In this document: positions 1 to 64,000 of the stretch, piece after piece | How positions within the stretch are numbered: position 1 is the first letter of the stretch | How the letters are laid out: each line of letters begins with the position of its first letter | DNA from: Paraburkholderia aromaticivorans | GTDB taxonomy: Bacteria; Pseudomonadota; Gammaproteobacteria; Burkholderiales; Burkholderiaceae | Length of the DNA stretch: 64,000 nt | NCBI RefSeq assembly: GCF_002278075.1 | Contig: NZ_CP022990.1 | Span: 434,001 to 498,000, forward strand | Direction of reading: 5' to 3' | The notes under the pieces: generated by a model | The model's input: the letters and a program-made list of their open reading frames with translations, nothing else | What the model was told of the DNA's origin: nothing | Databases searched by the model: none | Translations under genes and position numbers: made by a program

Positions 1-668
<668 letters not shown>

Positions 669-959
669 TTATTGAGTGACGACTGCGACCACATCTTCTT
701 CGCGCAGCACGAGCAGTTCATTGCCGTCGACCTTGACCGATTGCCCGGCGTATTTGCCGAACAGCACGCGTTCACCGACTTTCAGATCGGGCTCGATGCG
801 TTTGCCGTCGCTATCGCGCTTGCCCGGCCCAATGGCGATCACTTCGCCCTGGTCGGGTTTTTCCGCGGCGCTCTCGGGAATCACAATGCCCGAAGCGGTT
901 CTGTTTTCCTGGTCGAGACGCTTGACGATCAGGCGGTCATGCAAGGGACGTAGGCTCAT
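669..959 (-). CDS. groES: Co-chaperonin GroES
   Basis: 10-kDa lid of the GroEL chamber, 96 residues, the usual length. It opens [18 protein letters not shown] and contains the mobile-loop region near residues 20-30 ([18 protein letters not shown]) and a C-terminal [11 protein letters not shown]. The start at 959 was chosen over an upstream in-frame ATG because it begins at the conserved MxLRPLxDR motif and lies just downstream of a CIRCE operator. It is the first gene of the operon with groEL. Confidence 0.97.
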
Positions 960-982
960 GGTTCGATTTCCACGGTTAATTT

Positions 983-1009
983 CTGGCACTCGTCGTTGGT
1001 GAGTGCTGA
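983..1009 (-). promoter_or_regulatory. CIRCE operator (HrcA-binding inverted repeat)
   Basis: Arms CTGGCACTC (983-991) and GAGTGCTGA (1001-1009) are separated by exactly nine bases. They match the CIRCE consensus TTAGCACTC-N9-GAGTGCTAA at 7/9 and 8/9 positions. The element ends 24 bases upstream of the groES ATG, the usual place for HrcA repression of groESL. It predicts heat-inducible HrcA control of this secondary chaperonin pair. Confidence 0.85.
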
Positions 1010-1251
1010 CCGGGATCGAGTATAGAAACGAGGCGTGCGTTGCTCCAATAACGGATTCATCGATCCTTATCGGCAATTCGCATTTCACAATCGCGCATAT
1101 TCATAGCTCGATTCGCTGGTCTTGCGCGGAGAGCCGCGTCCCTATACTGGTCCGTCATATCGGCATGGCCTGACGGCGCGCCGGATCAATCTCCCCACTC
1201 AAACCAGGCGGATCGAATGCGATCCGTGCGTTTTTTATAAGGAATCAACGC

Positions 1252-2469
1252 ATGCAGGTCTCTCAGGACACCACGGCGCGCGCCAGGCTCGAAGCGGCAC
1301 TCGCCGGGTTGCCGGCACTGGCTCAGGCGATTGGCGAAGACGCCGCGCAACGTGAGGTGCGGCGCGAGCTGCCATTCGACGGCTTCAGGCTGTTTCGCGA
1401 ATCCGGTCTGGGCGTGCTCCGTTTTCCGGTCGAGTGGGGCGGTCTGGGGGGAAGCCTGGAAGATCTCTTTCACGTGATCGCCACGCTGGCCGCGCATGAG
1501 TCGAATGTGGCGCACGCATTGCGGATTCACTTCGACCAGACCGAGCAATTGCTGTTATCGCCGCGCTCCAGCTTCAACGACACGCAGATCGAACGCATAC
1601 GGCAAGGGGCGATCTTCGGCGGTGCGTCGACGGAGCTGGGTACGGCGAGGCCGGGCGAAATCGTCACGAAGCTCGCGCGCGACGGCGAGCACTTCCGCGT
1701 GACGGGCAGAAAGTATTATTCGACCGGCACCGCATTCGCCGACTATGCACGGATCAACGTGCAGGACGAACGCGACGAGAAAGTGTCGATCGTGATTCCC
1801 GTGTCGCGCGAAGGGTTGCAGGTACTCGACGACTGGGACGGCATGGGGCAGCGCATGACCGCAAGCGGCACGCTCGTGCTCGACAACGTGCAGGTCTTTT
1901 CTCACGAGATCGCGACACGCGGCTATACGTCGCTTGCCGGCCGGCATGGCAGCGCAGTGCGGCAATTGCATCTGGTGACAGTCGCGGCGGGGATCGTGCG
2001 GAACATTCTCGCGGATGCGCGCCGCTATGTGACGCAATACGGCCGGCCGGTGCTGCATAGTCCGGCACCGTCGGCGCGCGAGGACGGTTTCGTGCAGCAG
2101 GTGGTCGGCGATCTGGCGGCGCACAGCCTGTCGATCGATGCGCTGGTGGCGGCCAACGCACGCACGCTCGACCGCTCGGCGAATGCAATCCACAGCAGCG
2201 CGCCCAATGCGGAAGAGCTGGTGCTGGAAGGCGCGCTGGCCACCGCAAAAACGCAACTCGTGGTCAGCAAGCTGGCGCTTTATGCCGGCGAGCGTCTGTT
2301 CGAGATTGGCGGGGCATCGGCCACTGGCCGCGCTCATAATTTCGACCGTCATTGGCGCAATCTGCGCACTATCTTCAGTCACAACCCGTTGCTGCACAAG
2401 GCGCGCGTGATAGGCGACTACGAGCTGAACGGCGTGACCACGCATCTAACCGAAGGCCGCGTGTTCTAA
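1252..2469 (+). CDS. Acyl-CoA-dehydrogenase-fold flavin monooxygenase (DszC/SfnB-like)
   Basis: 405 residues with the acyl-CoA dehydrogenase architecture: helical N-domain (about 1-120), central beta-domain with FRVTGRKYYSTGTAFADYA near 150 and DDWDGMGQRMTASGT near 195, and C-terminal helical domain ending FDRHWRNLRTIFSHNP. The RHWRNxRT motif is typical of the DszC/SfnB branch, which uses reduced flavin to oxidise organosulfur compounds rather than to dehydrogenate CoA esters. The ATG follows AAGGA with good spacing. The substrate is not readable. Later sulfur genes in the window support a role in organosulfur use, but an ordinary acyl-CoA dehydrogenase is not excluded. Confidence 0.85.
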   Translation: MQVSQDTTARARLEAALAGLPALAQAIGEDAAQREVRRELPFDGFRLFRESGLGVLRFPVEWGGLGGSLEDLFHVIATLAAHESNVAHALRIHFDQTEQLLLSPRSSFNDTQIERIRQGAIFGGASTELGTARPGEIVTKLARDGEHFRVTGRKYYSTGTAFADYARINVQDERDEKVSIVIPVSREGLQVLDDWDGMGQRMTASGTLVLDNVQVFSHEIATRGYTSLAGRHGSAVRQLHLVTVAAGIVRNILADARRYVTQYGRPVLHSPAPSAREDGFVQQVVGDLAAHSLSIDALVAANARTLDRSANAIHSSAPNAEELVLEGALATAKTQLVVSKLALYAGERLFEIGGASATGRAHNFDRHWRNLRTIFSHNPLLHKARVIGDYELNGVTTHLTEGRVF

Positions 2470-2512
2470 CGCACTGCGCGCCATTCACCTCCTTGATCGA
2501 ACAGGGCACACC

Positions 2513-2857
2513 ATGAGCCGAGATCTGCTGTTACTGCTGGAGCCGGGTTTTACCGATCCGGACCATCCGGGCGAGCGCTTTATCTGTCCGGATGGCGCAC
2601 CCATCGAAGGTTTACTGGCGAGCGACCCCGCGCGCAACGCCCGTCTCGACATTCGCCGGCTGCCGTTCCCGCGACCGCGTGCCGAGCTGATCGAGGCGCT
2701 GGACGCCGAACACCAGAGCCTGCCGGTGCTGATTCTCGGTGACGGGCAGCCCGCGCCCGCCGATGCCCAGACGCTGGGCAACCGGCGTTTCGTCACGGAT
2801 ACGCGCCGCATTCTCGATCTGCTCGCACAGCGTCACGGTTTCCCCAAAGTGCACTGA
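2513..2857 (+). CDS. DUF3088 family protein
   Basis: A 114-residue soluble protein of no known function, recognised by its opening LLLLEPGFTDPDHPGERFIC followed by PIEGLLA, the pattern of DUF3088. From memory, many family members carry two cysteines in an FxCPxC motif; here only one remains (FICPDG). It lies 43 bases after the DszC-like gene on the same strand, so it is probably co-transcribed. It is followed by a large inverted repeat that ends the unit. Confidence 0.75.
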   Translation: MSRDLLLLLEPGFTDPDHPGERFICPDGAPIEGLLASDPARNARLDIRRLPFPRPRAELIEALDAEHQSLPVLILGDGQPAPADAQTLGNRRFVTDTRRILDLLAQRHGFPKVH

Positions 2858-2868
2858 CGGAACTGAAG

Positions 2869-2918
2869 CGGGGTGCATGCCGTTGACGCGTCTCGATGCG
2901 ATAACGGCATGCACCCCG
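2869..2918. terminator. Long perfect inverted repeat between convergent genes
   Basis: Arms CGGGGTGCATGCCGTT (2869-2884) and AACGGCATGCACCCCG (2903-2918) are perfect 16-base complements around an 18-base loop. The element sits between the DUF3088 gene and the convergent porin gene and can act in both directions. There is no clear T-run. The right arm can also pair in part with CGGGGT at about 2933-2938, giving two mutually exclusive hairpins. Confidence 0.6.
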
Positions 2919-2951
2919 ATCCGGTAGTCGACCGGGGTCTTCTGCTTTGCT

Positions 2952-4181
2952 TCAGAACAGATGCTTGATACCGGCCGAGACAGCCACCTGGTTGCTGGTG
3001 GTGGACGGCGTCAAATAGCCGATTGCCGCGACCGCCGGCCGTCCCAACGAGTCGGTGCCGCTCGCGTGCTGATAAGCGCCGGTCACGTAAATGTCGGTTG
3101 CTTTGGAAAGCGAATACGCCGCGCCAAGGTTCAACTGTTCGTATTTGGCGCTCTCCTTGCCGTTCACGCTGCCGCCTTCCGTATAGTCGAATGACGTGCC
3201 GAATCGCAGGAACGGCGTGGCCTGAAAGCGCAGGCTCGCACTGACGGTGCTCAGCCTCGTCGAGCCGCTATAGTGCAGCGTGTTCAACGACGAGTTCGAG
3301 CCCAGTCCGCGGAATTGAGTGGTCGAGTAGGCCGCGCCGACAATCGCGCGGCCGGCCGTGTAGGTTGCCGCCACGGAAATCGTTTGTTGCGTGTTCGCCG
3401 ATGCGAAGCCGGCAATGGCCGGATTGGATTCGGCGGCCGTTGCCGAACCTGCCGATCCGAGGTTATTGCCCGTGGCGCTCGCATTGGCATTGGTGCCGTA
3501 TAGCGAGGTATTCGGATTGCGCGCATTGACGATCGACGCCGCGATCGCGAACGCTCCGCCCGTGTAGCTGGCGCCGGTGGACCACAGCTGATTCTGCGTG
3601 ACATTCCCAGCCACGCCACCCACGCTGTACAGCGCGCCGAAACGCAAGCCGTTGAAGGAATCCGAGAGGTACTTGAGCGAATTGTTGATCCGGTGGGTGA
3701 AGTTCAGATTGTCATAGTCGGCCGGATGAATCGCGAGGTTGCCCCAGTACCATCCGTAGATCAATGGCGACACGAATTCGACCGAGGTGTCGCCCTGGCG
3801 CCCCAACGTGAACGTGCCGTAGCGGCCGCCATTCACGCCGACCCACGCCTGGCGCCCGAACTCCGTGCCGCCTTGCCCGATTGCGCCGTTGTTCACACTG
3901 AAGCCGTTCTCAAGCTGGAACAGGGCCTTCAATCCGCCGCCCAGATCTTCTACGCCTTTCAGACCCCAGCGACTCGACGCGAGGCCCGACGACCCGCTAT
4001 CGAATTGCGCCACCTGTGAGCCGCCTTTGGGTTTGCCGGAGGGCGACGTTGCAGCCGTCTGTGCGTTATTCGAGTACGTGACATTGCCGGTCACGATCCC
4101 GTACAGCGTGACGCTGCCTTGAGCACTGGCCGTGCCGGCCATGAGAGATGAAACGCTGAAAGCGAAGAGCAGTTTTTTCAT
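2952..4181 (-). CDS. Gram-negative trimeric outer-membrane porin
   Basis: 409 residues with a classical signal peptide (MKKLLFAFSVSSLMAGTASA, cleavage near residue 20) and mature start QGSVTLYGIV, the signature of the beta-proteobacterial general porin family (16-stranded barrel). RWGLKGVEDLGGGLKALFQLE near residue 72 and FGRQAWVGVNGGRYGTFTLGRQGD near 110 are conserved in the family, and the protein ends in the C-terminal aromatic H-L-F needed for assembly. It would admit small solutes to the periplasm. Its position beside importer and oxidase genes suggests a matching uptake role, but the substrate is unknown. Confidence 0.95.
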   Translation of the reverse strand: MKKLLFAFSVSSLMAGTASAQGSVTLYGIVTGNVTYSNNAQTAATSPSGKPKGGSQVAQFDSGSSGLASSRWGLKGVEDLGGGLKALFQLENGFSVNNGAIGQGGTEFGRQAWVGVNGGRYGTFTLGRQGDTSVEFVSPLIYGWYWGNLAIHPADYDNLNFTHRINNSLKYLSDSFNGLRFGALYSVGGVAGNVTQNQLWSTGASYTGGAFAIAASIVNARNPNTSLYGTNANASATGNNLGSAGSATAAESNPAIAGFASANTQQTISVAATYTAGRAIVGAAYSTTQFRGLGSNSSLNTLHYSGSTRLSTVSASLRFQATPFLRFGTSFDYTEGGSVNGKESAKYEQLNLGAAYSLSKATDIYVTGAYQHASGTDSLGRPAVAAIGYLTPSTTSNQVAVSAGIKHLF

Positions 4182-4608
4182 GGTTGTTTGAATCGTTTTT
4201 GAGGACGTGTCGGAGAAGTGATTGCCCGGGGAGAATCTTCAATCGGGCGAGAAACGATAAGCAAAACGAATCGATGAAACAAACAATCAAATTCGATATG
4301 GATATCGACGATTTATCTCGACTGCGCGCTAAAACACCGATTTTTTAGCGATAACGCGAGCACCGGAAAATAGATACGCAATCCTTATTTGTATGCTGGC
4401 GCAACGGTCGTCCCGCGACGTAACGAAAGGAAAGGCGACAACCGCCAATGGGCCTTTCCTCCGCACAGTGCTTTGCATATGCATAACGATTGGTTCTTTT
4501 ACCGGCATTGCCGCTTTATCGTGTGCGCTGCGGCAGCAGCATGGCCGACACGACAACATTCCATTCGGCCGGCGAGGCCCGAAACATCGGCATAAGGATC
4601 TGGATTAC
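4182..4608. other. Divergent promoter region between porin and peptide-type importer
   Basis: A 427-base gene-free stretch, markedly AT-rich next to its flanks, holding the promoters of the porin (minus) and of the substrate-binding protein (plus). It contains ATAAGCAA at 4257-4264, a variant of the ATAAGCTT octamer found upstream of other sulfur-linked units here. An in-frame extension of the downstream gene into this stretch lacks protein-like composition and was not taken as coding. Confidence 0.5.
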
Positions 4609-6213
4609 ATGGCACGGTTGAATCGACGCGAATTTCTTATTTCATCGGGCGTGGCGCTCGCGACGGCCGGCATGCCGGCGCTGGCGCTCGCCCAGGGCGA
4701 GGCCGGCGCACCGAAACGGGGCGGCACGCTGAACATGTTGATCAATCCGGAGCCGCCTGTGCTCGTGTCGATCTTTCAGACCACCGGACCCGCGCTCGTC
4801 GCGAGTTCCAAGGTGCTGGAAGGCTTGCTGGCTTATGACTTCGACTTGCGCCCGAAACCGCAATTGGCCACCGCGTGGACCGTCAGCCCCGACGGCCTGA
4901 AGTACACCTTCACCCTGCGGCAGAACGTGAAATGGCACGACGGGCAACCATTCACGTCGGCCGACGTCGCGTTTTCGATCGATCTGCTCAAGTCGGTGCA
5001 TCCGCGGGGCCGCAGCACGTTTGCGAATGTGACGAGCGTCGCCACGCCGGACGCGCGCACCGCGGTGATCGAGCTGTCGAAGCCGGCGCCGTATCTGTTG
5101 AAAGCGCTGTCGGCCGGCGAGTCGCCCATCGTGCCCCGGCACCTGTATGCGCAGGGCGATCCGCTATCCAATCCCCACAACAACGCGCCGATCGGCACCG
5201 GGCCGTTCCGTTTCAAATCGTGGACGCGGGGCGCCAACATCGTCTATGAGCGCAATCCGGACTACTGGGACGCGGGCAAGCCGTACATCGACAGCCTCGT
5301 GTTCAAGGTGATTCCCGATGCGGCCGCCCGTTCCGCCGCGTTCGAAACCGGCGCGCTCGATCTGGGCGGCGAGAATCCGGTGCCGCTCACGGATCTGCCG
5401 CGCCTCACGCAATTGCCGCAACTGGCGCTCGAAACGCGCGGCTATCGCTTTCTGGATCCGCTCGCCGAGATCGACTTCAATCTCGATCATCCGATCCTCA
5501 AAGACCTGCGCGTGCGCCAGGCCATCGCCCATGCGATCAATCCGCAGGTCGTGCAGCGCACGGTGGCCTATGGCTATGCCGACGTGTCGCCCACGCCGAT
5601 CACACCGGGCTCGCCCTATCACGATGCCAGGCTCGCACCGTATGCGTTCGATATCGGCAACGCGGAAAAGCTGCTCGACGCCGCGGGCTATCCGCGCAAG
5701 GACGGCGGCGTGCGCTTCCATTTGACGCACGACTTCCTGCCGTACGGCGACATGTACCGGCGCCAGGCCGACTACGTCAAATCGGCGCTCGGACGTGTCG
5801 GCATCGACGTCACGGTTCGCTCGCAAGACCTGCCCGCGTTCCTGAAGCGCGTGTACGCCGATCGCCAGTTCGATTTCACGAGTATCGGCGTCAATACGCT
5901 ATTCGATCCGAGCGTGGGCGTTCAGCGTCTCTACTGGTCGAAGAATATCCGTCCGGGTGTGCCGTTTTCAAATGCGCCGCACTACAGCAATCCGGAGGTC
6001 GACCGTCTGCTCGAAAGCGCCGCGGTCGAAACCGACGAGAGCAAACGCGTCGTGCTGTATCAGCAGTTCCAGCAGATCGTCTACCGCGAGCTGCCGATTC
6101 TCAACCTCGTCGCGCCGCGCATGGTCACGCTGGCGAACCGGCGTGTTCACAACCACACGGTGTCCGCGCAAGGCCTCGAAGGCAATCTCGCGGATGTCTA
6201 TCTAAGCGCATGA
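4609..6213 (+). CDS. Peptide/nickel-type ABC transporter substrate-binding protein, Tat-exported
   Basis: Periplasmic receptor of the DppA/OppA class (SBP family 5), 534 residues. It starts MARLNRREFLISSG, a twin-arginine (Tat) signal with a hydrophobic stretch and an ALALAQ cleavage site near residue 29, unlike the ordinary Sec signals of its two paralogues. Family hallmarks are KYTFTLRQNVKWHDGQPFTS near 102 and PIGTGPFRF near 196. The start was set at the twin-arginine sequence. It begins an operon with two permeases and an ATPase (gap to permease 13 bases). The ligand is unknown: peptides, glutathione-like or organosulfur compounds are all possible. Confidence 0.93.
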   Translation: MARLNRREFLISSGVALATAGMPALALAQGEAGAPKRGGTLNMLINPEPPVLVSIFQTTGPALVASSKVLEGLLAYDFDLRPKPQLATAWTVSPDGLKYTFTLRQNVKWHDGQPFTSADVAFSIDLLKSVHPRGRSTFANVTSVATPDARTAVIELSKPAPYLLKALSAGESPIVPRHLYAQGDPLSNPHNNAPIGTGPFRFKSWTRGANIVYERNPDYWDAGKPYIDSLVFKVIPDAAARSAAFETGALDLGGENPVPLTDLPRLTQLPQLALETRGYRFLDPLAEIDFNLDHPILKDLRVRQAIAHAINPQVVQRTVAYGYADVSPTPITPGSPYHDARLAPYAFDIGNAEKLLDAAGYPRKDGGVRFHLTHDFLPYGDMYRRQADYVKSALGRVGIDVTVRSQDLPAFLKRVYADRQFDFTSIGVNTLFDPSVGVQRLYWSKNIRPGVPFSNAPHYSNPEVDRLLESAAVETDESKRVVLYQQFQQIVYRELPILNLVAPRMVTLANRRVHNHTVSAQGLEGNLADVYLSA

Positions 6214-6226
6214 CTGGAGCGGCACG

Positions 6227-7207
6227 ATGAGTCGAGGTTTGCGTTTTGGTGCGATTCTCCGGCGTACCGCGTGGCAGGCGCTGCCCACGGTGATCGGTAT
6301 CGTGATCCTCAACTTCTTCCTGCTGAAGCTGATGCCGGGCGACGCCGCCGACGTGCTCGCCGGCGAATCCGGCTCGGCGACCGCGGAAACCATGCAGGTG
6401 CTGCGCGCGAAGTTCGGCCTCGACCAGCCGGTGCTGCACCAGTTGTGGTCGTACCTTGCGCATCTGTCGCACTTCAGCCTCGGTTATTCGCCGCGCTACG
6501 ACATGCCGGTGATGCAGTTGATCCTCTCGCGCCTGCCCAATACGTTGCTGCTGATGGGCGTGGCGTTGTCGTTCGCGATTGTGACGGGCGTCGTGCTCGG
6601 CGCGGTCATGGCGCATTGGGCCGGCAAGTGGCCGGACCGTGTGCTCTCCGTGCTGGCCCTGCTGTTCTATTCGACGCCGGGCTTCTGGATCGGACTACTC
6701 GCCATCGTGCTGTTTTCGGTGCATTTGGGCTGGCTGCCCAGTGGCGGCAACATCACGCTCGGCGTGCCACTGCACGGCTTCGCCTATTTCGCCGATGCAG
6801 CCCGGCACGTGCTGCTGCCGGCCGTCACGCTGGCGACGTTCTTCGTCGCGATCTATGCACGTCTGACCCGCGCCGCGATGCTGGAAGTGCAACGTCAGGA
6901 CTTCGTGCGCACCGCGCAGGCCAAGGGCTTGCATCCGTGGCGTGTCACGGTGCGCCATGTGCTGCGCAATGCGCTGATGCCGCTCACCACTATCGTCGGG
7001 ATTCATTTCGGTACCTTGCTGGGCGGCGCCGCGGTGACCGAGACGGTGTTCAGCTGGCCCGGCCTCGGGCGGCTTGCGCTCGACGCCGTGATGGCGCGCG
7101 ATTTTAGCGTGCTGCTCGGCGTGCTGCTGCTGTCGTCGCTGCTGGTGATCATCGCCAATGTGCTGGTCGATCTGCTGCAGGCATGGCTCGACCCCCGCGT
7201 CGCGTGA
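6227..7207 (+). CDS. ABC transporter permease, DppB-type
   Basis: Inner-membrane permease of a peptide/nickel-type importer, 326 residues. It has an N-terminal membrane helix (about 15-35), several further hydrophobic segments and the cytoplasmic coupling loop AKGLHPWRVTVRHVL near 231, which docks on the ATPase. FSLGYSPRYDMPV near 85 matches the periplasmic loop of DppB proteins. It sits directly after the substrate-binding protein and pairs with the next permease as the two halves of the channel. Confidence 0.95.
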   Translation: MSRGLRFGAILRRTAWQALPTVIGIVILNFFLLKLMPGDAADVLAGESGSATAETMQVLRAKFGLDQPVLHQLWSYLAHLSHFSLGYSPRYDMPVMQLILSRLPNTLLLMGVALSFAIVTGVVLGAVMAHWAGKWPDRVLSVLALLFYSTPGFWIGLLAIVLFSVHLGWLPSGGNITLGVPLHGFAYFADAARHVLLPAVTLATFFVAIYARLTRAAMLEVQRQDFVRTAQAKGLHPWRVTVRHVLRNALMPLTTIVGIHFGTLLGGAAVTETVFSWPGLGRLALDAVMARDFSVLLGVLLLSSLLVIIANVLVDLLQAWLDPRVA

Positions 7208-7249
7208 TAAATCGCGTCGACGTCACTCGCTTTTTCCCGAAGGGATGAC

Positions 7250-8221
7250 ATGGCTTCCGATTCTTCCAATCTGATTTCCACGCCGCCCGAACCGGCGGCA
7301 TCGGCGTGGCGGCGCCAGTTGGCCGGTACGCTGTTCGGCCTGCGCCGCGGCAGCACGCCCGCTGTGCCACAGCGCGGCGCGGCGGGGCGCGGAGTCTGGC
7401 GCGCCTTGCTGCGCAACCCGTCCGCGCTTGCCGGGCTCGTGCTGCTCGCGGCTTTTGTCGCGCTCGCGCTGAGCGCGGGGCATCTCTTTCCCGGCGATCC
7501 GCTCGACATGGTGGCGGCGCCGTTCGAATGGCCGGGCGCGGACGCCCAATACCGGCTCGGCACCGATTCGCTCGGACGCGACGTGGCCGCGGGCATTGCC
7601 CATGGCACGCGCGTATCGCTGCTGATCGGCGCGGTGTCGGCCGGGATCGGGCTCGTGATCGGCACGCTGGTCGGCGCGACGGGCGGATTCTTCGGCGGCG
7701 TGATCGATGACGTGCTGGTGCGTATCACCGAACTCTTTCAGACCGTGCCGTCGTTCCTGCTGGTGATCGTGATCGTCGCGATCGGCCGGCCGAGTGTGAC
7801 GATCATCGCGCTCGCGATCGGGATCGCCTCATGGCCGACCGTCGCGCGGATCGTGCGCGCGGAGTTCCGCTCGCTGCGCCAGGCGGACTTCGTGCTCGCC
7901 GCGCGCAGCCAGGGGTTCAGCAACGCGCGCATCATCTTCGGCGAGATTTTGCCCAATGCCTTGCCGCCGGTCATCGTGACCGCGTCGGTGATGGTGGCGA
8001 GTGCGATTCTGATCGAGTCGTCGCTGTCGTTTCTCGGCATGGGCGATCCCAACGTGGTCAGCTGGGGCGGCATGATCGGCGCCGGCCGCGATTCGTTGCG
8101 CACCGCATGGTATCTGACCGCCGTTCCTGGCGCGGCCATCGTGCTCGCGGTGCTCGCGCTGAACCTGCTGGGCGACGGCCTGAACGACGCGCTCAATCCG
8201 CGCCTGCGCGAACGCGTTTGA
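7250..8221 (+). CDS. ABC transporter permease, DppC-type
   Basis: Second inner-membrane permease of the importer, 323 residues. A long hydrophilic N-terminus (about 55 residues) precedes the first helix. The DppC marker RLGTDSLGRDVAAGIAHGTR lies near 104, and the EAA coupling loop (AARSQGFSNARIIFGEILPN) near 216. The segment LIESSLSFLGMGDP near 250 is typical of the family. It lies 42 bases after the DppB-type gene and 59 bases before the ATPase gene. Confidence 0.95.
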   Translation: MASDSSNLISTPPEPAASAWRRQLAGTLFGLRRGSTPAVPQRGAAGRGVWRALLRNPSALAGLVLLAAFVALALSAGHLFPGDPLDMVAAPFEWPGADAQYRLGTDSLGRDVAAGIAHGTRVSLLIGAVSAGIGLVIGTLVGATGGFFGGVIDDVLVRITELFQTVPSFLLVIVIVAIGRPSVTIIALAIGIASWPTVARIVRAEFRSLRQADFVLAARSQGFSNARIIFGEILPNALPPVIVTASVMVASAILIESSLSFLGMGDPNVVSWGGMIGAGRDSLRTAWYLTAVPGAAIVLAVLALNLLGDGLNDALNPRLRERV

Positions 8222-8280
8222 CCCCGGCTGTCTGACTACCCGGCCGATCACGCGGCCAACAACGTATTCGAGGATGCACA

Positions 8281-10014
8281 GTGGCAAACCTGCTTGAAGT
8301 ACGCGACCTGCGCATCAGTTTCGGCGCGCACGAGGCGGTGCGCGGCCTGAGTTTCGATATCGCGCAAGGCGAGACGCTGGCGCTGGTCGGCGAATCGGGG
8401 TGCGGCAAATCGGCGACCGCGCTTTCGTTGATGCGCCTCGTGCCCACGCCGGGGCGCGTAACGGGCAGCCTGCGTTTCGACGGCCGCGAGCTGCTCGATC
8501 TGCCGCCGCGCGAGATGCGGGACATTCGCGGCCGGCAGATCTCGATGATCTTCCAGGAGCCGATGACGTCGCTCAATCCGGTGCTCTCGATCGGCGCGCA
8601 GATCGTCGAAACGTTGCGCCAGCACGAAAGCCTCTCCAAAGCCGCGGCGTGGAAACGTGCCGTCGAATTGCTCGACCTGGTGCAGATTCCCGATCCGCGG
8701 CGGCGCGTGTTCGATTACCCGCACGAACTGTCCGGCGGCCAGCGCCAGCGGGTGATGATTGCGATGGCGGTGGCCTGCCGGCCCCGCCTGCTGATCGCGG
8801 ACGAACCGACCACCGCGCTCGACGTCACGATTCAGGCGCGTATTCTCGAACTGCTCGATGGTTTGCGGCGCGAGCTGTCGATGTCCTTGCTGCTGATCAC
8901 GCACGACCTTGGCATCGTCGCGCAGCACGCGGACCGCGTCGCGGTCATGCTGGCAGGGGAGAAGGTCGAGGAGGCGCCGGTTGCGCGGCTCTTCACGCAA
9001 CCGCAACATCCGTATACACGCGGCCTGCTTGGCGCCTCGCTGAATCTCGCGGACGATCTGCATTATCGCGGCTGGAAACTGCCGGAAATCCGCCATGGTA
9101 TCGGCGACGACGGCAAGCCGGGCTTCGCCGTGGTGCCGCGTTCGGTGCGCACCGGGCAATATGTGGCCGATGCCGATGCCGATGCCGATGCCGATGCCGC
9201 CCGGCGTGGTGCCTCTCTCAGCGAAACGCCGTTGCTCGAACTGCAGGAGCTGCGGATCGACTACCCGCAACGCCACGGCAAAACCACGCTGCGCGCCGTG
9301 GACGGCGTGTCGCTGCAAATTGCCCGCGGTCAGACGGTCGGGCTCGTCGGCGAGTCCGGGTGCGGGAAATCGACGCTATCCAGGGCGATCATGCGGCTCG
9401 TGCCGGCCGCGAGCGGTGCCATCCGTTTGCGCGGCACCGATCTCGTGCCGTTGGGCGAGCGCGAGTTGCGGCCGCTGCGCCGTCACGTGCAGATGGTGTT
9501 TCAGGACCCGTACGCCTCGCTCAATCCGCGCCGCACGGTGGCGGAGATTCTCGATACGGTGCTGGTGGTAAACGGTATTGGCAACGCCCAGCAACGCCGC
9601 TCACGAATCGCCACCATGCTCGATCGGGTCGGATTGCCGAACTCGGCACTCGGGCGCTTTCCGCATGAGTTCTCGGGCGGGCAACGGCAACGCATCGGAA
9701 TTGCGCGGGCGCTGGTGCTCGAACCGGATCTGCTGATCTGCGATGAGCCCGTGTCCGCGCTCGACGTATCGATTCAGGCGCAGATTCTCAATCTGCTGGT
9801 CGATCTGAAGCGCGATCTCGGGCTCGCCTATCTGTTCATCTCGCACGATCTTTCCGTGGTGCGCTATATCGCCGATCGCGTGCACGTGATGCAGGCGGGG
9901 CGCATTGTCGAAAGCGGGCACCATCGGGACATCTGGCGCGCGCCGCAACACCCGTACACGCGCACGCTGCTCGACGCGATTCCCGGCCGGGCCTTCGACG
10001 CGCAGGCGGCATAG
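8281..10014 (+). CDS. Fused DppD-DppF-type ABC ATPase
   Basis: Double ATPase of 577 residues powering the importer. The first half (about 1-255) has Walker [10 protein letters not shown] near 37, signature LSGGQRQRV near 150 and Walker [13 protein letters not shown]. The second half (about 318-577) has Walker [10 protein letters not shown] near 357, signature FSGGQRQRI near 464 and [12 protein letters not shown]. Each half ends with the oligopeptide-transporter tail QHPYTRGLL or QHPYTRTLL. The GTG start at 8281 opens at the natural domain start. The halves are joined by a linker containing an in-frame hexanucleotide repeat coding alternating Asp-Ala. Confidence 0.95.
9169..9198 (+). repeat. 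(GATGCC)5 hexanucleotide tandem repeat in the ATPase linker
   Basis: Five perfect GATGCC units in frame code (Asp-Ala)5 at about residues 297-306, exactly in the hinge between the two ATPase halves. Gain or loss of units keeps the reading frame and changes only linker length. Confidence 0.9.
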
Positions 10015-10030
10015 TCCGCGAGCTCAGGCG

Positions 10031-10049
10031 GGGCGGCTTGGTGCCGCCC
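10031..10049. terminator. GC hairpin between convergent genes
   Basis: GGGCGGC (10031-10037), a five-base loop and GCCGCCC (10043-10049) lie between the end of the ATPase gene and the end of the convergent NlpA-type gene. There is no T-run, so termination strength is uncertain. Confidence 0.4.
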
Positions 10050-10069
10050 TCGCGAGCCCTCAAACCCTC

Positions 10070-10933
10070 TCACTCGTTGCCGAAGTACGCCGGCAGCCGG
10101 AAACCGTCATAAAAGCGATTGCCGCGAATCGCGCGCTGGAAATCCACCGACTGATACGCCTGCACGATATCCTGAGTGGCGCGTGCGTTGCGGTTGGATG
10201 CCTTCACGACGACCTGGTTGATATACGGGGGCGTCATGTCTTCGAGCGCGAGCGCATCGGTCAGTTTGTGACCGCTGAAGATCGCGAAGTTGCCCTGGAT
10301 CGCGGCGTAATCGACATCGTCGAGTGCGCGTGGCGCCTGCGCCGATTCGAGCGGGACGATCTTGATGCCGGCCGGATTGGCGATCACGTCTCGTTCGGTG
10401 ACGTCCACGGGATTCGGGTTCGGTTTGATCCTGATCCAGCCGATGCGCTGGAGTATCTTCAGCGCGCGTTCCAGATTGACCGGATCGTTCGGCACCGCGA
10501 CGCGGGTGCCCGGTTTGACCTCCGCGAGCGAATGGTGTTTGCTCGAATAGAGTCCCATCGGCGGCGTCGGAACCTGCACCACGCCCACCAGATCGGTCCC
10601 GTTGCGGTCGTTATACGATTTCAGATAGACCTCGTGCTGCATCACGTCGGCGATGATCTCGCCGCGGTAGACGGCCTGGTTCGCTTCGAGGCCGGTGCTG
10701 AACTCGACGTATTTGACCGCATAGCCTTTCCTGCGCAATTGCGGCTCGACACCGGCCTTGAATTCGTCGGCATAGGGGCCGGGCACGAAACCCACGCGCA
10801 GCTCCTGTGCGGTGCCGCCGCTATCGGCGGCGTAGGCGGTGAATGCGGAGAAGCCGGCAAGCGTGGCAGCCAGTAGTAAAGCGCCGGTAACGCGCCGTCG
10901 GACAGAGGATGGTGCGGCAACAGGTCGGGACAT
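10070..10933 (-). CDS. NlpA/MetQ-family periplasmic substrate-binding protein (orphan)
   Basis: 287 residues of the MetQ/NlpA family, which normally delivers methionine to the MetNI importer. It opens with a cleavable signal (hydrophobic about 15-32, ending FTAYA) and has LRVGFVPGPYADEFKAGVEP near 44 and VAVPNDPVNLERALKILQRI near 145, both conserved family segments. The lipobox cysteine found in MetQ is absent, so the protein should be soluble rather than a lipoprotein. No MetN or MetI gene lies nearby. Methionine or another sulfur compound is a reasonable ligand guess, not shown by sequence. Confidence 0.9.
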   Translation of the reverse strand: MSRPVAAPSSVRRRVTGALLLAATLAGFSAFTAYAADSGGTAQELRVGFVPGPYADEFKAGVEPQLRRKGYAVKYVEFSTGLEANQAVYRGEIIADVMQHEVYLKSYNDRNGTDLVGVVQVPTPPMGLYSSKHHSLAEVKPGTRVAVPNDPVNLERALKILQRIGWIRIKPNPNPVDVTERDVIANPAGIKIVPLESAQAPRALDDVDYAAIQGNFAIFSGHKLTDALALEDMTPPYINQVVVKASNRNARATQDIVQAYQSVDFQRAIRGNRFYDGFRLPAYFGNE

Positions 10934-11089
10934 GATGATTGAAGTGCGGAGAATGGGTGATTGAACGGTGTGACTACGCTGTGAATTTCAGAGGCTGCTG
11001 TTTCGCGAGCGCCGGCAAGACGGCCGCTGTGCCGGCGCACAGGAAAGCCGGCGAAGTCGGCATGAACGGGCGGCGCTCGAAGCGCATGC

Positions 11090-12139
11090 TCACCCCTGCT
11101 GAACGGGCGCTTGCCCATCTTCGGACGCGCCGTGACGCGCAATTCGCCCGAAGAACGGATGCCCCGGATCGTTGAACCCCGGCGTGGACGGGTGCCCGCT
11201 CGTGACCAGCGAGTCGACGAATGCTTCGTCTTCGGCCGTCAGGCGGTAGCGCAGCGCCGGCAGATAATCGCGCCACTGCGCTTCGGTCCGCGGGCCGCCA
11301 ATGGTCGAACTGATATAGCGGCTATTGAGCACCCACGCGAGGGCGAATTGCCCGGCGGACAGCCCCCGCGCTTGCGCGTGTTCGTGCACGCGCCGCGCCA
11401 GTTCGAGCGATTCGGCACGCCATTCGGTCTGCTGCAGACGCCGGTCGCTGCGGCCCGCGCGCGTGTCGGCGCCGGGCGCCGCGCCCGGTTCGTACTTGCC
11501 CGTCAGCACGCCACGCGCGAGCGGGCTATAGGAAATCACGCCGAGCCCGTAGCGGTGCGCAGCCGTCAATTGCTCAGCCTCGGCCTGACGGTTGGCGATG
11601 TTGTAGAGCGGCTGGCTCGCCACCGGCGCATCGAGTCCGAGTGCCTGCGCGGTGTGGCTGAACTCGGCGATCTTCCACGCGCGATGGTTCGACAGGCCGT
11701 AGTAGCGGAGTTTGCCAGCCTGAATCAGGTCGTTGAGCGCCCGCACGGTTTCTTCGACCGGGGTGTCGTGGTCTTCGCGATGGATATAGAGCAGGTCGAT
11801 GTAGTCGGTATTGAGGCGTTTGAGACTCGCATCGACCGCCCGCACGATATGTTTGCGGGAGGCGCCTCGCGCGTTGAGGTCGCCGTCCTGCAGCGGATTG
11901 GCGAACTTGGTCGCAAGCACCCAGCGCTCGCGCTGCGCGGCGATGCTGCGGCCCACCACGCGCTCCGATTCGCCGTTGGCGTACACATCCGCCGTATCGA
12001 TCGAATTCACGCCGTGTTCCTGAGCCTGATCGATGATGCGTGCAGCGTCCGCTTCGTCGGTGGGGCCGCCGAACATCATCGTGCCGAGCGTCAGCGTCGA
12101 GACCTTGATGCCGCTGCGGCCGAGTTGTCTGTATTCCAT
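11090..12139 (-). CDS. Aldo/keto reductase
   Basis: NADPH-dependent (beta/alpha)8-barrel oxidoreductase, 349 residues. It begins MEYRQLGRSGIKVSTLTLGT, the standard family start, which is why the start was set at 12139 rather than at an upstream ATG. Catalytic tetrad candidates are Asp and Tyr in DTADVY near 50, Lys in LATKF near 77 and His in YIHRED near 122. The segment ISYSPLARGVLTGKY and the C-terminal IGGPRTEAQW bind cofactor in the family. It lies on the same strand as the downstream SBP/DszB-like genes. The substrate is unknown. Confidence 0.95.
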   Translation of the reverse strand: MEYRQLGRSGIKVSTLTLGTMMFGGPTDEADAARIIDQAQEHGVNSIDTADVYANGESERVVGRSIAAQRERWVLATKFANPLQDGDLNARGASRKHIVRAVDASLKRLNTDYIDLLYIHREDHDTPVEETVRALNDLIQAGKLRYYGLSNHRAWKIAEFSHTAQALGLDAPVASQPLYNIANRQAEAEQLTAAHRYGLGVISYSPLARGVLTGKYEPGAAPGADTRAGRSDRRLQQTEWRAESLELARRVHEHAQARGLSAGQFALAWVLNSRYISSTIGGPRTEAQWRDYLPALRYRLTAEDEAFVDSLVTSGHPSTPGFNDPGHPFFGRIARHGASEDGQAPVQQG

Positions 12140-12177
12140 GTGAGTCGGATTCCGTGAGAAAGTCAATCGGGAGAGGT

Positions 12178-13797
12178 TTAGCGTTGCAGCCACACGTCGG
12201 CGAAACTGGCCGAGACGCCGTCCGGCGAGCTCGTATGGTTGTGCACCGCGCGCGAATAGACCGTCAGCTATTGCGGCGAGACCAGATTGATGTCCGGCAG
12301 ATCGCGTTCGAGAATGCGCTGAATCTGCGAGAAGCGTTGCTTGCGCTTCGCTTCGTCGGTTTCTTCGGCGACCTGTGAAAACAATTGATCGATCTCCGGA
12401 TTGCTGTAATGGGAGCCGTTGGTGAAGGGCACGCCACGCCGGAAGTTGCTGGTCGTGTACAGACGCGCCACGCCGACCACCGGATCGAACAGGTTGCTCA
12501 TGCCGTTGATCGAAAAATCGAAATCGCGGTCGGTGTAGATTCGCTTCAGGTACGCGGGCAGATCCTGGCTGCGCACGGTGACGGCAATGCCGACACGCGC
12601 CAGCGCCGACTTGACGTAAGCGGCGGTGCGCGCGGGCAGATCGCCGATCGGCAACGGGTCGACAGTGAGCGCGAAACGCGTGCCGTCGGCTTTGCGCGGA
12701 TAGCCGGCTTCGTCGAGCAGCGCGTTGGCGCGCTCCACGTTGAACGGATAGGGTGTGGGCGCCGGGTCGTAATACGGGCTCGACGGAATGATCGGGCTCG
12801 CGAGCGGTGTCGCATAACCGTAGTAGATCACCTTGCGAATCACCTCGCGGTCCAGCGACGAGGCGATCGCCTGCCGCACCTTCGGATTCTTCAACACCGG
12901 GTTGTCGAGATTGAACTCGATGCGCGCGACGCCCGCCTGGAACTCATAGCCGCGAGTCTCGAGTCCGAGCTTCGGGTTGGCTTTGAGGCGTTCGAGATCG
13001 GACAGCGGGACAGGCGAGTCGCCGCTCAGGTCCACGGAACCATCTTCGAAAGCGACCGTGCGGGCGGCCGGATCGTTGATCACCTTGACGACAATGCGAT
13101 CGAGCCACGGTTTGCCTGTGTCCCAGTAGTCGTTGTTGCGCACGTATTCGACATAACTGCCGCGCACCCATTTGACAAAGCGAAACGGACCGGTGCCGAT
13201 CGGTGCGTTATTGGCGGGGTTGGTCAGTACGTCGGTGCCTTCGTAGACATGCTTCGGCACGATCGGCGTTTCCGATGAAGAAAACGCCTTGATCAGGTAC
13301 GGCGCGGGTTTCGACAGCGTAATGACGACGGTGTAAGGGTCCGGCGTCGCGACATCGGTGACGTTGGCGAAGGTGGTTTTGGCGCGCGGGTGGAGCTGCC
13401 TGAGCGTCTGGATCGAATACGCGACGTCGGCGGACGTGAAAGGCTTGCCGTCGTGCCATTTCACGCCGTGCCGCAGATGGAAAACGTATTTCCGGCTGTC
13501 GTCGCTCACCTCCCACGAGGCGGCGAGCGATGCTTTCGGCCGAAACCCGAAGTCGTATTCCAGCAGGCCTTCGACGACTTTCGGGCTGACCTTCAGCACG
13601 TTGGTCGCGGTGGTGGCGAGATCCACCAGCGCGGTCGGCTCCGGGGTGACGATGAAAGTGAGCGTGCCGCCGCGAGTCTGTGCGTGCGACTGCGGGGCGG
13701 ACAGTACGACGCTCAGGGCGAGCGCCAACCCGAGCACGCCTTTGAGCAGGCGCGTGCCGCGGCGGCTCGGCGCCGCCTGCGTTATGACATAGGCCAT
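12178..13797 (-). pseudogene. Peptide-type ABC substrate-binding protein with in-frame amber codon near its C-terminus
   Basis: Paralogue of the binding proteins at 4609 and 16549. It has a Sec signal ending QSHAQ near residue 40, FHLRHGVKWHDGKPFTSADV near 110 and PIGTGPFRFVKW near 205. Codon 510 is TAG (12268-12270). The same frame then continues for 29 codons to a TAA at 12178 and still codes the conserved tail (VHNHT, then SFADVW), aligning residue for residue with the tail of the paralogue at 4609. The predicted product is 509 residues truncated, or 539 if the amber codon is read through. The truncated protein could still be functional, since only the last beta-strand region is lost. Confidence 0.85.
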
Positions 13798-13838
13798 CGT
13801 ATGGTTGCGTGAGAGAAGGAACGAGAGAAGAAGCGGGT

Positions 13839-14900
13839 TCAGACGGCGGAGGCCGCCGGAGCATGTCGACGCGCGAGCGCGGCACGAAGTGGCGCGGGGT
13901 CGACCCACGCGTCGAAATCGAAATCCGACGCAATGAAGCCCCACTTGAACAGAAACTGCTTGAAGTCGGCGAGGGCCGCGAGCGCCTGTGGATCGAGCCC
14001 GATCGTCAACTGTCGATGCAGGCCGCCGGGATAGGCGCGCTCCACCCAATGCTCGGCACTGCGGGTTTCGTGGGCGACGTAGTGCGCCACATCGCCTGCG
14101 TGACGCTCGGCCCATGCGCCGGTGTCCAGCGTGCGCGCCAGCACCCGTTCGACCAGATCGGGTCGTTCGCGCAGCAGTTGCGCGTCCACGGTCAGCGGCC
14201 GTGGCGTGCCGTTGTTCGCATGCAGCACGCGATTCGGCTGCGCGCTGATGTCGACGAGAATCCTCGCATTGAGCAGGTTCGCGATATCGAGGCCCGTCGC
14301 TCCCTTGACGAACACGACGTCCGCTTCCCCGCGCAGCAGCGCTTCGGCCTCGCGGGCGAACTCGTGCGGGCGCTGCGCGTCGAGCCAATCGGCGAGCGGC
14401 GCGTCGGCGGCGGGTTTGGCGTCTTCAAGGCCGCGCGGTGTATGCAGCAGGTCGACCAGGTCGATGTCTTCGAGTTGCACACCGAGCACGCCCAGCAATG
14501 ACGAGAAGCCACGCAACGCAGTCGCGCGATGAAAGTCGACTACGCTCGCGCGGGTATTGAGCGGAAATCCGAAGCGACGCCCGGCGAGCGCATCCGGACT
14601 CGCTTCGAGATGGCGGTCGAGTGTGATCAGGGCCTGGAATTCGTCCACCCAGCTCAGGCCGATCAGGCGGGTGTCGCTGCCTTGGGCGCGCGCCCAAAGC
14701 GCGGGAATATTGCCGCCCTGGCGGAACGACCAGGGCTGCGTGTGCGTGAAATGCGAGCGGCGAATCTTCACGTCGTCGGCATCCTGCAGCGCTTGCACGT
14801 CGATTCGGTCGGCAGCGAATTCTTCTTCAAGCCAGCCTTTCCGCACGGTTATACCGAACGGCGTAGGGGCGGGGCAGCGCGTGTACCAGAGGCGGCTCAT
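13839..14900 (-). CDS. DszB-like sulfinate desulfinase / SBP-fold protein
   Basis: 353 residues of the periplasmic-binding-protein fold but with no signal peptide, so cytoplasmic. It resembles 2'-hydroxybiphenyl-2-sulfinate desulfinase DszB, which cleaves the last C-S bond of the 4S pathway and releases sulfite. The three DszB catalytic elements are present: Cys9 in TRCPAPTP, His50 in HFTHTQPW, and Arg60 in the R-x-G-G motif (RQGG, 60-63). The His-to-Arg spacing of ten matches DszB (His60, Arg70). It lies 41 bases upstream of the amber-containing binding protein. The substrate is probably another aryl- or alkyl-sulfinate; an atypical binding protein remains possible. Confidence 0.8.
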   Translation of the reverse strand: MSRLWYTRCPAPTPFGITVRKGWLEEEFAADRIDVQALQDADDVKIRRSHFTHTQPWSFRQGGNIPALWARAQGSDTRLIGLSWVDEFQALITLDRHLEASPDALAGRRFGFPLNTRASVVDFHRATALRGFSSLLGVLGVQLEDIDLVDLLHTPRGLEDAKPAADAPLADWLDAQRPHEFAREAEALLRGEADVVFVKGATGLDIANLLNARILVDISAQPNRVLHANNGTPRPLTVDAQLLRERPDLVERVLARTLDTGAWAERHAGDVAHYVAHETRSAEHWVERAYPGGLHRQLTIGLDPQALAALADFKQFLFKWGFIASDFDFDAWVDPAPLRAALARRHAPAASAV

Positions 14901-14971
14901 ACAATGACCTTAAGGTTAAGGACTATCGGACTAGGGAAAGACGGCATTTGGATGCGAAGAAAGGCGCGTAG

Positions 14972-16192
14972 TCAGAACCTGAGGCCGGCTTCGCGCAACA
15001 GCGGCAATACCCGCTCGCCGAAGAACTCGAGGTCTGGCTGAAAATCGAAAAAGCTCAACTGCGCGCCGTCGATACCGGCCTCATGCAAGCGCACGATGTA
15101 GTCGGCGATCTGCTGCGGCGAGCCTGCCATCGAGATGTTGCCGCCCACCGCGCGCGCGGCTGCCTGATTGCGCTGTTCGGCGTTGCCGCGCCACGCGTGC
15201 GCGTCGCTCTCGAAGCGATGGAAACTGCCTTCGTCACCATGCGCCACGATCGCGTCGCGATAGGCGAGCGCTTCGGCCTCGGTCTCGCGGCAGATCACCA
15301 TGGGATTGATCAAGGTGCGAACCTTGCGGCCGTACTTCGCCGCAGTCGCCTTCACGCGCGCCGTATGCGCGGGCAGCGCCGCTAACGCCGCTTCGATTTC
15401 GGAGCCGGCCGGACTGGTGATGAACACGACGTCCGAGTAACGCGCGGCGAAGTCGATGCCGGCGTCCGAGCCGGTGGCATTCACCAGAAGCGGGCGGCCG
15501 TATTTCGGCTTAGGCGTGACGAACGCCTTGTCGAGCTTCCAGCTGGACAGCGCGGGCGCGAAGGTGAAATTCTCAGGCTGCGCCCAGAGTTGCTGCACGG
15601 CATCGAGAAACTCGGCTGCCAGTTCGTAGCGCCGGTCATGTTCGATACGCTGCCAGCCGAACATTTCATGCTCGACGGCGCGATGGCCAGTGACGACATT
15701 GATGCCCCACCGCCCCTTCGAAATGTGGTCGAGCGTCGCACTGAATTTGGCGAAGTGCAGTGGATGCCACGGGCCATAAAGCACGTGGCTGGTGGCGACC
15801 AGAATGATGCGTTCGGTGCGTGCCGTCATCGCGGCGAGCGACATGAACGAGTCGAGCGCTTCACCATTGAATACGCCGCCGTAGCCGCCTTTCGGCAGCC
15901 ACTGCGAGAGCGCGAAGACCAGATCGAAGCCGAACGCCTCGGCTTTTTGCACGAGCGCCAGGTTGTAGTCGAAGTTCCAGTCGGTGCTGCGAGGCAGCGT
16001 CGATGCACTCCAGCCACCCGCCTGAATCGGCAGGAAAAGTCCCAGCAGCAAGGGCTGTTCGAGCGCGCGCGCAACCGGGCTATCGGCAAACGCGGCCGGC
16101 GAACGAACCGGAACGAACGGTGTGGCGGCCCGCGCAGCTTCAGCGGAGGTCGTCGAATCCTGCGGTGCAGCGGCGAAAATGGATTGAGTCAC
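14972..16192 (-). CDS. Luciferase-like flavin monooxygenase (RutA/SfnG-like)
   Basis: FMNH2-dependent two-component monooxygenase of the bacterial luciferase superfamily, about 406 residues. LLLGLFLPIQAGGW near 50, GRWGINVVTGHRAVEHEMFG (flavin/phosphate site) near 160 and the tail LSFFDFQPDLEFFGERVLPL match the RutA/dimethylsulfone monooxygenase (SfnG) branch. The sulfone substrate is suggested by context; pyrimidine oxidation (RutA) is the main alternative. The start is uncertain: GTG at 16192 (VTQSIFAAAP) is preferred because the longer reading has poor protein character. It heads the minus-strand group with the DszB-like and SBP genes. Confidence 0.88.
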   Translation of the reverse strand: MTQSIFAAAPQDSTTSAEAARAATPFVPVRSPAAFADSPVARALEQPLLLGLFLPIQAGGWSASTLPRSTDWNFDYNLALVQKAEAFGFDLVFALSQWLPKGGYGGVFNGEALDSFMSLAAMTARTERIILVATSHVLYGPWHPLHFAKFSATLDHISKGRWGINVVTGHRAVEHEMFGWQRIEHDRRYELAAEFLDAVQQLWAQPENFTFAPALSSWKLDKAFVTPKPKYGRPLLVNATGSDAGIDFAARYSDVVFITSPAGSEIEAALAALPAHTARVKATAAKYGRKVRTLINPMVICRETEAEALAYRDAIVAHGDEGSFHRFESDAHAWRGNAEQRNQAAARAVGGNISMAGSPQQIADYIVRLHEAGIDGAQLSFFDFQPDLEFFGERVLPLLREAGLRF

Positions 16193-16548
16193 AGTGATGG
16201 TCCGTGCCGTTTGGCGTGAAGAGCGCGCGATCGATGGCGCGGTCGGCCATCTCGCGTGATGTGCGAAGCAAAATATTCGCGGCGCCACGCCGACGCTCGC
16301 GTGAACGCAGTAGATCACGCAAGGTTGGGAATGCAAAACAACGAATTCTGCTTTTCAATTGAAGCGACGGATGCCGCGCAGCCGTGCTGCTATAGCGGAG
16401 ATATCGCGTATGCATGAGGAACCCGCAGACCATCGTGGGTGAGTTGCGGCATGTGAGTGCGGTCGAGAAAAGCTAATCAGTTTTGCTTGCTTTTCGTTCC
16501 TTTCGACGCGTCTTACCATCCGCCATTCGCATCATAAAAAGGACACGT
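16193..16548. other. Divergent promoter region
   Basis: About 356 bases without a convincing gene between the luciferase-like monooxygenase (minus) and a peptide-type binding protein (plus). The plus-side gene has a clear ribosome site, AAAAAGGA, ending about five bases before its ATG at 16549. I see no further clear operator. Confidence 0.45.
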
Positions 16549-18138
16549 ATGAACTCGAAAAGCGGCTTGCGCGAAAGCATTTGCGCCACGTTATTGGTCT
16601 TCACGCTGATCGGCGCCGGCCCGGCGCCCGCCCTGGCGGCGCCCGATCATGGTGGAACCCTGACATGGCTCGTCACGCCGGAACCCGCGTCGATCGTTCC
16701 CTTGACTACGACCGCCGGGGGCAATGCGGAGATCGGCCCCAAAGTGGTCGAGGGCCTGCTGACCTACGACAGGAACCTCAATCCTCAACCGTTGCTGGCG
16801 ACCGCATGGTCGGTCAGCAAGGACGGCCTTGAATATCGCTTCACGTTGCGTCGCGGCGTGAAGTGGCACGACGGCAAGCCGTTGACTTCCACCGACGTCG
16901 CCTTTTCGATTCTGACACTCAAGCAGGTGCATCCGCGTGGCCGGAGCACATTCGCGAACGTCACGGATGTCAGGACGCCGGACCCTTACACCGCGATCAT
17001 CGAACTGTCGAAGCCGGCGCCGTTTCTGCTGACCGCGCTGTCCGGTTCCGAGTCGCCGATCATCCCGAAGCACCTGTACGAAGGGACGGACATCGCATCC
17101 AATCCGTATAACAGCGCGCCTGTCGGCACGGGGCCGTTCATTTACAAGTCGTTCGTGCACGGCAGCTACATTCTTCTCGAGCGCAATCCGGACTACTGGG
17201 ACAAGCCCAGGCCATACGTCGACAAGATCATCGTGCGTTTTCTTCCTGACGGCGCGGCCCGCGCGGCTGCGCTCGAATCGGGCGCGGCCAACCTCGGCGA
17301 CCAGGCGATTCCGTTATCCGACGTCAAGCGCTTCACGACGCTACCTGACTTCACGGTGGACACCACCAATTGGCCCTATGTGAGCAACCACCAGCAGTTG
17401 ATTTTCAATCTCGACACGCCGGTCCTCAAAGACAAGGCGGTGCGTAAAGCGATTTCACAGGCGGTCGACGTCAATGCATTGAACCGCGTAGTCTGGTATG
17501 GCTACGGGCAGGTTTCCGCGGCGGCGATCGGCGCGGCCAATACGAAGTATCACGATGCCGACATTCATTACTTTCCGTACGACGTGGCGCAAGCGAATGC
17601 CGCGCTCGATGCAGCCGGGTTCAAGCGCGATGCGCACGGGAAGCGGTTCAAGCTGCGATTGCTCTTTAATCCGTTCCAGGACCCGCGTGCCGCGGATTTT
17701 GTCCGTCAGTCACTGGCGCGCATCGGTATCGACGGCGAGATAGAAAGCTATGATTTCGCCACCTACGTGAAAAAGGCCTATACCGATCGCGCTTTCGATA
17801 TCACGCTCGAAGCGCTCTCCAATGTATTCGACCCGACGGTGGGCGTGCAGCGCGTTTTCTGGTCGAAGAACTTCAAGATCGGACTGCCGTTCTCCAATGC
17901 CGCGCACTATTCGAACCCGGAGGTCGACCGCTTGCTCGAAGCCGCCTCGGTGGAGACCGACGAAGCCAGGCGCCGTCAGCTATTCATCCAGTTCCAGCAG
18001 GTCGTGCACGACGACATTCCGTCGATCGAGTTCGGTGCGAATCCGAGCATCACGGTGGTGTCGAAGAAGGTAAAGAACTATGCGCCTACCGGCGAAGGGT
18101 TGCGTGGGAACTTTGCCGATCTGTATATTCAGCGGTAG
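16549..18138 (+). CDS. Peptide/nickel-type ABC substrate-binding protein (orphan paralogue)
   Basis: 529-residue periplasmic receptor of the DppA class with a Sec signal (hydrophobic about 12-30, cleavage after PALA). It shares FTLRRGVKWHDGKPL near 97, VGTGPFIYKSFVHGSY near 190 and the C-terminal FADLYIQR with the paralogues at 4609 and 12178. No permease or ATPase follows, so it may use the transporter at 6227-10014. The start follows AAAAAGGA. Confidence 0.92.
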   Translation: MNSKSGLRESICATLLVFTLIGAGPAPALAAPDHGGTLTWLVTPEPASIVPLTTTAGGNAEIGPKVVEGLLTYDRNLNPQPLLATAWSVSKDGLEYRFTLRRGVKWHDGKPLTSTDVAFSILTLKQVHPRGRSTFANVTDVRTPDPYTAIIELSKPAPFLLTALSGSESPIIPKHLYEGTDIASNPYNSAPVGTGPFIYKSFVHGSYILLERNPDYWDKPRPYVDKIIVRFLPDGAARAAALESGAANLGDQAIPLSDVKRFTTLPDFTVDTTNWPYVSNHQQLIFNLDTPVLKDKAVRKAISQAVDVNALNRVVWYGYGQVSAAAIGAANTKYHDADIHYFPYDVAQANAALDAAGFKRDAHGKRFKLRLLFNPFQDPRAADFVRQSLARIGIDGEIESYDFATYVKKAYTDRAFDITLEALSNVFDPTVGVQRVFWSKNFKIGLPFSNAAHYSNPEVDRLLEAASVETDEARRRQLFIQFQQVVHDDIPSIEFGANPSITVVSKKVKNYAPTGEGLRGNFADLYIQR

Positions 18139-18142
18139 GACC

Positions 18143-18171
18143 GGGGGCCTCGCGTGCCGTCGCTAGCCCCC
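18143..18171. terminator. Possible hairpin after the orphan binding protein
   Basis: GGGGGC (18143-18148) and GCCCCC (18166-18171) can pair around a 17-base loop just after the stop of the plus-strand binding protein. There is no T-run. Confidence 0.35.
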
Positions 18172-18180
18172 ACACTCACT

Positions 18181-18459
18181 TTGGCGCGGATCGCTCTAAC
18201 TGTCTTCGAACACGTACTGCAAGGGGCGGCCGTTGATACCGCCCTGGCTGTTGATCTCGTCCAGCGCGAGGTCGAAGCCGGCTTTCCACTGAGCGCCATA
18301 TTGCGCATTCGGGCCGGTCAACGGTCCGCTGACTCCGAAGAAGACCGGCTCGCCGCTGGCGGGCGCCGCGGACGAGACACCGTGACAGGACAGCGCGAGC
18401 ACGGCACCGGCGAGCGCGAAGAGACGCCGGAACAGCAAGGAAGGGCGCGAGGCAGGCAT
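18181..18459 (-). pseudogene. 5' remnant of a branched-chain-type substrate-binding protein gene
   Basis: 87 codons survive with a good ribosome site (GGGGGA before ATG 18459), a signal peptide, and a mature start FFGVSGPLTGPNAQYGAQWK that parallels GVTGPLSGQDAQYGEQWKRG of the intact gene at 22611. The frame stops at TAG (18196-18198) exactly where the paralogue has Arg in FEDSRSDPRQ. The next five codons still read SDPRQ, after which similarity ends. About three quarters of the gene is gone. A small secreted peptide could still be made. Confidence 0.85.
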
Positions 18460-18587
18460 GAGTTGTTCCCCCGAAATGAGTTGGACTGCGAGTCTCTAAC
18501 GCATCCCACCGGGCGACAACCAAGCGATTGGCATATCCATATGCGCTGGCCGGCGCAGGGCGGTTTCGATGCAACGCGAAGCCCGCT

Positions 18588-19163
18588 TCAGGCTGGAAAC
18601 ACCGGTTCGCCCAGCGTCAGCATCAACCGGTTTGCCCATGCGAAGATCGCGATCGCATGGCTCAAATCGAGAATCTGCGTATCGTCGAGGCCGGCGTGAC
18701 GAAGCGCGTCGAGCGAGACAGGGCTGAGCGTTTCAGGATGCAGCGTGAGATCGATCGCGTACCGGACGATGGCGCGTTCGCGCTCGGTCGTGCCCGCGGT
18801 CCGCGGGTCCGAGAAGATCTGCTCGATCACGTCGTCGCGTTTCGCGAGTTGCTGGAAACGCTGCGCATGCACCGAGGCGCAGTACACGCAACCATTGATA
18901 CGCGAGACGACCGTGCTCGCGAGCTCGCGCTCCGCGCGCGACAGGCCGCGAGGCGCGTACATGATGCTGTTGAACGCGCCGGAGCGCTGCCTGAGGATTT
19001 CCGCTTCGTGCACGAGCAGCAGGTAATAGTCGGAAGTCTTCGCTTGCGGGTGGCTTGTTTCGAGTACCGCGGTCTGCGCGGGCGACGCCTGCGCGAGCGG
19101 GACCGTGTCGAGCCATGCGCGCCAGCCGAGCGTCTGGGACGTGAAGCCGTGATCGGTGCTCAT
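18588..19163 (-). CDS. AhpD-like (CMD-fold) peroxidase-related protein with CxxC
   Basis: 191 residues of the carboxymuconolactone decarboxylase/AhpD fold. The AhpD redox motif CVYCASVHAQRF near residue 92 has the Cys-x-x-Cys pair and the following His used for disulfide-based peroxide reduction. LSRAERELASTVVSRINGC precedes it as in the family. Its start overlaps the stop of the upstream CMD gene by four bases (ATGA at 19160-19163), so the two are translated together. It ends a four-gene minus-strand operon with LysR and flavin monooxygenase genes. Confidence 0.9.
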   Translation of the reverse strand: MSTDHGFTSQTLGWRAWLDTVPLAQASPAQTAVLETSHPQAKTSDYYLLLVHEAEILRQRSGAFNSIMYAPRGLSRAERELASTVVSRINGCVYCASVHAQRFQQLAKRDDVIEQIFSDPRTAGTTERERAIVRYAIDLTLHPETLSPVSLDALRHAGLDDTQILDLSHAIAIFAWANRLMLTLGEPVFPA

Positions 19164-19738
19164 GCTTGTGCCTCCAGCGCGCGCAATGCGGCGACGACCC
19201 GCACCTGGTAGGTGACGAATGCGACCAGTTGCGAGAGTGCGACGATCGCACGCGTGGTCAGGCCGGCCGCCTGCAATGCCGAAAGAGCGGACTTGCCGGT
19301 CGCGGCGGGCTGAACGACCACGGCTTCGGTGTGAACGAGGATCGCGGCTAGTCGCGCGTCCGTCGTCACAACCGTGCCTACCGACGCCGGGCGAGCTTGC
19401 GCGATCGCCTCGAGCACCGTGCTGGTTGCGTCCGCATCCGTTTCGTCATCCGTTTCGCTAGCCGTTTCAAGCGCCAGCAAGCGCTCGCGATACGCTTGCG
19501 CGGTCCCGTCCGAGCGCGACAGCAGCGCGGCGTACCAGGCCGCGTAGAGCCGCTCGCGCAGCGTCAGATCGACGACATCGTTCGAAAACAGCGCGTCGTG
19601 GCTGCCTTGCGTATAGCGGGTGGCGTCGTAGCGGAAGGCGCGCAGCGCGGCGACGGGGCCATCGGGCGCCAGTCCCGCCAATGCGGCAACGAAGTCATCG
19701 GCGGCGGCAGCCGATGTGCGATCGGTCAGTGAAGACAT
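19160..19738 (-). CDS. CMD-domain protein lacking the CxxC pair
   Basis: 192 residues with a diverged AhpD-like helical fold: a LTLRERLYAAWYAALLSRSD segment near 57 and a second half ending LSQLVAFVTYQVRVVAALRA. It has no cysteine pair, so it is unlikely to be a peroxidase on its own. The tight ATGA coupling to the CxxC-bearing neighbour suggests the two form a hetero-complex. The function is unknown. Confidence 0.8.
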   Translation of the reverse strand: MSSLTDRTSAAAADDFVAALAGLAPDGPVAALRAFRYDATRYTQGSHDALFSNDVVDLTLRERLYAAWYAALLSRSDGTAQAYRERLLALETASETDDETDADATSTVLEAIAQARPASVGTVVTTDARLAAILVHTEAVVVQPAATGKSALSALQAAGLTTRAIVALSQLVAFVTYQVRVVAALRALEAQA

Positions 19739-19762
19739 GAAATAGAGGTCCGTAAAAAAGAG

Positions 19763-21253
19763 TCAGGCAGCGGTGTCGATTGCGCGCGCGTCGGCGTCGG
19801 CCCATTCGTCGCCGGCGAGCTCCGCGGTGTCGAAGGCCTGCAGCGCCGCGTAGTGCGCATCCCGGTCGGCGTCGAACAGCATCGCGGCAATCGCGCGCGC
19901 CAGACGTTGCGCCCCGTCGCTGATTGCGGGAATGTCGCCGGCGACTTTGCCGTGCGTCAGACTCGCGCCGTGATTGAAGCAGTGAATGCGCGCGAGCGCC
20001 GGACAGGTGCCCGCAATCCGTTCCTGCAACGCAAAGTTGCGGTCGAGGTCGGGCGAGCTCGCGAGGTCATCGCTCGGCAGATCAGGCGCGGGCTCGAAGC
20101 GGTCGCGCCAGCGGCGCACATGCGGCGCGATCAGCGCGAACTCGTCGCGCGTGTCGATCTCGGAGTGAAAACCGGTCGCGAAGATCAGGTAGTCGAGCGC
20201 GTAGCGGCCCTTGGGCGTATCGACGACCACCGTGTCCCCCTCGTGGCCCACGCGCGTGAGCGGGCTGGACAGATGCAGCCTCGCCTGAGGATACTGCGCG
20301 ACGCGCAGCACGCTATCGCGCGGCGGCGGGGCCTGAGTCCGGGCGGAATAGTGCAGAAAACGCCATTTCCATTCGTCCGGCAGATGGGCGAAACCGTGTA
20401 CGAGGCCGGGGCTGCCGATTCCGGTCAGCTTGTTGATGCGCGGCAAAGCATCGCGGCGCACGAACAGATCGACTTGAGCCGCGCCGGCTTCGAGCGCGGT
20501 CGCGGCATTGTCGAACGCCGACGCGCTGGCGCCCACCACCCCGACGCGCTTGCCGCGCAACGCGGCGAAGTCGATCGCATCCGACGAGTGGGCGCGCAGC
20601 CGCACGGGAAGCTCTCGAGCGAGCTCGGGAATGAACGGGCCGCCAAGGCCCTCGCGTCCGGTTGCCAGCACGACATGCCGCGCCAGCACGGTTTCGCGCT
20701 GCGGCTGGCTGCTGCCGGTCGCCGGTGCGTGAAGGAGATCGAGTTCGATCAGACCGTCGCCGCGCGTGCGCAGTCTGGTGACGCGCGTATCGTTGCGCAC
20801 CGGCAAATCGAGCACGCGGCGATACCAGCGCAGATAGTCCATCCATTGCGCACGCGGAATCTTGTAGAGCGCGTTCCATTGCTCGCGACCGAACTGGGCC
20901 TCGTACCATGCGCGGAAGGTCAGCGCGGGCAGGCGGAGCGCGGGGCCGGTCAGTTGTTTCGGCGAGCGCAGGGTCTGCATGCGCGCGTAGGTGACCCACG
21001 GACCTTCCTCGCCTGCCGGCGCCTGATCGAAGAGCCGCTGGTTGTCGACGCCCAGCAGACGCAACTCGGCGCTCGCCGCGAGTCCGGCCATGCCCGCGCC
21101 GATAATGGCGACATCGAGCACGCGTTGCGCGTCGACGTTTCGCGCGGGCACCCAGGGCGGCGCGGGAAGTTCGAGCCAGTCGAGGTCTTCGCGAAGCCGG
21201 GTTTCAAGCGCGGCCAGTCTGTCGGCGGCGGGCGGCGGGTTGAATGCGGTCAT
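19763..21253 (-). CDS. FAD-dependent NAD(P)H monooxygenase-like oxidoreductase
   Basis: 496-residue two-dinucleotide flavoprotein. The FAD-binding motif is VAIIGAGMAGLAASAEL near 48, a second Rossmann site VGVVGASASAFDNAA lies near 235, and an ATG-type motif IFATGFHSEID near 362 is typical of flavin-containing and Baeyer-Villiger-type monooxygenases. An N-terminal extension of about 45 residues precedes the first Rossmann fold. Its ATG overlaps the stop of the LysR gene by four bases. The operon context (AhpD-like pair, LysR, divergent amino-acid-type importer) suggests oxidation of an imported compound. Confidence 0.88.
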   Translation of the reverse strand: MTAFNPPPAADRLAALETRLREDLDWLELPAPPWVPARNVDAQRVLDVAIIGAGMAGLAASAELRLLGVDNQRLFDQAPAGEEGPWVTYARMQTLRSPKQLTGPALRLPALTFRAWYEAQFGREQWNALYKIPRAQWMDYLRWYRRVLDLPVRNDTRVTRLRTRGDGLIELDLLHAPATGSSQPQRETVLARHVVLATGREGLGGPFIPELARELPVRLRAHSSDAIDFAALRGKRVGVVGASASAFDNAATALEAGAAQVDLFVRRDALPRINKLTGIGSPGLVHGFAHLPDEWKWRFLHYSARTQAPPPRDSVLRVAQYPQARLHLSSPLTRVGHEGDTVVVDTPKGRYALDYLIFATGFHSEIDTRDEFALIAPHVRRWRDRFEPAPDLPSDDLASSPDLDRNFALQERIAGTCPALARIHCFNHGASLTHGKVAGDIPAISDGAQRLARAIAAMLFDADRDAHYAALQAFDTAELAGDEWADADARAIDTAA

Positions 21254-22272
21254 GCCGGAACTCCGGTGTCGCGGTGAGAAGAGGAGGTGGAATCGCCGGC
21301 GCGGTCCGGGCTATCCATGCGATCGTGAGCGACCAGTGCGCCATGCTGCGACGCTGCGTGACGCACCGCGCCCGGCAGCAGAGCGTGCGAGACGTCCGCG
21401 AGCGTGGCGATCATCGCGTCGAGCGCGCCGGTGCGTGTTCGGCCGGACAGTGTGACAACGCCATACAGAAACGGAATCGGCACATCGAGCGGTCGCACTT
21501 CGACATCGGCGAGGCGCAGGCCGAACGCCGTCACCGGATCGACAAGGGCGACGCCGAGTTTTTGCTGCGCGGCCATCATGGCGTTGAGCGACGCGTTCGT
21601 TTCCAGTGCGACGTGAAGCGCAATGCCGGCCTGATCGAACGCGCGATCGATCCGGTTGCGCAGACGATAGCGGTTGGCGAGCGTCGCGACCGGCTGTCCG
21701 GCCAGACGCGCGAGCGGCAACACGGCATCTTGCGCGAGCGGGTCGTCCCGATGCAGCACGGCCACGCACGGCGCTTCAATGATGTAGTGCACGTCGAGGG
21801 CCGCATGATCGAGTGGCAGCGTGGCAATGCCGACATCGGCGGCACGCGAGAGCAACGCTTGCGCGACCTGCTCGGCAGAGGCGCTGCGCAGTTGCGTGTC
21901 GGCACGTGTGCGTTCTTGCGTGCACGCCAGGGGTAGCTTCGCGATGGCGCGCGGCGCCAGCGCCGCGGCGAGCGCGGGCGTCGCCACGATGCGCAGCGGC
22001 GTGGGCTCGTCGCGGCCGATCGCGCGCGCACTGGCACGGATCGCATCGAGGCCGATCAGCGAACGTTCCACTTCGTCGTAAAGCTGGAATGCGCGACCCG
22101 TCGGCGTGACGCGTGGCCCTTTCCGGTCGAACAGCGCGTAGCCGATCTCCTGTTCGAGATCCTGGATCGTTCTCGTCACGCCGGGCTGCGAGCGGCGCAG
22201 CAGTCGAGCCGCGCCGGTGATGCTGCCCGTCGACATGACCGCTGAGAACGCTTCGAGTTGATGCAACTCCAT
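21250..22272 (-). CDS. LysR-family transcriptional regulator
   Basis: About 340 residues. The N-terminal winged helix-turn-helix (MELHQLEAFSAVMSTGSITG through LLRRSQPGVTRTIQDLEQEI) occupies about residues 1-60, followed by an effector-binding domain (about 90-300). The start was set at the conserved MELHQLEAF, four codons after an earlier ATG. It is divergent from the branched-chain-type importer at 22611 and is the first gene of its own operon (ATGA overlap with the flavoprotein), so it probably controls both sides. Confidence 0.92.
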   Translation of the reverse strand: MELHQLEAFSAVMSTGSITGAARLLRRSQPGVTRTIQDLEQEIGYALFDRKGPRVTPTGRAFQLYDEVERSLIGLDAIRASARAIGRDEPTPLRIVATPALAAALAPRAIAKLPLACTQERTRADTQLRSASAEQVAQALLSRAADVGIATLPLDHAALDVHYIIEAPCVAVLHRDDPLAQDAVLPLARLAGQPVATLANRYRLRNRIDRAFDQAGIALHVALETNASLNAMMAAQQKLGVALVDPVTAFGLRLADVEVRPLDVPIPFLYGVVTLSGRTRTGALDAMIATLADVSHALLPGAVRHAASQHGALVAHDRMDSPDRAGDSTSSSHRDTGVPA

Positions 22273-22610
22273 GCGATGCCTCATCCATGTGATGGGTGCA
22301 TTCTAGAGGCGCTTGCATGCCCGATTCTTATAATAAATTCGGCTATGCAATTGACGAATGTTGCGATCCGCGGGCACGCGAACGCGCGCTTGTATCCATG
22401 CAGCCGCCCGGAGCAAGCGCGAAAAAGCCCATGAAACAAGGGGTTTTTTGCAAACTCGCGGTGCCGAACAAGCTCGGCGCACGGCGCTAATCATCCGTGC
22501 ACATAAGCTTCGTGAGTGGGCAGGAATAAGCTTTGACACTTATCTTCGTTGGCCGGCTTCCAGGCGACATGGTTACATCGTCTCACTCTATTTCATGGCG
22601 TGAGAAAAGC
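22273..22610. promoter_or_regulatory. Divergent LysR/importer promoter region with repeated ATAAGCTT
   Basis: A 338-base non-coding stretch. An imperfect dyad spans 22321-22342 (outer arms CCGA and TCGG around an AT-rich core), about 60 bases upstream of the LysR start, and is a candidate autoregulatory site. ATAAGCTT occurs twice, at 22503-22510 and 22526-22533. The second copy abuts a perfect -35-like TTGACA (22533-22538). No good -10 hexamer follows, which would fit an activator-dependent promoter. Confidence 0.45.
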
Positions 22611-23789
22611 ATGTCGAATCTGTGGAACCACAAGCGCGGTGCAGCCCGCGCGCTGCTTCAACTGGCCGGCGCACTGACCATTGCCTTCGGCGGCGCCATG
22701 CCCGCCGCAAATGCTGCGGATTCCTACTGGGTCGGCGTGACCGGACCGCTGAGCGGACAGGATGCGCAATACGGCGAACAGTGGAAGCGCGGCTTCGATC
22801 TCGCGCTCGAACAGATCAACGGCAACGGCGGGATCAACGGCCGTTCGCTTGACTACGACTTCGAAGACAGCCGCAGCGATCCGCGCCAGGCCGTCGCCAT
22901 CGCGCAGAAATTCGTCGACGACAAGCGCATCCTCCTCGAACTAGGCGATCTGTCGAGCGGCGCATCGATGGCCGCGTCGCCGGTTTACCAACGCGCCGGC
23001 CTCGTGCAGTTCGGTTTCACCAACTCGCATCCGGACTTCACCAAGGGCGGCGATTACATGTGGAGCACGGCGATCAGCCAGGCGGAAGAACAGCCGATGC
23101 TCGCCCGTTACGTCACCAAAGGGCTCGGCTTCAAGAAGATCGCCGTGCTGTACCTGAATACCGACTGGGGCCGCACGAGTAAAGACATCTTCGCGAAGGC
23201 CGCCACCGCGAACGGCGCCCAGGTCGTCGCGGCAGAGGCCTATCAGCCGAACGAGAAAGACTTTCGCGCGACGCTTACGCGCGTGCGCAGCGCGGAGCCC
23301 GACTCGATCGTACTGATTTCCTACTATTCAGACGGTGCGCAGATTGTTCGCCAGGCGCGAACGGCCGGGGTGCACACGCCGATCGCGGCTGTCGGCTCGG
23401 TGTATTCGCCCAAATTCCTCGATCTGGGCGGCCCGGCGGTGAATGGCGTCTACACCGAATCGAACTTTTTCCCCGGCGATCCGCGTCCGGAAGTGCAGAG
23501 CTTCGTGCAGCGTTATCGCGCCAAATATGGCGCCGAGCCGGACACCTTCGCCGCGCGCGCCTACGACGCGATGATTCTCGCGAGCGAAGTGATCCGCCGC
23601 TATGGCGCGGACCGCACGGCCGTGCACGATGGATTCGCAAAGATCAACGACGTGCCGAGCGTGATTTTCGGCAAGTTCAAATTCGACCCGCAGACGCGCC
23701 GCGTGGCCGGTGCCAGGAACCTGGATCTGGTGGTCAAGGACGGCAAATTCGCGTTGTGGGACGGCGTGAGCGCCGTACACGCGCAATGA
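22611..23789 (+). CDS. Branched-chain-type ABC substrate-binding protein (LivK-like)
   Basis: 392-residue periplasmic receptor of the Leu/Ile/Val family with a Sec signal (cleavage after AANA near residue 33). GVTGPLSGQDAQYGEQWKRG near 40, INGNGGINGRSLDYDFEDSR near 68 and AVLYLNTDWGRTSKDIF near 180 are family landmarks. The start at 22611 was chosen because it begins the signal peptide. It is first in an importer operon. The decayed gene at 18181 is its closest relative in the window. The ligand is unknown; amino acids or sulfonate-like compounds are options. Confidence 0.93.
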   Translation: MSNLWNHKRGAARALLQLAGALTIAFGGAMPAANAADSYWVGVTGPLSGQDAQYGEQWKRGFDLALEQINGNGGINGRSLDYDFEDSRSDPRQAVAIAQKFVDDKRILLELGDLSSGASMAASPVYQRAGLVQFGFTNSHPDFTKGGDYMWSTAISQAEEQPMLARYVTKGLGFKKIAVLYLNTDWGRTSKDIFAKAATANGAQVVAAEAYQPNEKDFRATLTRVRSAEPDSIVLISYYSDGAQIVRQARTAGVHTPIAAVGSVYSPKFLDLGGPAVNGVYTESNFFPGDPRPEVQSFVQRYRAKYGAEPDTFAARAYDAMILASEVIRRYGADRTAVHDGFAKINDVPSVIFGKFKFDPQTRRVAGARNLDLVVKDGKFALWDGVSAVHAQ

Positions 23790-23829
23790 TCGAACCCACC
23801 ATAAACGCGGGCTACAGGACTGACACGCT

Positions 23830-25653
23830 ATGACGGCCTGGTTCGACTACACGATCAACGGACTGATCGTCGGCAATATCTATGCGTTGCTGGCGGTCGG
23901 CCTCGCGCTGATCTTCGGCGTCTCGCATCTGATCAATTTCGCGCACGGCTCCGTGTACATGGTCGGCGGTTTCATCGGCTGGCTGTGTCTGACGCGGCTC
24001 GGCTTGCCGCTGCCGGTCGCGCTCGTCGCGACCATCGCGGGTTGCGCGCTGCTCGGCGTCGTCATCGAACGGATCGGCTTGAGGCCGCTGCAGGGCGCGG
24101 CGCGGATCGCGCCGCTGCTCGCCACGATCGGCATCAGTTTCGTGCTCGACCAGCTCGCGCAAATCGTCTTCGGCCCCGACCCACGCCCGGTGCCGAGTTC
24201 GTTGCCGGAATGGACGCTCTCGCTCGGCGGCGCGACCCTCGGCTCGCTCGATCTGCTGATCGCGGCGATCGGCATCGGTGCCGCGGCCGTGCTTTACGTG
24301 TTTCTGCGCTTCACGCGGCTCGGCTGGGCCGTGCGCGCCACCGCGCAGGATCGCGATGCCGCGCAGCAGATGGGCGTCAACGTGAATGCCGTGAATCAGG
24401 CCGTATTCGCGATCGCCTGCGGGCTCGGCGGCCTGAGCGGCTTGCTGGTGGGCATGTACTACAACAGCATCGATCCGGCGATGGGCTTTCAGGCCACGCT
24501 GAAGGGTGTCGTCGCGCTGCTGATCGGCGGGCTTGGCAACGTGCCGGGCGCGATTGCCGGCAGCCTGCTGCTGGGCCTCGTCGAGAGCTATGGCGTGGCG
24601 CTGTTCGGCACGAGCTATCGCGACCTGTTTGCGTTCGTGCTGCTGCTGGCGTTTCTCGTCTGGCGGCCGAACGGGCTGTTCAGTTCGAGCCGCCGCTTGC
24701 CGCCCGAGCCACTCACGGGCACGTTCCTGTCGAACCGCAAGGCGGTCAGAATTCCGCCTCGCGTGATCGTCGCGGTGGTGGCGCTCGCCTTCGTCGTGCC
24801 GTTCGTGACGCCGTCGGCGTACGTGCTGCAGACGCTGACCAACGGCTGGATCTACGGGCTGCTTGCGCTCAGCCTGACACTCGTCGCGGGCACCGTCGGG
24901 CAGATTTCGCTCGGCCACGCGGCACTGCTGCTGATCGGCGCTTATGCGTCGGCGCTGTTGTCGGTGAATCTGGGCTGGTCGCCCGCAGTGACGATTCCGC
25001 TCGCCGGGCTGATCACCGCGGCGATCGGCACGCTGCTGGTGTATCCGTCGTTCCGGCTGCGCGGACATTACGTGTCGATTGCGACGCTCGGTATCGGCGA
25101 GATCATCGGGCTCGTGGTGTTGAACTGGGACAGCCTGACGCGCGGGCCGGTCGGCATCACCGGCATTGCGCCGTTGTCGCTGTTCGGCTGGCAATTGACC
25201 GGCGTGCGCGCGGTGTACTGGTTCACGCTCGCGGTACTCGTGCTGCTCGCGCTGCTGCAAGTGCGGCTCTTGCGCTCGCACCTGGGCCGCACATGGCGCG
25301 CGATCCGGGAGGACGACGTCGCGGCGCGCGCGTATGGCGTGCGGCCCAACCGCTACAAGGCGATCGCATTCGCGTGCGGCGGACTGGCGGCCGGCATTGG
25401 CGGCGGTATCGCGGCGCATCTGTACAGCTATATCAACTACCAGAGCTTCGACTCGCAAGTGTCGATCCTTGCACTGACGATGGTGATCCTCGGCGGTCTG
25501 GGCAGCGTGGTGGGCGCGGTGGCGGGCGCGATCGCCCTCATCAGCCTGCCCGAACTGTTCCGCTTCGCCGCCGATTACCGGATGCTGATCTACGGCGTGA
25601 TTCTGCTTCTGCTGGTGCGCTTCCGGCCGCAGGGCCTGTTCGGCGCGGTATGA
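23830..25653 (+). CDS. Fused LivH-LivM-type ABC permease
   Basis: 607 residues joining the two inner-membrane permeases of a branched-chain-type importer. The LivH-like half (about 1-290) starts [20 protein letters not shown] and carries [18 protein letters not shown] near 232. The LivM-like half (about 315-607) has [20 protein letters not shown] near 357 and the coupling segment [19 protein letters not shown] near 487. The two are separate genes in most genomes. It lies 40 bases after the binding-protein gene. Confidence 0.95.
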
Positions 25654-25664
25654 CGGAGGCGACC

Positions 25665-26530
25665 ATGACTTCTTCTTCCAGCGCTGGCGCGGACATTCTG
25701 TTCGACGTGCGGCGCGTGACGCGCCGCTTCGGCGGCCTTGTCGCCGTCGACGAGGTGAACCTCTCGGTGGCGCGCGGTGAATGCGTGAGCGTGATCGGAC
25801 CGAACGGCGCCGGCAAGTCCACGCTGTTCAATCTGCTGACGGGGATCGATACGCCCGACTCGGGTTCGGTGCGCTTCGGCGGCGAAGACGTGACCGGCAT
25901 GGCGCCGGAACAGCTCGCCGCGCGCGGCGTCGCCCGTACGTTTCAACATGGCCGCGTGTTCGGCAACCTGAGCGTGCTGGATAACGTGCTGATCGGCGCG
26001 CACGCGCGCCTGGCGATGACGCGGCGCGGCTGGCCCGTGGTCGGCGCGTTTGCCGAAGTGCTGCGCGCGCTGATTGGGCCCGCGCCGGTGCGCCGCGAGG
26101 AAGCCGAATTGCGCGACGAAGTGAAGGCGCTGCTCGCGCGTTTCGGCACACGCCTCGCACCTCGCATCGACGAGCCGGCGCACAGCCTCTCGTACGCCAA
26201 CCGCCGGCGTGTCGAGATTGCGCGGGCGCTGGCGCTGCGTCCGCGCATCCTGTTGCTCGACGAGCCGACTGCCGGCATGAACGAGTCCGAGACCGCGGAA
26301 ATGCTTGAACTGATTCTCGAACTGAAACGCGACGGGCTCACCATCCTGCTGATCGAACACAAGCTCGACCTCGTGATGCGTCTGTCCGATCGCGTGCTGG
26401 TACTCGACGACGGCCGCAAGATCGCGTCGGGTCTACCGGACGAGGTGCGCAACGATCCCGCCGTGATCGAAGCTTACCTTGGACATCGACACGTCGGCGC
26501 GCAGGCCGGCCGCAACGAAACGGCCGCCGC

Positions 26531-26534
<4 letters not shown>
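25665..26534 (+). CDS. LivG-type ABC ATPase
   Basis: 289-residue ATPase of the importer with Walker A GPNGAGKST near 45, the Q-loop region RTFQHGRVFGNLSVLDN, the signature-like segment HSLSYANRRRVEIARAL near 180, Walker B ILLLDEPTAGMN and H-loop EHKLD. The signature is SYANRR rather than SGGQ-type, as is common in LivG proteins. The start at 25665 follows GGAGG at five bases; an alternative ATG at 25650 overlaps the permease stop. Confidence 0.94.
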
Positions 26535-27326
<792 letters not shown>

Positions 27327-27331
<5 letters not shown>

Positions 27332-27353
27332 GCGCAATGGTATAGCGCTCACG
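27327..27353. terminator. Hairpin overlapping the importer's last stop codon
   Basis: CGTGAGCGC (27327-27335) and GCGCTCACG (27345-27353) form a perfect nine-base stem around a nine-base loop. The livF stop codon lies inside the left arm. There is no T-run, so it may be a processing or weak termination signal. Confidence 0.5.
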
Positions 27354-27491
27354 ATGTGCTCGGGGCGATTGTCGAGCGTGCGCCACCCTCTGTGGCAGGA
27401 GGCTCGCCGTTTGGCGCGATGACCATGGCGAGCGGCGGGTGCGGCATGCCGCCGGCGCCCAGTTGACGGCCGACTCTCCGACAGTCGCAGA

Positions 27492-28304
27492 TCAGGAACC
27501 GCCCACGAGTTCGAGCGTCGCGCCGTGCGTGAATTCGCGTGCGAATTCACGGGGCGAGCCGCCCGCCTGCGTTTCCAATGCGACGGCGAAGACCCCTTCA
27601 CCGCGTGTGGCCAGATGGTCCCGAAGGTCGGATGCCAGACCAGCAGCGGGTTCGTGTGGCGTGCGTGACGGGCTGACGAGCGTCAACGTCGTCGTGCCGA
27701 GCGGCAGGATGGCGAAGCTGATGCCGTAGCCGGGCAGCGGCGCGCGCGGCACGCTGAATTCGCCGAGCAAAGCGCGATATCGGGCGAGGCTGGCATCCAG
27801 ATCATGCACGGCCAGCGTGAGGTTCGCCACGCCGCGCGCGCCGTTGGCATGGTGACGCACGTCACCTTCGGCGACGCGTAAATGACGCGGCGTCAAATCC
27901 CCGCACAGGAAGGGCAAGTCCGCGCTGCGCGGCTTGCCGATCTGCCATTCGAGCCGCTCGCCGTCAGGCCGCACGCGCCCGCCGGCGATGGGGCCGTCGT
28001 AGCGCAACCCGCGCCCGTGAGCGGCAACTATCGTCGCCGCGACCGAGTGCGGCAGGAGCGCGAAATCGACGAACCCGTCCCCGATGCGATGGCCGGCGTC
28101 CCACCAGCGATGTTCCGGGGCGTCGCGCAGAAACGCGATCAGTTCGACATAGCTGCCATCCGCGAAACCGATCAGCGCGTTGTGGGTGGCGCCGTCGGCG
28201 TGCGTGCCGCCACGTTGCACCGTAAAGCCGAGCGCGCTGAAATGGTTGATGGTCTGTTCGAGATCCTGCACGCGGATCACGATATGGTCGAGTGAAAGGG
28301 ACAT
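27492..28304 (-). CDS. Glyoxalase/VOC-like domain protein
   Basis: 270-residue metalloenzyme-fold protein with two VOC-type modules: LDHIVIRVQDLEQTINHFSA at the start, a metal-ligand candidate His near residue 5, and LTLAVHDLDASLARYRALLG near 175. It resembles the Glyoxalase_3-type large family, whose members are often lyases or dioxygenases of unknown substrate. The start at 28304 was set at MSLSLDHIVI, with AGGAG upstream. It is not obviously linked to the neighbouring operons. Confidence 0.85.
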   Translation of the reverse strand: MSLSLDHIVIRVQDLEQTINHFSALGFTVQRGGTHADGATHNALIGFADGSYVELIAFLRDAPEHRWWDAGHRIGDGFVDFALLPHSVAATIVAAHGRGLRYDGPIAGGRVRPDGERLEWQIGKPRSADLPFLCGDLTPRHLRVAEGDVRHHANGARGVANLTLAVHDLDASLARYRALLGEFSVPRAPLPGYGISFAILPLGTTTLTLVSPSRTPHEPAAGLASDLRDHLATRGEGVFAVALETQAGGSPREFAREFTHGATLELVGGS

Positions 28305-28443
28305 GCCGGCTTGACTCCTCAGGAGGGTGGCCGACGAGTATGCGAAGCCGCCGGAAAAAACACTAACAACGGATTGTCGATTGCATAGTGCGATGCGTGA
28401 ATACGATTGAAAACCCGCCTCGCCCGCGGGCCGGATCCCGCTA

Positions 28444-28614
28444 TCAGAATGCGAGTCGCCCTTCCGCCGCGATGACGGACAGCGGATCGCGCTGGCTCTG
28501 CACTTCGCGCGCCTGCAGCGCTTGCGGCAGCGACGTCTTGTCGCCCGCGCGGCCGATCGCGATAGCGGCCTCGATCGAGTAGCTGTCCGGCACGGCAAGC
28601 GTTCGAGCCTGGAA
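28444..28614 (-). pseudogene. 3' remnant of a nitroreductase-family gene
   Basis: The minus strand reads VPDSYSIEAAIAIGRAGDKT then LPQALQAREVQSQ and a tail ending AAEGRLAF, the characteristic C-terminus of FMN nitroreductases (AIGxxGD ... LPxxLxxRE ... EGRF). An in-frame TGA at 28615-28617 and loss of similarity upstream leave about 55 codons with no start. The rest of 28305-28839 shows nothing I can identify. Confidence 0.7.
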
Positions 28615-28839
28615 TCAGGACGCCCCGCGGGGACGCCCCAAGCGATGCCGAGCCACTTTATCCGCGCGCGCCGCGCGACTGAACCGATTTATTTTCGCAA
28701 CGTTATTCCTGCGCCTCCGTTTGCCGGAGGTGATTTGCGTTTGATCCATGGCGCGAAAACCATTCCACAAAACCTTCTTTGCGCTTCCTTTTTCAGGCCG
28801 TTAGATTCGTTCGTATGGCAATGAATCGACGGAGGCCGT

Positions 28840-29097
28840 ATGGCCACGCTTTCAGCGACGTTTTTCTGGGCCGGATTCCGGCATCCCGTGCGCACCCTGA
28901 AGAAGCAATTGTCGAGGCACGCGCCCCCTGCGTCGGATGCGTTCGATCAATCCGCCGGCGAGAGGTCTGTTCGAGACTACGGAGCCCAGTCGTCCGAACG
29001 GCTCGAACGCATCGCGGCTTACGCACGCTGCGGCTACTTCCATATGGAATACACCGCCGGCATGTTCGTCGTGCCGCTGGAGATGCCGCCGCAATGA
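28840..29097 (+). CDS. Small hypothetical protein upstream of the encapsulin cluster
   Basis: 85 residues, not recognised. The ATG follows a strong ribosome site (GGAGG with five-base spacing), the main reason for calling it. It has no clear signal or membrane segment beyond a short hydrophobic start (LSATFFWAGF), a basic middle and one Cys in ARCGYFHMEY. It lies about 200 bases before the rhodanese gene, with an AT-rich promoter-like stretch between, so it may be a separate unit. Confidence 0.5.
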   Translation: MATLSATFFWAGFRHPVRTLKKQLSRHAPPASDAFDQSAGERSVRDYGAQSSERLERIAAYARCGYFHMEYTAGMFVVPLEMPPQ

Positions 29098-29304
29098 CGG
29101 CGCGGCGAGTGCGAAGCAGGCCGGCGCGGAGCAGGATGGTCGCAAGCGGGAGCGAGCAAACCGATGCTTCTTTAGAAATCACAATTAATTGGTTCGGCTT
29201 CGGCCGTGGATCTTTCATAGTGTCTCCTGATGGCTATAGGCGGTTGCTTTCGCCGTCGTCTTGAACCGGCGCGTAAGGATGCGCGCGATATCGAAGGAGA
29301 CGTC

Positions 29305-29772
29305 ATGACGCTTGAACTCGTAGAACGACCCGCCCACGCGCTGCTCGAAGCCGCCCGCGCCCGTGCCGGCGAAGCCGGCCTTTCCTACGCCGGTGGCGTG
29401 TCGCCGCAGGATGCATGGGCGCTCGTGCAGGCTGGCGCGGCCGTGCTGGTGGACGTACGCACCGCCGAAGAGCGCAAATTCGTCGGACTCGTGCCCGACA
29501 GTCTGCATGTCGCGTGGGCGACCGGGACGGGTCTGACGCGCAATCCGCGCTTTGTGCGTGAACTGGAAGCCAGAACGGGCAAGGATGCAGTCGTGCTGCT
29601 GCTGTGCCGCAGCGGCAACCGTTCCGCGCTGGCTGCGGAAGCTGCCGCGAAGGCGGGCTTCACGCAGGTTTTCAACGTTCTGGAAGGTTTCGAAGGCGAG
29701 CTGGACGACGCGCAACGGCGTGGCGCCAGCAATGGTTGGCGCTTTCACGGGCTGCCGTGGATTCAGGACTGA
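29305..29772 (+). CDS. Single-domain rhodanese (sulfurtransferase)
   Basis: 155 residues. The rhodanese active-site loop is CRSGNRSALAAEAA with catalytic Cys101, which carries a persulfide; LVDVRTAEERKFVGL near 49 is the conserved CH2-type motif. The start follows AAGGAG at good spacing. It is the first gene of the encapsulin operon. Rhodaneses are recurrent partners of family 2A encapsulins and could pass sulfane sulfur to or from the encapsulated desulfurase, or to acceptors such as cyanide or thiols. Confidence 0.95.
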   Translation: MTLELVERPAHALLEAARARAGEAGLSYAGGVSPQDAWALVQAGAAVLVDVRTAEERKFVGLVPDSLHVAWATGTGLTRNPRFVRELEARTGKDAVVLLLCRSGNRSALAAEAAAKAGFTQVFNVLEGFEGELDDAQRRGASNGWRFHGLPWIQD

Positions 29773-29814
29773 AGAGCCAGATCGTCCACGCTGCACTTTA
29801 CGGGAGTCACCGCT

Positions 29815-30792
29815 GTGGCTGTGTTTGATGTCGATGAGATTGTCGAGGCGCTTCAGACGGTCCGCCAGCAATGGCGCGAAGTGCAGAAGCGCTCGCTCGA
29901 ACCGGGCGGGCGCGAATTACCGGGGCGCGAGGCGCTCGCGGAGATTATCGATACGCTCAAGGGCGTGCTGTTTCCGATGCGGCTGGGTCCGCCCGACCTG
30001 CGTCAGGAAAGCGAAAACTTCTACGTCGGGCACGCGCTCGATGCCGCGCTGCATGCGCTTCTGAGCCAGGCGCGGCTGGAGTTGCATTACCGCAGCCGGC
30101 ATCAGCCGCCGCCCGCCGCCACGATCGAAGCGCAGGCGGACATGGCGGTGCGCGCGTTCGCGGCGCGCTTGCCGGCGATTCGCAGCCTGCTCGACAGCGA
30201 CGTGCTGGCGGCGTTTCACGGCGACCCCGCAGCCGGCAGCGTGGACGAAGTGCTGCTGTGTTACCCGGGCGTGCTGGCGATGATCCATCACCGGCTGGCA
30301 CACGAGCTTTATGGGCTGGGCTTGCCGCTGCTCGCCCGCATTGTCGCCGAACTCGCGCATGCGCAAACCGGTATCGATATCCATCCCGGCGCGAAGATCG
30401 GCGCGGGGTTCTTCATCGATCACGGCACCGGCGTGGTGATCGGCGAAACGGCGGTCATCGGCGAGCGCGTGCGTCTTTACCAGGCCGTCACGCTCGGCGC
30501 GAAGCGTTTTCCACGCGATGCGCAGGGTCACCTGGAAAAAGGCCGTGCACGCCATCCGATCGTCGAGGACGACGTGGTGATCTACGCGGGCGCGACCATT
30601 CTTGGCCGCGTCACGCTCGGCCGCGGTTCGGTGATCGGCGGCAATGTGTGGCTGACGCAGGACGTCGCGCCGGGCTCGCATGTGACGCAGGCCGTGTCGC
30701 GCAACGAGGGCGCTGGCGCCGCCGTGAATGCCGGGCGCTCGCCGCGCGGTCATGCGGACGCCACCGCTGTCGCGGCGAGGGCCGCACGATGA
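29815..30792 (+). CDS. Serine O-acetyltransferase (EpsC/CysE type)
   Basis: 325 residues. Acetylates serine to O-acetylserine, the acceptor for sulfide in cysteine synthesis. A helical N-domain (about 1-185) with MIHHRLAHELYGLGLPLLAR near 160 precedes a left-handed hexapeptide helix, with IHPGAKIGAGFFIDHGTGVV near 190 (catalytic His-Asp) and VIGGNVWLTQDVAPGSHV near 275. The length and N-domain match the EpsC form that accompanies encapsulins rather than short CysE. It starts at GTG 29815 after CGGGAG. Its stop overlaps the Xre gene by four bases. It probably refills the cysteine pool used by the desulfurase. Confidence 0.93.
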   Translation: MAVFDVDEIVEALQTVRQQWREVQKRSLEPGGRELPGREALAEIIDTLKGVLFPMRLGPPDLRQESENFYVGHALDAALHALLSQARLELHYRSRHQPPPAATIEAQADMAVRAFAARLPAIRSLLDSDVLAAFHGDPAAGSVDEVLLCYPGVLAMIHHRLAHELYGLGLPLLARIVAELAHAQTGIDIHPGAKIGAGFFIDHGTGVVIGETAVIGERVRLYQAVTLGAKRFPRDAQGHLEKGRARHPIVEDDVVIYAGATILGRVTLGRGSVIGGNVWLTQDVAPGSHVTQAVSRNEGAGAAVNAGRSPRGHADATAVAARAAR

Positions 30793-31064
30793 GCGGACTG
30801 GTCAGGGAGTTCGGTGCCGCGGTGCGGCGGCTTCGCGAGACCCGCGGCTGGTCTCAGGAGCAACTGGCCGAGTACGCCGGACTCAACCGCTCGTATGTCG
30901 GCGAAGTCGAACGCGGCTCCGCGATCGCGTCGATCGTCACGGTCGACAAACTGGCCCGCGCATTCCAGGTGCCGATCGAGCACCTGCTCACCCCGGCTTC
31001 CGACCCCGCGGGCATCGCCGCATTCGCGCGCGCTGCGTTCGTCGATCCCGCATCGGCGAGCTAG
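30789..31064 (+). CDS. Xre-family helix-turn-helix regulator
   Basis: 91 residues, essentially one Cro/C1-type HTH: VRRLRETRGWSQEQLAEYAG near 12 and LNRSYVGEVERGS near 32 form the helices, followed by LARAFQVPIEHLL. It has no effector domain. The ATG overlaps the acetyltransferase stop (ATGA) and the encapsulin gene begins 107 bases later, so it sits inside the sulfur-storage operon and is a likely local regulator of shell expression. Confidence 0.93.
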   Translation: MSGLVREFGAAVRRLRETRGWSQEQLAEYAGLNRSYVGEVERGSAIASIVTVDKLARAFQVPIEHLLTPASDPAGIAAFARAAFVDPASAS

Positions 31065-31171
31065 ATCCCGCTTTACCGTCTATAGCATGTTGAAGGGCCG
31101 GGGTGGTCTCTCGATAATCGCTTTTGCTCATAAGCTTTCCCGCTTTTCTTCTATCAACCCCGGAGCTTCAG
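31065..31171 (+). promoter_or_regulatory. Internal leader of the encapsulin gene with ATAAGCTT motif
   Basis: A 107-base gap, the longest within the operon. It contains TATAGCAT near 31081, ATAAGCTT at 31130-31137 and a TATCAA hexamer at 31152-31157, and ends with GGAG six bases before the encapsulin ATG. The octamer repeats the one found twice upstream of the importer at 22611. This suggests a separate, regulated promoter for shell and cargo. Confidence 0.4.
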
Positions 31172-32104
31172 ATGACAGCAACAGTGGGCGGCCTGACGGC
31201 GCTCGGCGATAACGCAGCACGGCAACTAGCCAATGCCACCAAAACCGTTCCGCAACTTGCCACGATCACGCCGCGCTGGCTGACTCATTTGCTGCAATGG
31301 CTGCCGGTCGAGGCAGGCATCTATCGCCTGAACCAGGTGAAGAATCCGGAAGCCGTGGTGGCCGCCTGCACCGCGCGCGAAGATGAAAGCATCCTGCCGC
31401 GCACCTTCGTGCCGTACGAAGAGCAGCCGCGCGAGTACTTCCTGAATGCCGTCAGCACGGTCCTCGACGTCCACACGCGGATCTCGGATCTGTATAGCAG
31501 CCCGCACGATCAGATCAAGGAACAACTGCGCCTCACGATCGAGACGATCAAGGAATTGCAGGAAAGCCAGTTGATCAACAACCCGGATTACGGCCTGCTC
31601 GCCAACGTGGCGGAAGAGCAGCGCGTGTTTCCGCTGACCGGCGCGCCGACCCCCGACGATCTGGACGAACTGTTGACCAGGGTCTGGAAAGAGCCGGCGT
31701 TCTTCCTGACGCATCCGCTCGCGATCGCCGCCTTTGGCCGCGAATGCACGCGCCGTGGCGTGCCGCCGCCGACGGTCAGCCTGTTCGGCTCGCAGTTCCT
31801 CACATGGCGCGGCATTCCGCTGATTCCGTCGGACAAGGTGCCGGTTGCCGACGGCAAGACCAAGATTTTGCTGCTGCGCGTGGGCGACAAGCGCCAGGGC
31901 GTGGTCGGCCTGTTCCAGCCGGGTGTGGCCGGCGAGCAGGGGCCGGGTCTGTCGGTCCGCTTCATGGGCATCAACAATCACGCGATCGCGTCGTATCTGA
32001 TCTCGCTCTATTGCTCGCTCGCCGTGCATTCGCCGGACGCGCTGGCGGTTCTCGATGACGTGGAGATCGGCAAGTACCATGACTACCCAGACACCTACAA
32101 GTAA
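31172..32104 (+). CDS. Family 2A encapsulin shell protein (SrpI-like)
   Basis: 310 residues with the HK97 phage-capsid fold that self-assembles into a nanocompartment. It matches the cyanobacterial SrpI type closely: the N-arm segment ARQLANATKTVPQLATITPR near 15, VHTRISDLYSSPHDQIKEQL near 100, EPAFFLTHPLAIAAFGRECT near 174 and VRFMGINNHAIASYLISLYC near 270. There is no family 2B cyclic-nucleotide-binding insertion, so it is family 2A, whose cargo is a cysteine desulfurase. The next gene is exactly that and overlaps it. The start follows GGAG. Work on this family shows shells that sequester desulfurase and store elemental sulfur; here that is inferred. Confidence 0.97.
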   Translation: MTATVGGLTALGDNAARQLANATKTVPQLATITPRWLTHLLQWLPVEAGIYRLNQVKNPEAVVAACTAREDESILPRTFVPYEEQPREYFLNAVSTVLDVHTRISDLYSSPHDQIKEQLRLTIETIKELQESQLINNPDYGLLANVAEEQRVFPLTGAPTPDDLDELLTRVWKEPAFFLTHPLAIAAFGRECTRRGVPPPTVSLFGSQFLTWRGIPLIPSDKVPVADGKTKILLLRVGDKRQGVVGLFQPGVAGEQGPGLSVRFMGINNHAIASYLISLYCSLAVHSPDALAVLDDVEIGKYHDYPDTYK

Positions 32105-34166
32105 GCCCATGGAGAGCGTCCTGCCGCACGATGTGCCGGGCGGTCCGTCCGCAGGTTTGCCGGCGGGTTTGCCAGATCCCGCCACGTTGGCGTCGCTGGC
32201 GAATGCGTTCTTTTCGGCGTTGCCGGGCAATGCGCCGCAGTCGGGCGCGACGCCCGGCGTCGCCGGCACGCTGCCGTTCACGGCGCCGGTGATCAGCGAG
32301 ATCAGCAATCCTGCGCCGGCGGGTTCGCCACTCGCGGGCCCTGGCGGCACGGGTACGGGCGTGCCCGGTGCCGCTTTGCCGCAAGGCCACGTGCCCGGTG
32401 GCAACCTGCTGCCCTCGTCGCCCACGCATGTCCTGTCGCTGGGCAACCGCGCGCCTGCGCTGGCGCCGCATGCAACGGCGCAGAACGGTTTGCCCGATAG
32501 CGTCGTGACCATTGCGCCCGCACTCGATCCGCGCTTTGGCGGCGCCGCGCTGGGTGTGCCGCAAGGGCATGGCGCGCAGCGTCCGGCCGCCGGTGGTGCT
32601 TCGCCGGGTTCGCCGGTCTCGCCTGCTTCTCCGGTCTCGCCGGTCTGCGCATCGCCGTTCTATTTCGTGAGCGAATCGGGCCAGCCTCACTCCGCGACCA
32701 CAGCATCGCCGGATATCGTCGTGCCGGTCTGGAACGAGGTCAGTGCGCAATCGTTCGGTCTGCCGGGTGTCGACGAACCGCTTGCCGAGCAACGTTTCCC
32801 CTATGACCGTCCCGCTGCCTCGCATGCGGCGCCGCCGTCGAAGCCCGCGGCACACACGGGCGGCTCGCACTATTTCCTGAATCCGGGCGAGCCGTCGCGC
32901 TCCGCGGGGCAGGTGCCAGGCGTGCCGCATGCCGGAGCGTCCGCCCATCCGCCATTCGACGTGAATGCGATTCGCCGTGATTTCCCGATTCTGCAGGAGC
33001 GAGTGAACGGCCGCCAGCTGGTGTGGTTCGACAATGCCGCGACCACGCACAAACCGCAGGCGGTGATCGACCGGCTGGCGTATTTCTACGCGCATGAAAA
33101 CTCGAACATTCATCGAGCCGCTCATGCGCTGGCCGGCCGCGCCACGGACGCGTACGAAGCCGCGCGCAGCAAGGTGCAGCGTTTCATCGGCGCGGCCTCG
33201 CCGGAGGAAATCATCTTCGTGCGCGGCACCACCGAAGCAATCAACCTGATCGCGAAGACGTGGGGCGTCAAGCATGTCGGCGAGGGGGACGAGATCATCG
33301 TCTCGCACCTCGAGCATCACGCCAACATCGTGCCGTGGCAGCAGCTTGCCGCGCAAACCGGTGCGAAGCTGCGGGTGATTCCGGTCGATGACAGCGGCCA
33401 GGTGCTGCTCGACGAATACCGGCGGCTGCTCAATGACCGCACGAAAATCGTCTCCGTCACGCAGGTGTCGAACGCGCTCGGCACGGTGGTGCCGGTCAAG
33501 GAGATTGTCGAGCTCGCGCATCGGGCGGGCGCGAAGGCATTGGTCGACGGCGCGCAGTCGGTATCGCACATGCGGGTGGACGTGCAGGCCATCGACGCGG
33601 ACTTCTTCGTGTTTTCGGGTCACAAGGTGTTCGGTCCGACCGGCATCGGCGTGGTCTACGGCAAGCGCGCGATTCTGGAAGACATGCCGCCGTGGCAGGG
33701 CGGCGGCAACATGATCGCCGACGTGACGTTCGAGCGCACGGTGTTCCAGCCGCCGCCGAATCGTTTCGAAGCCGGCACGGGCAATATCGCCGATGCAGTG
33801 GGTCTGGGCGCGGCAATCGATTACGTTCAGCGCGTGGGCATCGAGAATATCGCGCGCTACGAGCACGATCTGCTGGCGTATGCGACGAGCGTGTTGCAAC
33901 CGGTGCCCGGTGTGCGTCTGATCGGCACCGCGCGCGACAAGGCGAGCGTGCTGTCCTTCGTGCTGAAGGGCTACGAGACCGAGGAAGTCGGTCAGGCGCT
34001 CAACGAAGAGGGCATTGCCGTGCGCTCGGGGCATCACTGTGCGCAGCCGATCTTGCGACGCTTCGGCGTCGAAGCGACCGTGCGGCCGTCGCTCGCGTTC
34101 TATAACACCTGCGATGAAGTCGACGCGCTGGTGTCGGTGGTGCGACGGTTGTCTTCACGACGCTAA
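32079..34166 (+). CDS. Encapsulin cargo cysteine desulfurase with long disordered N-terminal domain
   Basis: About 695 residues from ATG 32079; ATG 32109 is an alternative. Residues 1-290 are Pro/Gly/Ala/Ser-rich and predicted disordered, with short motifs that could dock to the shell: DPATLASLANAFFSALPG (33-50), SPFYFVSE (192-199) and HYFLNPGEPSR (about 264-274). Residues 293-695 are a SufS-like PLP desulfurase: VWFDNAATTHKP near 314, PLP lysine 516 in FSGHKVFGPTG, catalytic Cys654 in RSGHHCAQPILRRFG. It converts cysteine to alanine plus enzyme persulfide. The gene overlaps the encapsulin gene by 26 bases, giving translational coupling of cargo to shell. Confidence 0.95.
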   Translation: MTTQTPTSKPMESVLPHDVPGGPSAGLPAGLPDPATLASLANAFFSALPGNAPQSGATPGVAGTLPFTAPVISEISNPAPAGSPLAGPGGTGTGVPGAALPQGHVPGGNLLPSSPTHVLSLGNRAPALAPHATAQNGLPDSVVTIAPALDPRFGGAALGVPQGHGAQRPAAGGASPGSPVSPASPVSPVCASPFYFVSESGQPHSATTASPDIVVPVWNEVSAQSFGLPGVDEPLAEQRFPYDRPAASHAAPPSKPAAHTGGSHYFLNPGEPSRSAGQVPGVPHAGASAHPPFDVNAIRRDFPILQERVNGRQLVWFDNAATTHKPQAVIDRLAYFYAHENSNIHRAAHALAGRATDAYEAARSKVQRFIGAASPEEIIFVRGTTEAINLIAKTWGVKHVGEGDEIIVSHLEHHANIVPWQQLAAQTGAKLRVIPVDDSGQVLLDEYRRLLNDRTKIVSVTQVSNALGTVVPVKEIVELAHRAGAKALVDGAQSVSHMRVDVQAIDADFFVFSGHKVFGPTGIGVVYGKRAILEDMPPWQGGGNMIADVTFERTVFQPPPNRFEAGTGNIADAVGLGAAIDYVQRVGIENIARYEHDLLAYATSVLQPVPGVRLIGTARDKASVLSFVLKGYETEEVGQALNEEGIAVRSGHHCAQPILRRFGVEATVRPSLAFYNTCDEVDALVSVVRRLSSRR

Positions 34167-34168
34167 AC

Positions 34169-34205
34169 AAAGGCGGCGGCCGGCCACGGCTGCCGCCTTT
34201 TTCCT
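34169..34205 (+). terminator. Rho-independent terminator of the encapsulin operon
   Basis: AAAGGCGGC (34169-34177) pairs with GCCGCCTTT (34192-34200) as a nine-base stem with a GC-rich loop, followed by T-residues (34198-34202). It lies three bases after the desulfurase stop codon. Confidence 0.9.
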
Positions 34206-34388
34206 TCATGCGCCGCGCGAGCGGCAATGCCCGCGCTTTCCACCGCGTCATTATCCACCGCGTCATTTCCGCCGTGTCACATAGCGCGCGCCGACGGTCC
34301 GCATCGCCGGCCACTGCTTGTGCCCCCCCGCCAACAGGACGCGAAGACACGCAGGACGCGCCCCCGTACGAGGCGCCGAGTCGAGCGT

Positions 34389-35744
34389 TCACGCGGTCGC
34401 CGCCGCTTCCCGTGTTTCGAGGTGGCGGCTCACGGGCCGTTGCAGCCTGAAATGCTCGCGCAACGTGCGCCCTTCATACGCGGTACGAAAGATGCCACGC
34501 TGTTGCAAAAGCGGCACCACGCCGTCCGCGAAATCCTGCAAACCGCCCGGCAAAACATCCGGCATGAGATTGAACCCATCGGCGGCGCCGCCTTTGAACC
34601 AGTGTTCGATATCGTCGGCAATCTGCTCCGGCGTGCCGACGATCACCCGGTGCCCGCCACCGCCCGCCAGCGCGCGGATCAACTGGCGAGCCGTGTAGCC
34701 ATTCGAGCGCGCTTGCGCGAGCGTGGCATGGAAGAACGTGTGATTGCCGTTGCCGCCGCCGGGCAGTGACAGATCATCCGGCAGGCGCTCGTCGAGTTTC
34801 AGGCGCTCGACGCTCACGCCCAAGATGCCCGCGAGCCGGGTGAGGCTGTAGGTCCACGGGATCAGGTCGACCAGTTCATCGCGACGGCGCAGCGCTTGCG
34901 CCTCGGTCGCGCCGATGATGGTGGTCAGGCCGGGCAACACGCGGATCGCGTCGTCGCCGCGTCCCCATGCCGCGGCGCGCGATTTGAGTTCACGCGCGTA
35001 AGAAGCCGCTTCGTCGAACGACTGCGACGCGGAGAACACGGCTTCCGCGTGGCGCGACGCAAGCTCCCGCCCATCCGCCGAGCCGCCGGCCTGGACCAGC
35101 ACGGGATGACCCTGAGCACTGCGCGGCAGATTGAACGGGCCGTCCACGTTGAAGTATTTACCGCGATGGTCGATGCGATGCACTTTCGCCGCATCGACGA
35201 AACGGCCGTTCACCTTGTCGCCGATCAAGGCGTCGTCTTCCCAGCTATCCCACAGCGCCTTCACGACCTGCGTGAATTCGGCCGCGCGCTCGTAGCGCGC
35301 GGCGTGATCGGGCACCGCCTCGCGGCCGAAGTTGCGCGCCGAGCCGAGGTCCGCGGTCGTCACGATGTTCCAGCCCGCGCGCCCCGCGCTGAGGTGATCG
35401 AGCGTGGCGAAGCGCCGCGCGATGTTATATGGCTCGTTATAACTGGTCGACGCCGTGCCGATCACGCCGATATGGGTCGTGGCCGAAGCAATGCCGGCCA
35501 GCAAAACGGTCGGCTCCAGCGCGGTGATCGGCCGGAAGTCGATCTGATCCGCGATCGACGCATTGTCGGCGAGAAACACGGCATCGAACTTCGCCGCCTC
35601 GGCAATCTGCGCGACGCGAACGTAATGAGCGATATCGATGAACGCGCGAGGATCCGCGTCGTCGGTGCGCCACGCGGAAGGGACGAAGCCCGAGTGGAGG
35701 ATGTTGACGTTCAGATGGAGCTGGCGCGGCGGGTCGGTTCTCAT
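34389..35744 (-). CDS. DszA/NtaA-family FMNH2-dependent monooxygenase
   Basis: 451-residue luciferase-like flavoprotein. LHLNVNILHSGFVPSAWR at the start, RFATLDHLSAGRAGWNIVTT near 110, the substrate-loop region HRIDHRGKYFNVDGPFNLPR near 187, and the tail GGAADGFNLMPDVLPGGLQD mark the NtaA/SnaA/DszA branch. These enzymes use free FMNH2 from a separate reductase and include DszA (sulfone) and nitrilotriacetate or pristinamycin oxidases. The start was set at MRTDPPRQLHLN. It is a single-gene unit near other organosulfur oxygenases; the substrate is unknown. Confidence 0.92.
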   Translation of the reverse strand: MRTDPPRQLHLNVNILHSGFVPSAWRTDDADPRAFIDIAHYVRVAQIAEAAKFDAVFLADNASIADQIDFRPITALEPTVLLAGIASATTHIGVIGTASTSYNEPYNIARRFATLDHLSAGRAGWNIVTTADLGSARNFGREAVPDHAARYERAAEFTQVVKALWDSWEDDALIGDKVNGRFVDAAKVHRIDHRGKYFNVDGPFNLPRSAQGHPVLVQAGGSADGRELASRHAEAVFSASQSFDEAASYARELKSRAAAWGRGDDAIRVLPGLTTIIGATEAQALRRRDELVDLIPWTYSLTRLAGILGVSVERLKLDERLPDDLSLPGGGNGNHTFFHATLAQARSNGYTARQLIRALAGGGGHRVIVGTPEQIADDIEHWFKGGAADGFNLMPDVLPGGLQDFADGVVPLLQQRGIFRTAYEGRTLREHFRLQRPVSRHLETREAAATA

Positions 35745-36113
35745 GGGTCGTGTCGAATGCAGGAGGGGCCAGCGACGAAGGAGCAAAGCATCTGGCCGAT
35801 GCTTGAATTGTCGATTGGCCGGCCATTCGAGACCACTAACGAATTGTGGCATCGATATGCCGGCAACGACTAAGGTTCGTCGGTCCGGAGCGTGAGCAAG
35901 AACCTGCGCAAGAACGTGAGTAGGAACGTGAGTAAAAAGCGGCGCCTCGTGCGGCCCGCGATTGCGGTCCGCGACGTGCCGGTCGATTCATAACCATATC
36001 GGAACTCGGTCTTTCCAAATTCCGGCGAACACTGCCATGCTTTGACTCAGGCCCTGCGCGGGTTCAGCGCACGGCGTTCATTTCATAACCGCAGTGACCT
36101 ACCTTTATCGAGT
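35745..36113. other. Intergenic region with 12-base tandem repeats
   Basis: 369 bases between the DszA-like gene (minus) and a small winged-helix gene (plus), holding both upstream regions. The only structure I see is the tandem repeat at 35898-35933. Confidence 0.4.
35898..35933. repeat. Three 12-base tandem repeats
   Basis: AAGAACCTGCGC, AAGAACGTGAGT and AGGAACGTGAGT follow one another without gaps. The last two differ at one position. The repeat lies in a non-coding divergent region about 150 bases upstream of the DszA-like gene start. Confidence 0.65.
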
Positions 36114-36449
36114 ATGGATCCATTGATCGAGAGTCTGATGCTGAAGATGAGACACAGCCGCGTCTACACGGCCGTGACTTTCGCCCGTCTGTTCGGCGTA
36201 TCGGAGAAAGCCGTGGAAGCGGCGCTCGCCACGCTGATCGCAAGCGGCAAGGTGCGCACCTGCATCAATGCCAGGCGCGATGTCGGCTACTGTTTGTCTG
36301 GCGCCACGCCGGTTTCCGGTTCGCCGCTCCGCTCCGATGCAACCACCGTTGCCACGCCGCCTTTGACGCGCCGCGTGGACGGCGCGCTGGCGGGCTACGA
36401 CAGGCAGCTCGATGCGCATCGCTCGCTCGCCATGCTCGTGCGGCGCTAA
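36114..36449 (+). CDS. Small winged-helix DNA-binding-like protein
   Basis: 111 residues from ATG 36114. The first 65 residues (MRHSRVYTAVTFARLFGVSE, then KAVEAALATLIASGKVRTC) read as a winged helix-turn-helix: two helices, a recognition helix and a wing ending RRDVGYCLSG. The rest is low-complexity followed by a short C-terminal helix. I do not recognise a named family. It could regulate the neighbouring amino-acid importer or the DszA-like gene. Confidence 0.65.
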   Translation: MDPLIESLMLKMRHSRVYTAVTFARLFGVSEKAVEAALATLIASGKVRTCINARRDVGYCLSGATPVSGSPLRSDATTVATPPLTRRVDGALAGYDRQLDAHRSLAMLVRR

Positions 36450-36619
36450 CGGGTTTGCGACGGCGGCCATTGACGCGTGCATTATCAGCAGGGCTGCTTA
36501 GCACCTGAGAATTGCTTGGTTCGTGCCGTCCGCATGCGTTGTTAGAGTCTGCGTCTCACGCTCAGGGCGCGCGCCGTTCGATAACGCGCGGCCCATCAAA
36601 ACAACAGGAAACCACCGTT

Positions 36620-37438
36620 ATGAATCTCAGAGTGCTTGGCGCAGTGATCGCCGGAAGTCTGCTTGTCATGTCCGCTGCCGCGCACGCGGATCGCCTCGAC
36701 GACATCAAGAAAGCGGGTGTGTTGCGCGTGGCCGCATTCGACAGCAATCCGCCGTTCGGCTTCGTGGATCCGAAGAGCAACCAGATTGTCGGGCTCGACG
36801 TCGATTATGCGCGAGCGCTGGCGACGCGCCTTGGCGTCAAGCTCGAGATCCAGCCGACCAATCCGGCCAACCGCATCGCGTTCCTGAAGTCGGGCAAGGT
36901 GGATCTGGTGTTCGCCAACTTTACGATTACCGACGATCGCAAGAAGGAAGTGGACTTCAGCACCCCGTATTTTGCGTCCGGCACGCAATTCATCGCGAAG
37001 AAAGGCACGCTCACCTCGCCGCAGCAACTGAACGGTTTGCGGATCGGCGCTGACAAGGGCACGACCAATGAGCAGCAGGTGCGTGCGCAATTCCCGAGCG
37101 CCACGATCATTGCCTACGACGACACGCCGTTCGCATTCGCCGCGCTTCGCACGGGCAACGTGCAGGCGATCACGCAAGACGGGCCGAAGCTCGTCGCCTT
37201 GCTGGCGAAAGTGCCGGACAAGGCGAACTACGAGATCGCGCCGTTCACGATCTCCAACGACTACGAAGGCGTGGGCGTGCCGAAGGGCGAGACACGCCTG
37301 CTGGATGTCGTCAACGACACGCTGAAGGATCTGGAAGCCAAAGGTGCGGCCGGCAAGATCTACGATGCCTGGTTCGGCCCGAAGAGCGCCGCGCCGCTGC
37401 CGCGTCTGTTCAAGATCGGCGATCCGCAGAAGAGCTGA
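36620..37438 (+). CDS. Amino-acid ABC transporter substrate-binding protein (family 3)
   Basis: 272-residue periplasmic receptor with a Sec signal (cleavage after AHA near 22). Family 3 marks are GVLRVAAFDSNPPFGFVDPK near 32, GLDVDYARALATRLGVKLEI near 60, DLVFANFTITDDRKKEVDFS near 96 and GTTNEQQVRAQFP near 148. Polar amino acids, including cystine, are the usual ligands; the sulfur context favours a sulfur amino acid, but this is inference. It is followed by a strong hairpin and then two permease genes. Confidence 0.93.
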   Translation: MNLRVLGAVIAGSLLVMSAAAHADRLDDIKKAGVLRVAAFDSNPPFGFVDPKSNQIVGLDVDYARALATRLGVKLEIQPTNPANRIAFLKSGKVDLVFANFTITDDRKKEVDFSTPYFASGTQFIAKKGTLTSPQQLNGLRIGADKGTTNEQQVRAQFPSATIIAYDDTPFAFAALRTGNVQAITQDGPKLVALLAKVPDKANYEIAPFTISNDYEGVGVPKGETRLLDVVNDTLKDLEAKGAAGKIYDAWFGPKSAAPLPRLFKIGDPQKS

Positions 37439-37467
37439 CGGGCTTCGCTTCGCAGCCGCCTCGAACA

Positions 37468-37501
37468 GGCCCGGTCACTGCCCAAAACGCGTGACCGGGC
37501 C
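37468..37501 (+). terminator. Intercistronic hairpin between receptor and permease genes
   Basis: GGCCCGGTCAC (37468-37478) pairs perfectly with GTGACCGGGCC (37491-37501) over 11 bases around a 12-base loop, followed by TTCTT. As a partial terminator or RNA-stabilising stem, it would give more receptor than permease. Confidence 0.7.
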
Positions 37502-37533
37502 TTCTTGCTGATACGGAACCGCGTTTTTTTCGA

Positions 37534-38274
37534 ATGCACCTCATGAATTTCTGGCTGGATCCGCGTTATCTCGGCTGGCTCGCACAGGGCTTTCTCGTCA
37601 CCCTGATGCTGTCGGCATGCGTGAGCGTCTGCGCGACGCTGCTTGGATTCGGGCTGGCAATGGCCCATATCGCGCAACATCGCACGGTCGCTGCGGCCGC
37701 GAGGGCCTACGTACTCGTGTTTCGCAATTCTCCGCTGCTGGTGCAATTGCTGTTCTGGTACTTCGGCGCGGCGGCGCTGCTGCCGCAACCGTGGATGACG
37801 TGGCTGACCACGCCGCATGGGTTGAGCGCTGGGCCGTTTGCGCTGCACTGGCCGAGCTTCGAGCTGTTCGCCGGCTGGCTCGGCCTGACCTGCTATAGCA
37901 CAGCCTTCATCGCAGAGGAGTTTCGCGCCGGAATCCGTGGCGTGGGCATCGCGCAATACCACGCGGGCGCCGCATTGGGCATGACGCGTTACACGACGCT
38001 GCGGCACGTCGTTCTTCCGCAAGCGGTGCGTATCGCCACGCCGCCGCTCGCGGGGCAATACATGAATATCGTGAAGAACTCGTCGCTGACGATGGCGATC
38101 GGCGTGGCCGAACTCTCTTACATGTCGCGTCAGGTCGACACGGAAAGCTTCCGGACCTTTCAGGCCTTCGGCACGGCGACCGTGCTGTATATCGGCGCTA
38201 TCGCGCTGATCGAAACGGCGTTGGTGATCTGGCAACGCACCGGTGCGCGGGCGTTGCAGCGGGGCCGGGCATGA
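37534..38274 (+). CDS. Amino-acid ABC transporter permease (HisM/GlnP type), first
   Basis: 246-residue inner-membrane permease. Hydrophobic segments lie near 17-40, 58-85, 100-125 and 195-230, with the EAA coupling loop FRAGIRGVGIAQYHAGAALG near 131 and LRHVVLPQAVRIATPPLAGQ following. VFRNSPLLVQLLFWYF near 65 is typical of polar amino-acid permeases. ATG 37534 or the in-frame ATG at 37543 could be used. Its stop overlaps the next permease (ATGA). Confidence 0.94.
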   Translation: MHLMNFWLDPRYLGWLAQGFLVTLMLSACVSVCATLLGFGLAMAHIAQHRTVAAAARAYVLVFRNSPLLVQLLFWYFGAAALLPQPWMTWLTTPHGLSAGPFALHWPSFELFAGWLGLTCYSTAFIAEEFRAGIRGVGIAQYHAGAALGMTRYTTLRHVVLPQAVRIATPPLAGQYMNIVKNSSLTMAIGVAELSYMSRQVDTESFRTFQAFGTATVLYIGAIALIETALVIWQRTGARALQRGRA

Positions 38275-39014
38275 CCGCGCTCGAGTGGCTGCCCACGCTG
38301 CGCTATCTGCTGCTCGGCGCGTTCCCCAATGGGCCGCTGGGCGGCGCGGCGCTCACGGCCGTGCTCTCGGTGGTGTCGGCGTTGCTATCCGCGCTAGCGG
38401 GGTTGGCGGGCGGCGTGGCGCTTTCGCTGACACGCGGCGGCGCGCATCTGCTGCTGCTCGGGATCGTCGCGTTTTTCAGGGCGATTCCGGTGCTGATGCT
38501 GATCTTCTGGACTTTCTTCCTGATGCCGATCCTCCTGCATATCGACGTGCCGGGTCTGGCCGCGGTGGTGTGCGCGCTGTCGCTGATCGGTGGCGCGTAT
38601 CTGTCGCATGCGGTGCATGCGGGCATCGTGTCGGTCGGCGCGGGGCAGCAGCAGGCGGCGCTGTCGCTCGGGCTCACGCGCTGGCAGGCGTTGCGTCATG
38701 TGGTGCTGCCGCAGGCGGTGCGCATCATGATGCCGTCGTTCGTCAATCAGTGGGTGTCGCTGGCCAAGGACACTTCGCTCGCGTATATCGTCGGCGTGCC
38801 GGAATTCACGTTTCTCGCCAATCAGGTCAACAGCCGGCTGATGATCTACCCCGCGCAGATTTTCGTGTTCGTCGGCATCGTTTATCTGCTGCTGTGCTCC
38901 GCGTTGCAATGGATCGCTCATCGCATCCTGCTGCGCGCGCCGTCCGCTCGTGCTGCCGCTCGCAAGGATGAGGAAACGGCGACGCCATTGCCGCTTGGCG
39001 GGCTCAGCGAATGA
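38271..39014 (+). CDS. Amino-acid ABC transporter permease, second
   Basis: 247 residues, the second half of the heterodimeric channel. AFFRAIPVLMLIFWTFFLMP near 66 and the coupling loop QQQAALSLGLTRWQALRHVV near 125 are family marks. It overlaps the first permease by four bases. No ATPase gene follows or precedes, which is unusual because these operons normally encode a GlnQ-type ATPase. Confidence 0.94.
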   Translation: MTALEWLPTLRYLLLGAFPNGPLGGAALTAVLSVVSALLSALAGLAGGVALSLTRGGAHLLLLGIVAFFRAIPVLMLIFWTFFLMPILLHIDVPGLAAVVCALSLIGGAYLSHAVHAGIVSVGAGQQQAALSLGLTRWQALRHVVLPQAVRIMMPSFVNQWVSLAKDTSLAYIVGVPEFTFLANQVNSRLMIYPAQIFVFVGIVYLLLCSALQWIAHRILLRAPSARAAARKDEETATPLPLGGLSE

Positions 39015-39221
39015 AGAGAACCACTGGACAATGACGCGAGCACGATCCGCAAATCGGCACGCGTCATAAGCAATCGCGAATTCGATAGTAGGCGTGATGC
39101 GCGGGGACTGGTCCAATAGATGATTAGCCTTTCCGTGGCGAGTCGCAGCCGTGCCGCTGCCTATGGCAACGGGCGGAAAACGCCGCGAACGGACGGGTCT
39201 CAACTGTCTGTGTGAACCATC

Positions 39222-40472
39222 ATGTCCAGTCTTACATCTCGCCCTGTCGCGTCGCGACTGCCGGCGCGTCCCGACCCGCCACGCGTCGCGCGAATCGCCG
39301 ACGACGCGCAGGCGCTCGCCGCGTCCCGCACACTTGCCGACGCTTTCGCGTCCGGCGCCGCCGAACGTGACCGTGATCGCGTGCTGCCATGGACCGAACT
39401 GGATCTATGGTCGCAAAGCGGTCTCGGCGCCATCACCGTGCCGCGCGACCATGGCGGCGCCGACGTGTCGTTCGCGACGCTGGCCGAAGTCTTCGTGAAC
39501 CTCTGCGCGGCCGATCCCGCGCTGGGGCAGATTCCGCAGAACCATTTCGGCGTGCTGGGCGTGCTGCGCGAAGCCGGCACCCCGGCGCAGAAGCAGCGGC
39601 TGTACGGCGAAGTGCTGGCGGGCCAGCGGCTTGGCAATGCCGGCCCGGAACGGCGCTCGGCCGCGGCCGCGACGGTGCTGCAGGGCTCGACGCGCCTGCG
39701 CGCGACGCCGGACGGTTTGCGTCTCGACGGCCAACGATTCTATTCGACCGGCGCGCTGTTCGCGCACCGCGTCCCGACCCGCGCGACCGACGACGAAGGA
39801 CGCGCCGTGCAGGTCTGGGTGCCGCGCGACGCGCCGGGCTTGACGGTGGTCGACGACTGGAGTTCTTTCGGCCAGCGCACCACGGCGAGCGGCACCGTGA
39901 CCTTCGAGAACGTGGCGGTCGATCCGCAGGACGTGCTGCCGATCTGGCAACTGGCCGACCGTCCGGGTCTGTTCGGCCCGACCTCGCAACTGATCCAGGC
40001 GGCGATCGACCAGGGGATCGCGCAGGGCGCCGTCGCCGACGCGCTTGCCTTCGTGCGCGAGCGCGCGCGGCCGTGGGTCGATTCGGGCCTCGAGCACGCA
40101 ACCGACGACCCGTACATCATCGCCGATGTCGGCCGTCTGGAGATCGATCTGCATGCGGCGCATGAAGTGCTGCTGGAAACCGGCCGCACGCTGGACGCCA
40201 TCGCGGCCCAGCCGATCGACCCCGAGGCCAGCGCGCGCGCATCCGTCGCGGTTGCCGAGGCGAAGGTGCTGACCACCCGCATCGCGCTCGAAGCCAGCGA
40301 AAAGCTCTTTGAACTGGCGGGCTCCGCGTCGACCCGCGCGGTGCACAACCTCGACCGCCATTGGCGCAACGCCCGCACCCATACGCTGCACGACCCGGTG
40401 CGCTGGAAGCTGCATCTGCTCGGCAACTATCACCTGAATCAAGTGCTTCCCGCGCGGCATTCGTGGAACTGA
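39222..40472 (+). CDS. SfnB/DszC-family flavin monooxygenase, first of a tandem pair
   Basis: 416 residues of the acyl-CoA dehydrogenase fold in the SfnB sulfur-acquisition branch. LGAITVPRDHGGADVSFATL near 67, DPALGQIPQNHFGVLGVLRE near 97, LRLDGQRFYSTGALFAHRVP near 165 and the C-terminal FWRN-type motif LDRHWRNARTHTLHDPVRWK match DszC. The family oxidises organosulfur or sulfone substrates with FMNH2 during sulfate limitation. It heads an operon with a second SfnB, a DszA-like enzyme and SsuD. CATAAGC at about 39064 lies in its upstream region. Confidence 0.92.
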   Translation: MSSLTSRPVASRLPARPDPPRVARIADDAQALAASRTLADAFASGAAERDRDRVLPWTELDLWSQSGLGAITVPRDHGGADVSFATLAEVFVNLCAADPALGQIPQNHFGVLGVLREAGTPAQKQRLYGEVLAGQRLGNAGPERRSAAAATVLQGSTRLRATPDGLRLDGQRFYSTGALFAHRVPTRATDDEGRAVQVWVPRDAPGLTVVDDWSSFGQRTTASGTVTFENVAVDPQDVLPIWQLADRPGLFGPTSQLIQAAIDQGIAQGAVADALAFVRERARPWVDSGLEHATDDPYIIADVGRLEIDLHAAHEVLLETGRTLDAIAAQPIDPEASARASVAVAEAKVLTTRIALEASEKLFELAGSASTRAVHNLDRHWRNARTHTLHDPVRWKLHLLGNYHLNQVLPARHSWN

Positions 40473-40475
40473 ATC

Positions 40476-41738
40476 ATGACCATTGACCTTTCTAGCGCGG
40501 CCCGCGGCAGCGCCGCGCCGGCCGCCTTGCCTCGCGAACTGCGCGCGCCGCCCACGCCCGAGCTGATCGCAGACGACGCGCAGGCGCTTCTCGCCGCCCG
40601 CCGTCTGGCCGAAACGTTTGCACCGGAAGCCGCGCTGCGCGATCGCGAACGGCGGCTGCCGTGGGCCGAACTCGACGCCTTCGTGGCGAGCGGCCTGTGG
40701 GGCATAACCGTGCCGCGCGAATTCGGCGGTGCGGGCGTGCGCAACGGCACGCTCGCCGAAGTCACCGCGACGATCGCCGCGGCCGACGGCTCGCTCGGCC
40801 AGATCCCGCAAAACCATTTCTATGCACTCGAGGTGCTGCGCGTCGGCGGCAGTCCTGAGCAACAGCGTTTTTTCTACGGACGCGTGCTGGCGGGCGAGCG
40901 TTTCGGCAATGCGCTCGCCGAAATCGGCCACAAGGATTTCAAACGCCGCACCCGGCTCACACGCGGGGCGGCCGGCTGGCGCATCGACGGCCAGAAGTTC
41001 TATTGCACGGGCGCGCTCTACGCACACTGGATTCCCACGCTGGTCGTGGCCGACGAGCAGGGCCGCGATGTCACCTATCTGGCGTTCGTGCCACGCAATA
41101 CCGCGGGCGTCACCGTCACGGACGACTGGGATGGCTTCGGCCAGCGCGTCACCGGCAGCGGGTCGGTGCGGTTCGATCACGTGCGCGTCGAACCCGAATG
41201 GGTCGTGCCGTTTCAGGCGTCGTTCGAGCGCCCCACGACGATCGGACCGGTCGCGCAGATCATTCACGCGGCGATCGATCTCGGTCAGGCGCGCGGCGCC
41301 TTCGCAGCCGCGCTGAAGTTCGTTCGCGAGCGTTCGCGGCCGTGGATCGACGCGAAGGTCGAACGTGCCGCCGACGATCCGCTGACCCTCGCGCAGTTCG
41401 GCGACCTCTCGGTGCGGCTGCGCGCGGCCGAGGCGTTGCTGCGCCGCGCGGGCCGCTTCGTCGACGCGGCGCAGGCGCAGCCCACCGGGCGGACGGTCGC
41501 GCAGGCCTCGATCGCCGTGGCCGAGGCGCGCGCGCTGACCACGACCGCGTCGCTGGATGCCGGTTCGCGGCTGTTCGAACTCGCCGGCACCGCCGCGACC
41601 CTCGATGGTCTCGGCCTCGACCGCTTCTGGCGCAATGCGCGCACCCATACGTTGCACGACCCCGTGCGCTGGAAGTATCACGCGGTGGGCAACTTCTACC
41701 TCAACGACAAGCTGCCGCCGCGGCATGGAGCCTTGTGA
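40476..41738 (+). CDS. SfnB/DszC-family flavin monooxygenase, second of the pair
   Basis: 420 residues, the same architecture as its upstream neighbour but diverged: LWGITVPREFGGAGVRNGTL near 75, DGSLGQIPQNHFYALEVLRV near 105, WRIDGQKFYCTGALYAHWIP near 167, tail LDRFWRNARTHTLHDPVRWK. It starts four bases after the first gene's stop and its stop overlaps the DszA-like start (TGATG). The tandem arrangement suggests duplication with distinct substrates or a hetero-oligomer. Confidence 0.92.
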   Translation: MTIDLSSAARGSAAPAALPRELRAPPTPELIADDAQALLAARRLAETFAPEAALRDRERRLPWAELDAFVASGLWGITVPREFGGAGVRNGTLAEVTATIAAADGSLGQIPQNHFYALEVLRVGGSPEQQRFFYGRVLAGERFGNALAEIGHKDFKRRTRLTRGAAGWRIDGQKFYCTGALYAHWIPTLVVADEQGRDVTYLAFVPRNTAGVTVTDDWDGFGQRVTGSGSVRFDHVRVEPEWVVPFQASFERPTTIGPVAQIIHAAIDLGQARGAFAAALKFVRERSRPWIDAKVERAADDPLTLAQFGDLSVRLRAAEALLRRAGRFVDAAQAQPTGRTVAQASIAVAEARALTTTASLDAGSRLFELAGTAATLDGLGLDRFWRNARTHTLHDPVRWKYHAVGNFYLNDKLPPRHGAL

Positions 41739-43108
41739 TGGCGAAGAAACAGATCCTGCTCAACGCGTTCAACATGAACTGCGTGGGCCACATCAACCAC
41801 GGCCTGTGGACACATCCGCGCGACCGTTCGAGCGACTACCGGCTGCTGCCGTATTGGACCAACCTCGCGCGCACGCTGGAGCGTGGGCTGTTCGACGGGC
41901 TCTTTCTCGCCGACATCGTCGGCGTGTACGACGTGTATCAGCACAACGTCGACGTGACGCTGCGCGAATCGATCCAGTTGCCCGTCAACGATCCCACGCT
42001 GCTGGTCCCGGCAATGGCCGCCGTCACCGAGCACCTCGGCTTCGGCGTGACGGTCAATCTGACTTATGAGCAGCCGTATCTGCTCGCGCGCCGCTTCTCG
42101 ACGCTGGATCATCTGACGCAAGGCCGGGTCGGCTGGAACATCGTGACGGGCTACCTCGACAGCGCGGCACGCGCAATGGGGCTCAACGAGCAACTCCCGC
42201 ACGACGAGCGCTACGACCGCGCCGACGAATACCTGGAGATTCTCTACAAGCTGTGGGAAGGCAGCTGGGAGCAGGGCGCGGTGCTGCGCGACAAGGCGGG
42301 GCGCGTGTATGCGGACCCGGCCAGGGTTCATCCGGTGCGGCACGCGGGCCGCTACTACAAGGTCGACGGTTATCACCTCGCGGAACCGTCGCCGCAGCGC
42401 ACGCCGGTGCTGTTCCAGGCCGGCAGTTCCGGGCGCGGTCAGCGCTTCGGGGCGCGTCACGCCGAATGCGTGTTCATCTCGCCGCCGAACCGGCAAGCCG
42501 CGCGGGAAACCGTGCGCACGTTGCGCGAGCAACTGGTGCGGGCCGGCCGCCGCCCCGACGACGTCAAGGTGTTCGTCGGCGCAGCGGTGGTTGCGGGGGC
42601 TACCGGGCAACAGGCCCGCGAGAAATACGCGGACTATCTGCAATACGCGAGCCGCGAAGCGGGCCTTGCGCACTTCGCGGCCAGTACCGGCATCGACTAC
42701 GCGCAATACGATCTCGACGCCCCGGTGGACTACGCACCCGGCAACGCAATCGAATCGGCCACGCGCACGGCGAAACAGCACGGCTGGACCCGCCGCAAGC
42801 TGCTGGAGATGTTCGAACTCGGCGGCCGCTATCCGGCCATTGTCGGCAGCGCGGCTCAGGTGGCCGACGAACTGCAGGCGTGGATCGAGGAGACGGGCGT
42901 CGACGGTTTCAATCTCAGCCGCACGGTGGTGCCCGAAAGCTACGAGGATTTCATCGATCTGGTCGTGCCGGAATTGCAGAATCGCGGCCTCTACAAGACC
43001 GCCTATGCCGATGGCACGCTGCGCCACAAACTGTTCGGACAGGGCGATGAGCTGCCTGCGCGACACGCGGCGGCGAGCTTCCGGCAGCAAACCGCGGAGG
43101 CGGTATGA
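41738..43108 (+). CDS. DszA-like FMNH2-dependent monooxygenase
   Basis: 456 residues. It resembles DszA, which opens a sulfone ring in the 4S pathway: [14 protein letters not shown] segment [20 protein letters not shown] near 48, [20 protein letters not shown] near 112, [20 protein letters not shown] near 155, [20 protein letters not shown] near 195 and [20 protein letters not shown] near 390. The ATG at 41738 overlaps the SfnB stop by one base. Having SfnB/DszC-like and DszA-like enzymes in one operon supports successive oxidation of an organosulfur compound; the true substrate is unknown. Confidence 0.92.
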
Positions 43109-43154
43109 GAACACCCACGATCGCTATCGCTCAACGTTCGTTACAGGAGCACGC

Positions 43155-44297
43155 ATGAGTCTCGATATCTTCTGGTTTCTGCCGACCTCGGGCGATACAC
43201 GCTATCTCGGCAAGTCCGATTTCGGCCGGCCGCCGACCAACGAATACATGCGTCAGATCGCGGTCACGGCCGAGAATCTCGGCTACGACGGCTTGCTGAT
43301 TCCGACCGGCAGCAGTTGCCAGGATCCGTGGGTCACTGCCGCGAGCCTCGTGCCCGTCACACAGCGCATCAAACTGCTGGTCGCGTTGCGCACTTCGATC
43401 AGCGGCCCGACGGCCGCCGCGCGCCAGGCCGCGACGCTCGACCAGGCGTTGCACGGACGCCTGTTGCTCAACGTGGTGCCCGGCGGCGACGCCACCGAAC
43501 TCGCCGCGGACGGCGTGTTTCTCGCTCACGACGAGCGCTATGCGGCCGCCGACGAGTTCCTCACCGTCTGGCGCGATCTGCTCGCCGGCGAGACGGTGGA
43601 CTTCAAGGGCAAATACGTTCACGTGGAAGGGGCGCGCAACTTTCATCCGCCGGTGCAGCAGCCCTGGCCGCCGCTGTACTTCGGCGGATCGTCGCCGGCC
43701 GCGCACGAGCTGGCGGCCAAGCACGTGGATGCCTACTTGACGTGGGGCGAGCCGCCCGCGGCCGTCGCCGAAAAGTTCGCCGACGTGCAGCGGCGCGCGG
43801 CCGCCCACGGCCGCAAGCTGCGGCTCGGGGTGCGTCTGCATGTGATCGTGCGCGAAACCAACGAGGAGGCATGGGCCGAAGCCGACCGCCTCATCAGCAA
43901 GCTCGACGACGAAGACATCCGCCGTGCGCAGGAGAATTACGCGCGCATGGATTCGGTCGGGCAGCGCCGCATGGCGGAGTTGCACGGCGGGCGCCGCGAC
44001 AAGCTGGAGATCAGCCCGAACCTGTGGGCCGGCGTCGGTCTCGTGCGCGGCGGAGCGGGCACGGCGCTGGTCGGCGACGCGCTGACGGTCGCCGCGCGGC
44101 TGCAGGAATATGTCGATGCGGGCGCGGATAGTTTCGTGCTGTCCGGCTATCCGCACCTCGAAGAGTCGATCCGTTTTGCGGAGCTCGTGTTCCCGTTGTT
44201 GCCCGGCAAGAAGCCGGTCACGTTGCGCGATCAGGTGCTCACAGGCGGTGCTTTCGATGTGCGGGCGAACGCGGGTGCGGGCACGGGTGCGCACTGA
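43155..44297 (+). CDS. ssuD: FMNH2-dependent alkanesulfonate monooxygenase
   Basis: 380-residue luciferase-like enzyme that splits alkanesulfonates into aldehyde and sulfite. SsuD hallmarks are close to complete: [39 protein letters not shown] near 48 (Cys in SCxD), [20 protein letters not shown] near 90, [20 protein letters not shown] near 175, [20 protein letters not shown] near 230 and [20 protein letters not shown] near 285. The C-terminus is short and ends in a Gly/Ala-rich tail. No SsuE reductase lies alongside, so reduced flavin must come from elsewhere. It is the last gene of the operon. Confidence 0.95.
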
Positions 44298-44347
44298 TGT
44301 CGGAGCGTGTCTCGTGAGCACGTAGGCATTCTGGACAGCCGTTGCAG

Positions 44348-44375
44348 GCACCTGGCGCTCGAGGTCCCCAGGTGC
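44348..44375 (+). terminator. Hairpin downstream of ssuD
   Basis: GCACCTGG (44348-44355) and CCAGGTGC (44368-44375) form an eight-base stem with a 12-base loop, 50 bases after the ssuD stop. There is no T-run. Confidence 0.5.
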
Positions 44376-44453
44376 GCTATCGAAGCAACACTGAAATTCG
44401 CCGCTAAATTGGACTGCCGTCGCAAATGACGGCGTTGCCGCAGGGATGCGAAA

Positions 44454-44474
44454 GGGCACCGGCTTGCGGTGCCC
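44454..44474 (-). terminator. Terminator of the minus-strand SDR gene
   Basis: On the minus strand a GGGCACCG/CGGTGCCC stem with a five-base loop follows the SDR stop codon by about eight bases and is followed by TTTC. Confidence 0.65.
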
Positions 44475-44481
44475 GAGAAAG

Positions 44482-45192
44482 TTAGTGACCGGCGCTCTGG
44501 CCGCCATCGACGTGCAGGATTTCTCCCGTGATGAACGGCGCGGAATCAAGGAACAGAATCGCGTCGGCGATATCGCTCATCTCGCCCATGCGCCCGAGAG
44601 GATGGAAGGCGCCCAGGGCTTCATGAGTTTCCGGCGCGTGCATCGGCGTCCTGATGATTCCCGGTGCGACGGCATTCACGCGAATCCCTTTGCTGGCGTA
44701 CTCAATCGCCAGCGACTTCGTGGCGGCGTTCAGACCACCCTTGGTCAGGGCCGCCAGTACCGAATACACGCCGCCGATCGCAGCGTCAGCGGTGCTGGAG
44801 GTCACGCTAACCACGTGGCCGTTCGAATGTTTTTCCATTTCGGCGATGGCGAGCTGCGTGATGTAATAAAAGCCCGCCACATTCACGTTCACCACCGCGG
44901 CAAAGTCTTGCGCTGTGTGTTCCGTGAAAGGCTTGCCGATATAAATGCCGGCGTTGTTCACCAGTGTGTCGATCCGGCCGAACTTCGCGACACCTTCGGA
45001 AATGACCCGTTTGGCGGTTGCCGGATCGCCAATATCACCGGCGAGCGTCAGGATGTCCGGATCTTCCGAGGGCTTGATCGAACGCGAAGTCGCAACGATG
45101 CGATAGTCGAGCCTGCGAAACGCCTTGACGACCGCGGCGCCTATACCCTGCGATGCGCCGGTAACCACGACAACCTTGTGTGAAATGCTCAT
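44482..45192 (-). CDS. Short-chain dehydrogenase/reductase with missing catalytic tyrosine
   Basis: 236-residue classical SDR. Cofactor motif VVVVTGASQGIGAAV near 8, NNAGIYIG near 82 and SVTSSTAD with the catalytic Ser near 130. The usual YxxxK reads A-A-L-T-K (in SVLAALTKGGLNAATKSL), so Ala replaces the general-base Tyr while the Lys remains. The C-terminal VNAVAPGIIRTPM is intact. It may be a divergent dehydrogenase or a non-classical enzyme. It lies 63 bases after the NmrA-like gene on the same strand and is probably co-transcribed. Confidence 0.92.
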   Translation of the reverse strand: MSISHKVVVVTGASQGIGAAVVKAFRRLDYRIVATSRSIKPSEDPDILTLAGDIGDPATAKRVISEGVAKFGRIDTLVNNAGIYIGKPFTEHTAQDFAAVVNVNVAGFYYITQLAIAEMEKHSNGHVVSVTSSTADAAIGGVYSVLAALTKGGLNAATKSLAIEYASKGIRVNAVAPGIIRTPMHAPETHEALGAFHPLGRMGEMSDIADAILFLDSAPFITGEILHVDGGQSAGH

Positions 45193-45255
45193 GCTTTACC
45201 CAGAAAATGGTGGTTCGGCTTCAACGCCGATCGGGACGACTGCGCCGGTCTGCAA

Positions 45256-46008
45256 TCAAGCCTTTTTAGCCTGCGCCAGCCACTGATCGAGGCTGATGCG
45301 GCCGATCCGCGCGTCGCCGAGCGGCACGAGCGATTGTTCTTCGACGAGGCCGCCGTAGTACCGCGCGTTGCGATCCGTCACCACGGGGCGCGCATCGCCT
45401 ACCGATTTCAGATAACGGGCGACAATCTCAGCGAAGGGCGCGCGGTCCGGGCCGGCGATCTCGACTGTGCCGTTCAGCGGCGCAGCGAGTGCAACCTGCG
45501 CGAGGATCGCCACCACATCGTCTACGGCGATCGGCTGAAACAGTCCTTCGCCGATCCGCACCGTGCCGCCGTCCGTGCTGAAATCCGCGATGCCGCCGAT
45601 GAACTCCATGAACTGGGTCGCGCGCACGATCGTGTACGGCACGCCCGCTGCTTCGATCGCTTGTTCCTGCGCAACCTTGGCAACGAAATACGCGTTCTCC
45701 GGTGTGCGATCACATCCGACGATTGAAAGCGCGACGTGGTGGCGTACCCCTGCGGCCACTTCGGCTTTGCCGAGGTTGCGCGCCGAGGTGCGGAAAAAGT
45801 CGAGCACCGCCTGCGGCTCCCATGACGGCGCGTTCGTCACATCCACGACGACATCCGCGCCCACGAGCGCGTCGCTCAGACCTTCACCCGTCACGGCGTT
45901 GACGCCCGTGCGCGGCGACGCGGCAAGTGCCTCATGACCAGCCTTGTCAAGCAGCGTGACGAGACGCGATCCGATCAGGCCGGAACCACCGATTACGACG
46001 ATTTTCAT
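45256..46008 (-). CDS. NmrA-like/SDR NAD(P)-binding oxidoreductase
   Basis: 250 residues of the atypical SDR (NmrA/NAD(P)H-binding) type: MKIVVIGGSGLIGSRLVTLL at the N-terminus, NAYFVAKVAQEQAIEAAGVP near 105 and TIVRATQFMEFIGGIADF near 127. It has no YxxxK-type classical site, as expected of the group. It is the first gene of the minus-strand unit and divergent from a MocR regulator, which likely controls it. Confidence 0.92.
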   Translation of the reverse strand: MKIVVIGGSGLIGSRLVTLLDKAGHEALAASPRTGVNAVTGEGLSDALVGADVVVDVTNAPSWEPQAVLDFFRTSARNLGKAEVAAGVRHHVALSIVGCDRTPENAYFVAKVAQEQAIEAAGVPYTIVRATQFMEFIGGIADFSTDGGTVRIGEGLFQPIAVDDVVAILAQVALAAPLNGTVEIAGPDRAPFAEIVARYLKSVGDARPVVTDRNARYYGGLVEEQSLVPLGDARIGRISLDQWLAQAKKA

Positions 46009-46058
46009 GGCAGATTCTCCAGATGAAATTAAATAGACGCGCGGGGCGCCGGGCGGGT

Positions 46059-46156
46059 GTCGTATTGCGTCAAAGTGTTCGCCGCCGTCGCATTGCGTAA
46101 GGCGATTGTGGAAGAATCATGCTCTATCGAAAAGTGCCAAGAATGGCCGATCCGAC
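46059..46156. promoter_or_regulatory. Candidate MocR operators in the divergent promoter
   Basis: Direct repeats GTCGTATTGCGT (46059-46070) and GTCGCATTGCGT (46087-46098) share 11 of 12 bases, 28 bases apart. A third element, GCCAAGAATGGCCGATCCG (46136-46154, then AC), recurs with three changes at 49024-49044, upstream of the GNAT-azoreductase operon. MocR regulators commonly bind repeats in the divergent region beside their own gene. Confidence 0.5.
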
Positions 46157-46162
46157 TAGTCC

Positions 46163-47728
46163 ATGTCGGTTGCCGCTCACCTTGCCCGCGAGACCGTCAT
46201 GACCGTAGGAACGCCCGCGTTGACCATCGAAATCGATCGGCAGCATCAGTTGCCGATCTATCTGCAGATCTGCGAGCGCTTCCGGACCGCGATCACGGCG
46301 GGACATCTGCGCCCCGGCGATCGCGTGCCCGCGCTGCGCGGCCTTGCCACGCAGCTGAACACGGCGCGCGGCACGGTCGAGCTCGCCTACACGATTCTCG
46401 TCGACGAGGGCTATCTGCAGATGCGCGGCGCGGCGGGCACGTTCGTGTCGTCGTCGCTGCCGGCTTCAGTGATGCGTTCGTCGCGTTCACAAGGCGTTCA
46501 AGATGCGCGCGGCGCGCAGAGCACTGAAGGGGCGGCCACGCCGCCCACGCCGGGCGAATCGCGCAGTGCTCGAGCGGCGCCGCACCGGCAGGCCATTGCC
46601 GTCGCCATGAGCGGCGAGCCGCGGCCGTTGCAACCCGGGCTGCCGGCGCTCGACGCATTTCCGACCAGACTATGGAACCGGCTCGTCGCGCGTCGCGCGC
46701 GCAGCGGCGATCGCGCGATGCTCGCGTACCCGGATCCGGCCGGCTACCTGCCGCTGCGTGAACATATCGCCACTTATCTCGGTCTGTCGCGCGGTGTGAC
46801 CTGCCTGCCGGAGCAGGTGTTCGTGAGCAGCGGCTATCGTGCGACGCTCGAACTCGTGTTGCGCAGTCTCGCCCGCCCGAACGATCGCGTGTGGTTCGAG
46901 GATCCCGGCTATCTGCTCGCGCGCGGTTTTCTCGCCGAGACCGGCGTGCAACTCGTGCCGGTGCCGGTGGATGGCGAAGGGATCGACGTCGAGCGCGGCA
47001 CACTGCTGGATGCGCAGGCGCGCTTCGCCGTGGTCACGCCGTCGCATCAGAGCCCGCTTGGGCACACGCTGTCGCTTGCCAGACGCATGGCGTTGCTGGA
47101 CTCGGCAGAGAAAGCTTCCCGCTGGATCATCGAGGACGACTACGACAGCGAGTTCCGTTATCTGGGCCGGCCATTGCCGGCTTTAAAGAGCCTCGACCGT
47201 CGCGATCGAGTGATTTATTGCGGCACGTTCAGCAAGGTGATGTTTCCCGGCTTGCGGCTCGCGTATGTGGTGGTGCCGGAGCGGGCCGTCGAGCGCGTCG
47301 GCCGGGTGGCGCACAGCATGAACGCCGGATCGCCGACGCTATTGCAGGCGGCCGTGGCGGATTTCATCGGGCAGGGGCATTTTGCGCGGCATCTGAAGCG
47401 GATGCGTGGGTTGTACGGCGAGCGACGCAAGCTGATCGTGCATGCGCTGGAGCAGGCGTTTGGCGAACGGCTGATTGTCGATTTGCCGCCCGGCGGAATT
47501 CAGTTCGCGGTGCAATTCGCCGAAGGTCCCGATGGCCCGATCGACGACGTTGCCGTTGCCGCGCGAGCCCGCGAGGCCGGGCTCGCGGTGCTGCCGCTTT
47601 CGGTCTGGTACGCGAATGGCCGCACGCGGCGCACGCTGCGCGGCCTCGTAATCGGCTTCGCGAACATCGCCGATGCGCGTGAGGCAGGCCGTCTCGCGCG
47701 AATGCTGCGCGCGTGTCTGGACGGCTGA
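46163..47728 (+). CDS. MocR-family regulator (GntR winged helix fused to aminotransferase-like domain)
   Basis: Up to 521 residues. The N-terminal GntR-type winged helix (YLQICERFRTAITAGHLRPG through VPALRGLATQLNTARGTVEL) covers about 25-95; a low-complexity linker follows; then a fold-type I aminotransferase-like domain (about 155-520) with the PLP lysine in YCGTFSKVMFPGLRLAYV. An alternative ATG lies at 46199. It is divergent from the NmrA-like/SDR pair and upstream of the azoreductase operon. It likely senses a PLP-reactive amine or amino acid. Confidence 0.94.
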   Translation: MSVAAHLARETVMTVGTPALTIEIDRQHQLPIYLQICERFRTAITAGHLRPGDRVPALRGLATQLNTARGTVELAYTILVDEGYLQMRGAAGTFVSSSLPASVMRSSRSQGVQDARGAQSTEGAATPPTPGESRSARAAPHRQAIAVAMSGEPRPLQPGLPALDAFPTRLWNRLVARRARSGDRAMLAYPDPAGYLPLREHIATYLGLSRGVTCLPEQVFVSSGYRATLELVLRSLARPNDRVWFEDPGYLLARGFLAETGVQLVPVPVDGEGIDVERGTLLDAQARFAVVTPSHQSPLGHTLSLARRMALLDSAEKASRWIIEDDYDSEFRYLGRPLPALKSLDRRDRVIYCGTFSKVMFPGLRLAYVVVPERAVERVGRVAHSMNAGSPTLLQAAVADFIGQGHFARHLKRMRGLYGERRKLIVHALEQAFGERLIVDLPPGGIQFAVQFAEGPDGPIDDVAVAARAREAGLAVLPLSVWYANGRTRRTLRGLVIGFANIADAREAGRLARMLRACLDG

Positions 47729-47827
47729 CGCGCGGTGCCTGTGTGCGGATCTTGAATGAACGTAGCGCGGCACGCTTTCGCACGATGCGACGAGGATGCG
47801 TCAGGAACGTATGCGGACCGGCGCGCT

Positions 47828-48502
47828 TTATGCGTTCTGCGCAGCCGTACCCGCCGCCATGCGCGCGCTGCCGGCCGCCTGCGCGGTGAGCGAGGCGAAC
47901 ACCGCGTCGCGGGTGAGTTGGATACGCGCCGCATCGAGCGCCTCGGCCACTGCCGCTTCGCCCATCACAAGCCCTTGCAGGAAAAGAAACTGCACGTTGT
48001 GGATGCCGATCGAGCCGAGCGCATAGCGCAGATAGGGCGTCAGAAAATCCGGCTGCCGCGCACGCGCGCCACTATGGACGCCGCCCGAACTGACGATCAC
48101 GATGGTCGGCCGGTCGCGCATCCGCCCAATCTTGCCTTCCGGTGTCGCGGCAAACGTGCGATGGATGCGCAGCGCGTAATCGATCCACAGCTTGAGCGCG
48201 GCCGGCACCGTGAAGTTGTGCATGGGCGTGTTGATGATCAGCGCATCCGTCGTTTCGATTTCACCGATCAGTTGCTCGGAGACCTCGAACTGCGTCTTAT
48301 CCGGTATGCGTGACGTGATGGCGCGCGCATAGTCCCGGGCGACCGGCGGCAGCGGCGCGGCTGCCAGGTCGCGCTCGATCACTTCGATGACCGATGCAGC
48401 CGGCGCGGCATGCTCGCGCACCATGCCGACGATCTCGTCGGCGAAACGGTAGCCATGGCTCGCCTCGCCGTGCGGGCTGGCGTTGATCCGCAAAATTTTC
48501 AT
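47828..48502 (-). CDS. FMN-dependent NADH azoreductase-like quinone reductase
   Basis: 224-residue flavodoxin-fold enzyme of the AzoR family. MKILRINASPHGEASHGYRF at the N-terminus is the FMN phosphate loop, INTPMHNFTVPAALKLWIDY near 90 contacts the flavin ring, and VIVSSGGVHSG near 134 is the third flavin loop. The family reduces quinones and azo dyes with NADH. The ATG overlaps the upstream GNAT stop by four bases. It is a possible source of reduced flavin for the luciferase-type enzymes, though the family is not known for releasing it. Confidence 0.93.
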   Translation of the reverse strand: MKILRINASPHGEASHGYRFADEIVGMVREHAAPAASVIEVIERDLAAAPLPPVARDYARAITSRIPDKTQFEVSEQLIGEIETTDALIINTPMHNFTVPAALKLWIDYALRIHRTFAATPEGKIGRMRDRPTIVIVSSGGVHSGARARQPDFLTPYLRYALGSIGIHNVQFLFLQGLVMGEAAVAEALDAARIQLTRDAVFASLTAQAAGSARMAAGTAAQNA

Positions 48503-48966
48503 GACGTGAGCTCGGCAGGCTGGGAAAGCGGGGCGAGTGGTTCGACGAAGTGCATGCCACGAGCAAGCAACCCATTGCGGAAATAGAAGCGCTGGGCAAG
48601 CGGCATGTGCAGGCCGGTGTCGAGCACAAATTGCGCGCAGCCGGCCGCGCGCGCGATCTGCCGTACCGCGTCGAGCAGTTGCGCACCGATGCCGCCACGC
48701 TGCAGCCTGCCATCGACAACCAGATCGTCGACATAGACGAAGCGGCCATACAGCAGATTGGTCGGCGTGCGATAACCGGCGAGGCCGACGACGTGGTCCG
48801 CCTCGGTGGCGGCGAGCAGGCGATAGCCTTCGGCGCGCTGCCGGGCGACCTGTGCAGCGAACGAGTGCGCGTCTGTCAGATGCGGGCGCAACTGACGCAT
48901 GATTTCGAATGCGGGCAGCAACGCGTCTGGCGTGTCGAGATGAATGAATCGAAGCGAGGCCGGCAT
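48499..48966 (-). CDS. GNAT-family N-acetyltransferase
   Basis: 155-residue acetyl-CoA-dependent transferase. VYVDDLVVDGRLQRGGIGAQ near 75 carries the acetyl-CoA pyrophosphate loop (Q-R-G-G-I-G), followed by LLDAVRQIARAAGCAQFVLD. The acceptor is unknown. It is the first gene of a two-gene operon with the azoreductase-like gene. Confidence 0.9.
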   Translation of the reverse strand: MPASLRFIHLDTPDALLPAFEIMRQLRPHLTDAHSFAAQVARQRAEGYRLLAATEADHVVGLAGYRTPTNLLYGRFVYVDDLVVDGRLQRGGIGAQLLDAVRQIARAAGCAQFVLDTGLHMPLAQRFYFRNGLLARGMHFVEPLAPLSQPAELTS

Positions 48967-49419
48967 GTGCGTCTCCGTGAGGAACGACGCTTACGATACT
49001 CAGTGCTCGGCTTGGTCGATAGAGCCAAGAATGGGCGATTGGACCGAGCCATCCGGGCAGGCGCGGTGTGTCGTCTCGCCGGTGCGGATGCGCGGCGGGA
49101 CAGGACAACTTTTATGTGCGAGCTCTCTGTGGGCGGGCATGCACGGGACGAAGGTGGATCGTGGATAAGGATCTGCAAGTTGACATAATATAAATTAGCA
49201 ACAATCTTGATGTAGCAGCTTTATGGAAATGTCGTGTTCTCGTCTCGGTATGCTTGCCGGTTCCCTGCGGGACCATGGAGCCGGCCATGCATGTAGCTGC
49301 ACTGGTGACACCGAACATGCGCGAACTCGACCGACTGAAGCTCAACCAGACCATCGCCGCCGCGCCAATCGCCGCCCAGGCCCGCGGAAATTCACGAACC
49401 CGAGCGTCACCGCGTTCAG
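48967..49419. other. Intergenic region with shared operator-like motif and AT-rich island
   Basis: 453 bases without a convincing gene. It holds GCCAAGAATGGGCGATTGGA (49024-49043, then C), nearly the same as the element next to the MocR gene, located about 60 bases upstream of the GNAT-azoreductase operon. An AT-rich island at about 49178-49215 contains a TTGACA hexamer. A short open frame around 49275-49385 has no ribosome site and was not called. Confidence 0.45.
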
Positions 49420-49707
49420 TCACAGGCCTTCGACGAGCACGGCGCGATAACGCGCGCCCTTGAACCGGTGTTGCGCGACTTCCTGATACGCCGGGCTGTC
49501 ATACCATGCACGCGCGGCTTCAGTCGACGGAAACTCCACGATCACGACGCCCTGCGGCGCGTCGCCCTCGAGAACCTGTTGAGGTCCATAGGCAGCGAGA
49601 ACCTTGACGGGATGACCTTTGAAGGTCTCGCCCACCTTGCTTTGATAAATGTCGAGCTCATTCTGATCCTGCGTGCTTTCCTTCGTGAAGACGATATATG
49701 TCGCCAT
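49420..49707 (-). CDS. DUF1330 family protein
   Basis: A 95-residue small alpha/beta (dimeric ferredoxin-like) protein: MATYIVFTKESTQDQNELDI at the start, GVVIVEFPSTEAARAWYDSP near 58 and QEVAQHRFKGARYRAVLVEG at the end, the standard DUF1330 pattern. The function is unknown; relatives are thought to be small ligand-binding or enzyme-like proteins. The start was set at MATYIVF. It stands alone, convergent with nothing nearby. Confidence 0.9.
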   Translation of the reverse strand: MATYIVFTKESTQDQNELDIYQSKVGETFKGHPVKVLAAYGPQQVLEGDAPQGVVIVEFPSTEAARAWYDSPAYQEVAQHRFKGARYRAVLVEGL

Positions 49708-49859
49708 GTCGTACACTCCTGCGGTGGTGTGAAGGTGCGTACGATGATGCCATGAAACCGCTTCGGGCCTCGGCATGCAGCGTCGGTGCATCACCGGCAC
49801 GCCACCTCGGCGAAATAGGCACCGGACCTCGCAAACCCAGTTCGCGAGGTCCCCAAAAC

Positions 49860-51011
49860 TCAGGCGCCGCTCCCTCCAACCGTCTTCATACTCTTCCACT
49901 GACCCTGCTGGACCTGGAACAGCGTGTACGGCGGTTTGATCAGATCGCCGTAGGGATCGAACGTGATCTGTCCTGTCACGCCCGTGACGCTGACCTTCGA
50001 CAGACTATCGACGATCTTCGCTCGGTCGAGTGAATTCGCCGCGTGGATCGCCTTGATCATCGCGAGCGCTGCGTCGTACGCAAACGGCGCATACAGCTCC
50101 ACGTCCTGATTGAAGCGCGCCTTATAGCGCTTGCCGAAATCAACGGCCGCCGGCAGCTTGTCGAGCGCGGGGCCCGGCTCCAGATCCTGCGTTCCGTCGC
50201 CTGCCGTGCCGGCGATCTGCAGGAACGCATTGCTCTTTAACGCGCCCGCGCCGAACAACTGGGCGGTCATGCCGAGCGAGCGCATCTGTTTGATCAGCAT
50301 CGCGCCCTGCTCATCCAGACCGCCGAAGAAAATCAGATCGACGTTTTTGCTTTTCAGCGTCGTCAGGACGGCGCGAAAATCGACCGCCTTGTCGTTGGTG
50401 AATTCGCGATCGACGATATTGCCGTTCGCTTCCTTCGCGCCTTTTTCGAACGCATCCGCGAGCCCCTGTCCGAACGCCGTGCGGTCGTCGATGATGCCGA
50501 TGCGCTTCGCCTTCATCTGCTCGACCACGAAGTGCCCCGCCACCACGCCGCCGATGCCGTCGTGGCCCATCGTGCGAAACACGTTCTTGTAGCCCTGCTT
50601 GGTCAATTGCGGATTGGTCGAACCGGGCGTGATCATCGCGACGTTCGCCTGGTGATAGACCGTCGACGCCGGAATGCTGCAGCCCGAGTTGTAATGGCCG
50701 ATCACGCCGACCACGCCGTCGTCGACGAGCTTCTGCGCCACCTGAATCGCCACGCGCGGATCGGCCTGATCGTCCTGCACGTCGAGCACGAACTTCACCG
50801 GCTTGCCGTTCACCGTGGGATGCCGCGCGTTTTCTTCATCGAGCGCCAGTTGCGCGCCGTACTGCAGGTCTTTCCCCACGCGTGCGACGGGACCGGTCAA
50901 TGGCCCGACAAAGCCGATCTTGACGACTTCGGGGTCGGCGGCCCAGGCGAACGGTGCCTGCGCGCCGATCAGACAAACGGCGAAACTCAACAGCCAATTG
51001 CGGCGATTCAT
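49860..51011 (-). CDS. Branched-chain amino-acid-type ABC substrate-binding protein
   Basis: 383-residue periplasmic receptor close to LivJ/LivK: Sec signal ending AWA near 24, KIGFVGPLTGPVARVGKDLQ near 31, GVVGVIGHYNSGCSIPASTV near 97 (ligand alpha-amino/carboxylate site), MITPGSTNPQLTKQGYKNVF near 127. The start at 51011 follows AAGGAGCGC. It is an orphan with no permease or ATPase. The gene lies downstream of a DadA-like oxidase on the same strand, suggesting uptake and deamination of an amino acid. Confidence 0.95.
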   Translation of the reverse strand: MNRRNWLLSFAVCLIGAQAPFAWAADPEVVKIGFVGPLTGPVARVGKDLQYGAQLALDEENARHPTVNGKPVKFVLDVQDDQADPRVAIQVAQKLVDDGVVGVIGHYNSGCSIPASTVYHQANVAMITPGSTNPQLTKQGYKNVFRTMGHDGIGGVVAGHFVVEQMKAKRIGIIDDRTAFGQGLADAFEKGAKEANGNIVDREFTNDKAVDFRAVLTTLKSKNVDLIFFGGLDEQGAMLIKQMRSLGMTAQLFGAGALKSNAFLQIAGTAGDGTQDLEPGPALDKLPAAVDFGKRYKARFNQDVELYAPFAYDAALAMIKAIHAANSLDRAKIVDSLSKVSVTGVTGQITFDPYGDLIKPPYTLFQVQQGQWKSMKTVGGSGA

Positions 51012-51136
51012 GATGCGCTCCTTGCGAGTTGTCAGGTCGCGCGTTCTGTCGAACCATCGGTCCGATGCGCGACGTGTGGAAACGGTCCTACGTACGGTTG
51101 AAATAAAACTGAAACCCGGCACTGCCATGTCCGCCG

Positions 51137-52384
51137 TCATGCCTTTCGCCGGACACTGAAACGTGTCGCCGCGTACGGCGCGAGATCGAGCGGCGGCGCA
51201 CGCCGCGCGACCAGATCCGCGACGATGCGCCCGCTTATGCCGGCGAGCGTCAGCCCTAGATGCTGGTGACCGAATGCATAGATCACGCGTTCGCTGGCGC
51301 GTGAACGCGCGAGCACGGGCACGCCGTCCGGCAGGGTCGGACGAAATCCGAGCCAACTGCTGTCGGGCGTGGCGAGTGCGGGCAGCGCGCGTCGGGATGA
51401 AAACGTCAGCAGCTCGAGCAGCGAGCGGTTACGCGTGTCGCTGAAGCCGCCCAGTTCGACGGTTCCCGCGACGCGAATACCGTCGCTCATCGGCGTCATG
51501 TAAAAACCGCGCTCGGCCCAGCCGACCGGCCGTGAAATCAGGTGTTGCGCGCCCGGATAGCGGACGTGATAGCCGCGCTCGGTGTCGAGCGGCACCACAT
51601 CGCCGCATTGCCGCGCGAATTGCGCGGAGCGCGCACCGGTGGCGACGATCACGTGGCTAAAACGCCGCGTCGCGCCACCGGCAGTCACGCTTGCGCCCGC
51701 GTCGGCGGGCTGCACCGCGCTGACCGTCGATCGTTCAAGCGTCAAACCTTGCCCGGCGAGCTGCTCGTAAAGCGTGTGCAGGAAGCCTTGCGGATCGGAG
51801 AAATGCCAGCTGTCGCCAAACAGCACACCGCGCTCGAAAATCGGTGCAAGCGACGGTTCGAGCGCGCGAATGTCGTTGCCACTCAGCACGTCGAACGCCA
51901 CCCCAAGCTGCTTGCGCAGATCGAGGGCGGGACGCGCCGCGTCGAACGAAGCCGGGTTCGAATAGAGATACAGGCACTCGCGCGGGCGCACGAAGCGCGC
52001 CAGTTCGGCATTCGCCAGCAACGGCGCATAACCGCCCTGCGCTTGCGCGAGCAATGCCGCGAGCGCGCCGGCACTCGCCTCGTAACGGCGCGGCAGCGAA
52101 CTCATCATGAAGCGCGCGAGCCACGGCACGAGGTGCGGCAGATACTGATAGCGCAGCCTGAAAGGACTCTCGCTGGAGAACAGGTAGCGCGGCAGATCGC
52201 GGAACACCGACGGGTTGTTGACCGGTATGCACGCGTAGGGCGCGAAGGTTCCCGCGTTACCGAACGATGCCCCCTGGCCGATGCCGGAAGGATCGAACAG
52301 CGTGACCCGGTGCCCGTCGCGCATCAACGCAGCCGCGCTGGCGAGGCCGATGAATCCCGCTCCGACGATAGCGATCTCGGACAT
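51137..52384 (-). CDS. DadA-like FAD-dependent amino-acid dehydrogenase/oxidase
   Basis: 415 residues. FAD-binding motif EIAIVGAGFIGLASAAALMR at the N-terminus, GASFGNAGTFAPYACIPVNN near 38 (DadA-type flavin loop), and C-terminal RPTLPDGVPVLARS then FGHQHLGLTLAGISGRIVADL for substrate and FAD. D-amino-acid dehydrogenase activity is the likely role. The ATG overlaps the stop of a short leader frame (TAATG). It is divergent from a MocR regulator at 52797. Confidence 0.92.
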   Translation of the reverse strand: MSEIAIVGAGFIGLASAAALMRDGHRVTLFDPSGIGQGASFGNAGTFAPYACIPVNNPSVFRDLPRYLFSSESPFRLRYQYLPHLVPWLARFMMSSLPRRYEASAGALAALLAQAQGGYAPLLANAELARFVRPRECLYLYSNPASFDAARPALDLRKQLGVAFDVLSGNDIRALEPSLAPIFERGVLFGDSWHFSDPQGFLHTLYEQLAGQGLTLERSTVSAVQPADAGASVTAGGATRRFSHVIVATGARSAQFARQCGDVVPLDTERGYHVRYPGAQHLISRPVGWAERGFYMTPMSDGIRVAGTVELGGFSDTRNRSLLELLTFSSRRALPALATPDSSWLGFRPTLPDGVPVLARSRASERVIYAFGHQHLGLTLAGISGRIVADLVARRAPPLDLAPYAATRFSVRRKA

Positions 52385-52509
52385 TACTTGCGCCCTTCCA
52401 ACTTGCGCCCTTCCATCGCCTGCTCACCGAGCGGCGACCAATGCCGTCGACGTAACGCGGAACCGGGTCTCGGGCGGGCGCCGGGGACGGTGGGCTGCGA
52501 GACGCACAT
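52384..52509 (-). CDS. Possible 41-residue leader peptide coupled to the DadA-like gene
   Basis: ATG 52509 follows a strong GAAGGAG and the frame runs 41 codons to a TAA sharing one base with the DadA-like ATG. Its last ten codons read MEGRKLEGRK, encoded by a perfect 15-base tandem duplication. The composition is basic and Pro-rich, and I recognise no family. It may be a translated leader that couples or tunes expression of the oxidase, or simply a fortuitous frame. Confidence 0.4.
   Translation of the reverse strand: MCVSQPTVPGARPRPGSALRRRHWSPLGEQAMEGRKLEGRK
52386..52415. repeat. Perfect 15-base tandem duplication before the DadA-like start
   Basis: ACTTGCGCCCTTCCA occurs at 52386-52400 and again at 52401-52415. 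Read on the minus strand, each copy carries GGAAGGGCG, and the copy nearer the start provides the Shine-Dalgarno-like sequence for the oxidase gene. Confidence 0.85.
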
Positions 52510-52591
52510 GGGACACTCCTTCGGCAGATGCATGGACACTGCCTGGCGACATCGGGAAAAGCGGGCACCAGACAAACTCTGACATCAGAAT

Positions 52592-52634
52592 CACACAATA
52601 TTTTTTTGTCTGCAATTAAAACGCTCATTGTGTG
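52592..52634. promoter_or_regulatory. Inverted repeat in the DadA-like/MocR divergent promoter
   Basis: CACACAAT (52592-52599) and ATTGTGTG (52627-52634) are perfect complements around an AT-rich 27-base centre. The spacing suits two half-sites of a dimeric regulator rather than an RNA hairpin. The MocR gene's own -10-like TAGAAT is at 52734-52739. Confidence 0.45.
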
Positions 52635-52796
52635 GTCCTGGCGTTTTCCCTGGGTAGTCCCGGGACAACGCCGCGGTTGGTGCCGGTGGCCACATACGAG
52701 ACGCGGAGGCCTTGCGGTCGGGCGAGTCTGGTATAGAATCGCCACACCTCCGCACCCTTGCGGACAAAGCCAGTTTGTATGGAGACAGTTGATCTT

Positions 52797-54200
52797 ATGG
52801 CTTCTGGCAAAGACGCAGCCCGCGCTGCCAACGGCACGCCGGATGAGGCGAAGCGCTCGACTTACATCGAAGTGTCCAGTTCGATCGAGAAGGAGATCCG
52901 CAGCGGCATCTATCCGCCCGGAAGCCGGCTGCCGCCGCAACGGCAACTGGCGACCGAGCTGGGCATCAACGTGTCGACGGTCTCGCGCGCCTACAAGGAG
53001 CTGCAGTTGCGCGGCCTGGTGATCGGCAGCAAGCGGCGCGGGTCGCTCGTGACGGGCGGGGCGATGCCGAGTGTCGAACCGGCTCAAGCGGCGAGCAATG
53101 CGGCGATCGACCTCACCGTGAACCGGCCCGCAACGGGCGTATTTCTGGAGTGCCTGTCGCGCACGTTGGCCGAATTGCCGCGCGACCCGCGCTTTGCGCA
53201 ATTGCAGGAATACCAGCCGCCGCAAGGCCCCGAATGGGCGCGCGCCGCCGGCGCCCGCTGGATGGCGGCGCCCGGCTTCACGCCGGATGCCGGCCACGTC
53301 GTCGTGACGAGCGGCGCGCAGCACGGCTTGTATGCGGTGCTGAACAGCCTGATCGGCACGGACGGTGTGATCCTCGCCGACCGCCTCACCTACTATGGGT
53401 TGAAAGCGCTCGCGCCCGTGTTTCAGTTCGAGATCGTCGGCATTCCGAGCGACGGCGATGGGCTGCTGACCGATGAAGTGGAGGCCGCGTGCCGGCGCAT
53501 GCCCGTGAAGGCGATCTTCACGGTGCCCAATCTGCAGAATCCGACGGTCATCACGATGAGTCTCGAGCGCCGCATGGCGCTCGTCGACATCGCACGCCGG
53601 CACGGTGTCGCGATCATCGAGGACGACGTGTACGGGCCGCTGGTGTCGCAGCGTCTGCCGACCATCGCGAGTCTTTGTCCGGAGCTGACCTTCCATCTCG
53701 CGGCGACCTCGAAGATTCTCGCGCCCGGGCTGCGGCTCGGCTATCTGTCGAGTCCGCCGGATAGTTCGGCGCTGTGCGCGGAGGCCGTGCGCACGACTGC
53801 CTGGATGCCCGCGCCAATGTCGATGCTGATCGCGTCGATCTGGATCGAGGACGGCACCGCGCGCCGCATCATGGACGCGCAACTCGCCGAGATTCGCGCC
53901 CGCCAGGCGCTCGCGCGGGAGTTGCTGCCGCAGGCGCTGCTTCAGACCGATCCGGCGTGCATGTTCGTGTGGCTGAAGCTGCCGCCGCCCTGGCGTGCCG
54001 ATGATTTCGCCGCCAACGCAAAGGCGCGCGGCGTCGTGGTGATGCCTTCGTCGGCGTTCGCCGTGGATCGCTCGGAGATCGAGCACGGCGTGCGGATCAA
54101 CCTTGCCTGTGCGTCGAGCCGCGATCAGCTTGTCAGTGCATTGCGCTTGCTGGCGGGAACCTTGAAGGACCGGCCGAGAGCGCTGTTTGGGACGATCTGA
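52797..54200 (+). CDS. MocR-family regulator (GntR-aminotransferase fusion), second
   Basis: About 467 residues. The GntR winged helix (YIEVSSSIEKEIRSGIYPPG through LATELGINVSTVSRAYKELQ) covers roughly 20-85, then an aminotransferase-like domain with VTSGAQHGLYAVLN near 165, IFTVPNLQNPTVI near 235 and the PLP lysine in ATSKILAPGLRLGYLS. The start at 52797 was preferred for GGAG upstream; ATG 52779 is possible. It is divergent from the DadA-like/LivK-like pair and likely controls it in response to an amino acid. Confidence 0.94.
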   Translation: MASGKDAARAANGTPDEAKRSTYIEVSSSIEKEIRSGIYPPGSRLPPQRQLATELGINVSTVSRAYKELQLRGLVIGSKRRGSLVTGGAMPSVEPAQAASNAAIDLTVNRPATGVFLECLSRTLAELPRDPRFAQLQEYQPPQGPEWARAAGARWMAAPGFTPDAGHVVVTSGAQHGLYAVLNSLIGTDGVILADRLTYYGLKALAPVFQFEIVGIPSDGDGLLTDEVEAACRRMPVKAIFTVPNLQNPTVITMSLERRMALVDIARRHGVAIIEDDVYGPLVSQRLPTIASLCPELTFHLAATSKILAPGLRLGYLSSPPDSSALCAEAVRTTAWMPAPMSMLIASIWIEDGTARRIMDAQLAEIRARQALARELLPQALLQTDPACMFVWLKLPPPWRADDFAANAKARGVVVMPSSAFAVDRSEIEHGVRINLACASSRDQLVSALRLLAGTLKDRPRALFGTI

Positions 54201-54320
54201 GCCCGGTCGTCATCGGTCCCCCGGCAAGCCTCAGCGGAACCCCCCGGGGAAACCCCCGGAGCAGCGGCGGCACCCTGCCCGGCCCGTCCAGTCACGGTTT
54301 CGGCCTTTACCTCGCAAGAT

Positions 54321-54386
54321 CGTTACCCTTGGGATAACGGACACGTCCCCAAGGTGATTGAACCGGCATGTCCCGCTCCCTAGACT
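54321..54386 (+). promoter_or_regulatory. Predicted mdc promoter with LysR-type dyad
   Basis: TTGAAC (54358-54363), 17-base spacer and TAGACT (54381-54386) resemble a sigma-70 promoter, predicting transcription from about 54393. The dyad CGTTA (54321-54325) to TAACG (54335-54339) is centred about 63 bases upstream of that start, the classic LysR recognition position, and is a candidate site for the regulator at 61412. Confidence 0.55.
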
Positions 54387-54413
54387 CGCTTCATGTCCAG
54401 AGCGAGATCACAC

Positions 54414-56075
54414 ATGTCCAGTCAAAGTGCGCACCCATCCCGCTGGGCCACGCGCCGCGAGGAAAAGCATCGCCGCCTCGCGAGCGTCGCCTCGATCGCG
54501 GATGGCGTCATCCTCCCCGCCGAGCGTATCGTCGATGTCCTGCAGAGGCTGATCGCGCCGGGCGATCGCGTCGTCGTCGAGGGTAATAACCAGAAACAGG
54601 CCGACTTTCTGTCACGCTCGCTGGCCAAGGTCGATCCGGGCATCGTCAACGGTCTGCACCTGATCATTCCGAGCGTGAGCCGCGCCGAACATCTCGATCT
54701 CTTCGAGCGCGGCATCGCGAAAAAGCTCGACTTCGCGTTTGCCGGCGCGCAAAGCCTGCGCATTTCGCAGTTCCTTCAGGACGGCATCCTCGAAATCGGC
54801 GCGATCCACACGTACATCGAACTGTATGGACGGCTCTACGTCGATCTGACACCGAACGTCGTACTGGTGGCCGGCTACAAGGCGGATCGGCAAGGCAATC
54901 TGTACACGGGCCCCAGCACCGAAGACACGCCCGCGCTCGTCGAAGCCGCCGCGTTTCGCGACGGCATCGTGATCGCGCAGGTCAATGAAATCGTCGACGA
55001 CCCGAAAGACCTGCCGCGCGTCGATATCCCCGGTTCGTGGATCGACTTCGTGGTCGAGTCAGACAAGCCGTTCTTCATCGAACCGCTGTTCACGCGCGAT
55101 CCGCGTCTTATCACGCCGATTCACGTGCTGATGGCGATGATGGCGATTCGCGGCATCTACGAGCGCCACCAGGTGCAGTCGCTCAACCACGGCATCGGCT
55201 TCAACACGGCGGCAATCGAACTCATTTTGCCGACCTACGGCGAAAAGCTCGGCCTCAAAGGCAAGATCTGCCGGCACTGGACGCTGAATCCGCATCCCAC
55301 GCTGATCCCCGCTATCGAAACGGGCTGGGTCGAAAGCGTGCATTGCTTTGGCGGCGAGTTGGGCATGGACGCCTACGTCGCGCAACGGCCAGACATCTTC
55401 TTCACGGGCCGCGACGGTTCGATGCGCTCCAACCGCGCGATGTGCCAACTCGCGGGACAGTACGCGGTCGACATGTTCATCGGTTCGACATTGCAGATGG
55501 ACGGCGCGGGTAACTCGTCGACGGTGACGCATGGCCGCCTCGCCGGCTTCGGCGGCGCACCGAACATGGGACACGATCCGCATGGCCGGCGCCATGCGAC
55601 GCCCGCATGGCTCGATCTGCTGCAGACCGACAGCCCGCTCGAACGCGGTCGCAAGCTGGTCGTGCAGACCGTCGAGACCTTTCAGGCAGGCGGGCAGCCG
55701 AGCATCGTCGAATCGCTCGACGCAGTCGAAGTGGGCCGCGAGTCCGGCATGCCGCTCGCGCCCATCATGATCTACGGCGACGATGTCACTCACGTGCTGA
55801 CGGAAGAAGGCATCGCCTATCTCTACAAGGCCCGCTCGCTCGAACACCGCAAGGAGATGATCGCCGCGGTTTCCGGCGTCACGCCCGTCGGCCTGACGAG
55901 CAGCCCGGACAAGCTCGCGGCACTGCGGCGCGACGGCTTTGTCGCGCTGCCCGAGGATCTCGGCATTCACCGCAACGAGGCGAGCCGGTCACTGCTGGCG
56001 GCGAAGAGCATGGCCGATCTCGTCGACTGGTCGGACGGTCTGTACGAGCCGCCCGCCCGCTTTCGGAGCTGGTAA
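54414..56075 (+). CDS. mdcA: Malonate decarboxylase alpha subunit (acetyl-S-ACP:malonate ACP transferase)
   Basis: 553 residues from ATG 54414. It exchanges acetyl for malonyl on the decarboxylase ACP. Recognised by [20 protein letters not shown] near 50, [20 protein letters not shown] near 78, [20 protein letters not shown] near 315 and [20 protein letters not shown] near 380, all characteristic of MdcA. ATG 54393 coincides with the predicted transcription start, so the later ATG is preferred. It is the first gene of the mdc operon; its stop overlaps mdcB by one base. Confidence 0.96.
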
Positions 56076-56977
56076 TGCGCGAGAACCTTGCAACGGCTCT
56101 TGCGACGGTTCGCGAACCGCAAGCCAAAGCGTCGGAACGGTTAGCCGAACGTCTGGGCGCGCACGTCACGGCGGCGCTGATCGACGAAGTCACGCTCGCG
56201 CCGAAGCCCGGACTCGTCGATTCGCGCAGCCGCGGCGCGCATCACGATCTCGACTGGCAGCTGATGTGCGTCTCGGCCCGCACGCTCGAGCCAAGCTTCA
56301 TCGACATGGCGCGCGCGGGCATCGACACCCGGCCGATGCTGGCGCTTCGCGAGCGCATCGGCGCACTCGGCCGCGAAGGTGAAGCGCGCATGCTGACGGC
56401 GACGCATGGCGTGAACACGCATCGCGGCGCGATCTGGGCGCTCGGACTGCTCGTGACGGCCGCCGCGCGCGAACCGGCCGAGCTGTCGCCGGATCGGGTC
56501 GCCGCGCGCGCCGGATCGATCGCGCGCCTGTCCGATCGCCACACGCCCGCGTTGACCGGTCATAAAGGCGAGCAGGCCTGCCTCGATTACAACGTCGGCG
56601 GCGCGCGGGGGCAAGCGCAGGCGGACTTTCCGCACGTAGTCGAGGTGGCGCTGCCCGAACTCGCGAGATCGCGCCTGCGCGGCGACAGCGAAACGGCCGC
56701 CCGCCTGAACGCCCTGCTCGCCGTTATGTCCTGTCTCGACGACACCTGCGTGCTCGCGCGCGGCGGACGCGGCGCGCTCGCCGAGACGCAAAGCGGCGCG
56801 CGGCAAGTGCTGGAGCACGGCGGCGCCGCGACGCTCGCAGGCCGCCGTCAGCTGAAAGCGCTCGACGCACGGCTCGTCGAACGCCACGTCTCGCCCGGCG
56901 GCGCAGCGGATCTGCTCGCCGCCGCCCTCTTTCTCGACAGGCTTCAGGACGAAGCCCGTCACACGACGAATGCATAG
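56075..56977 (+). CDS. mdcB: Triphosphoribosyl-dephospho-CoA synthase (MdcB)
   Basis: 300 residues of the CitG/MdcB family, which makes the 2'-(5''-triphosphoribosyl)-3'-dephospho-CoA precursor of the ACP prosthetic group from ATP and dephospho-Co[21 protein letters not shown] near 36, [20 protein letters not shown] near 107 and [20 protein letters not shown] near 158 are family signatures. The start shares one base with the mdcA stop. The partner transferase MdcG appears damaged in this operon. Confidence 0.95.
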
Positions 56978-56985
56978 GAACGCCA

Positions 56986-57294
56986 ATGGAAAACCTCGTC
57001 CTTGAATTCCCGGCGGGCCCGCCCGCCCGCGGCCGGGCGCTCGCCGGCGTAGTCGCATCGGGCGATCTCGAAGTGCTGCTCGAAGCGCACGACGCCCCTC
57101 GCACCGTGGTGAACATCACCACCTCCGTGGACGGCATGGGCCGCGTCTGGGAAGCTGTGCTTGCGCGCCTCTTCCGCGACGGCTCGCTGCCCGCGGCTCG
57201 GCTCGAGATCAACGATTTCGGCGCGACGCCAGGCGTGGTGCGCATGCGCATCGGGCAGGTATTCGAAGAGCTGACCCGCACAGGTGGAGCGTAA
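56986..57294 (+). CDS. mdcC: Malonate decarboxylase acyl-carrier protein (delta subunit)
   Basis: A 102-residue carrier that holds the malonyl group on a phosphoribosyl-dephospho-CoA arm. Ser25 in VVASGDLEVLLEA matches the known attachment serine of Klebsiella MdcC by position and motif. VVNITTSVDGMGRVWEAVLA near 40 and LEINDFGATPGVVRMRIGQV near 72 complete the family pattern. It lies between mdcB and mdcD with short gaps. Confidence 0.95.
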   Translation: MENLVLEFPAGPPARGRALAGVVASGDLEVLLEAHDAPRTVVNITTSVDGMGRVWEAVLARLFRDGSLPAARLEINDFGATPGVVRMRIGQVFEELTRTGGA

Positions 57295-57299
57295 AGATC

Positions 57300-58151
57300 A
57301 TGAATACAGAAGACATGCTCGAACGCGAAAGCTTCATTGAACTGAGCGCGCGGGAGCGCGCGAAGAAGCTGCTCGACGAAGGCACCTTCACCGAATTGCT
57401 CGACCCGTTCCAGCGCATCAGGTCACCATGGCTCGCGCGTCAGGGCATCGTGACCCAGGCCGACGACGGCACTGTCGTCGCCAAGGGAACGATCGACGGC
57501 CAGCCTGCCGTGGTGCTGGGCATCGACGCAGGATTTCAGGGCGGCAGCATGGGCGAGGTGTCCGCGGCGAAAATCGCCGGCAGCCTCGAACTCGCGGCCG
57601 AAGACAACCGCAACGGCATTCCGACGCGCGCCGTGATTCTTTTCGAAACCGGCGGCGTGCGCTTGCAGGAGGCCAACCTCGGGCTCGCGGCCATCGCCGA
57701 GATCCATGCGGGGATCGTCGATTTGCGGCGCTACCAGCCGGTGATCGGAATCACGGCGGGGCCGATCGGATGTTATGGCGGCATGTCGATCGCGGCCGGC
57801 CTTTGCAGTTGCCTGATCGCGACGCGTGAGGCGCGCCTCGGCCTGAACGGACCTGCCGTGATCGAGCAGGAAGCGGGCATCGCGGAGTTCGATTCGCGCG
57901 ACCGGCCGATGATCTGGAGCTTCACGGGCGGTGAACAGCGTTATCGCACAGGGCTCGTGGACGTGTACGTCGGCGACGATACCGATGCGATCCGCGCCGC
58001 GGTGATTGCACAGTTTCGCGCCGGACGTCCGCAGGCATGCCGCAGCGAACAGGTCGCGGGCTTTCTGCAACGGCTCTCCGAAATCAGTCCGGGCGAGCAG
58101 GCCAGCCCGGAAACGGCGGCCGCCATCTACGGCAAGGGGTTCCAGTCATGA
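57300..58151 (+). CDS. mdcD: Malonate decarboxylase beta subunit
   Basis: 283-residue carboxyltransferase-like subunit which, with MdcE, decarboxylates malonyl-S-ACP. SFIELSARERAKKLLDEGTF near 12, GQPAVVLGIDAGFQGGSMGE near 65, LFETGGVRLQEANLGLAAIA near 113 and GPIGCYGGMSIAAGLCSCLI near 155 (oxyanion-hole crotonase-type loops) are typical. It starts five bases after mdcC and ends with an ATGA overlap with mdcE. Confidence 0.95.
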   Translation: MNTEDMLERESFIELSARERAKKLLDEGTFTELLDPFQRIRSPWLARQGIVTQADDGTVVAKGTIDGQPAVVLGIDAGFQGGSMGEVSAAKIAGSLELAAEDNRNGIPTRAVILFETGGVRLQEANLGLAAIAEIHAGIVDLRRYQPVIGITAGPIGCYGGMSIAAGLCSCLIATREARLGLNGPAVIEQEAGIAEFDSRDRPMIWSFTGGEQRYRTGLVDVYVGDDTDAIRAAVIAQFRAGRPQACRSEQVAGFLQRLSEISPGEQASPETAAAIYGKGFQS

Positions 58152-58963
58152 GCACAAAAGAGCTTTCGAAGCGGGGCGCCGTCTGGCTGGATGCGCTCAC
58201 CTACAGTGCACCGTTGCGGCCGGGCTACCCGCCTTCGGTGCGGGTCGTCGACGCACGGCTCGGCGAACATCCGGCGCGTTTCGTCGCCGTCGTGCCGGAT
58301 CCGGACAATCCGTTCGCGCGCGCCCGCAGCGGCGAGGTCGGTCTCGTGGAAGGATGGGAAATCGCACGGGCGGTGCGTGAAGTGGTCGATGCCGATGCCG
58401 GGCGCCGCGACAAGCGCGCGATCGTCGCGGTGATCGACGTCGCAAGTCAGGCGTATGGACGGCGCGAAGAAGCCTACGGCATCCATCAGGCCCTGGCGGG
58501 CGCCGCCGACGCTTACGCAAGCGCCCGCCTGGCCGGCCATCCGGTGATCGGGCTGATCGTCGGGCGGGCGATGTCGGGCGCTTTCCTGGCGCACGGCTAC
58601 CAGGCCAATCGCCTGCTCGCGCTGGCCGATCCGCAGGTCATGGTCCATGCGATGGGCAAGGAATCCGCCGCGCGCGTCACGTTGCGCGCGCTCGCCGATC
58701 TCGAAGCATTCACGGCCCGCGTCCCGCCGATGGCCTACGACATCGACAGCTATGCGTCGCTCGGCTTGCTGTGGAAGCTGCTGAAGGTGAGCCACCCCGA
58801 TGCGCCGACCGGGGCCGATCAATCCATCGTCGAAACAGCGCTGCAAGCCGCGTTCGACGACATTCGCGCCGACCCGTCGCGCGGTCTGGGCAGCCGGCTC
58901 GGCAGCGAGCACCGCGCGGCGTCGGTGCAAGTGAGGCAGAAGCTGCGCGAACAATGGCGCTGA
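58148..58963 (+). CDS. mdcE: Malonate decarboxylase gamma subunit
   Basis: 271-residue partner of MdcD: KRGAVWLDALTYS near 8, PGYPPSVRVVDARLG near 28, VAVIDVASQAYGRREEAYGI near 96, GHPVIGLIVGRAMSGAFLAH near 134 and VMVHAMGKESAARVTLRALA near 172. Its ATG overlaps the mdcD stop. It completes the catalytic beta-gamma dimer. Confidence 0.95.
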   Translation: MSTKELSKRGAVWLDALTYSAPLRPGYPPSVRVVDARLGEHPARFVAVVPDPDNPFARARSGEVGLVEGWEIARAVREVVDADAGRRDKRAIVAVIDVASQAYGRREEAYGIHQALAGAADAYASARLAGHPVIGLIVGRAMSGAFLAHGYQANRLLALADPQVMVHAMGKESAARVTLRALADLEAFTARVPPMAYDIDSYASLGLLWKLLKVSHPDAPTGADQSIVETALQAAFDDIRADPSRGLGSRLGSEHRAASVQVRQKLREQWR

Positions 58964-59058
58964 CCTCGCCGCGACGCGAGCCCTGATGCGCCGTGGCTCA
59001 CGGCGCATACAAAATCCGGCGGCCCCCCAGCCGATAAAGCCAATACTGGAGACACAAC

Positions 59059-59454
59059 ATGATCATCTACGGCACTGCACTGCTGGCGTTCTGCCATCTG
59101 GCGGGACTCTTTCTCGGCGACCTGCTCGGGGTCGCGATCGGCGTCAAAACGAATGTCGGCGGCGTTGGCATCGCCATGTTGCTGCTGATCTTCCTGCGCC
59201 TCTATCTGCACAAGAGGGGCCTGCTGCCGAAGGAAACGGAAGCAGGCGTGGGTTTCTGGGGCGCCATGTACATCCCCGTCGTCGTGGCAATGGCCGCCAA
59301 TCAGAACGTCGTGGCCGCGCTCAAGGGCGGCCCCGTCGCGCTGCTTTCGGCATTGGGCGCCGCGGCCGTCTGCGCATGCTGCATTGCCGTTCTCTCCCGC
59401 ACCGGTCGCGACAGCACGTCGTTCGTGAACGCGCCGCATCTCGAAGAAATCTGA
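59059..59454 (+). CDS. madL: Malonate transporter subunit MadL
   Basis: 131-residue small membrane protein with four hydrophobic segments: MIIYGTALLAFCHLAGLFLG at the start, NVGGVGIAMLLLIFLRLYLH near 33, FWGAMYIPVVVAMAANQNVV near 67 and a last segment near 95-115 (LLSALGAAAVCACCIAVLSR). With MadM it forms the sodium-coupled malonate importer. It lies 14 bases upstream of madM. Confidence 0.94.
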   Translation: MIIYGTALLAFCHLAGLFLGDLLGVAIGVKTNVGGVGIAMLLLIFLRLYLHKRGLLPKETEAGVGFWGAMYIPVVVAMAANQNVVAALKGGPVALLSALGAAAVCACCIAVLSRTGRDSTSFVNAPHLEEI

Positions 59455-59468
59455 AGCAGGGGTCCATC

Positions 59469-60236
59469 ATGTTGCATATGCTCGATAAAGTATTGATCCA
59501 GAACGGCCTCGTCGCTTCGTTCGCGCTGGTGGGGCTCATCATGTGGGTGTCGTCGCTGATTTCGCGCAAGCTGACGTTCGGACGCGTGCACGGCTCGGCC
59601 ATCGCGATCGTGATCGGCCTCGTGCTGGCCTATTTCGGCGGCGTCCTCACCGGCGGACAAAAGGGGCTCGCCGACCTTCCTCTGTTCACCGGCATCGGTC
59701 TGATGGGCGGCGCGATGCTGCGTGATTTCGCCATTGTCGCGACCGCGTTCGAGGTGCAGGCAACCGAAGCCCGCAAGGCCGGACTCATCGGCGTGTTGTC
59801 GCTGCTGCTCGGCACCGTGCTGCCATTCATCGTCGGCGCGAGCATCGCGCATGCATTCGGCTACACCGATGCGGTGAGCATGACGACCATCGGCGCGGGG
59901 GCCGTCACGTATATCGTGGGGCCGGTGACCGGCGCCGCCATCGGCGCGAGCTCGGACGTGATTGCGCTTAGCATCGCCACGGGCCTGATCAAGGCGATCA
60001 TCGTGATGATCGGCACGCCGCTCGCCGCCGGCTTCATGGGACTGAAGACGCCGCGCTCGGCGATGATCTTCGGCGGCCTCGCCGGCACGGTCAGCGGCGT
60101 GAGCGCGGGGCTGGCCGCTACCGATCGCCGTCTCGTTCCCTACGGCGCGCTGATCGCCACGTTTCACACAGGCGTCGGTTGCCTGCTCGGACCGTCGCTG
60201 CTCTTCTTCGCGACCAAAGCGCTGGTCGGCGCTTGA
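59469..60236 (+). CDS. madM: Malonate transporter subunit MadM
   Basis: 255-residue polytopic membrane protein: LIQNGLVASFALVGLIMWVS near 8, GSAIAIVIGLVLAYFGGVLT near 44, GIGLMGGAMLRDFAIVATAF near 77 and TIGAGAVTYIVGPVTGAAIG near 140. Together with MadL it takes up malonate. It ends 38 bases before the truncated mdcG-like frame. Confidence 0.94.
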   Translation: MLHMLDKVLIQNGLVASFALVGLIMWVSSLISRKLTFGRVHGSAIAIVIGLVLAYFGGVLTGGQKGLADLPLFTGIGLMGGAMLRDFAIVATAFEVQATEARKAGLIGVLSLLLGTVLPFIVGASIAHAFGYTDAVSMTTIGAGAVTYIVGPVTGAAIGASSDVIALSIATGLIKAIIVMIGTPLAAGFMGLKTPRSAMIFGGLAGTVSGVSAGLAATDRRLVPYGALIATFHTGVGCLLGPSLLFFATKALVGA

Positions 60237-60274
60237 GCGTGGTGATCACCGCCTGTCCCCGCGAAGGAGCAGCC

Positions 60275-60472
60275 GTGTCGCCCGCCATTGAAACGCCCAG
60301 CGGCTGGTTCAAACCGCATGATCGCCTTCGCAGCCGCGCACCCGCAGACATGCGCGCCAGCGGCGCCCGGCACGCGAACGCGCCCTGCCGGCAAACACGG
60401 CGCGAACTTGCGCCGGAGCCGGCTCGGCGTCCCCTGCCGGACACGCACACGCGGACTGCGCACGCATCATGA
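60275..60472 (+). pseudogene. Probable truncated mdcG (phosphoribosyl-dephospho-CoA transferase)
   Basis: The gap between madM and mdcH, where mdcG is expected, has a GTG start with GAAGGAG five bases upstream and a 65-codon frame whose stop overlaps the mdcH ATG (ATGA). The start SPAIETPSGWFKPHDRLRSR carries F-x-PHD-x-L as at the N-terminus of MdcG, but MdcG is about 200 residues and the rest is missing. I read it as an internally deleted mdcG that keeps its translation signals; a novel small protein is the alternative. Confidence 0.5.
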
Positions 60473-61401
60473 GCGTACTGTTCACGTTTCCGGGCCAGGG
60501 CGCACAGCGCACCGGCATGCTGCACGCCCTGCCGGAGCACCCCGAGGCCATGCATGCGCTGGATGAGGCCAGCGAAACGCTGGGCTACGACGCCCTGTCT
60601 CTGGACGATGCGAACGCGTTGCGCTCCACCGTCGCGGTTCAACTTTGCCTGCTGATTGCGGGCGTCGCCCACGCACGGGTCGTCTGCGCGCACGGTCATG
60701 CGCCCGATATCGTCACCGGTCTGTCGATCGGCGCGTATCCGGCCGCCGTCATCGCCGGCGCGCTCGACTACGCCGACGCGGTGAGGCTCGTGTCATTGCG
60801 CGGACAGTTGATGGAGCGGGCCTTCCCGCACGGATACGGGATGACCGTGATCGTCGGCATGACGCAGCGCACGCTCGAACGCTTGCTCATGGAAGTGAAT
60901 AGCGCCGCCATGCCGGTCTTTCTGGCAAACATCAACGCTCAGACGCAGATGGTGGTCGCGGGCAGCGATGCGGCCATGCAACGTCTCGCCACGCTGGCGC
61001 TCGAACGCGGAGCGCAACGTTGCGAGCGTCTGGACGTCGCGGTCCCTTCGCATTGCGCATTGCTCGACGCACCCGCGGCCGCGCTCGCCGATGCCTTCGG
61101 CCGCGTCGCCGTGCGCGCGCCCCGGATCGTCTATCTGAGCAGCAGCATGGCGCGCCCGCTCTTCGACGGCCCGCGCATCGCGGCCGATCTGGCTGGCAAC
61201 ATGGCGCGGCAGGTGCGCTGGCATGACACGGTAAGACTTGCGTGGGAACGCGGCGCGCGTCTGGCTGTCGAGATGCCGCCCGCTAACGTGCTGACCCGCT
61301 TGAGCAGCGCGATCTTCACGGAGGGTATCGCGGTGAGTTGCAGCGAGACCGCGCTGCCGGACGTGGGCGCGTTGATCGAGCGGGAAAGGCTGAGCGAGTG
61401 A
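60469..61401 (+). CDS. mdcH: Malonyl-CoA:ACP transacylase of malonate decarboxylase
   Basis: 310-residue acyltransferase that charges the ACP with malonyl. FTFPGQGAQRTGMLHALPEH near 5, the nucleophile motif TGLSIGAYPAAVIAGAL near 84 (Ser in G-L-S-I-G in place of G-H-S-x-G), FLANINAQTQMVVAGSDAAM near 145 and the catalytic His in VAVPSHCALLDAP near 190. Its ATG overlaps the upstream frame. It is the last gene of the operon, ten bases from the convergent LysR gene. Confidence 0.95.
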   Translation: MSVLFTFPGQGAQRTGMLHALPEHPEAMHALDEASETLGYDALSLDDANALRSTVAVQLCLLIAGVAHARVVCAHGHAPDIVTGLSIGAYPAAVIAGALDYADAVRLVSLRGQLMERAFPHGYGMTVIVGMTQRTLERLLMEVNSAAMPVFLANINAQTQMVVAGSDAAMQRLATLALERGAQRCERLDVAVPSHCALLDAPAAALADAFGRVAVRAPRIVYLSSSMARPLFDGPRIAADLAGNMARQVRWHDTVRLAWERGARLAVEMPPANVLTRLSSAIFTEGIAVSCSETALPDVGALIERERLSE

Positions 61402-61411
61402 GGCGGCAAGC

Positions 61412-62347
61412 TCAGTCGACGCTTCTCGTGCGAAGACGGCAGACCGCCATGAGCGCCAGCAGGTTCGGATCGCGCTCGCGGGCGCGCAGAAAGCTGACAC
61501 CGATCGTCTGGCGCATCAGGTATTGCGGCTTCAGAGGAATGAATTGCACCGTGTCACCGAATACGCCGCGCACGCGGCCCGGCAATAGCGTATAGCCTAC
61601 CCCGCCGCTCACCAGGTTCATCAGCGAAAAAATATCGCCGACTCTCATCGTCACGTTCGGAGTGAAGTCCGCGACGCGGAAGGCATCCAGAAATCCGTGA
61701 TACGTGACGAACCCCTCGCCGAGCGAAACGAATGTCTCATCGCGGCAGTCGCGCAAATCGACGGCTTCCTGATTCGCGTACGGCGAGCCGGCGGGCGCCG
61801 CGAAAAATATGTCGTCTTCGAACAGCGGGATGGATTCGACTTCGGGCTCGGCATCCGGCAAGGCCATCAACGCCGCATCGACCGCGCCTTGCTTCAGCTT
61901 GTCGAGCAACTCGGCATTCGACCCGAGCGCGAGTTCAACCTGGAGCGTAGGCCGCCGCACCTTGATATCGATGACGATGCCGGGCACGGTCCGGATAGTT
62001 AGCGAGTAAAGCGAGCCGATCTTTAGCCGGTCCGACGAATAGCCGGCGGCTTCACGCGTTGCGCGAATGCCATCGGACATCAGCGTGAGCACCTCTTGCG
62101 CCACATCGGCGAGCATTTGCGCCGCCTCCGTCGACTTGAGATTGCGGCCTTCATGCCTGAACAGCGCGCATCGCACGCCCTGTTCGAGCGAATGCAGCGC
62201 GCGGTGCACGCTGACCGTGCTCACGTTCAGCGCCTCCGCGGCCTTCGAGAGGTTTCCCGTCTCCATGAATGCGAGCAGGACTTCCAGCTTGCGAAAGGTG
62301 ATCTCGTCGTCGATTCGGTCGCGCATGTCGATCCACGCAGTGGTCAT
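61412..62347 (-). CDS. mdcR: LysR-family regulator of the malonate operon
   Basis: 311 residues: winged HTH ITFRKLEVLLAFMETGNLSK through EALNVSTVSVHRALHSLEQG (about 16-57), then an effector domain with FAAPAGSPYANQEAVDLRDC near 183 and MNLVSGGVGYTLLPGRVRGV near 245. The start is ATG 62347 or ATG 62326. Convergent with mdcH, it is the likely activator of mdc in response to malonate. The family makes this a confident but unproven role. Confidence 0.88.
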   Translation of the reverse strand: MTTAWIDMRDRIDDEITFRKLEVLLAFMETGNLSKAAEALNVSTVSVHRALHSLEQGVRCALFRHEGRNLKSTEAAQMLADVAQEVLTLMSDGIRATREAAGYSSDRLKIGSLYSLTIRTVPGIVIDIKVRRPTLQVELALGSNAELLDKLKQGAVDAALMALPDAEPEVESIPLFEDDIFFAAPAGSPYANQEAVDLRDCRDETFVSLGEGFVTYHGFLDAFRVADFTPNVTMRVGDIFSLMNLVSGGVGYTLLPGRVRGVFGDTVQFIPLKPQYLMRQTIGVSFLRARERDPNLLALMAVCRLRTRSVD

Positions 62348-62353
62348 GATTGG

Positions 62354-62393
62354 CGATTATCGGCGTGGGAGACCGCTCGATAAATAGCGATAA
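62354..62393 (-). promoter_or_regulatory. Repeats upstream of mdcR
   Basis: CGATTATCG (62354-62362, near-palindrome) and direct repeats CGATAA at 62378-62383 and 62388-62393 lie just upstream of the regulator start. They may be its promoter and autoregulatory site. Confidence 0.35.
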
Positions 62394-62504
62394 CCCCCCA
62401 TCCGGGATGTCGCCGGCCCTCCCATGCGCTGCCGGCCGGTTGCCCGCATTCGCGCTCACGGAGCGGCGCGAGCGCGCTCCTCGGGCAGCTGGCCAGCCTG
62501 GCGG

Positions 62505-64000
62505 CTAACCTGGCGCAACAATATCGTCAGCGCGGACCACGGCGTTCCTGCCACTTCTTTTGGCCGCGTACAGCGCCAGATCGGCGGAGTTCGTCAATTC
62601 ATTCAGTGACGATGGATGCGAGCGTCGACCGGTCGCGCAACCGATGCTTACCGTGAAACGCGGAAGTGCGCCGTGGGGTGCGGTCGGCCGCCCACGCTCG
62701 ACTTCGACACGTATGGCTTCAGCAATCCGAACCGCGCCATTTTCATCGGTGTCGGGCAACACGACGACGAATTCTTCCCCGCCGTAGCGCGCCGCGAGAT
62801 CGCCGCGCCGGCGTGCGTGTCGAGTGATACATGCCGCAAGGTGCTTCAGCGCGATATCACCTTGAGCGTGACCGTGCCGGTCGTTGTATTGTTTGAAGTT
62901 ATCCGCATCCACGAACAGCACCGACAGGCACCCGTCGTTGCGTTTGAGTCTTCCCCACTCGTTTTCGAGGAACTCGTCGAGCGCACGGCGGTTTTTGAGC
63001 CCCGTCAGCGAGTCAGTTTGGGTCAGGCCCGTAAGAAGCACCTGTGTCTTCGCATGATCCCGCAGTGCGAAAGCAAGAAGCCAGACCACCGTGCAGAACG
63101 CAAGGCTGACCGACGAGGCGGACACCCCGACTATCCACGACAGCCGCCTCCAGCCCGCGAGGACGTCGCCTTGCGCCGGCGCGACGACGGCGATGAGCGG
63201 CGTTCCGGGAACACGCTGGAATGTGTACAGGCGCAGGACCCCGTCCGCGATTGAAGGCGCGGCATAGAACCCGGAATCCTGGTTCACCATACGCGGAAAC
63301 GTCGGTGACCTACCGAGATTGCCCAGTTTCGCCTCGTCAAGCGGGGGATTTCTGGCCACCAGCGTGCCGTCCGTACGAACGATCGCGGTGATACCGTTTG
63401 GCCCCACGTCCAGTTTTGCAAGAAGTTGCCTAAAGTATTCGACGTCGACGGCAACAATCGCTACTCCGCCGAATGACCCGTCGGGCCGGTCGATCCTTCT
63501 CGTCATCGCAATCGACTGCGCGCCCGGCCGCGAGCGCGCCCGGTAGACTGACGACACATAGAGGCCGACATTCGCCGACTCACGATGCACGATGAAATAG
63601 TCCCGGTCGCCGAAGTCCCAGCGATGGGAACTCGAACAGCAGCCGTCGATTAGACGACCGCGGTCGTCCGTGACCCCCATGCCGGTGACGTACTCGGCAG
63701 CGGTCCGGTCAAACAGCAGATCGTGACGCAGGCCCGGATCGATGGTGTGGATAGCAGGCTTGTTGAGCACCGCAATCAGGGAGCGAAGGGAATTGTCCGA
63801 CGTTTCAATCGTCCGGGCGATGTTGCTGACCAGAACGGCGGTGACGTTTCTGGACGTTTCATGGGCATGCTCGACAGCGGCGTCACGCGAGGCGAGAAGT
63901 GTGATCAGGCTGATGCCCATTACGACTAATGCCATCAGGCTGCCTAGCGCACCGACGATCAAAGGGTGTCGGCCTGCAAGAACAGCCAGTCTTCCGGTGG
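62505..64000 (-). CDS. Membrane-bound diguanylate cyclase with extracytoplasmic sensor (partial)
   Basis: Makes cyclic-di-GMP. From the N-terminus: a transmembrane helix (ALGSLMALVVMGISLITLLA), an extracytoplasmic Cache-type sensor (about 40-280, with DFGDRDYFIVHRE and GGVAIVAVDVEYFRQLLAKL), a second membrane helix (VSLAFCTVVWLLAFAL), then a GGDEF domain (DSLTGLKNRRALDEFL, RYGGEEFVVVLPDTDENGA) with intact GGEEF. The reading frame stays open past the right edge, so the true start lies outside; a TTG at 63962 is only a possible start. There is no EAL domain. Confidence 0.94.
   Translation of the reverse strand, partial: TGRLAVLAGRHPLIVGALGSLMALVVMGISLITLLASRDAAVEHAHETSRNVTAVLVSNIARTIETSDNSLRSLIAVLNKPAIHTIDPGLRHDLLFDRTAAEYVTGMGVTDDRGRLIDGCCSSSHRWDFGDRDYFIVHRESANVGLYVSSVYRARSRPGAQSIAMTRRIDRPDGSFGGVAIVAVDVEYFRQLLAKLDVGPNGITAIVRTDGTLVARNPPLDEAKLGNLGRSPTFPRMVNQDSGFYAAPSIADGVLRLYTFQRVPGTPLIAVVAPAQGDVLAGWRRLSWIVGVSASSVSLAFCTVVWLLAFALRDHAKTQVLLTGLTQTDSLTGLKNRRALDEFLENEWGRLKRNDGCLSVLFVDADNFKQYNDRHGHAQGDIALKHLAACITRHARRRGDLAARYGGEEFVVVLPDTDENGAVRIAEAIRVEVERGRPTAPHGALPRFTVSIGCATGRRSHPSSLNELTNSADLALYAAKRSGRNAVVRADDIVAPG

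Follow-up and report, generated by a model that had tools for sequence, protein, structure and literature searches.

We describe a family 2A encapsulin operon whose own small Xre-type regulator travels with a conserved DNA element, probably its operator. It lies in a 64-kb window (the whole stretch of DNA analysed) and consists, in order on the plus strand, of genes for a rhodanese, a serine acetyltransferase, an Xre regulator, the encapsulin shell and a desulfurase cargo (Table 1). Our preferred reading, to which we assign a probability of about 0.7, is that of a sulfur-banking operon with two inputs, one CysB-type and one from Xre acting on the operators O1 and O2, and with a possible role in cells that grow on sulfonates and sulfones. 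As a compartment it is ordinary and belongs to a known family. What is new is probably the conserved switch that accompanies the operon's own Xre, together with the frequent siting of the operon beside organosulfur scavenging genes in Paraburkholderia; a further new feature is a leader promoter box with a weak counterpart at cysI-cysB in the same genome. These statements of novelty have limited literature searches as their sole basis. The searches returned nothing joining encapsulin with organosulfur, with CysB, or with sulfonate and desulfurase, nor SrpI and desulfurase with Burkholderia; among the matches listed, none contained both encapsulin and XRE family, and the term 'xre' has 0 occurrences in PMC8346489.

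Table 1. Positions of the operon, its putative control sites and its organosulfur neighbours within the window.
Feature	Position	Strand	Basis or remark
Luciferase-like monooxygenase	14972..16192	-	best match SfnG (below cut-off)
CysB-type box, predicted (TTTAGAAATCACAATTAATTGGTTC...), upstream of rhodanese gene	29171..29196	+	profile R2
Proposed leader promoter -10 (CATAGT)	29216..29221	+	by eye; recurs between box and operator across loci
Probable Xre operator O1 (TGATGGCTATAGGCGGTT), just 3' of proposed leader -10	29228..29245	+	profile R1; conserved across loci
Rhodanese-like sulfurtransferase	29305..29772	+	Pfam PF00581 50.3 bits; loop CRSGNRS at residue 101
Serine O-acetyltransferase (EpsC/CysE type), GTG start	29815..30792	+	NCBIfam EpsC 160.1 bits (cut-off 150)
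Xre-type regulator, 91 aa	30789..31064	+	Pfam HTH_3 58.1 bits
Probable Xre operator O2 (GTCTATAGCATGTTGA), overlaps -35	31078..31093	+	co-occurrence with Xre; own-genome profile match
Operator core GGCTATAGC	within O1/O2		
Shell promoter: -35 TTGAAG, 17 bases, -10 GATAAT	31090..31118	+	one promoter-like site, 0.7 expected by chance; conservation
Family 2A encapsulin shell protein, 310 aa	31172..32104	+	encap_f2a; PDB 8t6r, 6x8m
Cargo cysteine desulfurase, 695 aa, long N-terminal targeting domain	32079..34166	+	NF041166
Intrinsic terminator	34169..34202	+	hairpin energy and shuffles
NtaA/DmoA-family FMN monooxygenase	34389..35744	-	TIGR03860 533.1 bits
Weaker relative of CysB-type box, 5' of cystine-type transporter	36498..36523	+	E 0.46 in window
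Amino-acid (cystine-type) ABC binding protein and two permeases	36620..39014	+	below equivalog cut-offs
Two SfnB-family sulfur-acquisition oxidoreductases	39381..41738	+	553.3 and 615.3 bits
NtaA/DmoA-family FMN monooxygenase	41738..43108	+	560.2 bits
Alkanesulfonate monooxygenase SsuD	43155..44297	+	600.0 bits

The initial annotation had named a family 2A shell with a cysteine desulfurase cargo, and both identities pass curated models. A profile search of the 310-residue protein against encapsulin family 2 models gave 521.8 bits for NCBIfam encap_f2a (cut-off 380); the family 2B model was passed too (409.3, cut-off 400), with a lower score and over part of its length. The sole Pfam match is SrpI-like (337.3 bits, cut-off 22.8), and the shell lacks the CRP/FNR cyclic-nucleotide domain described as the mark of family 2B in PMC8049743. 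The expected HK97 fold is predicted by sequence similarity to the solved shells 8t6r (E 4.4e-166) and 6x8m. The cargo scores 964.7 bits against NF041166, the model for family 2A cargo cysteine desulfurases (cut-off 800), and carries motifs at residues 37, 192, 263, 513 and 650, the first three being LASLANAFFS, SPFYFV and SHYFLNPG. Family 2A is marked by a SufS-type desulfurase encoded next to the shell, with a long N-terminal domain; PMC8049743 gives LARLANEFFS and AASPYYFLDG as its motifs, and F262 and Y273 as cargo-site residues of SrpI, which F264 and Y275 of the present shell match by alignment offset.

The five consecutive plus-strand genes were reproduced at the coordinates first proposed, as were the ATGA coupling of the acetyltransferase to the Xre gene (30789-30792) and the 26-base overlap of shell and cargo (32079-32104). 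The strong terminator claimed for the operon end is likewise present as a hairpin of -29.3 kcal/mol (z -5.6), equalled by 0 of 200 shuffles and not listed by a pattern-based terminator search of the window. The label serine acetyltransferase is correct, the EpsC model having been passed; the score against the cysE model (165.6 bits) is under its cut-off of 210.65. Across an alignment of 104 sequences the helix-turn-helix of Xre is highly conserved, recognition helix included, and Pfam and NCBIfam profile searches found no recognisable sensor domain in the protein. The complete gene set occurs in unchanged order at 71 of 80 loci in other Burkholderiales genomes, an arrangement that is therefore beyond chance. 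Searches of the window with Rfam (gathering cut-offs) and for tRNAs gave no matches.

The 16-base element O2 is present at all 103 loci with an adjacent Xre gene and at none of the 11 without one, where the best match reaches 10 of 16 bases at most (the 114-locus set is separate from the window itself, and two shell loci on short contigs in G087 were uncounted). On the tree, element and Xre require three changes, which we interpret as a single gain and two losses, and both losses of Xre took the element with them. A match of at least 13 of 16 bases was found at 79 of 80 loci and in 1 of 5,374 control windows. At 49 of these 79 loci O2 lies 3' of the Xre stop codon and is thus non-coding, for which reason conserved protein sequence was rejected as its explanation. 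The element is probably the Xre operator, so that the operon's 'own Xre switch', as first annotated, acquires a candidate site tied both to the Xre gene and to the operon's promoters. The second operator, O1, matches at 11 or more of 12 bases in 79 of 100 Xre-containing loci with a rhodanese match, against 12 of 5,106 control windows, and is at background (9 of 12 or fewer) in 12 of the 100.

Genome-wide searches with the operator profile R1 and the box profile R2 scored the best 150 first-pass candidates in each genome. Among these, the two top R1 sites in the 8.9-Mb own genome are O2 (E 3.2e-4) and O1 (E 0.87), at the operon's two promoters. In 20 shell-bearing relatives, 22 of the 23 R1 sites at E<0.01 (best 150 candidates per genome) lie at shells and the remaining one behind genes for an acetyltransferase and an Xre protein close to the end of a contig; 18 shell-less relatives, searched to the same depth, have no site at E<0.01. 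Elsewhere in the window R1 matches are at chance level (E 0.66 or worse). No operator was found at oxygenase or other scavenging genes among the best 150 own-genome candidates, and Xre was accordingly rejected as a controller of those genes. A simple pattern scan told us little, as the own genome gave 55 matches and the reversed control 195. Viral contigs contain six exact copies of the 16-base sequence; no operon gene accompanies any of them in the DNA examined, and they were taken as chance.

Upstream of the rhodanese gene, the leader box is the best R2 site both in the window and, among the best 150 candidates, in the own genome. The plain box pattern had matched the window 3 times where 3.73 matches would arise by chance, and the profile was used afterwards. 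The sole other own-genome match listed is weak (E 2.67) and falls between cysI and cysB, a region that we take to be bound by CysB. That region was matched in 14 of 24 further genomes (best 150 candidates per genome); the matches there are weak and orthologous, and so were counted as one event. In the same search, 23 of 50 box matches lie neither at an operon leader nor at cysI-cysB. The leader box is predicted to be a CysB-type site, with activation by a CysB-family regulator. Box scores at the SfnB, SsuD and NtaA genes are mixed, few of them clearly exceeding the 95% level of the null, and were given no weight.

In the mechanism we propose by analogy with relatives, the shell would enclose the desulfurase, which would take sulfur off cysteine and store it in the cage; the rhodanese probably processes the released sulfane sulfur and the acetyltransferase would provide O-acetylserine to recapture sulfur as cysteine. 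A CysB-family regulator is predicted to activate the leader promoter during sulfur shortage, and Xre to bind O1 and O2 and repress both promoters, in which case enzymes and shell would be separately adjustable. The recurrent organosulfur surroundings in Paraburkholderia would fit a role in cells growing on sulfonates and sulfones. Counting against this explanation, knockouts of the S. elongatus relative showed no growth defect (PMC8049743). A more far-reaching picture, which we put forward tentatively and with the odds somewhat against it, is of a gated sulfur bank in Burkholderiales, with a CysB-type starvation on-switch and an Xre that balances shell against enzymes through its two operators; siting beside sulfite-releasing sulfonate and sulfone oxygenases would then allow bursts of organic sulfur to be banked in Paraburkholderia.

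The cage might instead shield or speed a desulfurase that passes persulfide via the rhodanese to a specific acceptor, such as iron-sulfur clusters or cofactors, with no storage at all. Such channelling was proposed in PMC8346489, would account for a rhodanese gene within the operon, and is in keeping with the roughly sevenfold rise in S. elongatus desulfurase activity on encapsulation given in PMC8049743. We judge it unlikely, since the title of Benisch 2024 (in the reference list of PMC11946847) reports storage of elemental sulfur by a family 2A compartment from A. baumannii, and our shell is 80.4% identical to one in an A. baumannii record. It is more doubtful still that the element is a generic promoter or leader element, recognised by RNA polymerase or another factor and tied to Xre incidentally. 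The last bases of O2 do double as the -35 (TTGA). However, the element is missing from every Xre-less locus that still has a shell gene, two of these inside the Xre clade; the related sequence at the rhodanese promoter sits elsewhere in the layout, 3' of the proposed -10; and Xre has a highly conserved recognition helix.

In Paraburkholderia the link to organosulfur scavenging holds up statistically: 12 of 24 shell loci have an SfnB-family gene no more than 20 kb away (0.67 expected; 7 of 24 against 0.24 at the curated SfnB cut-off), and 18 of 24 have NtaA/DmoA oxygenases nearby (0.97 expected). These tests exclude five genomes of other families, three of them without any SfnB-family match. 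In an aldehyde dehydrogenase control, none of the matches listed (of 488) came within 20 kb of any shell gene. Malonate decarboxylase (mdcA), added as a further control, is near 1 of 24 shell loci in the same genomes. The scavenging neighbours could nevertheless be a by-product of accessory islands on secondary replicons, with storage and scavenging functionally unlinked. Named Burkholderia species contribute 11 loci, none of which shows the neighbourhood within about 10 kb; the scavenging genes have no Xre site among the best 150 own-genome candidates; and the cystine-type importer, for which no adjoining ATPase gene was seen, is also a recurrent neighbour across loci. We consider this reading rather unlikely against the excess over expectation, the mdcA result and the 18 distinct upstream contexts among the 24 loci, though these form 8 groups if linked by either side. 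Flanking DNA of 55 of the 80 Burkholderiales loci, some of it short, holds no organosulfur gene at 40% identity or more. The association claimed in the initial annotation thus stands in Paraburkholderia but is neither universal nor mediated by Xre. With two probable operators, a named regulator and a box that may respond to starvation, the when and why of caged sulfur storage come within reach of binding and knockout tests, and the recurrent siting by oxygenases for sulfonates and sulfones suggests an ecological role in exploiting patchy organic sulfur in soil.

Set against known systems, the divergent cysI-cysB region of the own genome shares the box with the operon leader, directed toward cysI as it is toward the rhodanese gene, but is not among the own-genome Xre operator matches (best 150 candidates). 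The Synechococcus elongatus PCC 7942 SrpI/CyD system (PDB 6x8m; PMC8049743) has a shell 74.7% identical to ours, a desulfurase cargo with two N-terminal motifs, and epsC and rhodanese in the cluster; it differs in lacking the Xre gene and the element, in having cysK and in gene order. Acinetobacter baumannii (PDB 8t6r; shell of one record 80.4% identical) has rhodanese, acetyltransferase, shell and cargo in matching order, but neither a homologue of Xre nor the element. Closest are the loci on chromosomes 2 and 3 of Paraburkholderia xenovorans LB400 (L003, L002), with the same five genes and a shell 99% identical, a similarity that bears out the beta-proteobacterial origin first proposed. The second copy, L002, has different neighbours but retains the cystine-type transporter, whereas at L003 the downstream neighbours match as far as the SfnB genes.

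All parts of the five-gene layout described in the initial annotation, including the gene overlaps and the strong terminator, were found where it had placed them. The proposed family 2 encapsulin shell was borne out by a profile check (521.8 bits against the curated family 2A model; cut-off 380), and its solved relatives are 8t6r and 6x8m. The predicted cargo desulfurase scores 964.7 bits with the family 2A cargo desulfurase model (cut-off 800) and carries the N-terminal motifs LASLANAFFS (residue 37), SPFYFV (192) and SHYFLNPG (263). We also found SGHKVFGP, SGHHCAQ and the rhodanese motif CRSGNRS, in which we expect the lysine that binds PLP and the cysteines used in catalysis. Judged by its sequence, family 2A membership of the compartment is not in doubt.

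Features of the window around the encapsulin operon (SAT, serine acetyltransferase)
Feature	Position	Remark
SfnG-like monooxygenase		upstream of operon
CysB-type 'starvation' box	29171-29196	upstream of O1
O1, probable Xre operator	29228-29245	rhodanese (leader) promoter
Operon	29305-34166	+ strand; rhodanese, SAT, Xre, shell, cargo desulfurase
O2, probable Xre operator	31078-31093	shell promoter
NtaA/DmoA monooxygenase; cystine-type binding protein and permeases; two SfnB-family; NtaA/DmoA; SsuD		downstream of operon
ATTCGATAGTAGG	39080-39092	ahead of SfnB genes; possibly a further CysB-family-like box
Malonate decarboxylase cluster with MadM transporter	54414-60236	second mdcA elsewhere in own genome

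A scan of named genomes confirmed at least 589 relatives, from which the best 80 loci, all from Burkholderiales, were used. The full five-gene set is present in order at 71 of these; seven more lack one match at a contig end, and the other two are L019 (MAG Burkholderiales bacterium), which has no acetyltransferase match and, at its contig end, no cargo match either, and L079 (Ottowia thiooxydans), whose operon has no Xre gene. In L019 the rhodanese gene directly adjoins the Xre gene, with no SAT match in between and the shell-side element retained; the pairing of Xre with its operator apparently does not need SAT. The 4-base, ATGA-like overlap of SAT and Xre genes recurs at 73 of 101 loci. 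The shell is present in 26 of 98 relatives, 21 of them from the 58 same-genus genomes (the window's own included); so patchy an occurrence is suggestive of gain and loss.

Upstream of the shell start, GGCTATAGCATGTTGA or a near variant is found with at least 13 of 16 bases at 79 of the 80 loci (control: 1 of 5,374 windows), and the sole locus missing it, L079, is also the only one without an Xre gene. The element is conserved as non-coding DNA in most loci, because it lies 1–97 bases past the Xre stop codon in 49 of the 79; in 30 its last three bases are that stop codon. A further 34 loci from relatives and plasmid records brought the set to 114 rows, which represent 103 different, related proteins, so that a Fisher value computed from them overstates their independence. 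At 103 loci the 1.2 kb ahead of the shell contains a homologue of this Xre, and all of these have the element at 13/16 or better; the 11 others score at most 10/16 in a 200-base window. One of these, L145, scores 9 in that window and 12/16 at -244 in a 300-base window, and Azospirillum L144 was scored as Xre-less despite a different XRE-family gene there. A maximum-likelihood shell tree requires three changes for Xre and element, which we interpret as a single gain plus losses at L079 and L153, and these two losses are the independent evidence for the tie. L153 is the second shell copy in its genome, G004, where the other copy (L171) retains both. The Xre helix-turn-helix is highly conserved, with R34, Y36, E39, E41 and R42 at 1.0 (to two decimals; 104 sequences).

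The exceptional loci have features of their own. L153 (G004:C44:88700-108699) encodes a more divergent shell-cargo pair with no rhodanese, SAT or Xre match, no element and a below-cut-off SfnB-model match about 1.4 kb off; it is possibly a degenerating or repurposed copy. L079 has neither the shell-side element nor a clear starvation box, and its operon must be controlled differently from those of other loci; the species name hints at sulfur oxidation. A divergent 199-aa XRE protein (L144, Azospirillum p3) and an Rrf2 protein (L143, Methylosinus pOB3b1) adjoin shells in other lineages, which suggests that regulators have been recruited there repeatedly.

On the rhodanese side, TGATGGCNATAG is matched on either strand at 11 or more of 12 bases in 79 of 100 Xre-bearing loci with a rhodanese match (control: 12 of 5,106 windows); 12 of the 100, some of them Paraburkholderia, score 9 or less. 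We searched the window's own 8.9-Mb genome with R1, a profile made from 39 of 78 distinct shell-side sites. Among the 150 of 3,888 first-look candidates scored, the top score went to the shell site (E 3.2e-4), followed by the rhodanese site (E 0.87) and one further match at E 1.35. In 38 same-genus relatives, a site at E<0.01 was present in all 20 shell-bearing genomes and none was found in the 18 shell-less ones, the training set having included some of the sites searched for. Of the 23 sites at this level 22 sit by shell genes; the other, behind SAT and Xre genes and 0.4 kb from a contig end, is evidently an operon truncated by assembly. Twelve weaker matches were listed up to E 0.3, two of them from shell-less genomes (E 0.049 and 0.179). 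Because the sites at E<0.01 cluster at shell operons, Xre seems to act locally, as a regulator dedicated to its operon. The Xre switch of the initial annotation is supported by an element at 103 of 103 Xre-bearing loci and by the two best own-genome sites, which lie at the two promoters of the operon. The positions of both probable operators suggest repression: O2 reaches into the -35, and O1 comes after the proposed -10. L223 (G016:C141), to which R1 led, is probably a second encapsulin operon truncated by its contig end; SAT and Xre genes precede the site, and a gene for an LLM oxygenase is close by.

A box like TTTTATTSGTT lies upstream of O1 with at least 10 of 11 bases at 69 of 103 loci (control: 7 of 3,970 windows). 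By base count the copy in the window is weaker, yet R2, the profile of this box, ranks it as the best own-genome site among 150 of 661 candidates scored; the only other match listed (E 2.67) lies between divergent cysB (566.8 bits, CysB family model) and putative cysI. The protein of this divergent partner gives below-cut-off matches to sulfite/nitrite reductase relatives, and from those and its position we presume the gene to be cysI. Across 24 further same-genus genomes, 15 of them shell-bearing, the 50 R2 matches with E no higher than 5 fall at rhodanese promoters (13), in the cysI-cysB region (14, each from a different genome) and at other places (23). The box has the same orientation toward cysI as toward the rhodanese gene. 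CysB-family proteins are acetylserine-responsive activators of sulfur-starvation genes. A weaker relative of the box (score 21.0) ends 97 bases ahead of the window's cystine-type transporter gene; at ten other loci with this gene at 50% identity or more, nine exceed the null 95% level of 4.0 (99% level, 21.8). A strong match to the box (18.4 bits) occurs in a shell-less genome (L187, G001:C2:893993) near genes for an AMP-binding enzyme and a PhyH-type dioxygenase. Sequence akin to ATTCGATAGTAGG precedes SfnB and SsuD in some relatives.

The initial annotation saw its novelty in a link between organosulfur scavenging and storage. Of 24 loci from 21 same-genus shell-bearing genomes, 12 have an SfnB-model match at E<=1e-60 no more than 20 kb from the shell (0.67 expected), 7 have one that reaches the curated cut-off (0.24 expected) and 18 or more have an NtaA/DmoA gene nearby (0.97 expected), where expectations presuppose random placement. 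The control gene mdcA, at 24 loci in the same genomes, is near either family at least once, in the window's own copy (Fisher 7e-4 and 6e-7 for shell versus mdcA). Within about 10 kb the contexts comprise 18 distinct upstream arrangements, or 8 groups by the loosest either-side linking, and shared descent among these settings is limited. The proximity is thus recurrent in Paraburkholderia, but the link is not general: in the flanking DNA examined, an organosulfur gene at 40% identity or more was found at 25 of the 80 named loci and at none of the other 55, which include all 11 loci of named Burkholderia species (L014, L022, L025-L029, L032, L036, L037 and L041), and both counts speak against generality. 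At a Variovorax plasmid locus, a TauD-type dioxygenase, a CysB-type regulator and an LLM oxidoreductase adjoin the operon.

We favour a family 2A sulfur bank under CysB-type activation and Xre repression at O1 and O2, with a probability of about 0.7, slightly reduced because the genome searches scored part of the candidates. Under sulfur shortage, a CysB-type activator would switch on the leader promoter, and Xre, made from the leader transcript, would then restrain both promoters through O1 and O2. The cage and desulfurase may convert surplus cysteine sulfur to a protected store, which rhodanese and acetyltransferase could help back to cysteine.

Neither the regulator and operator variant nor the organosulfur setting was found in the literature searched, which was without the key 2024 paper and the PMC8049743 supplements. 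The organosulfur setting is recurrent for the operon within Paraburkholderia. The compartment is of a known kind, here in a Burkholderiales form that has a regulator of its own and a probable operator. Rhodanese and acetyltransferase partners of such encapsulins and desulfurase encapsulins of Burkholderia species are already described in PMC8346489, and PMC8049743 places family 2A generally near sulfur genes. LB400 (Paraburkholderia xenovorans) has a chromosome 2 locus (L003) resembling the window, with downstream neighbours alike up to the SfnB genes, and a second operon copy on chromosome 3 (L002); the window's shell shares 99% identity with that of each copy, and the two operons lie in differing settings. 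The N-terminal motifs of the window's cargo fit the two S. elongatus loading motifs described in PMC8049743.
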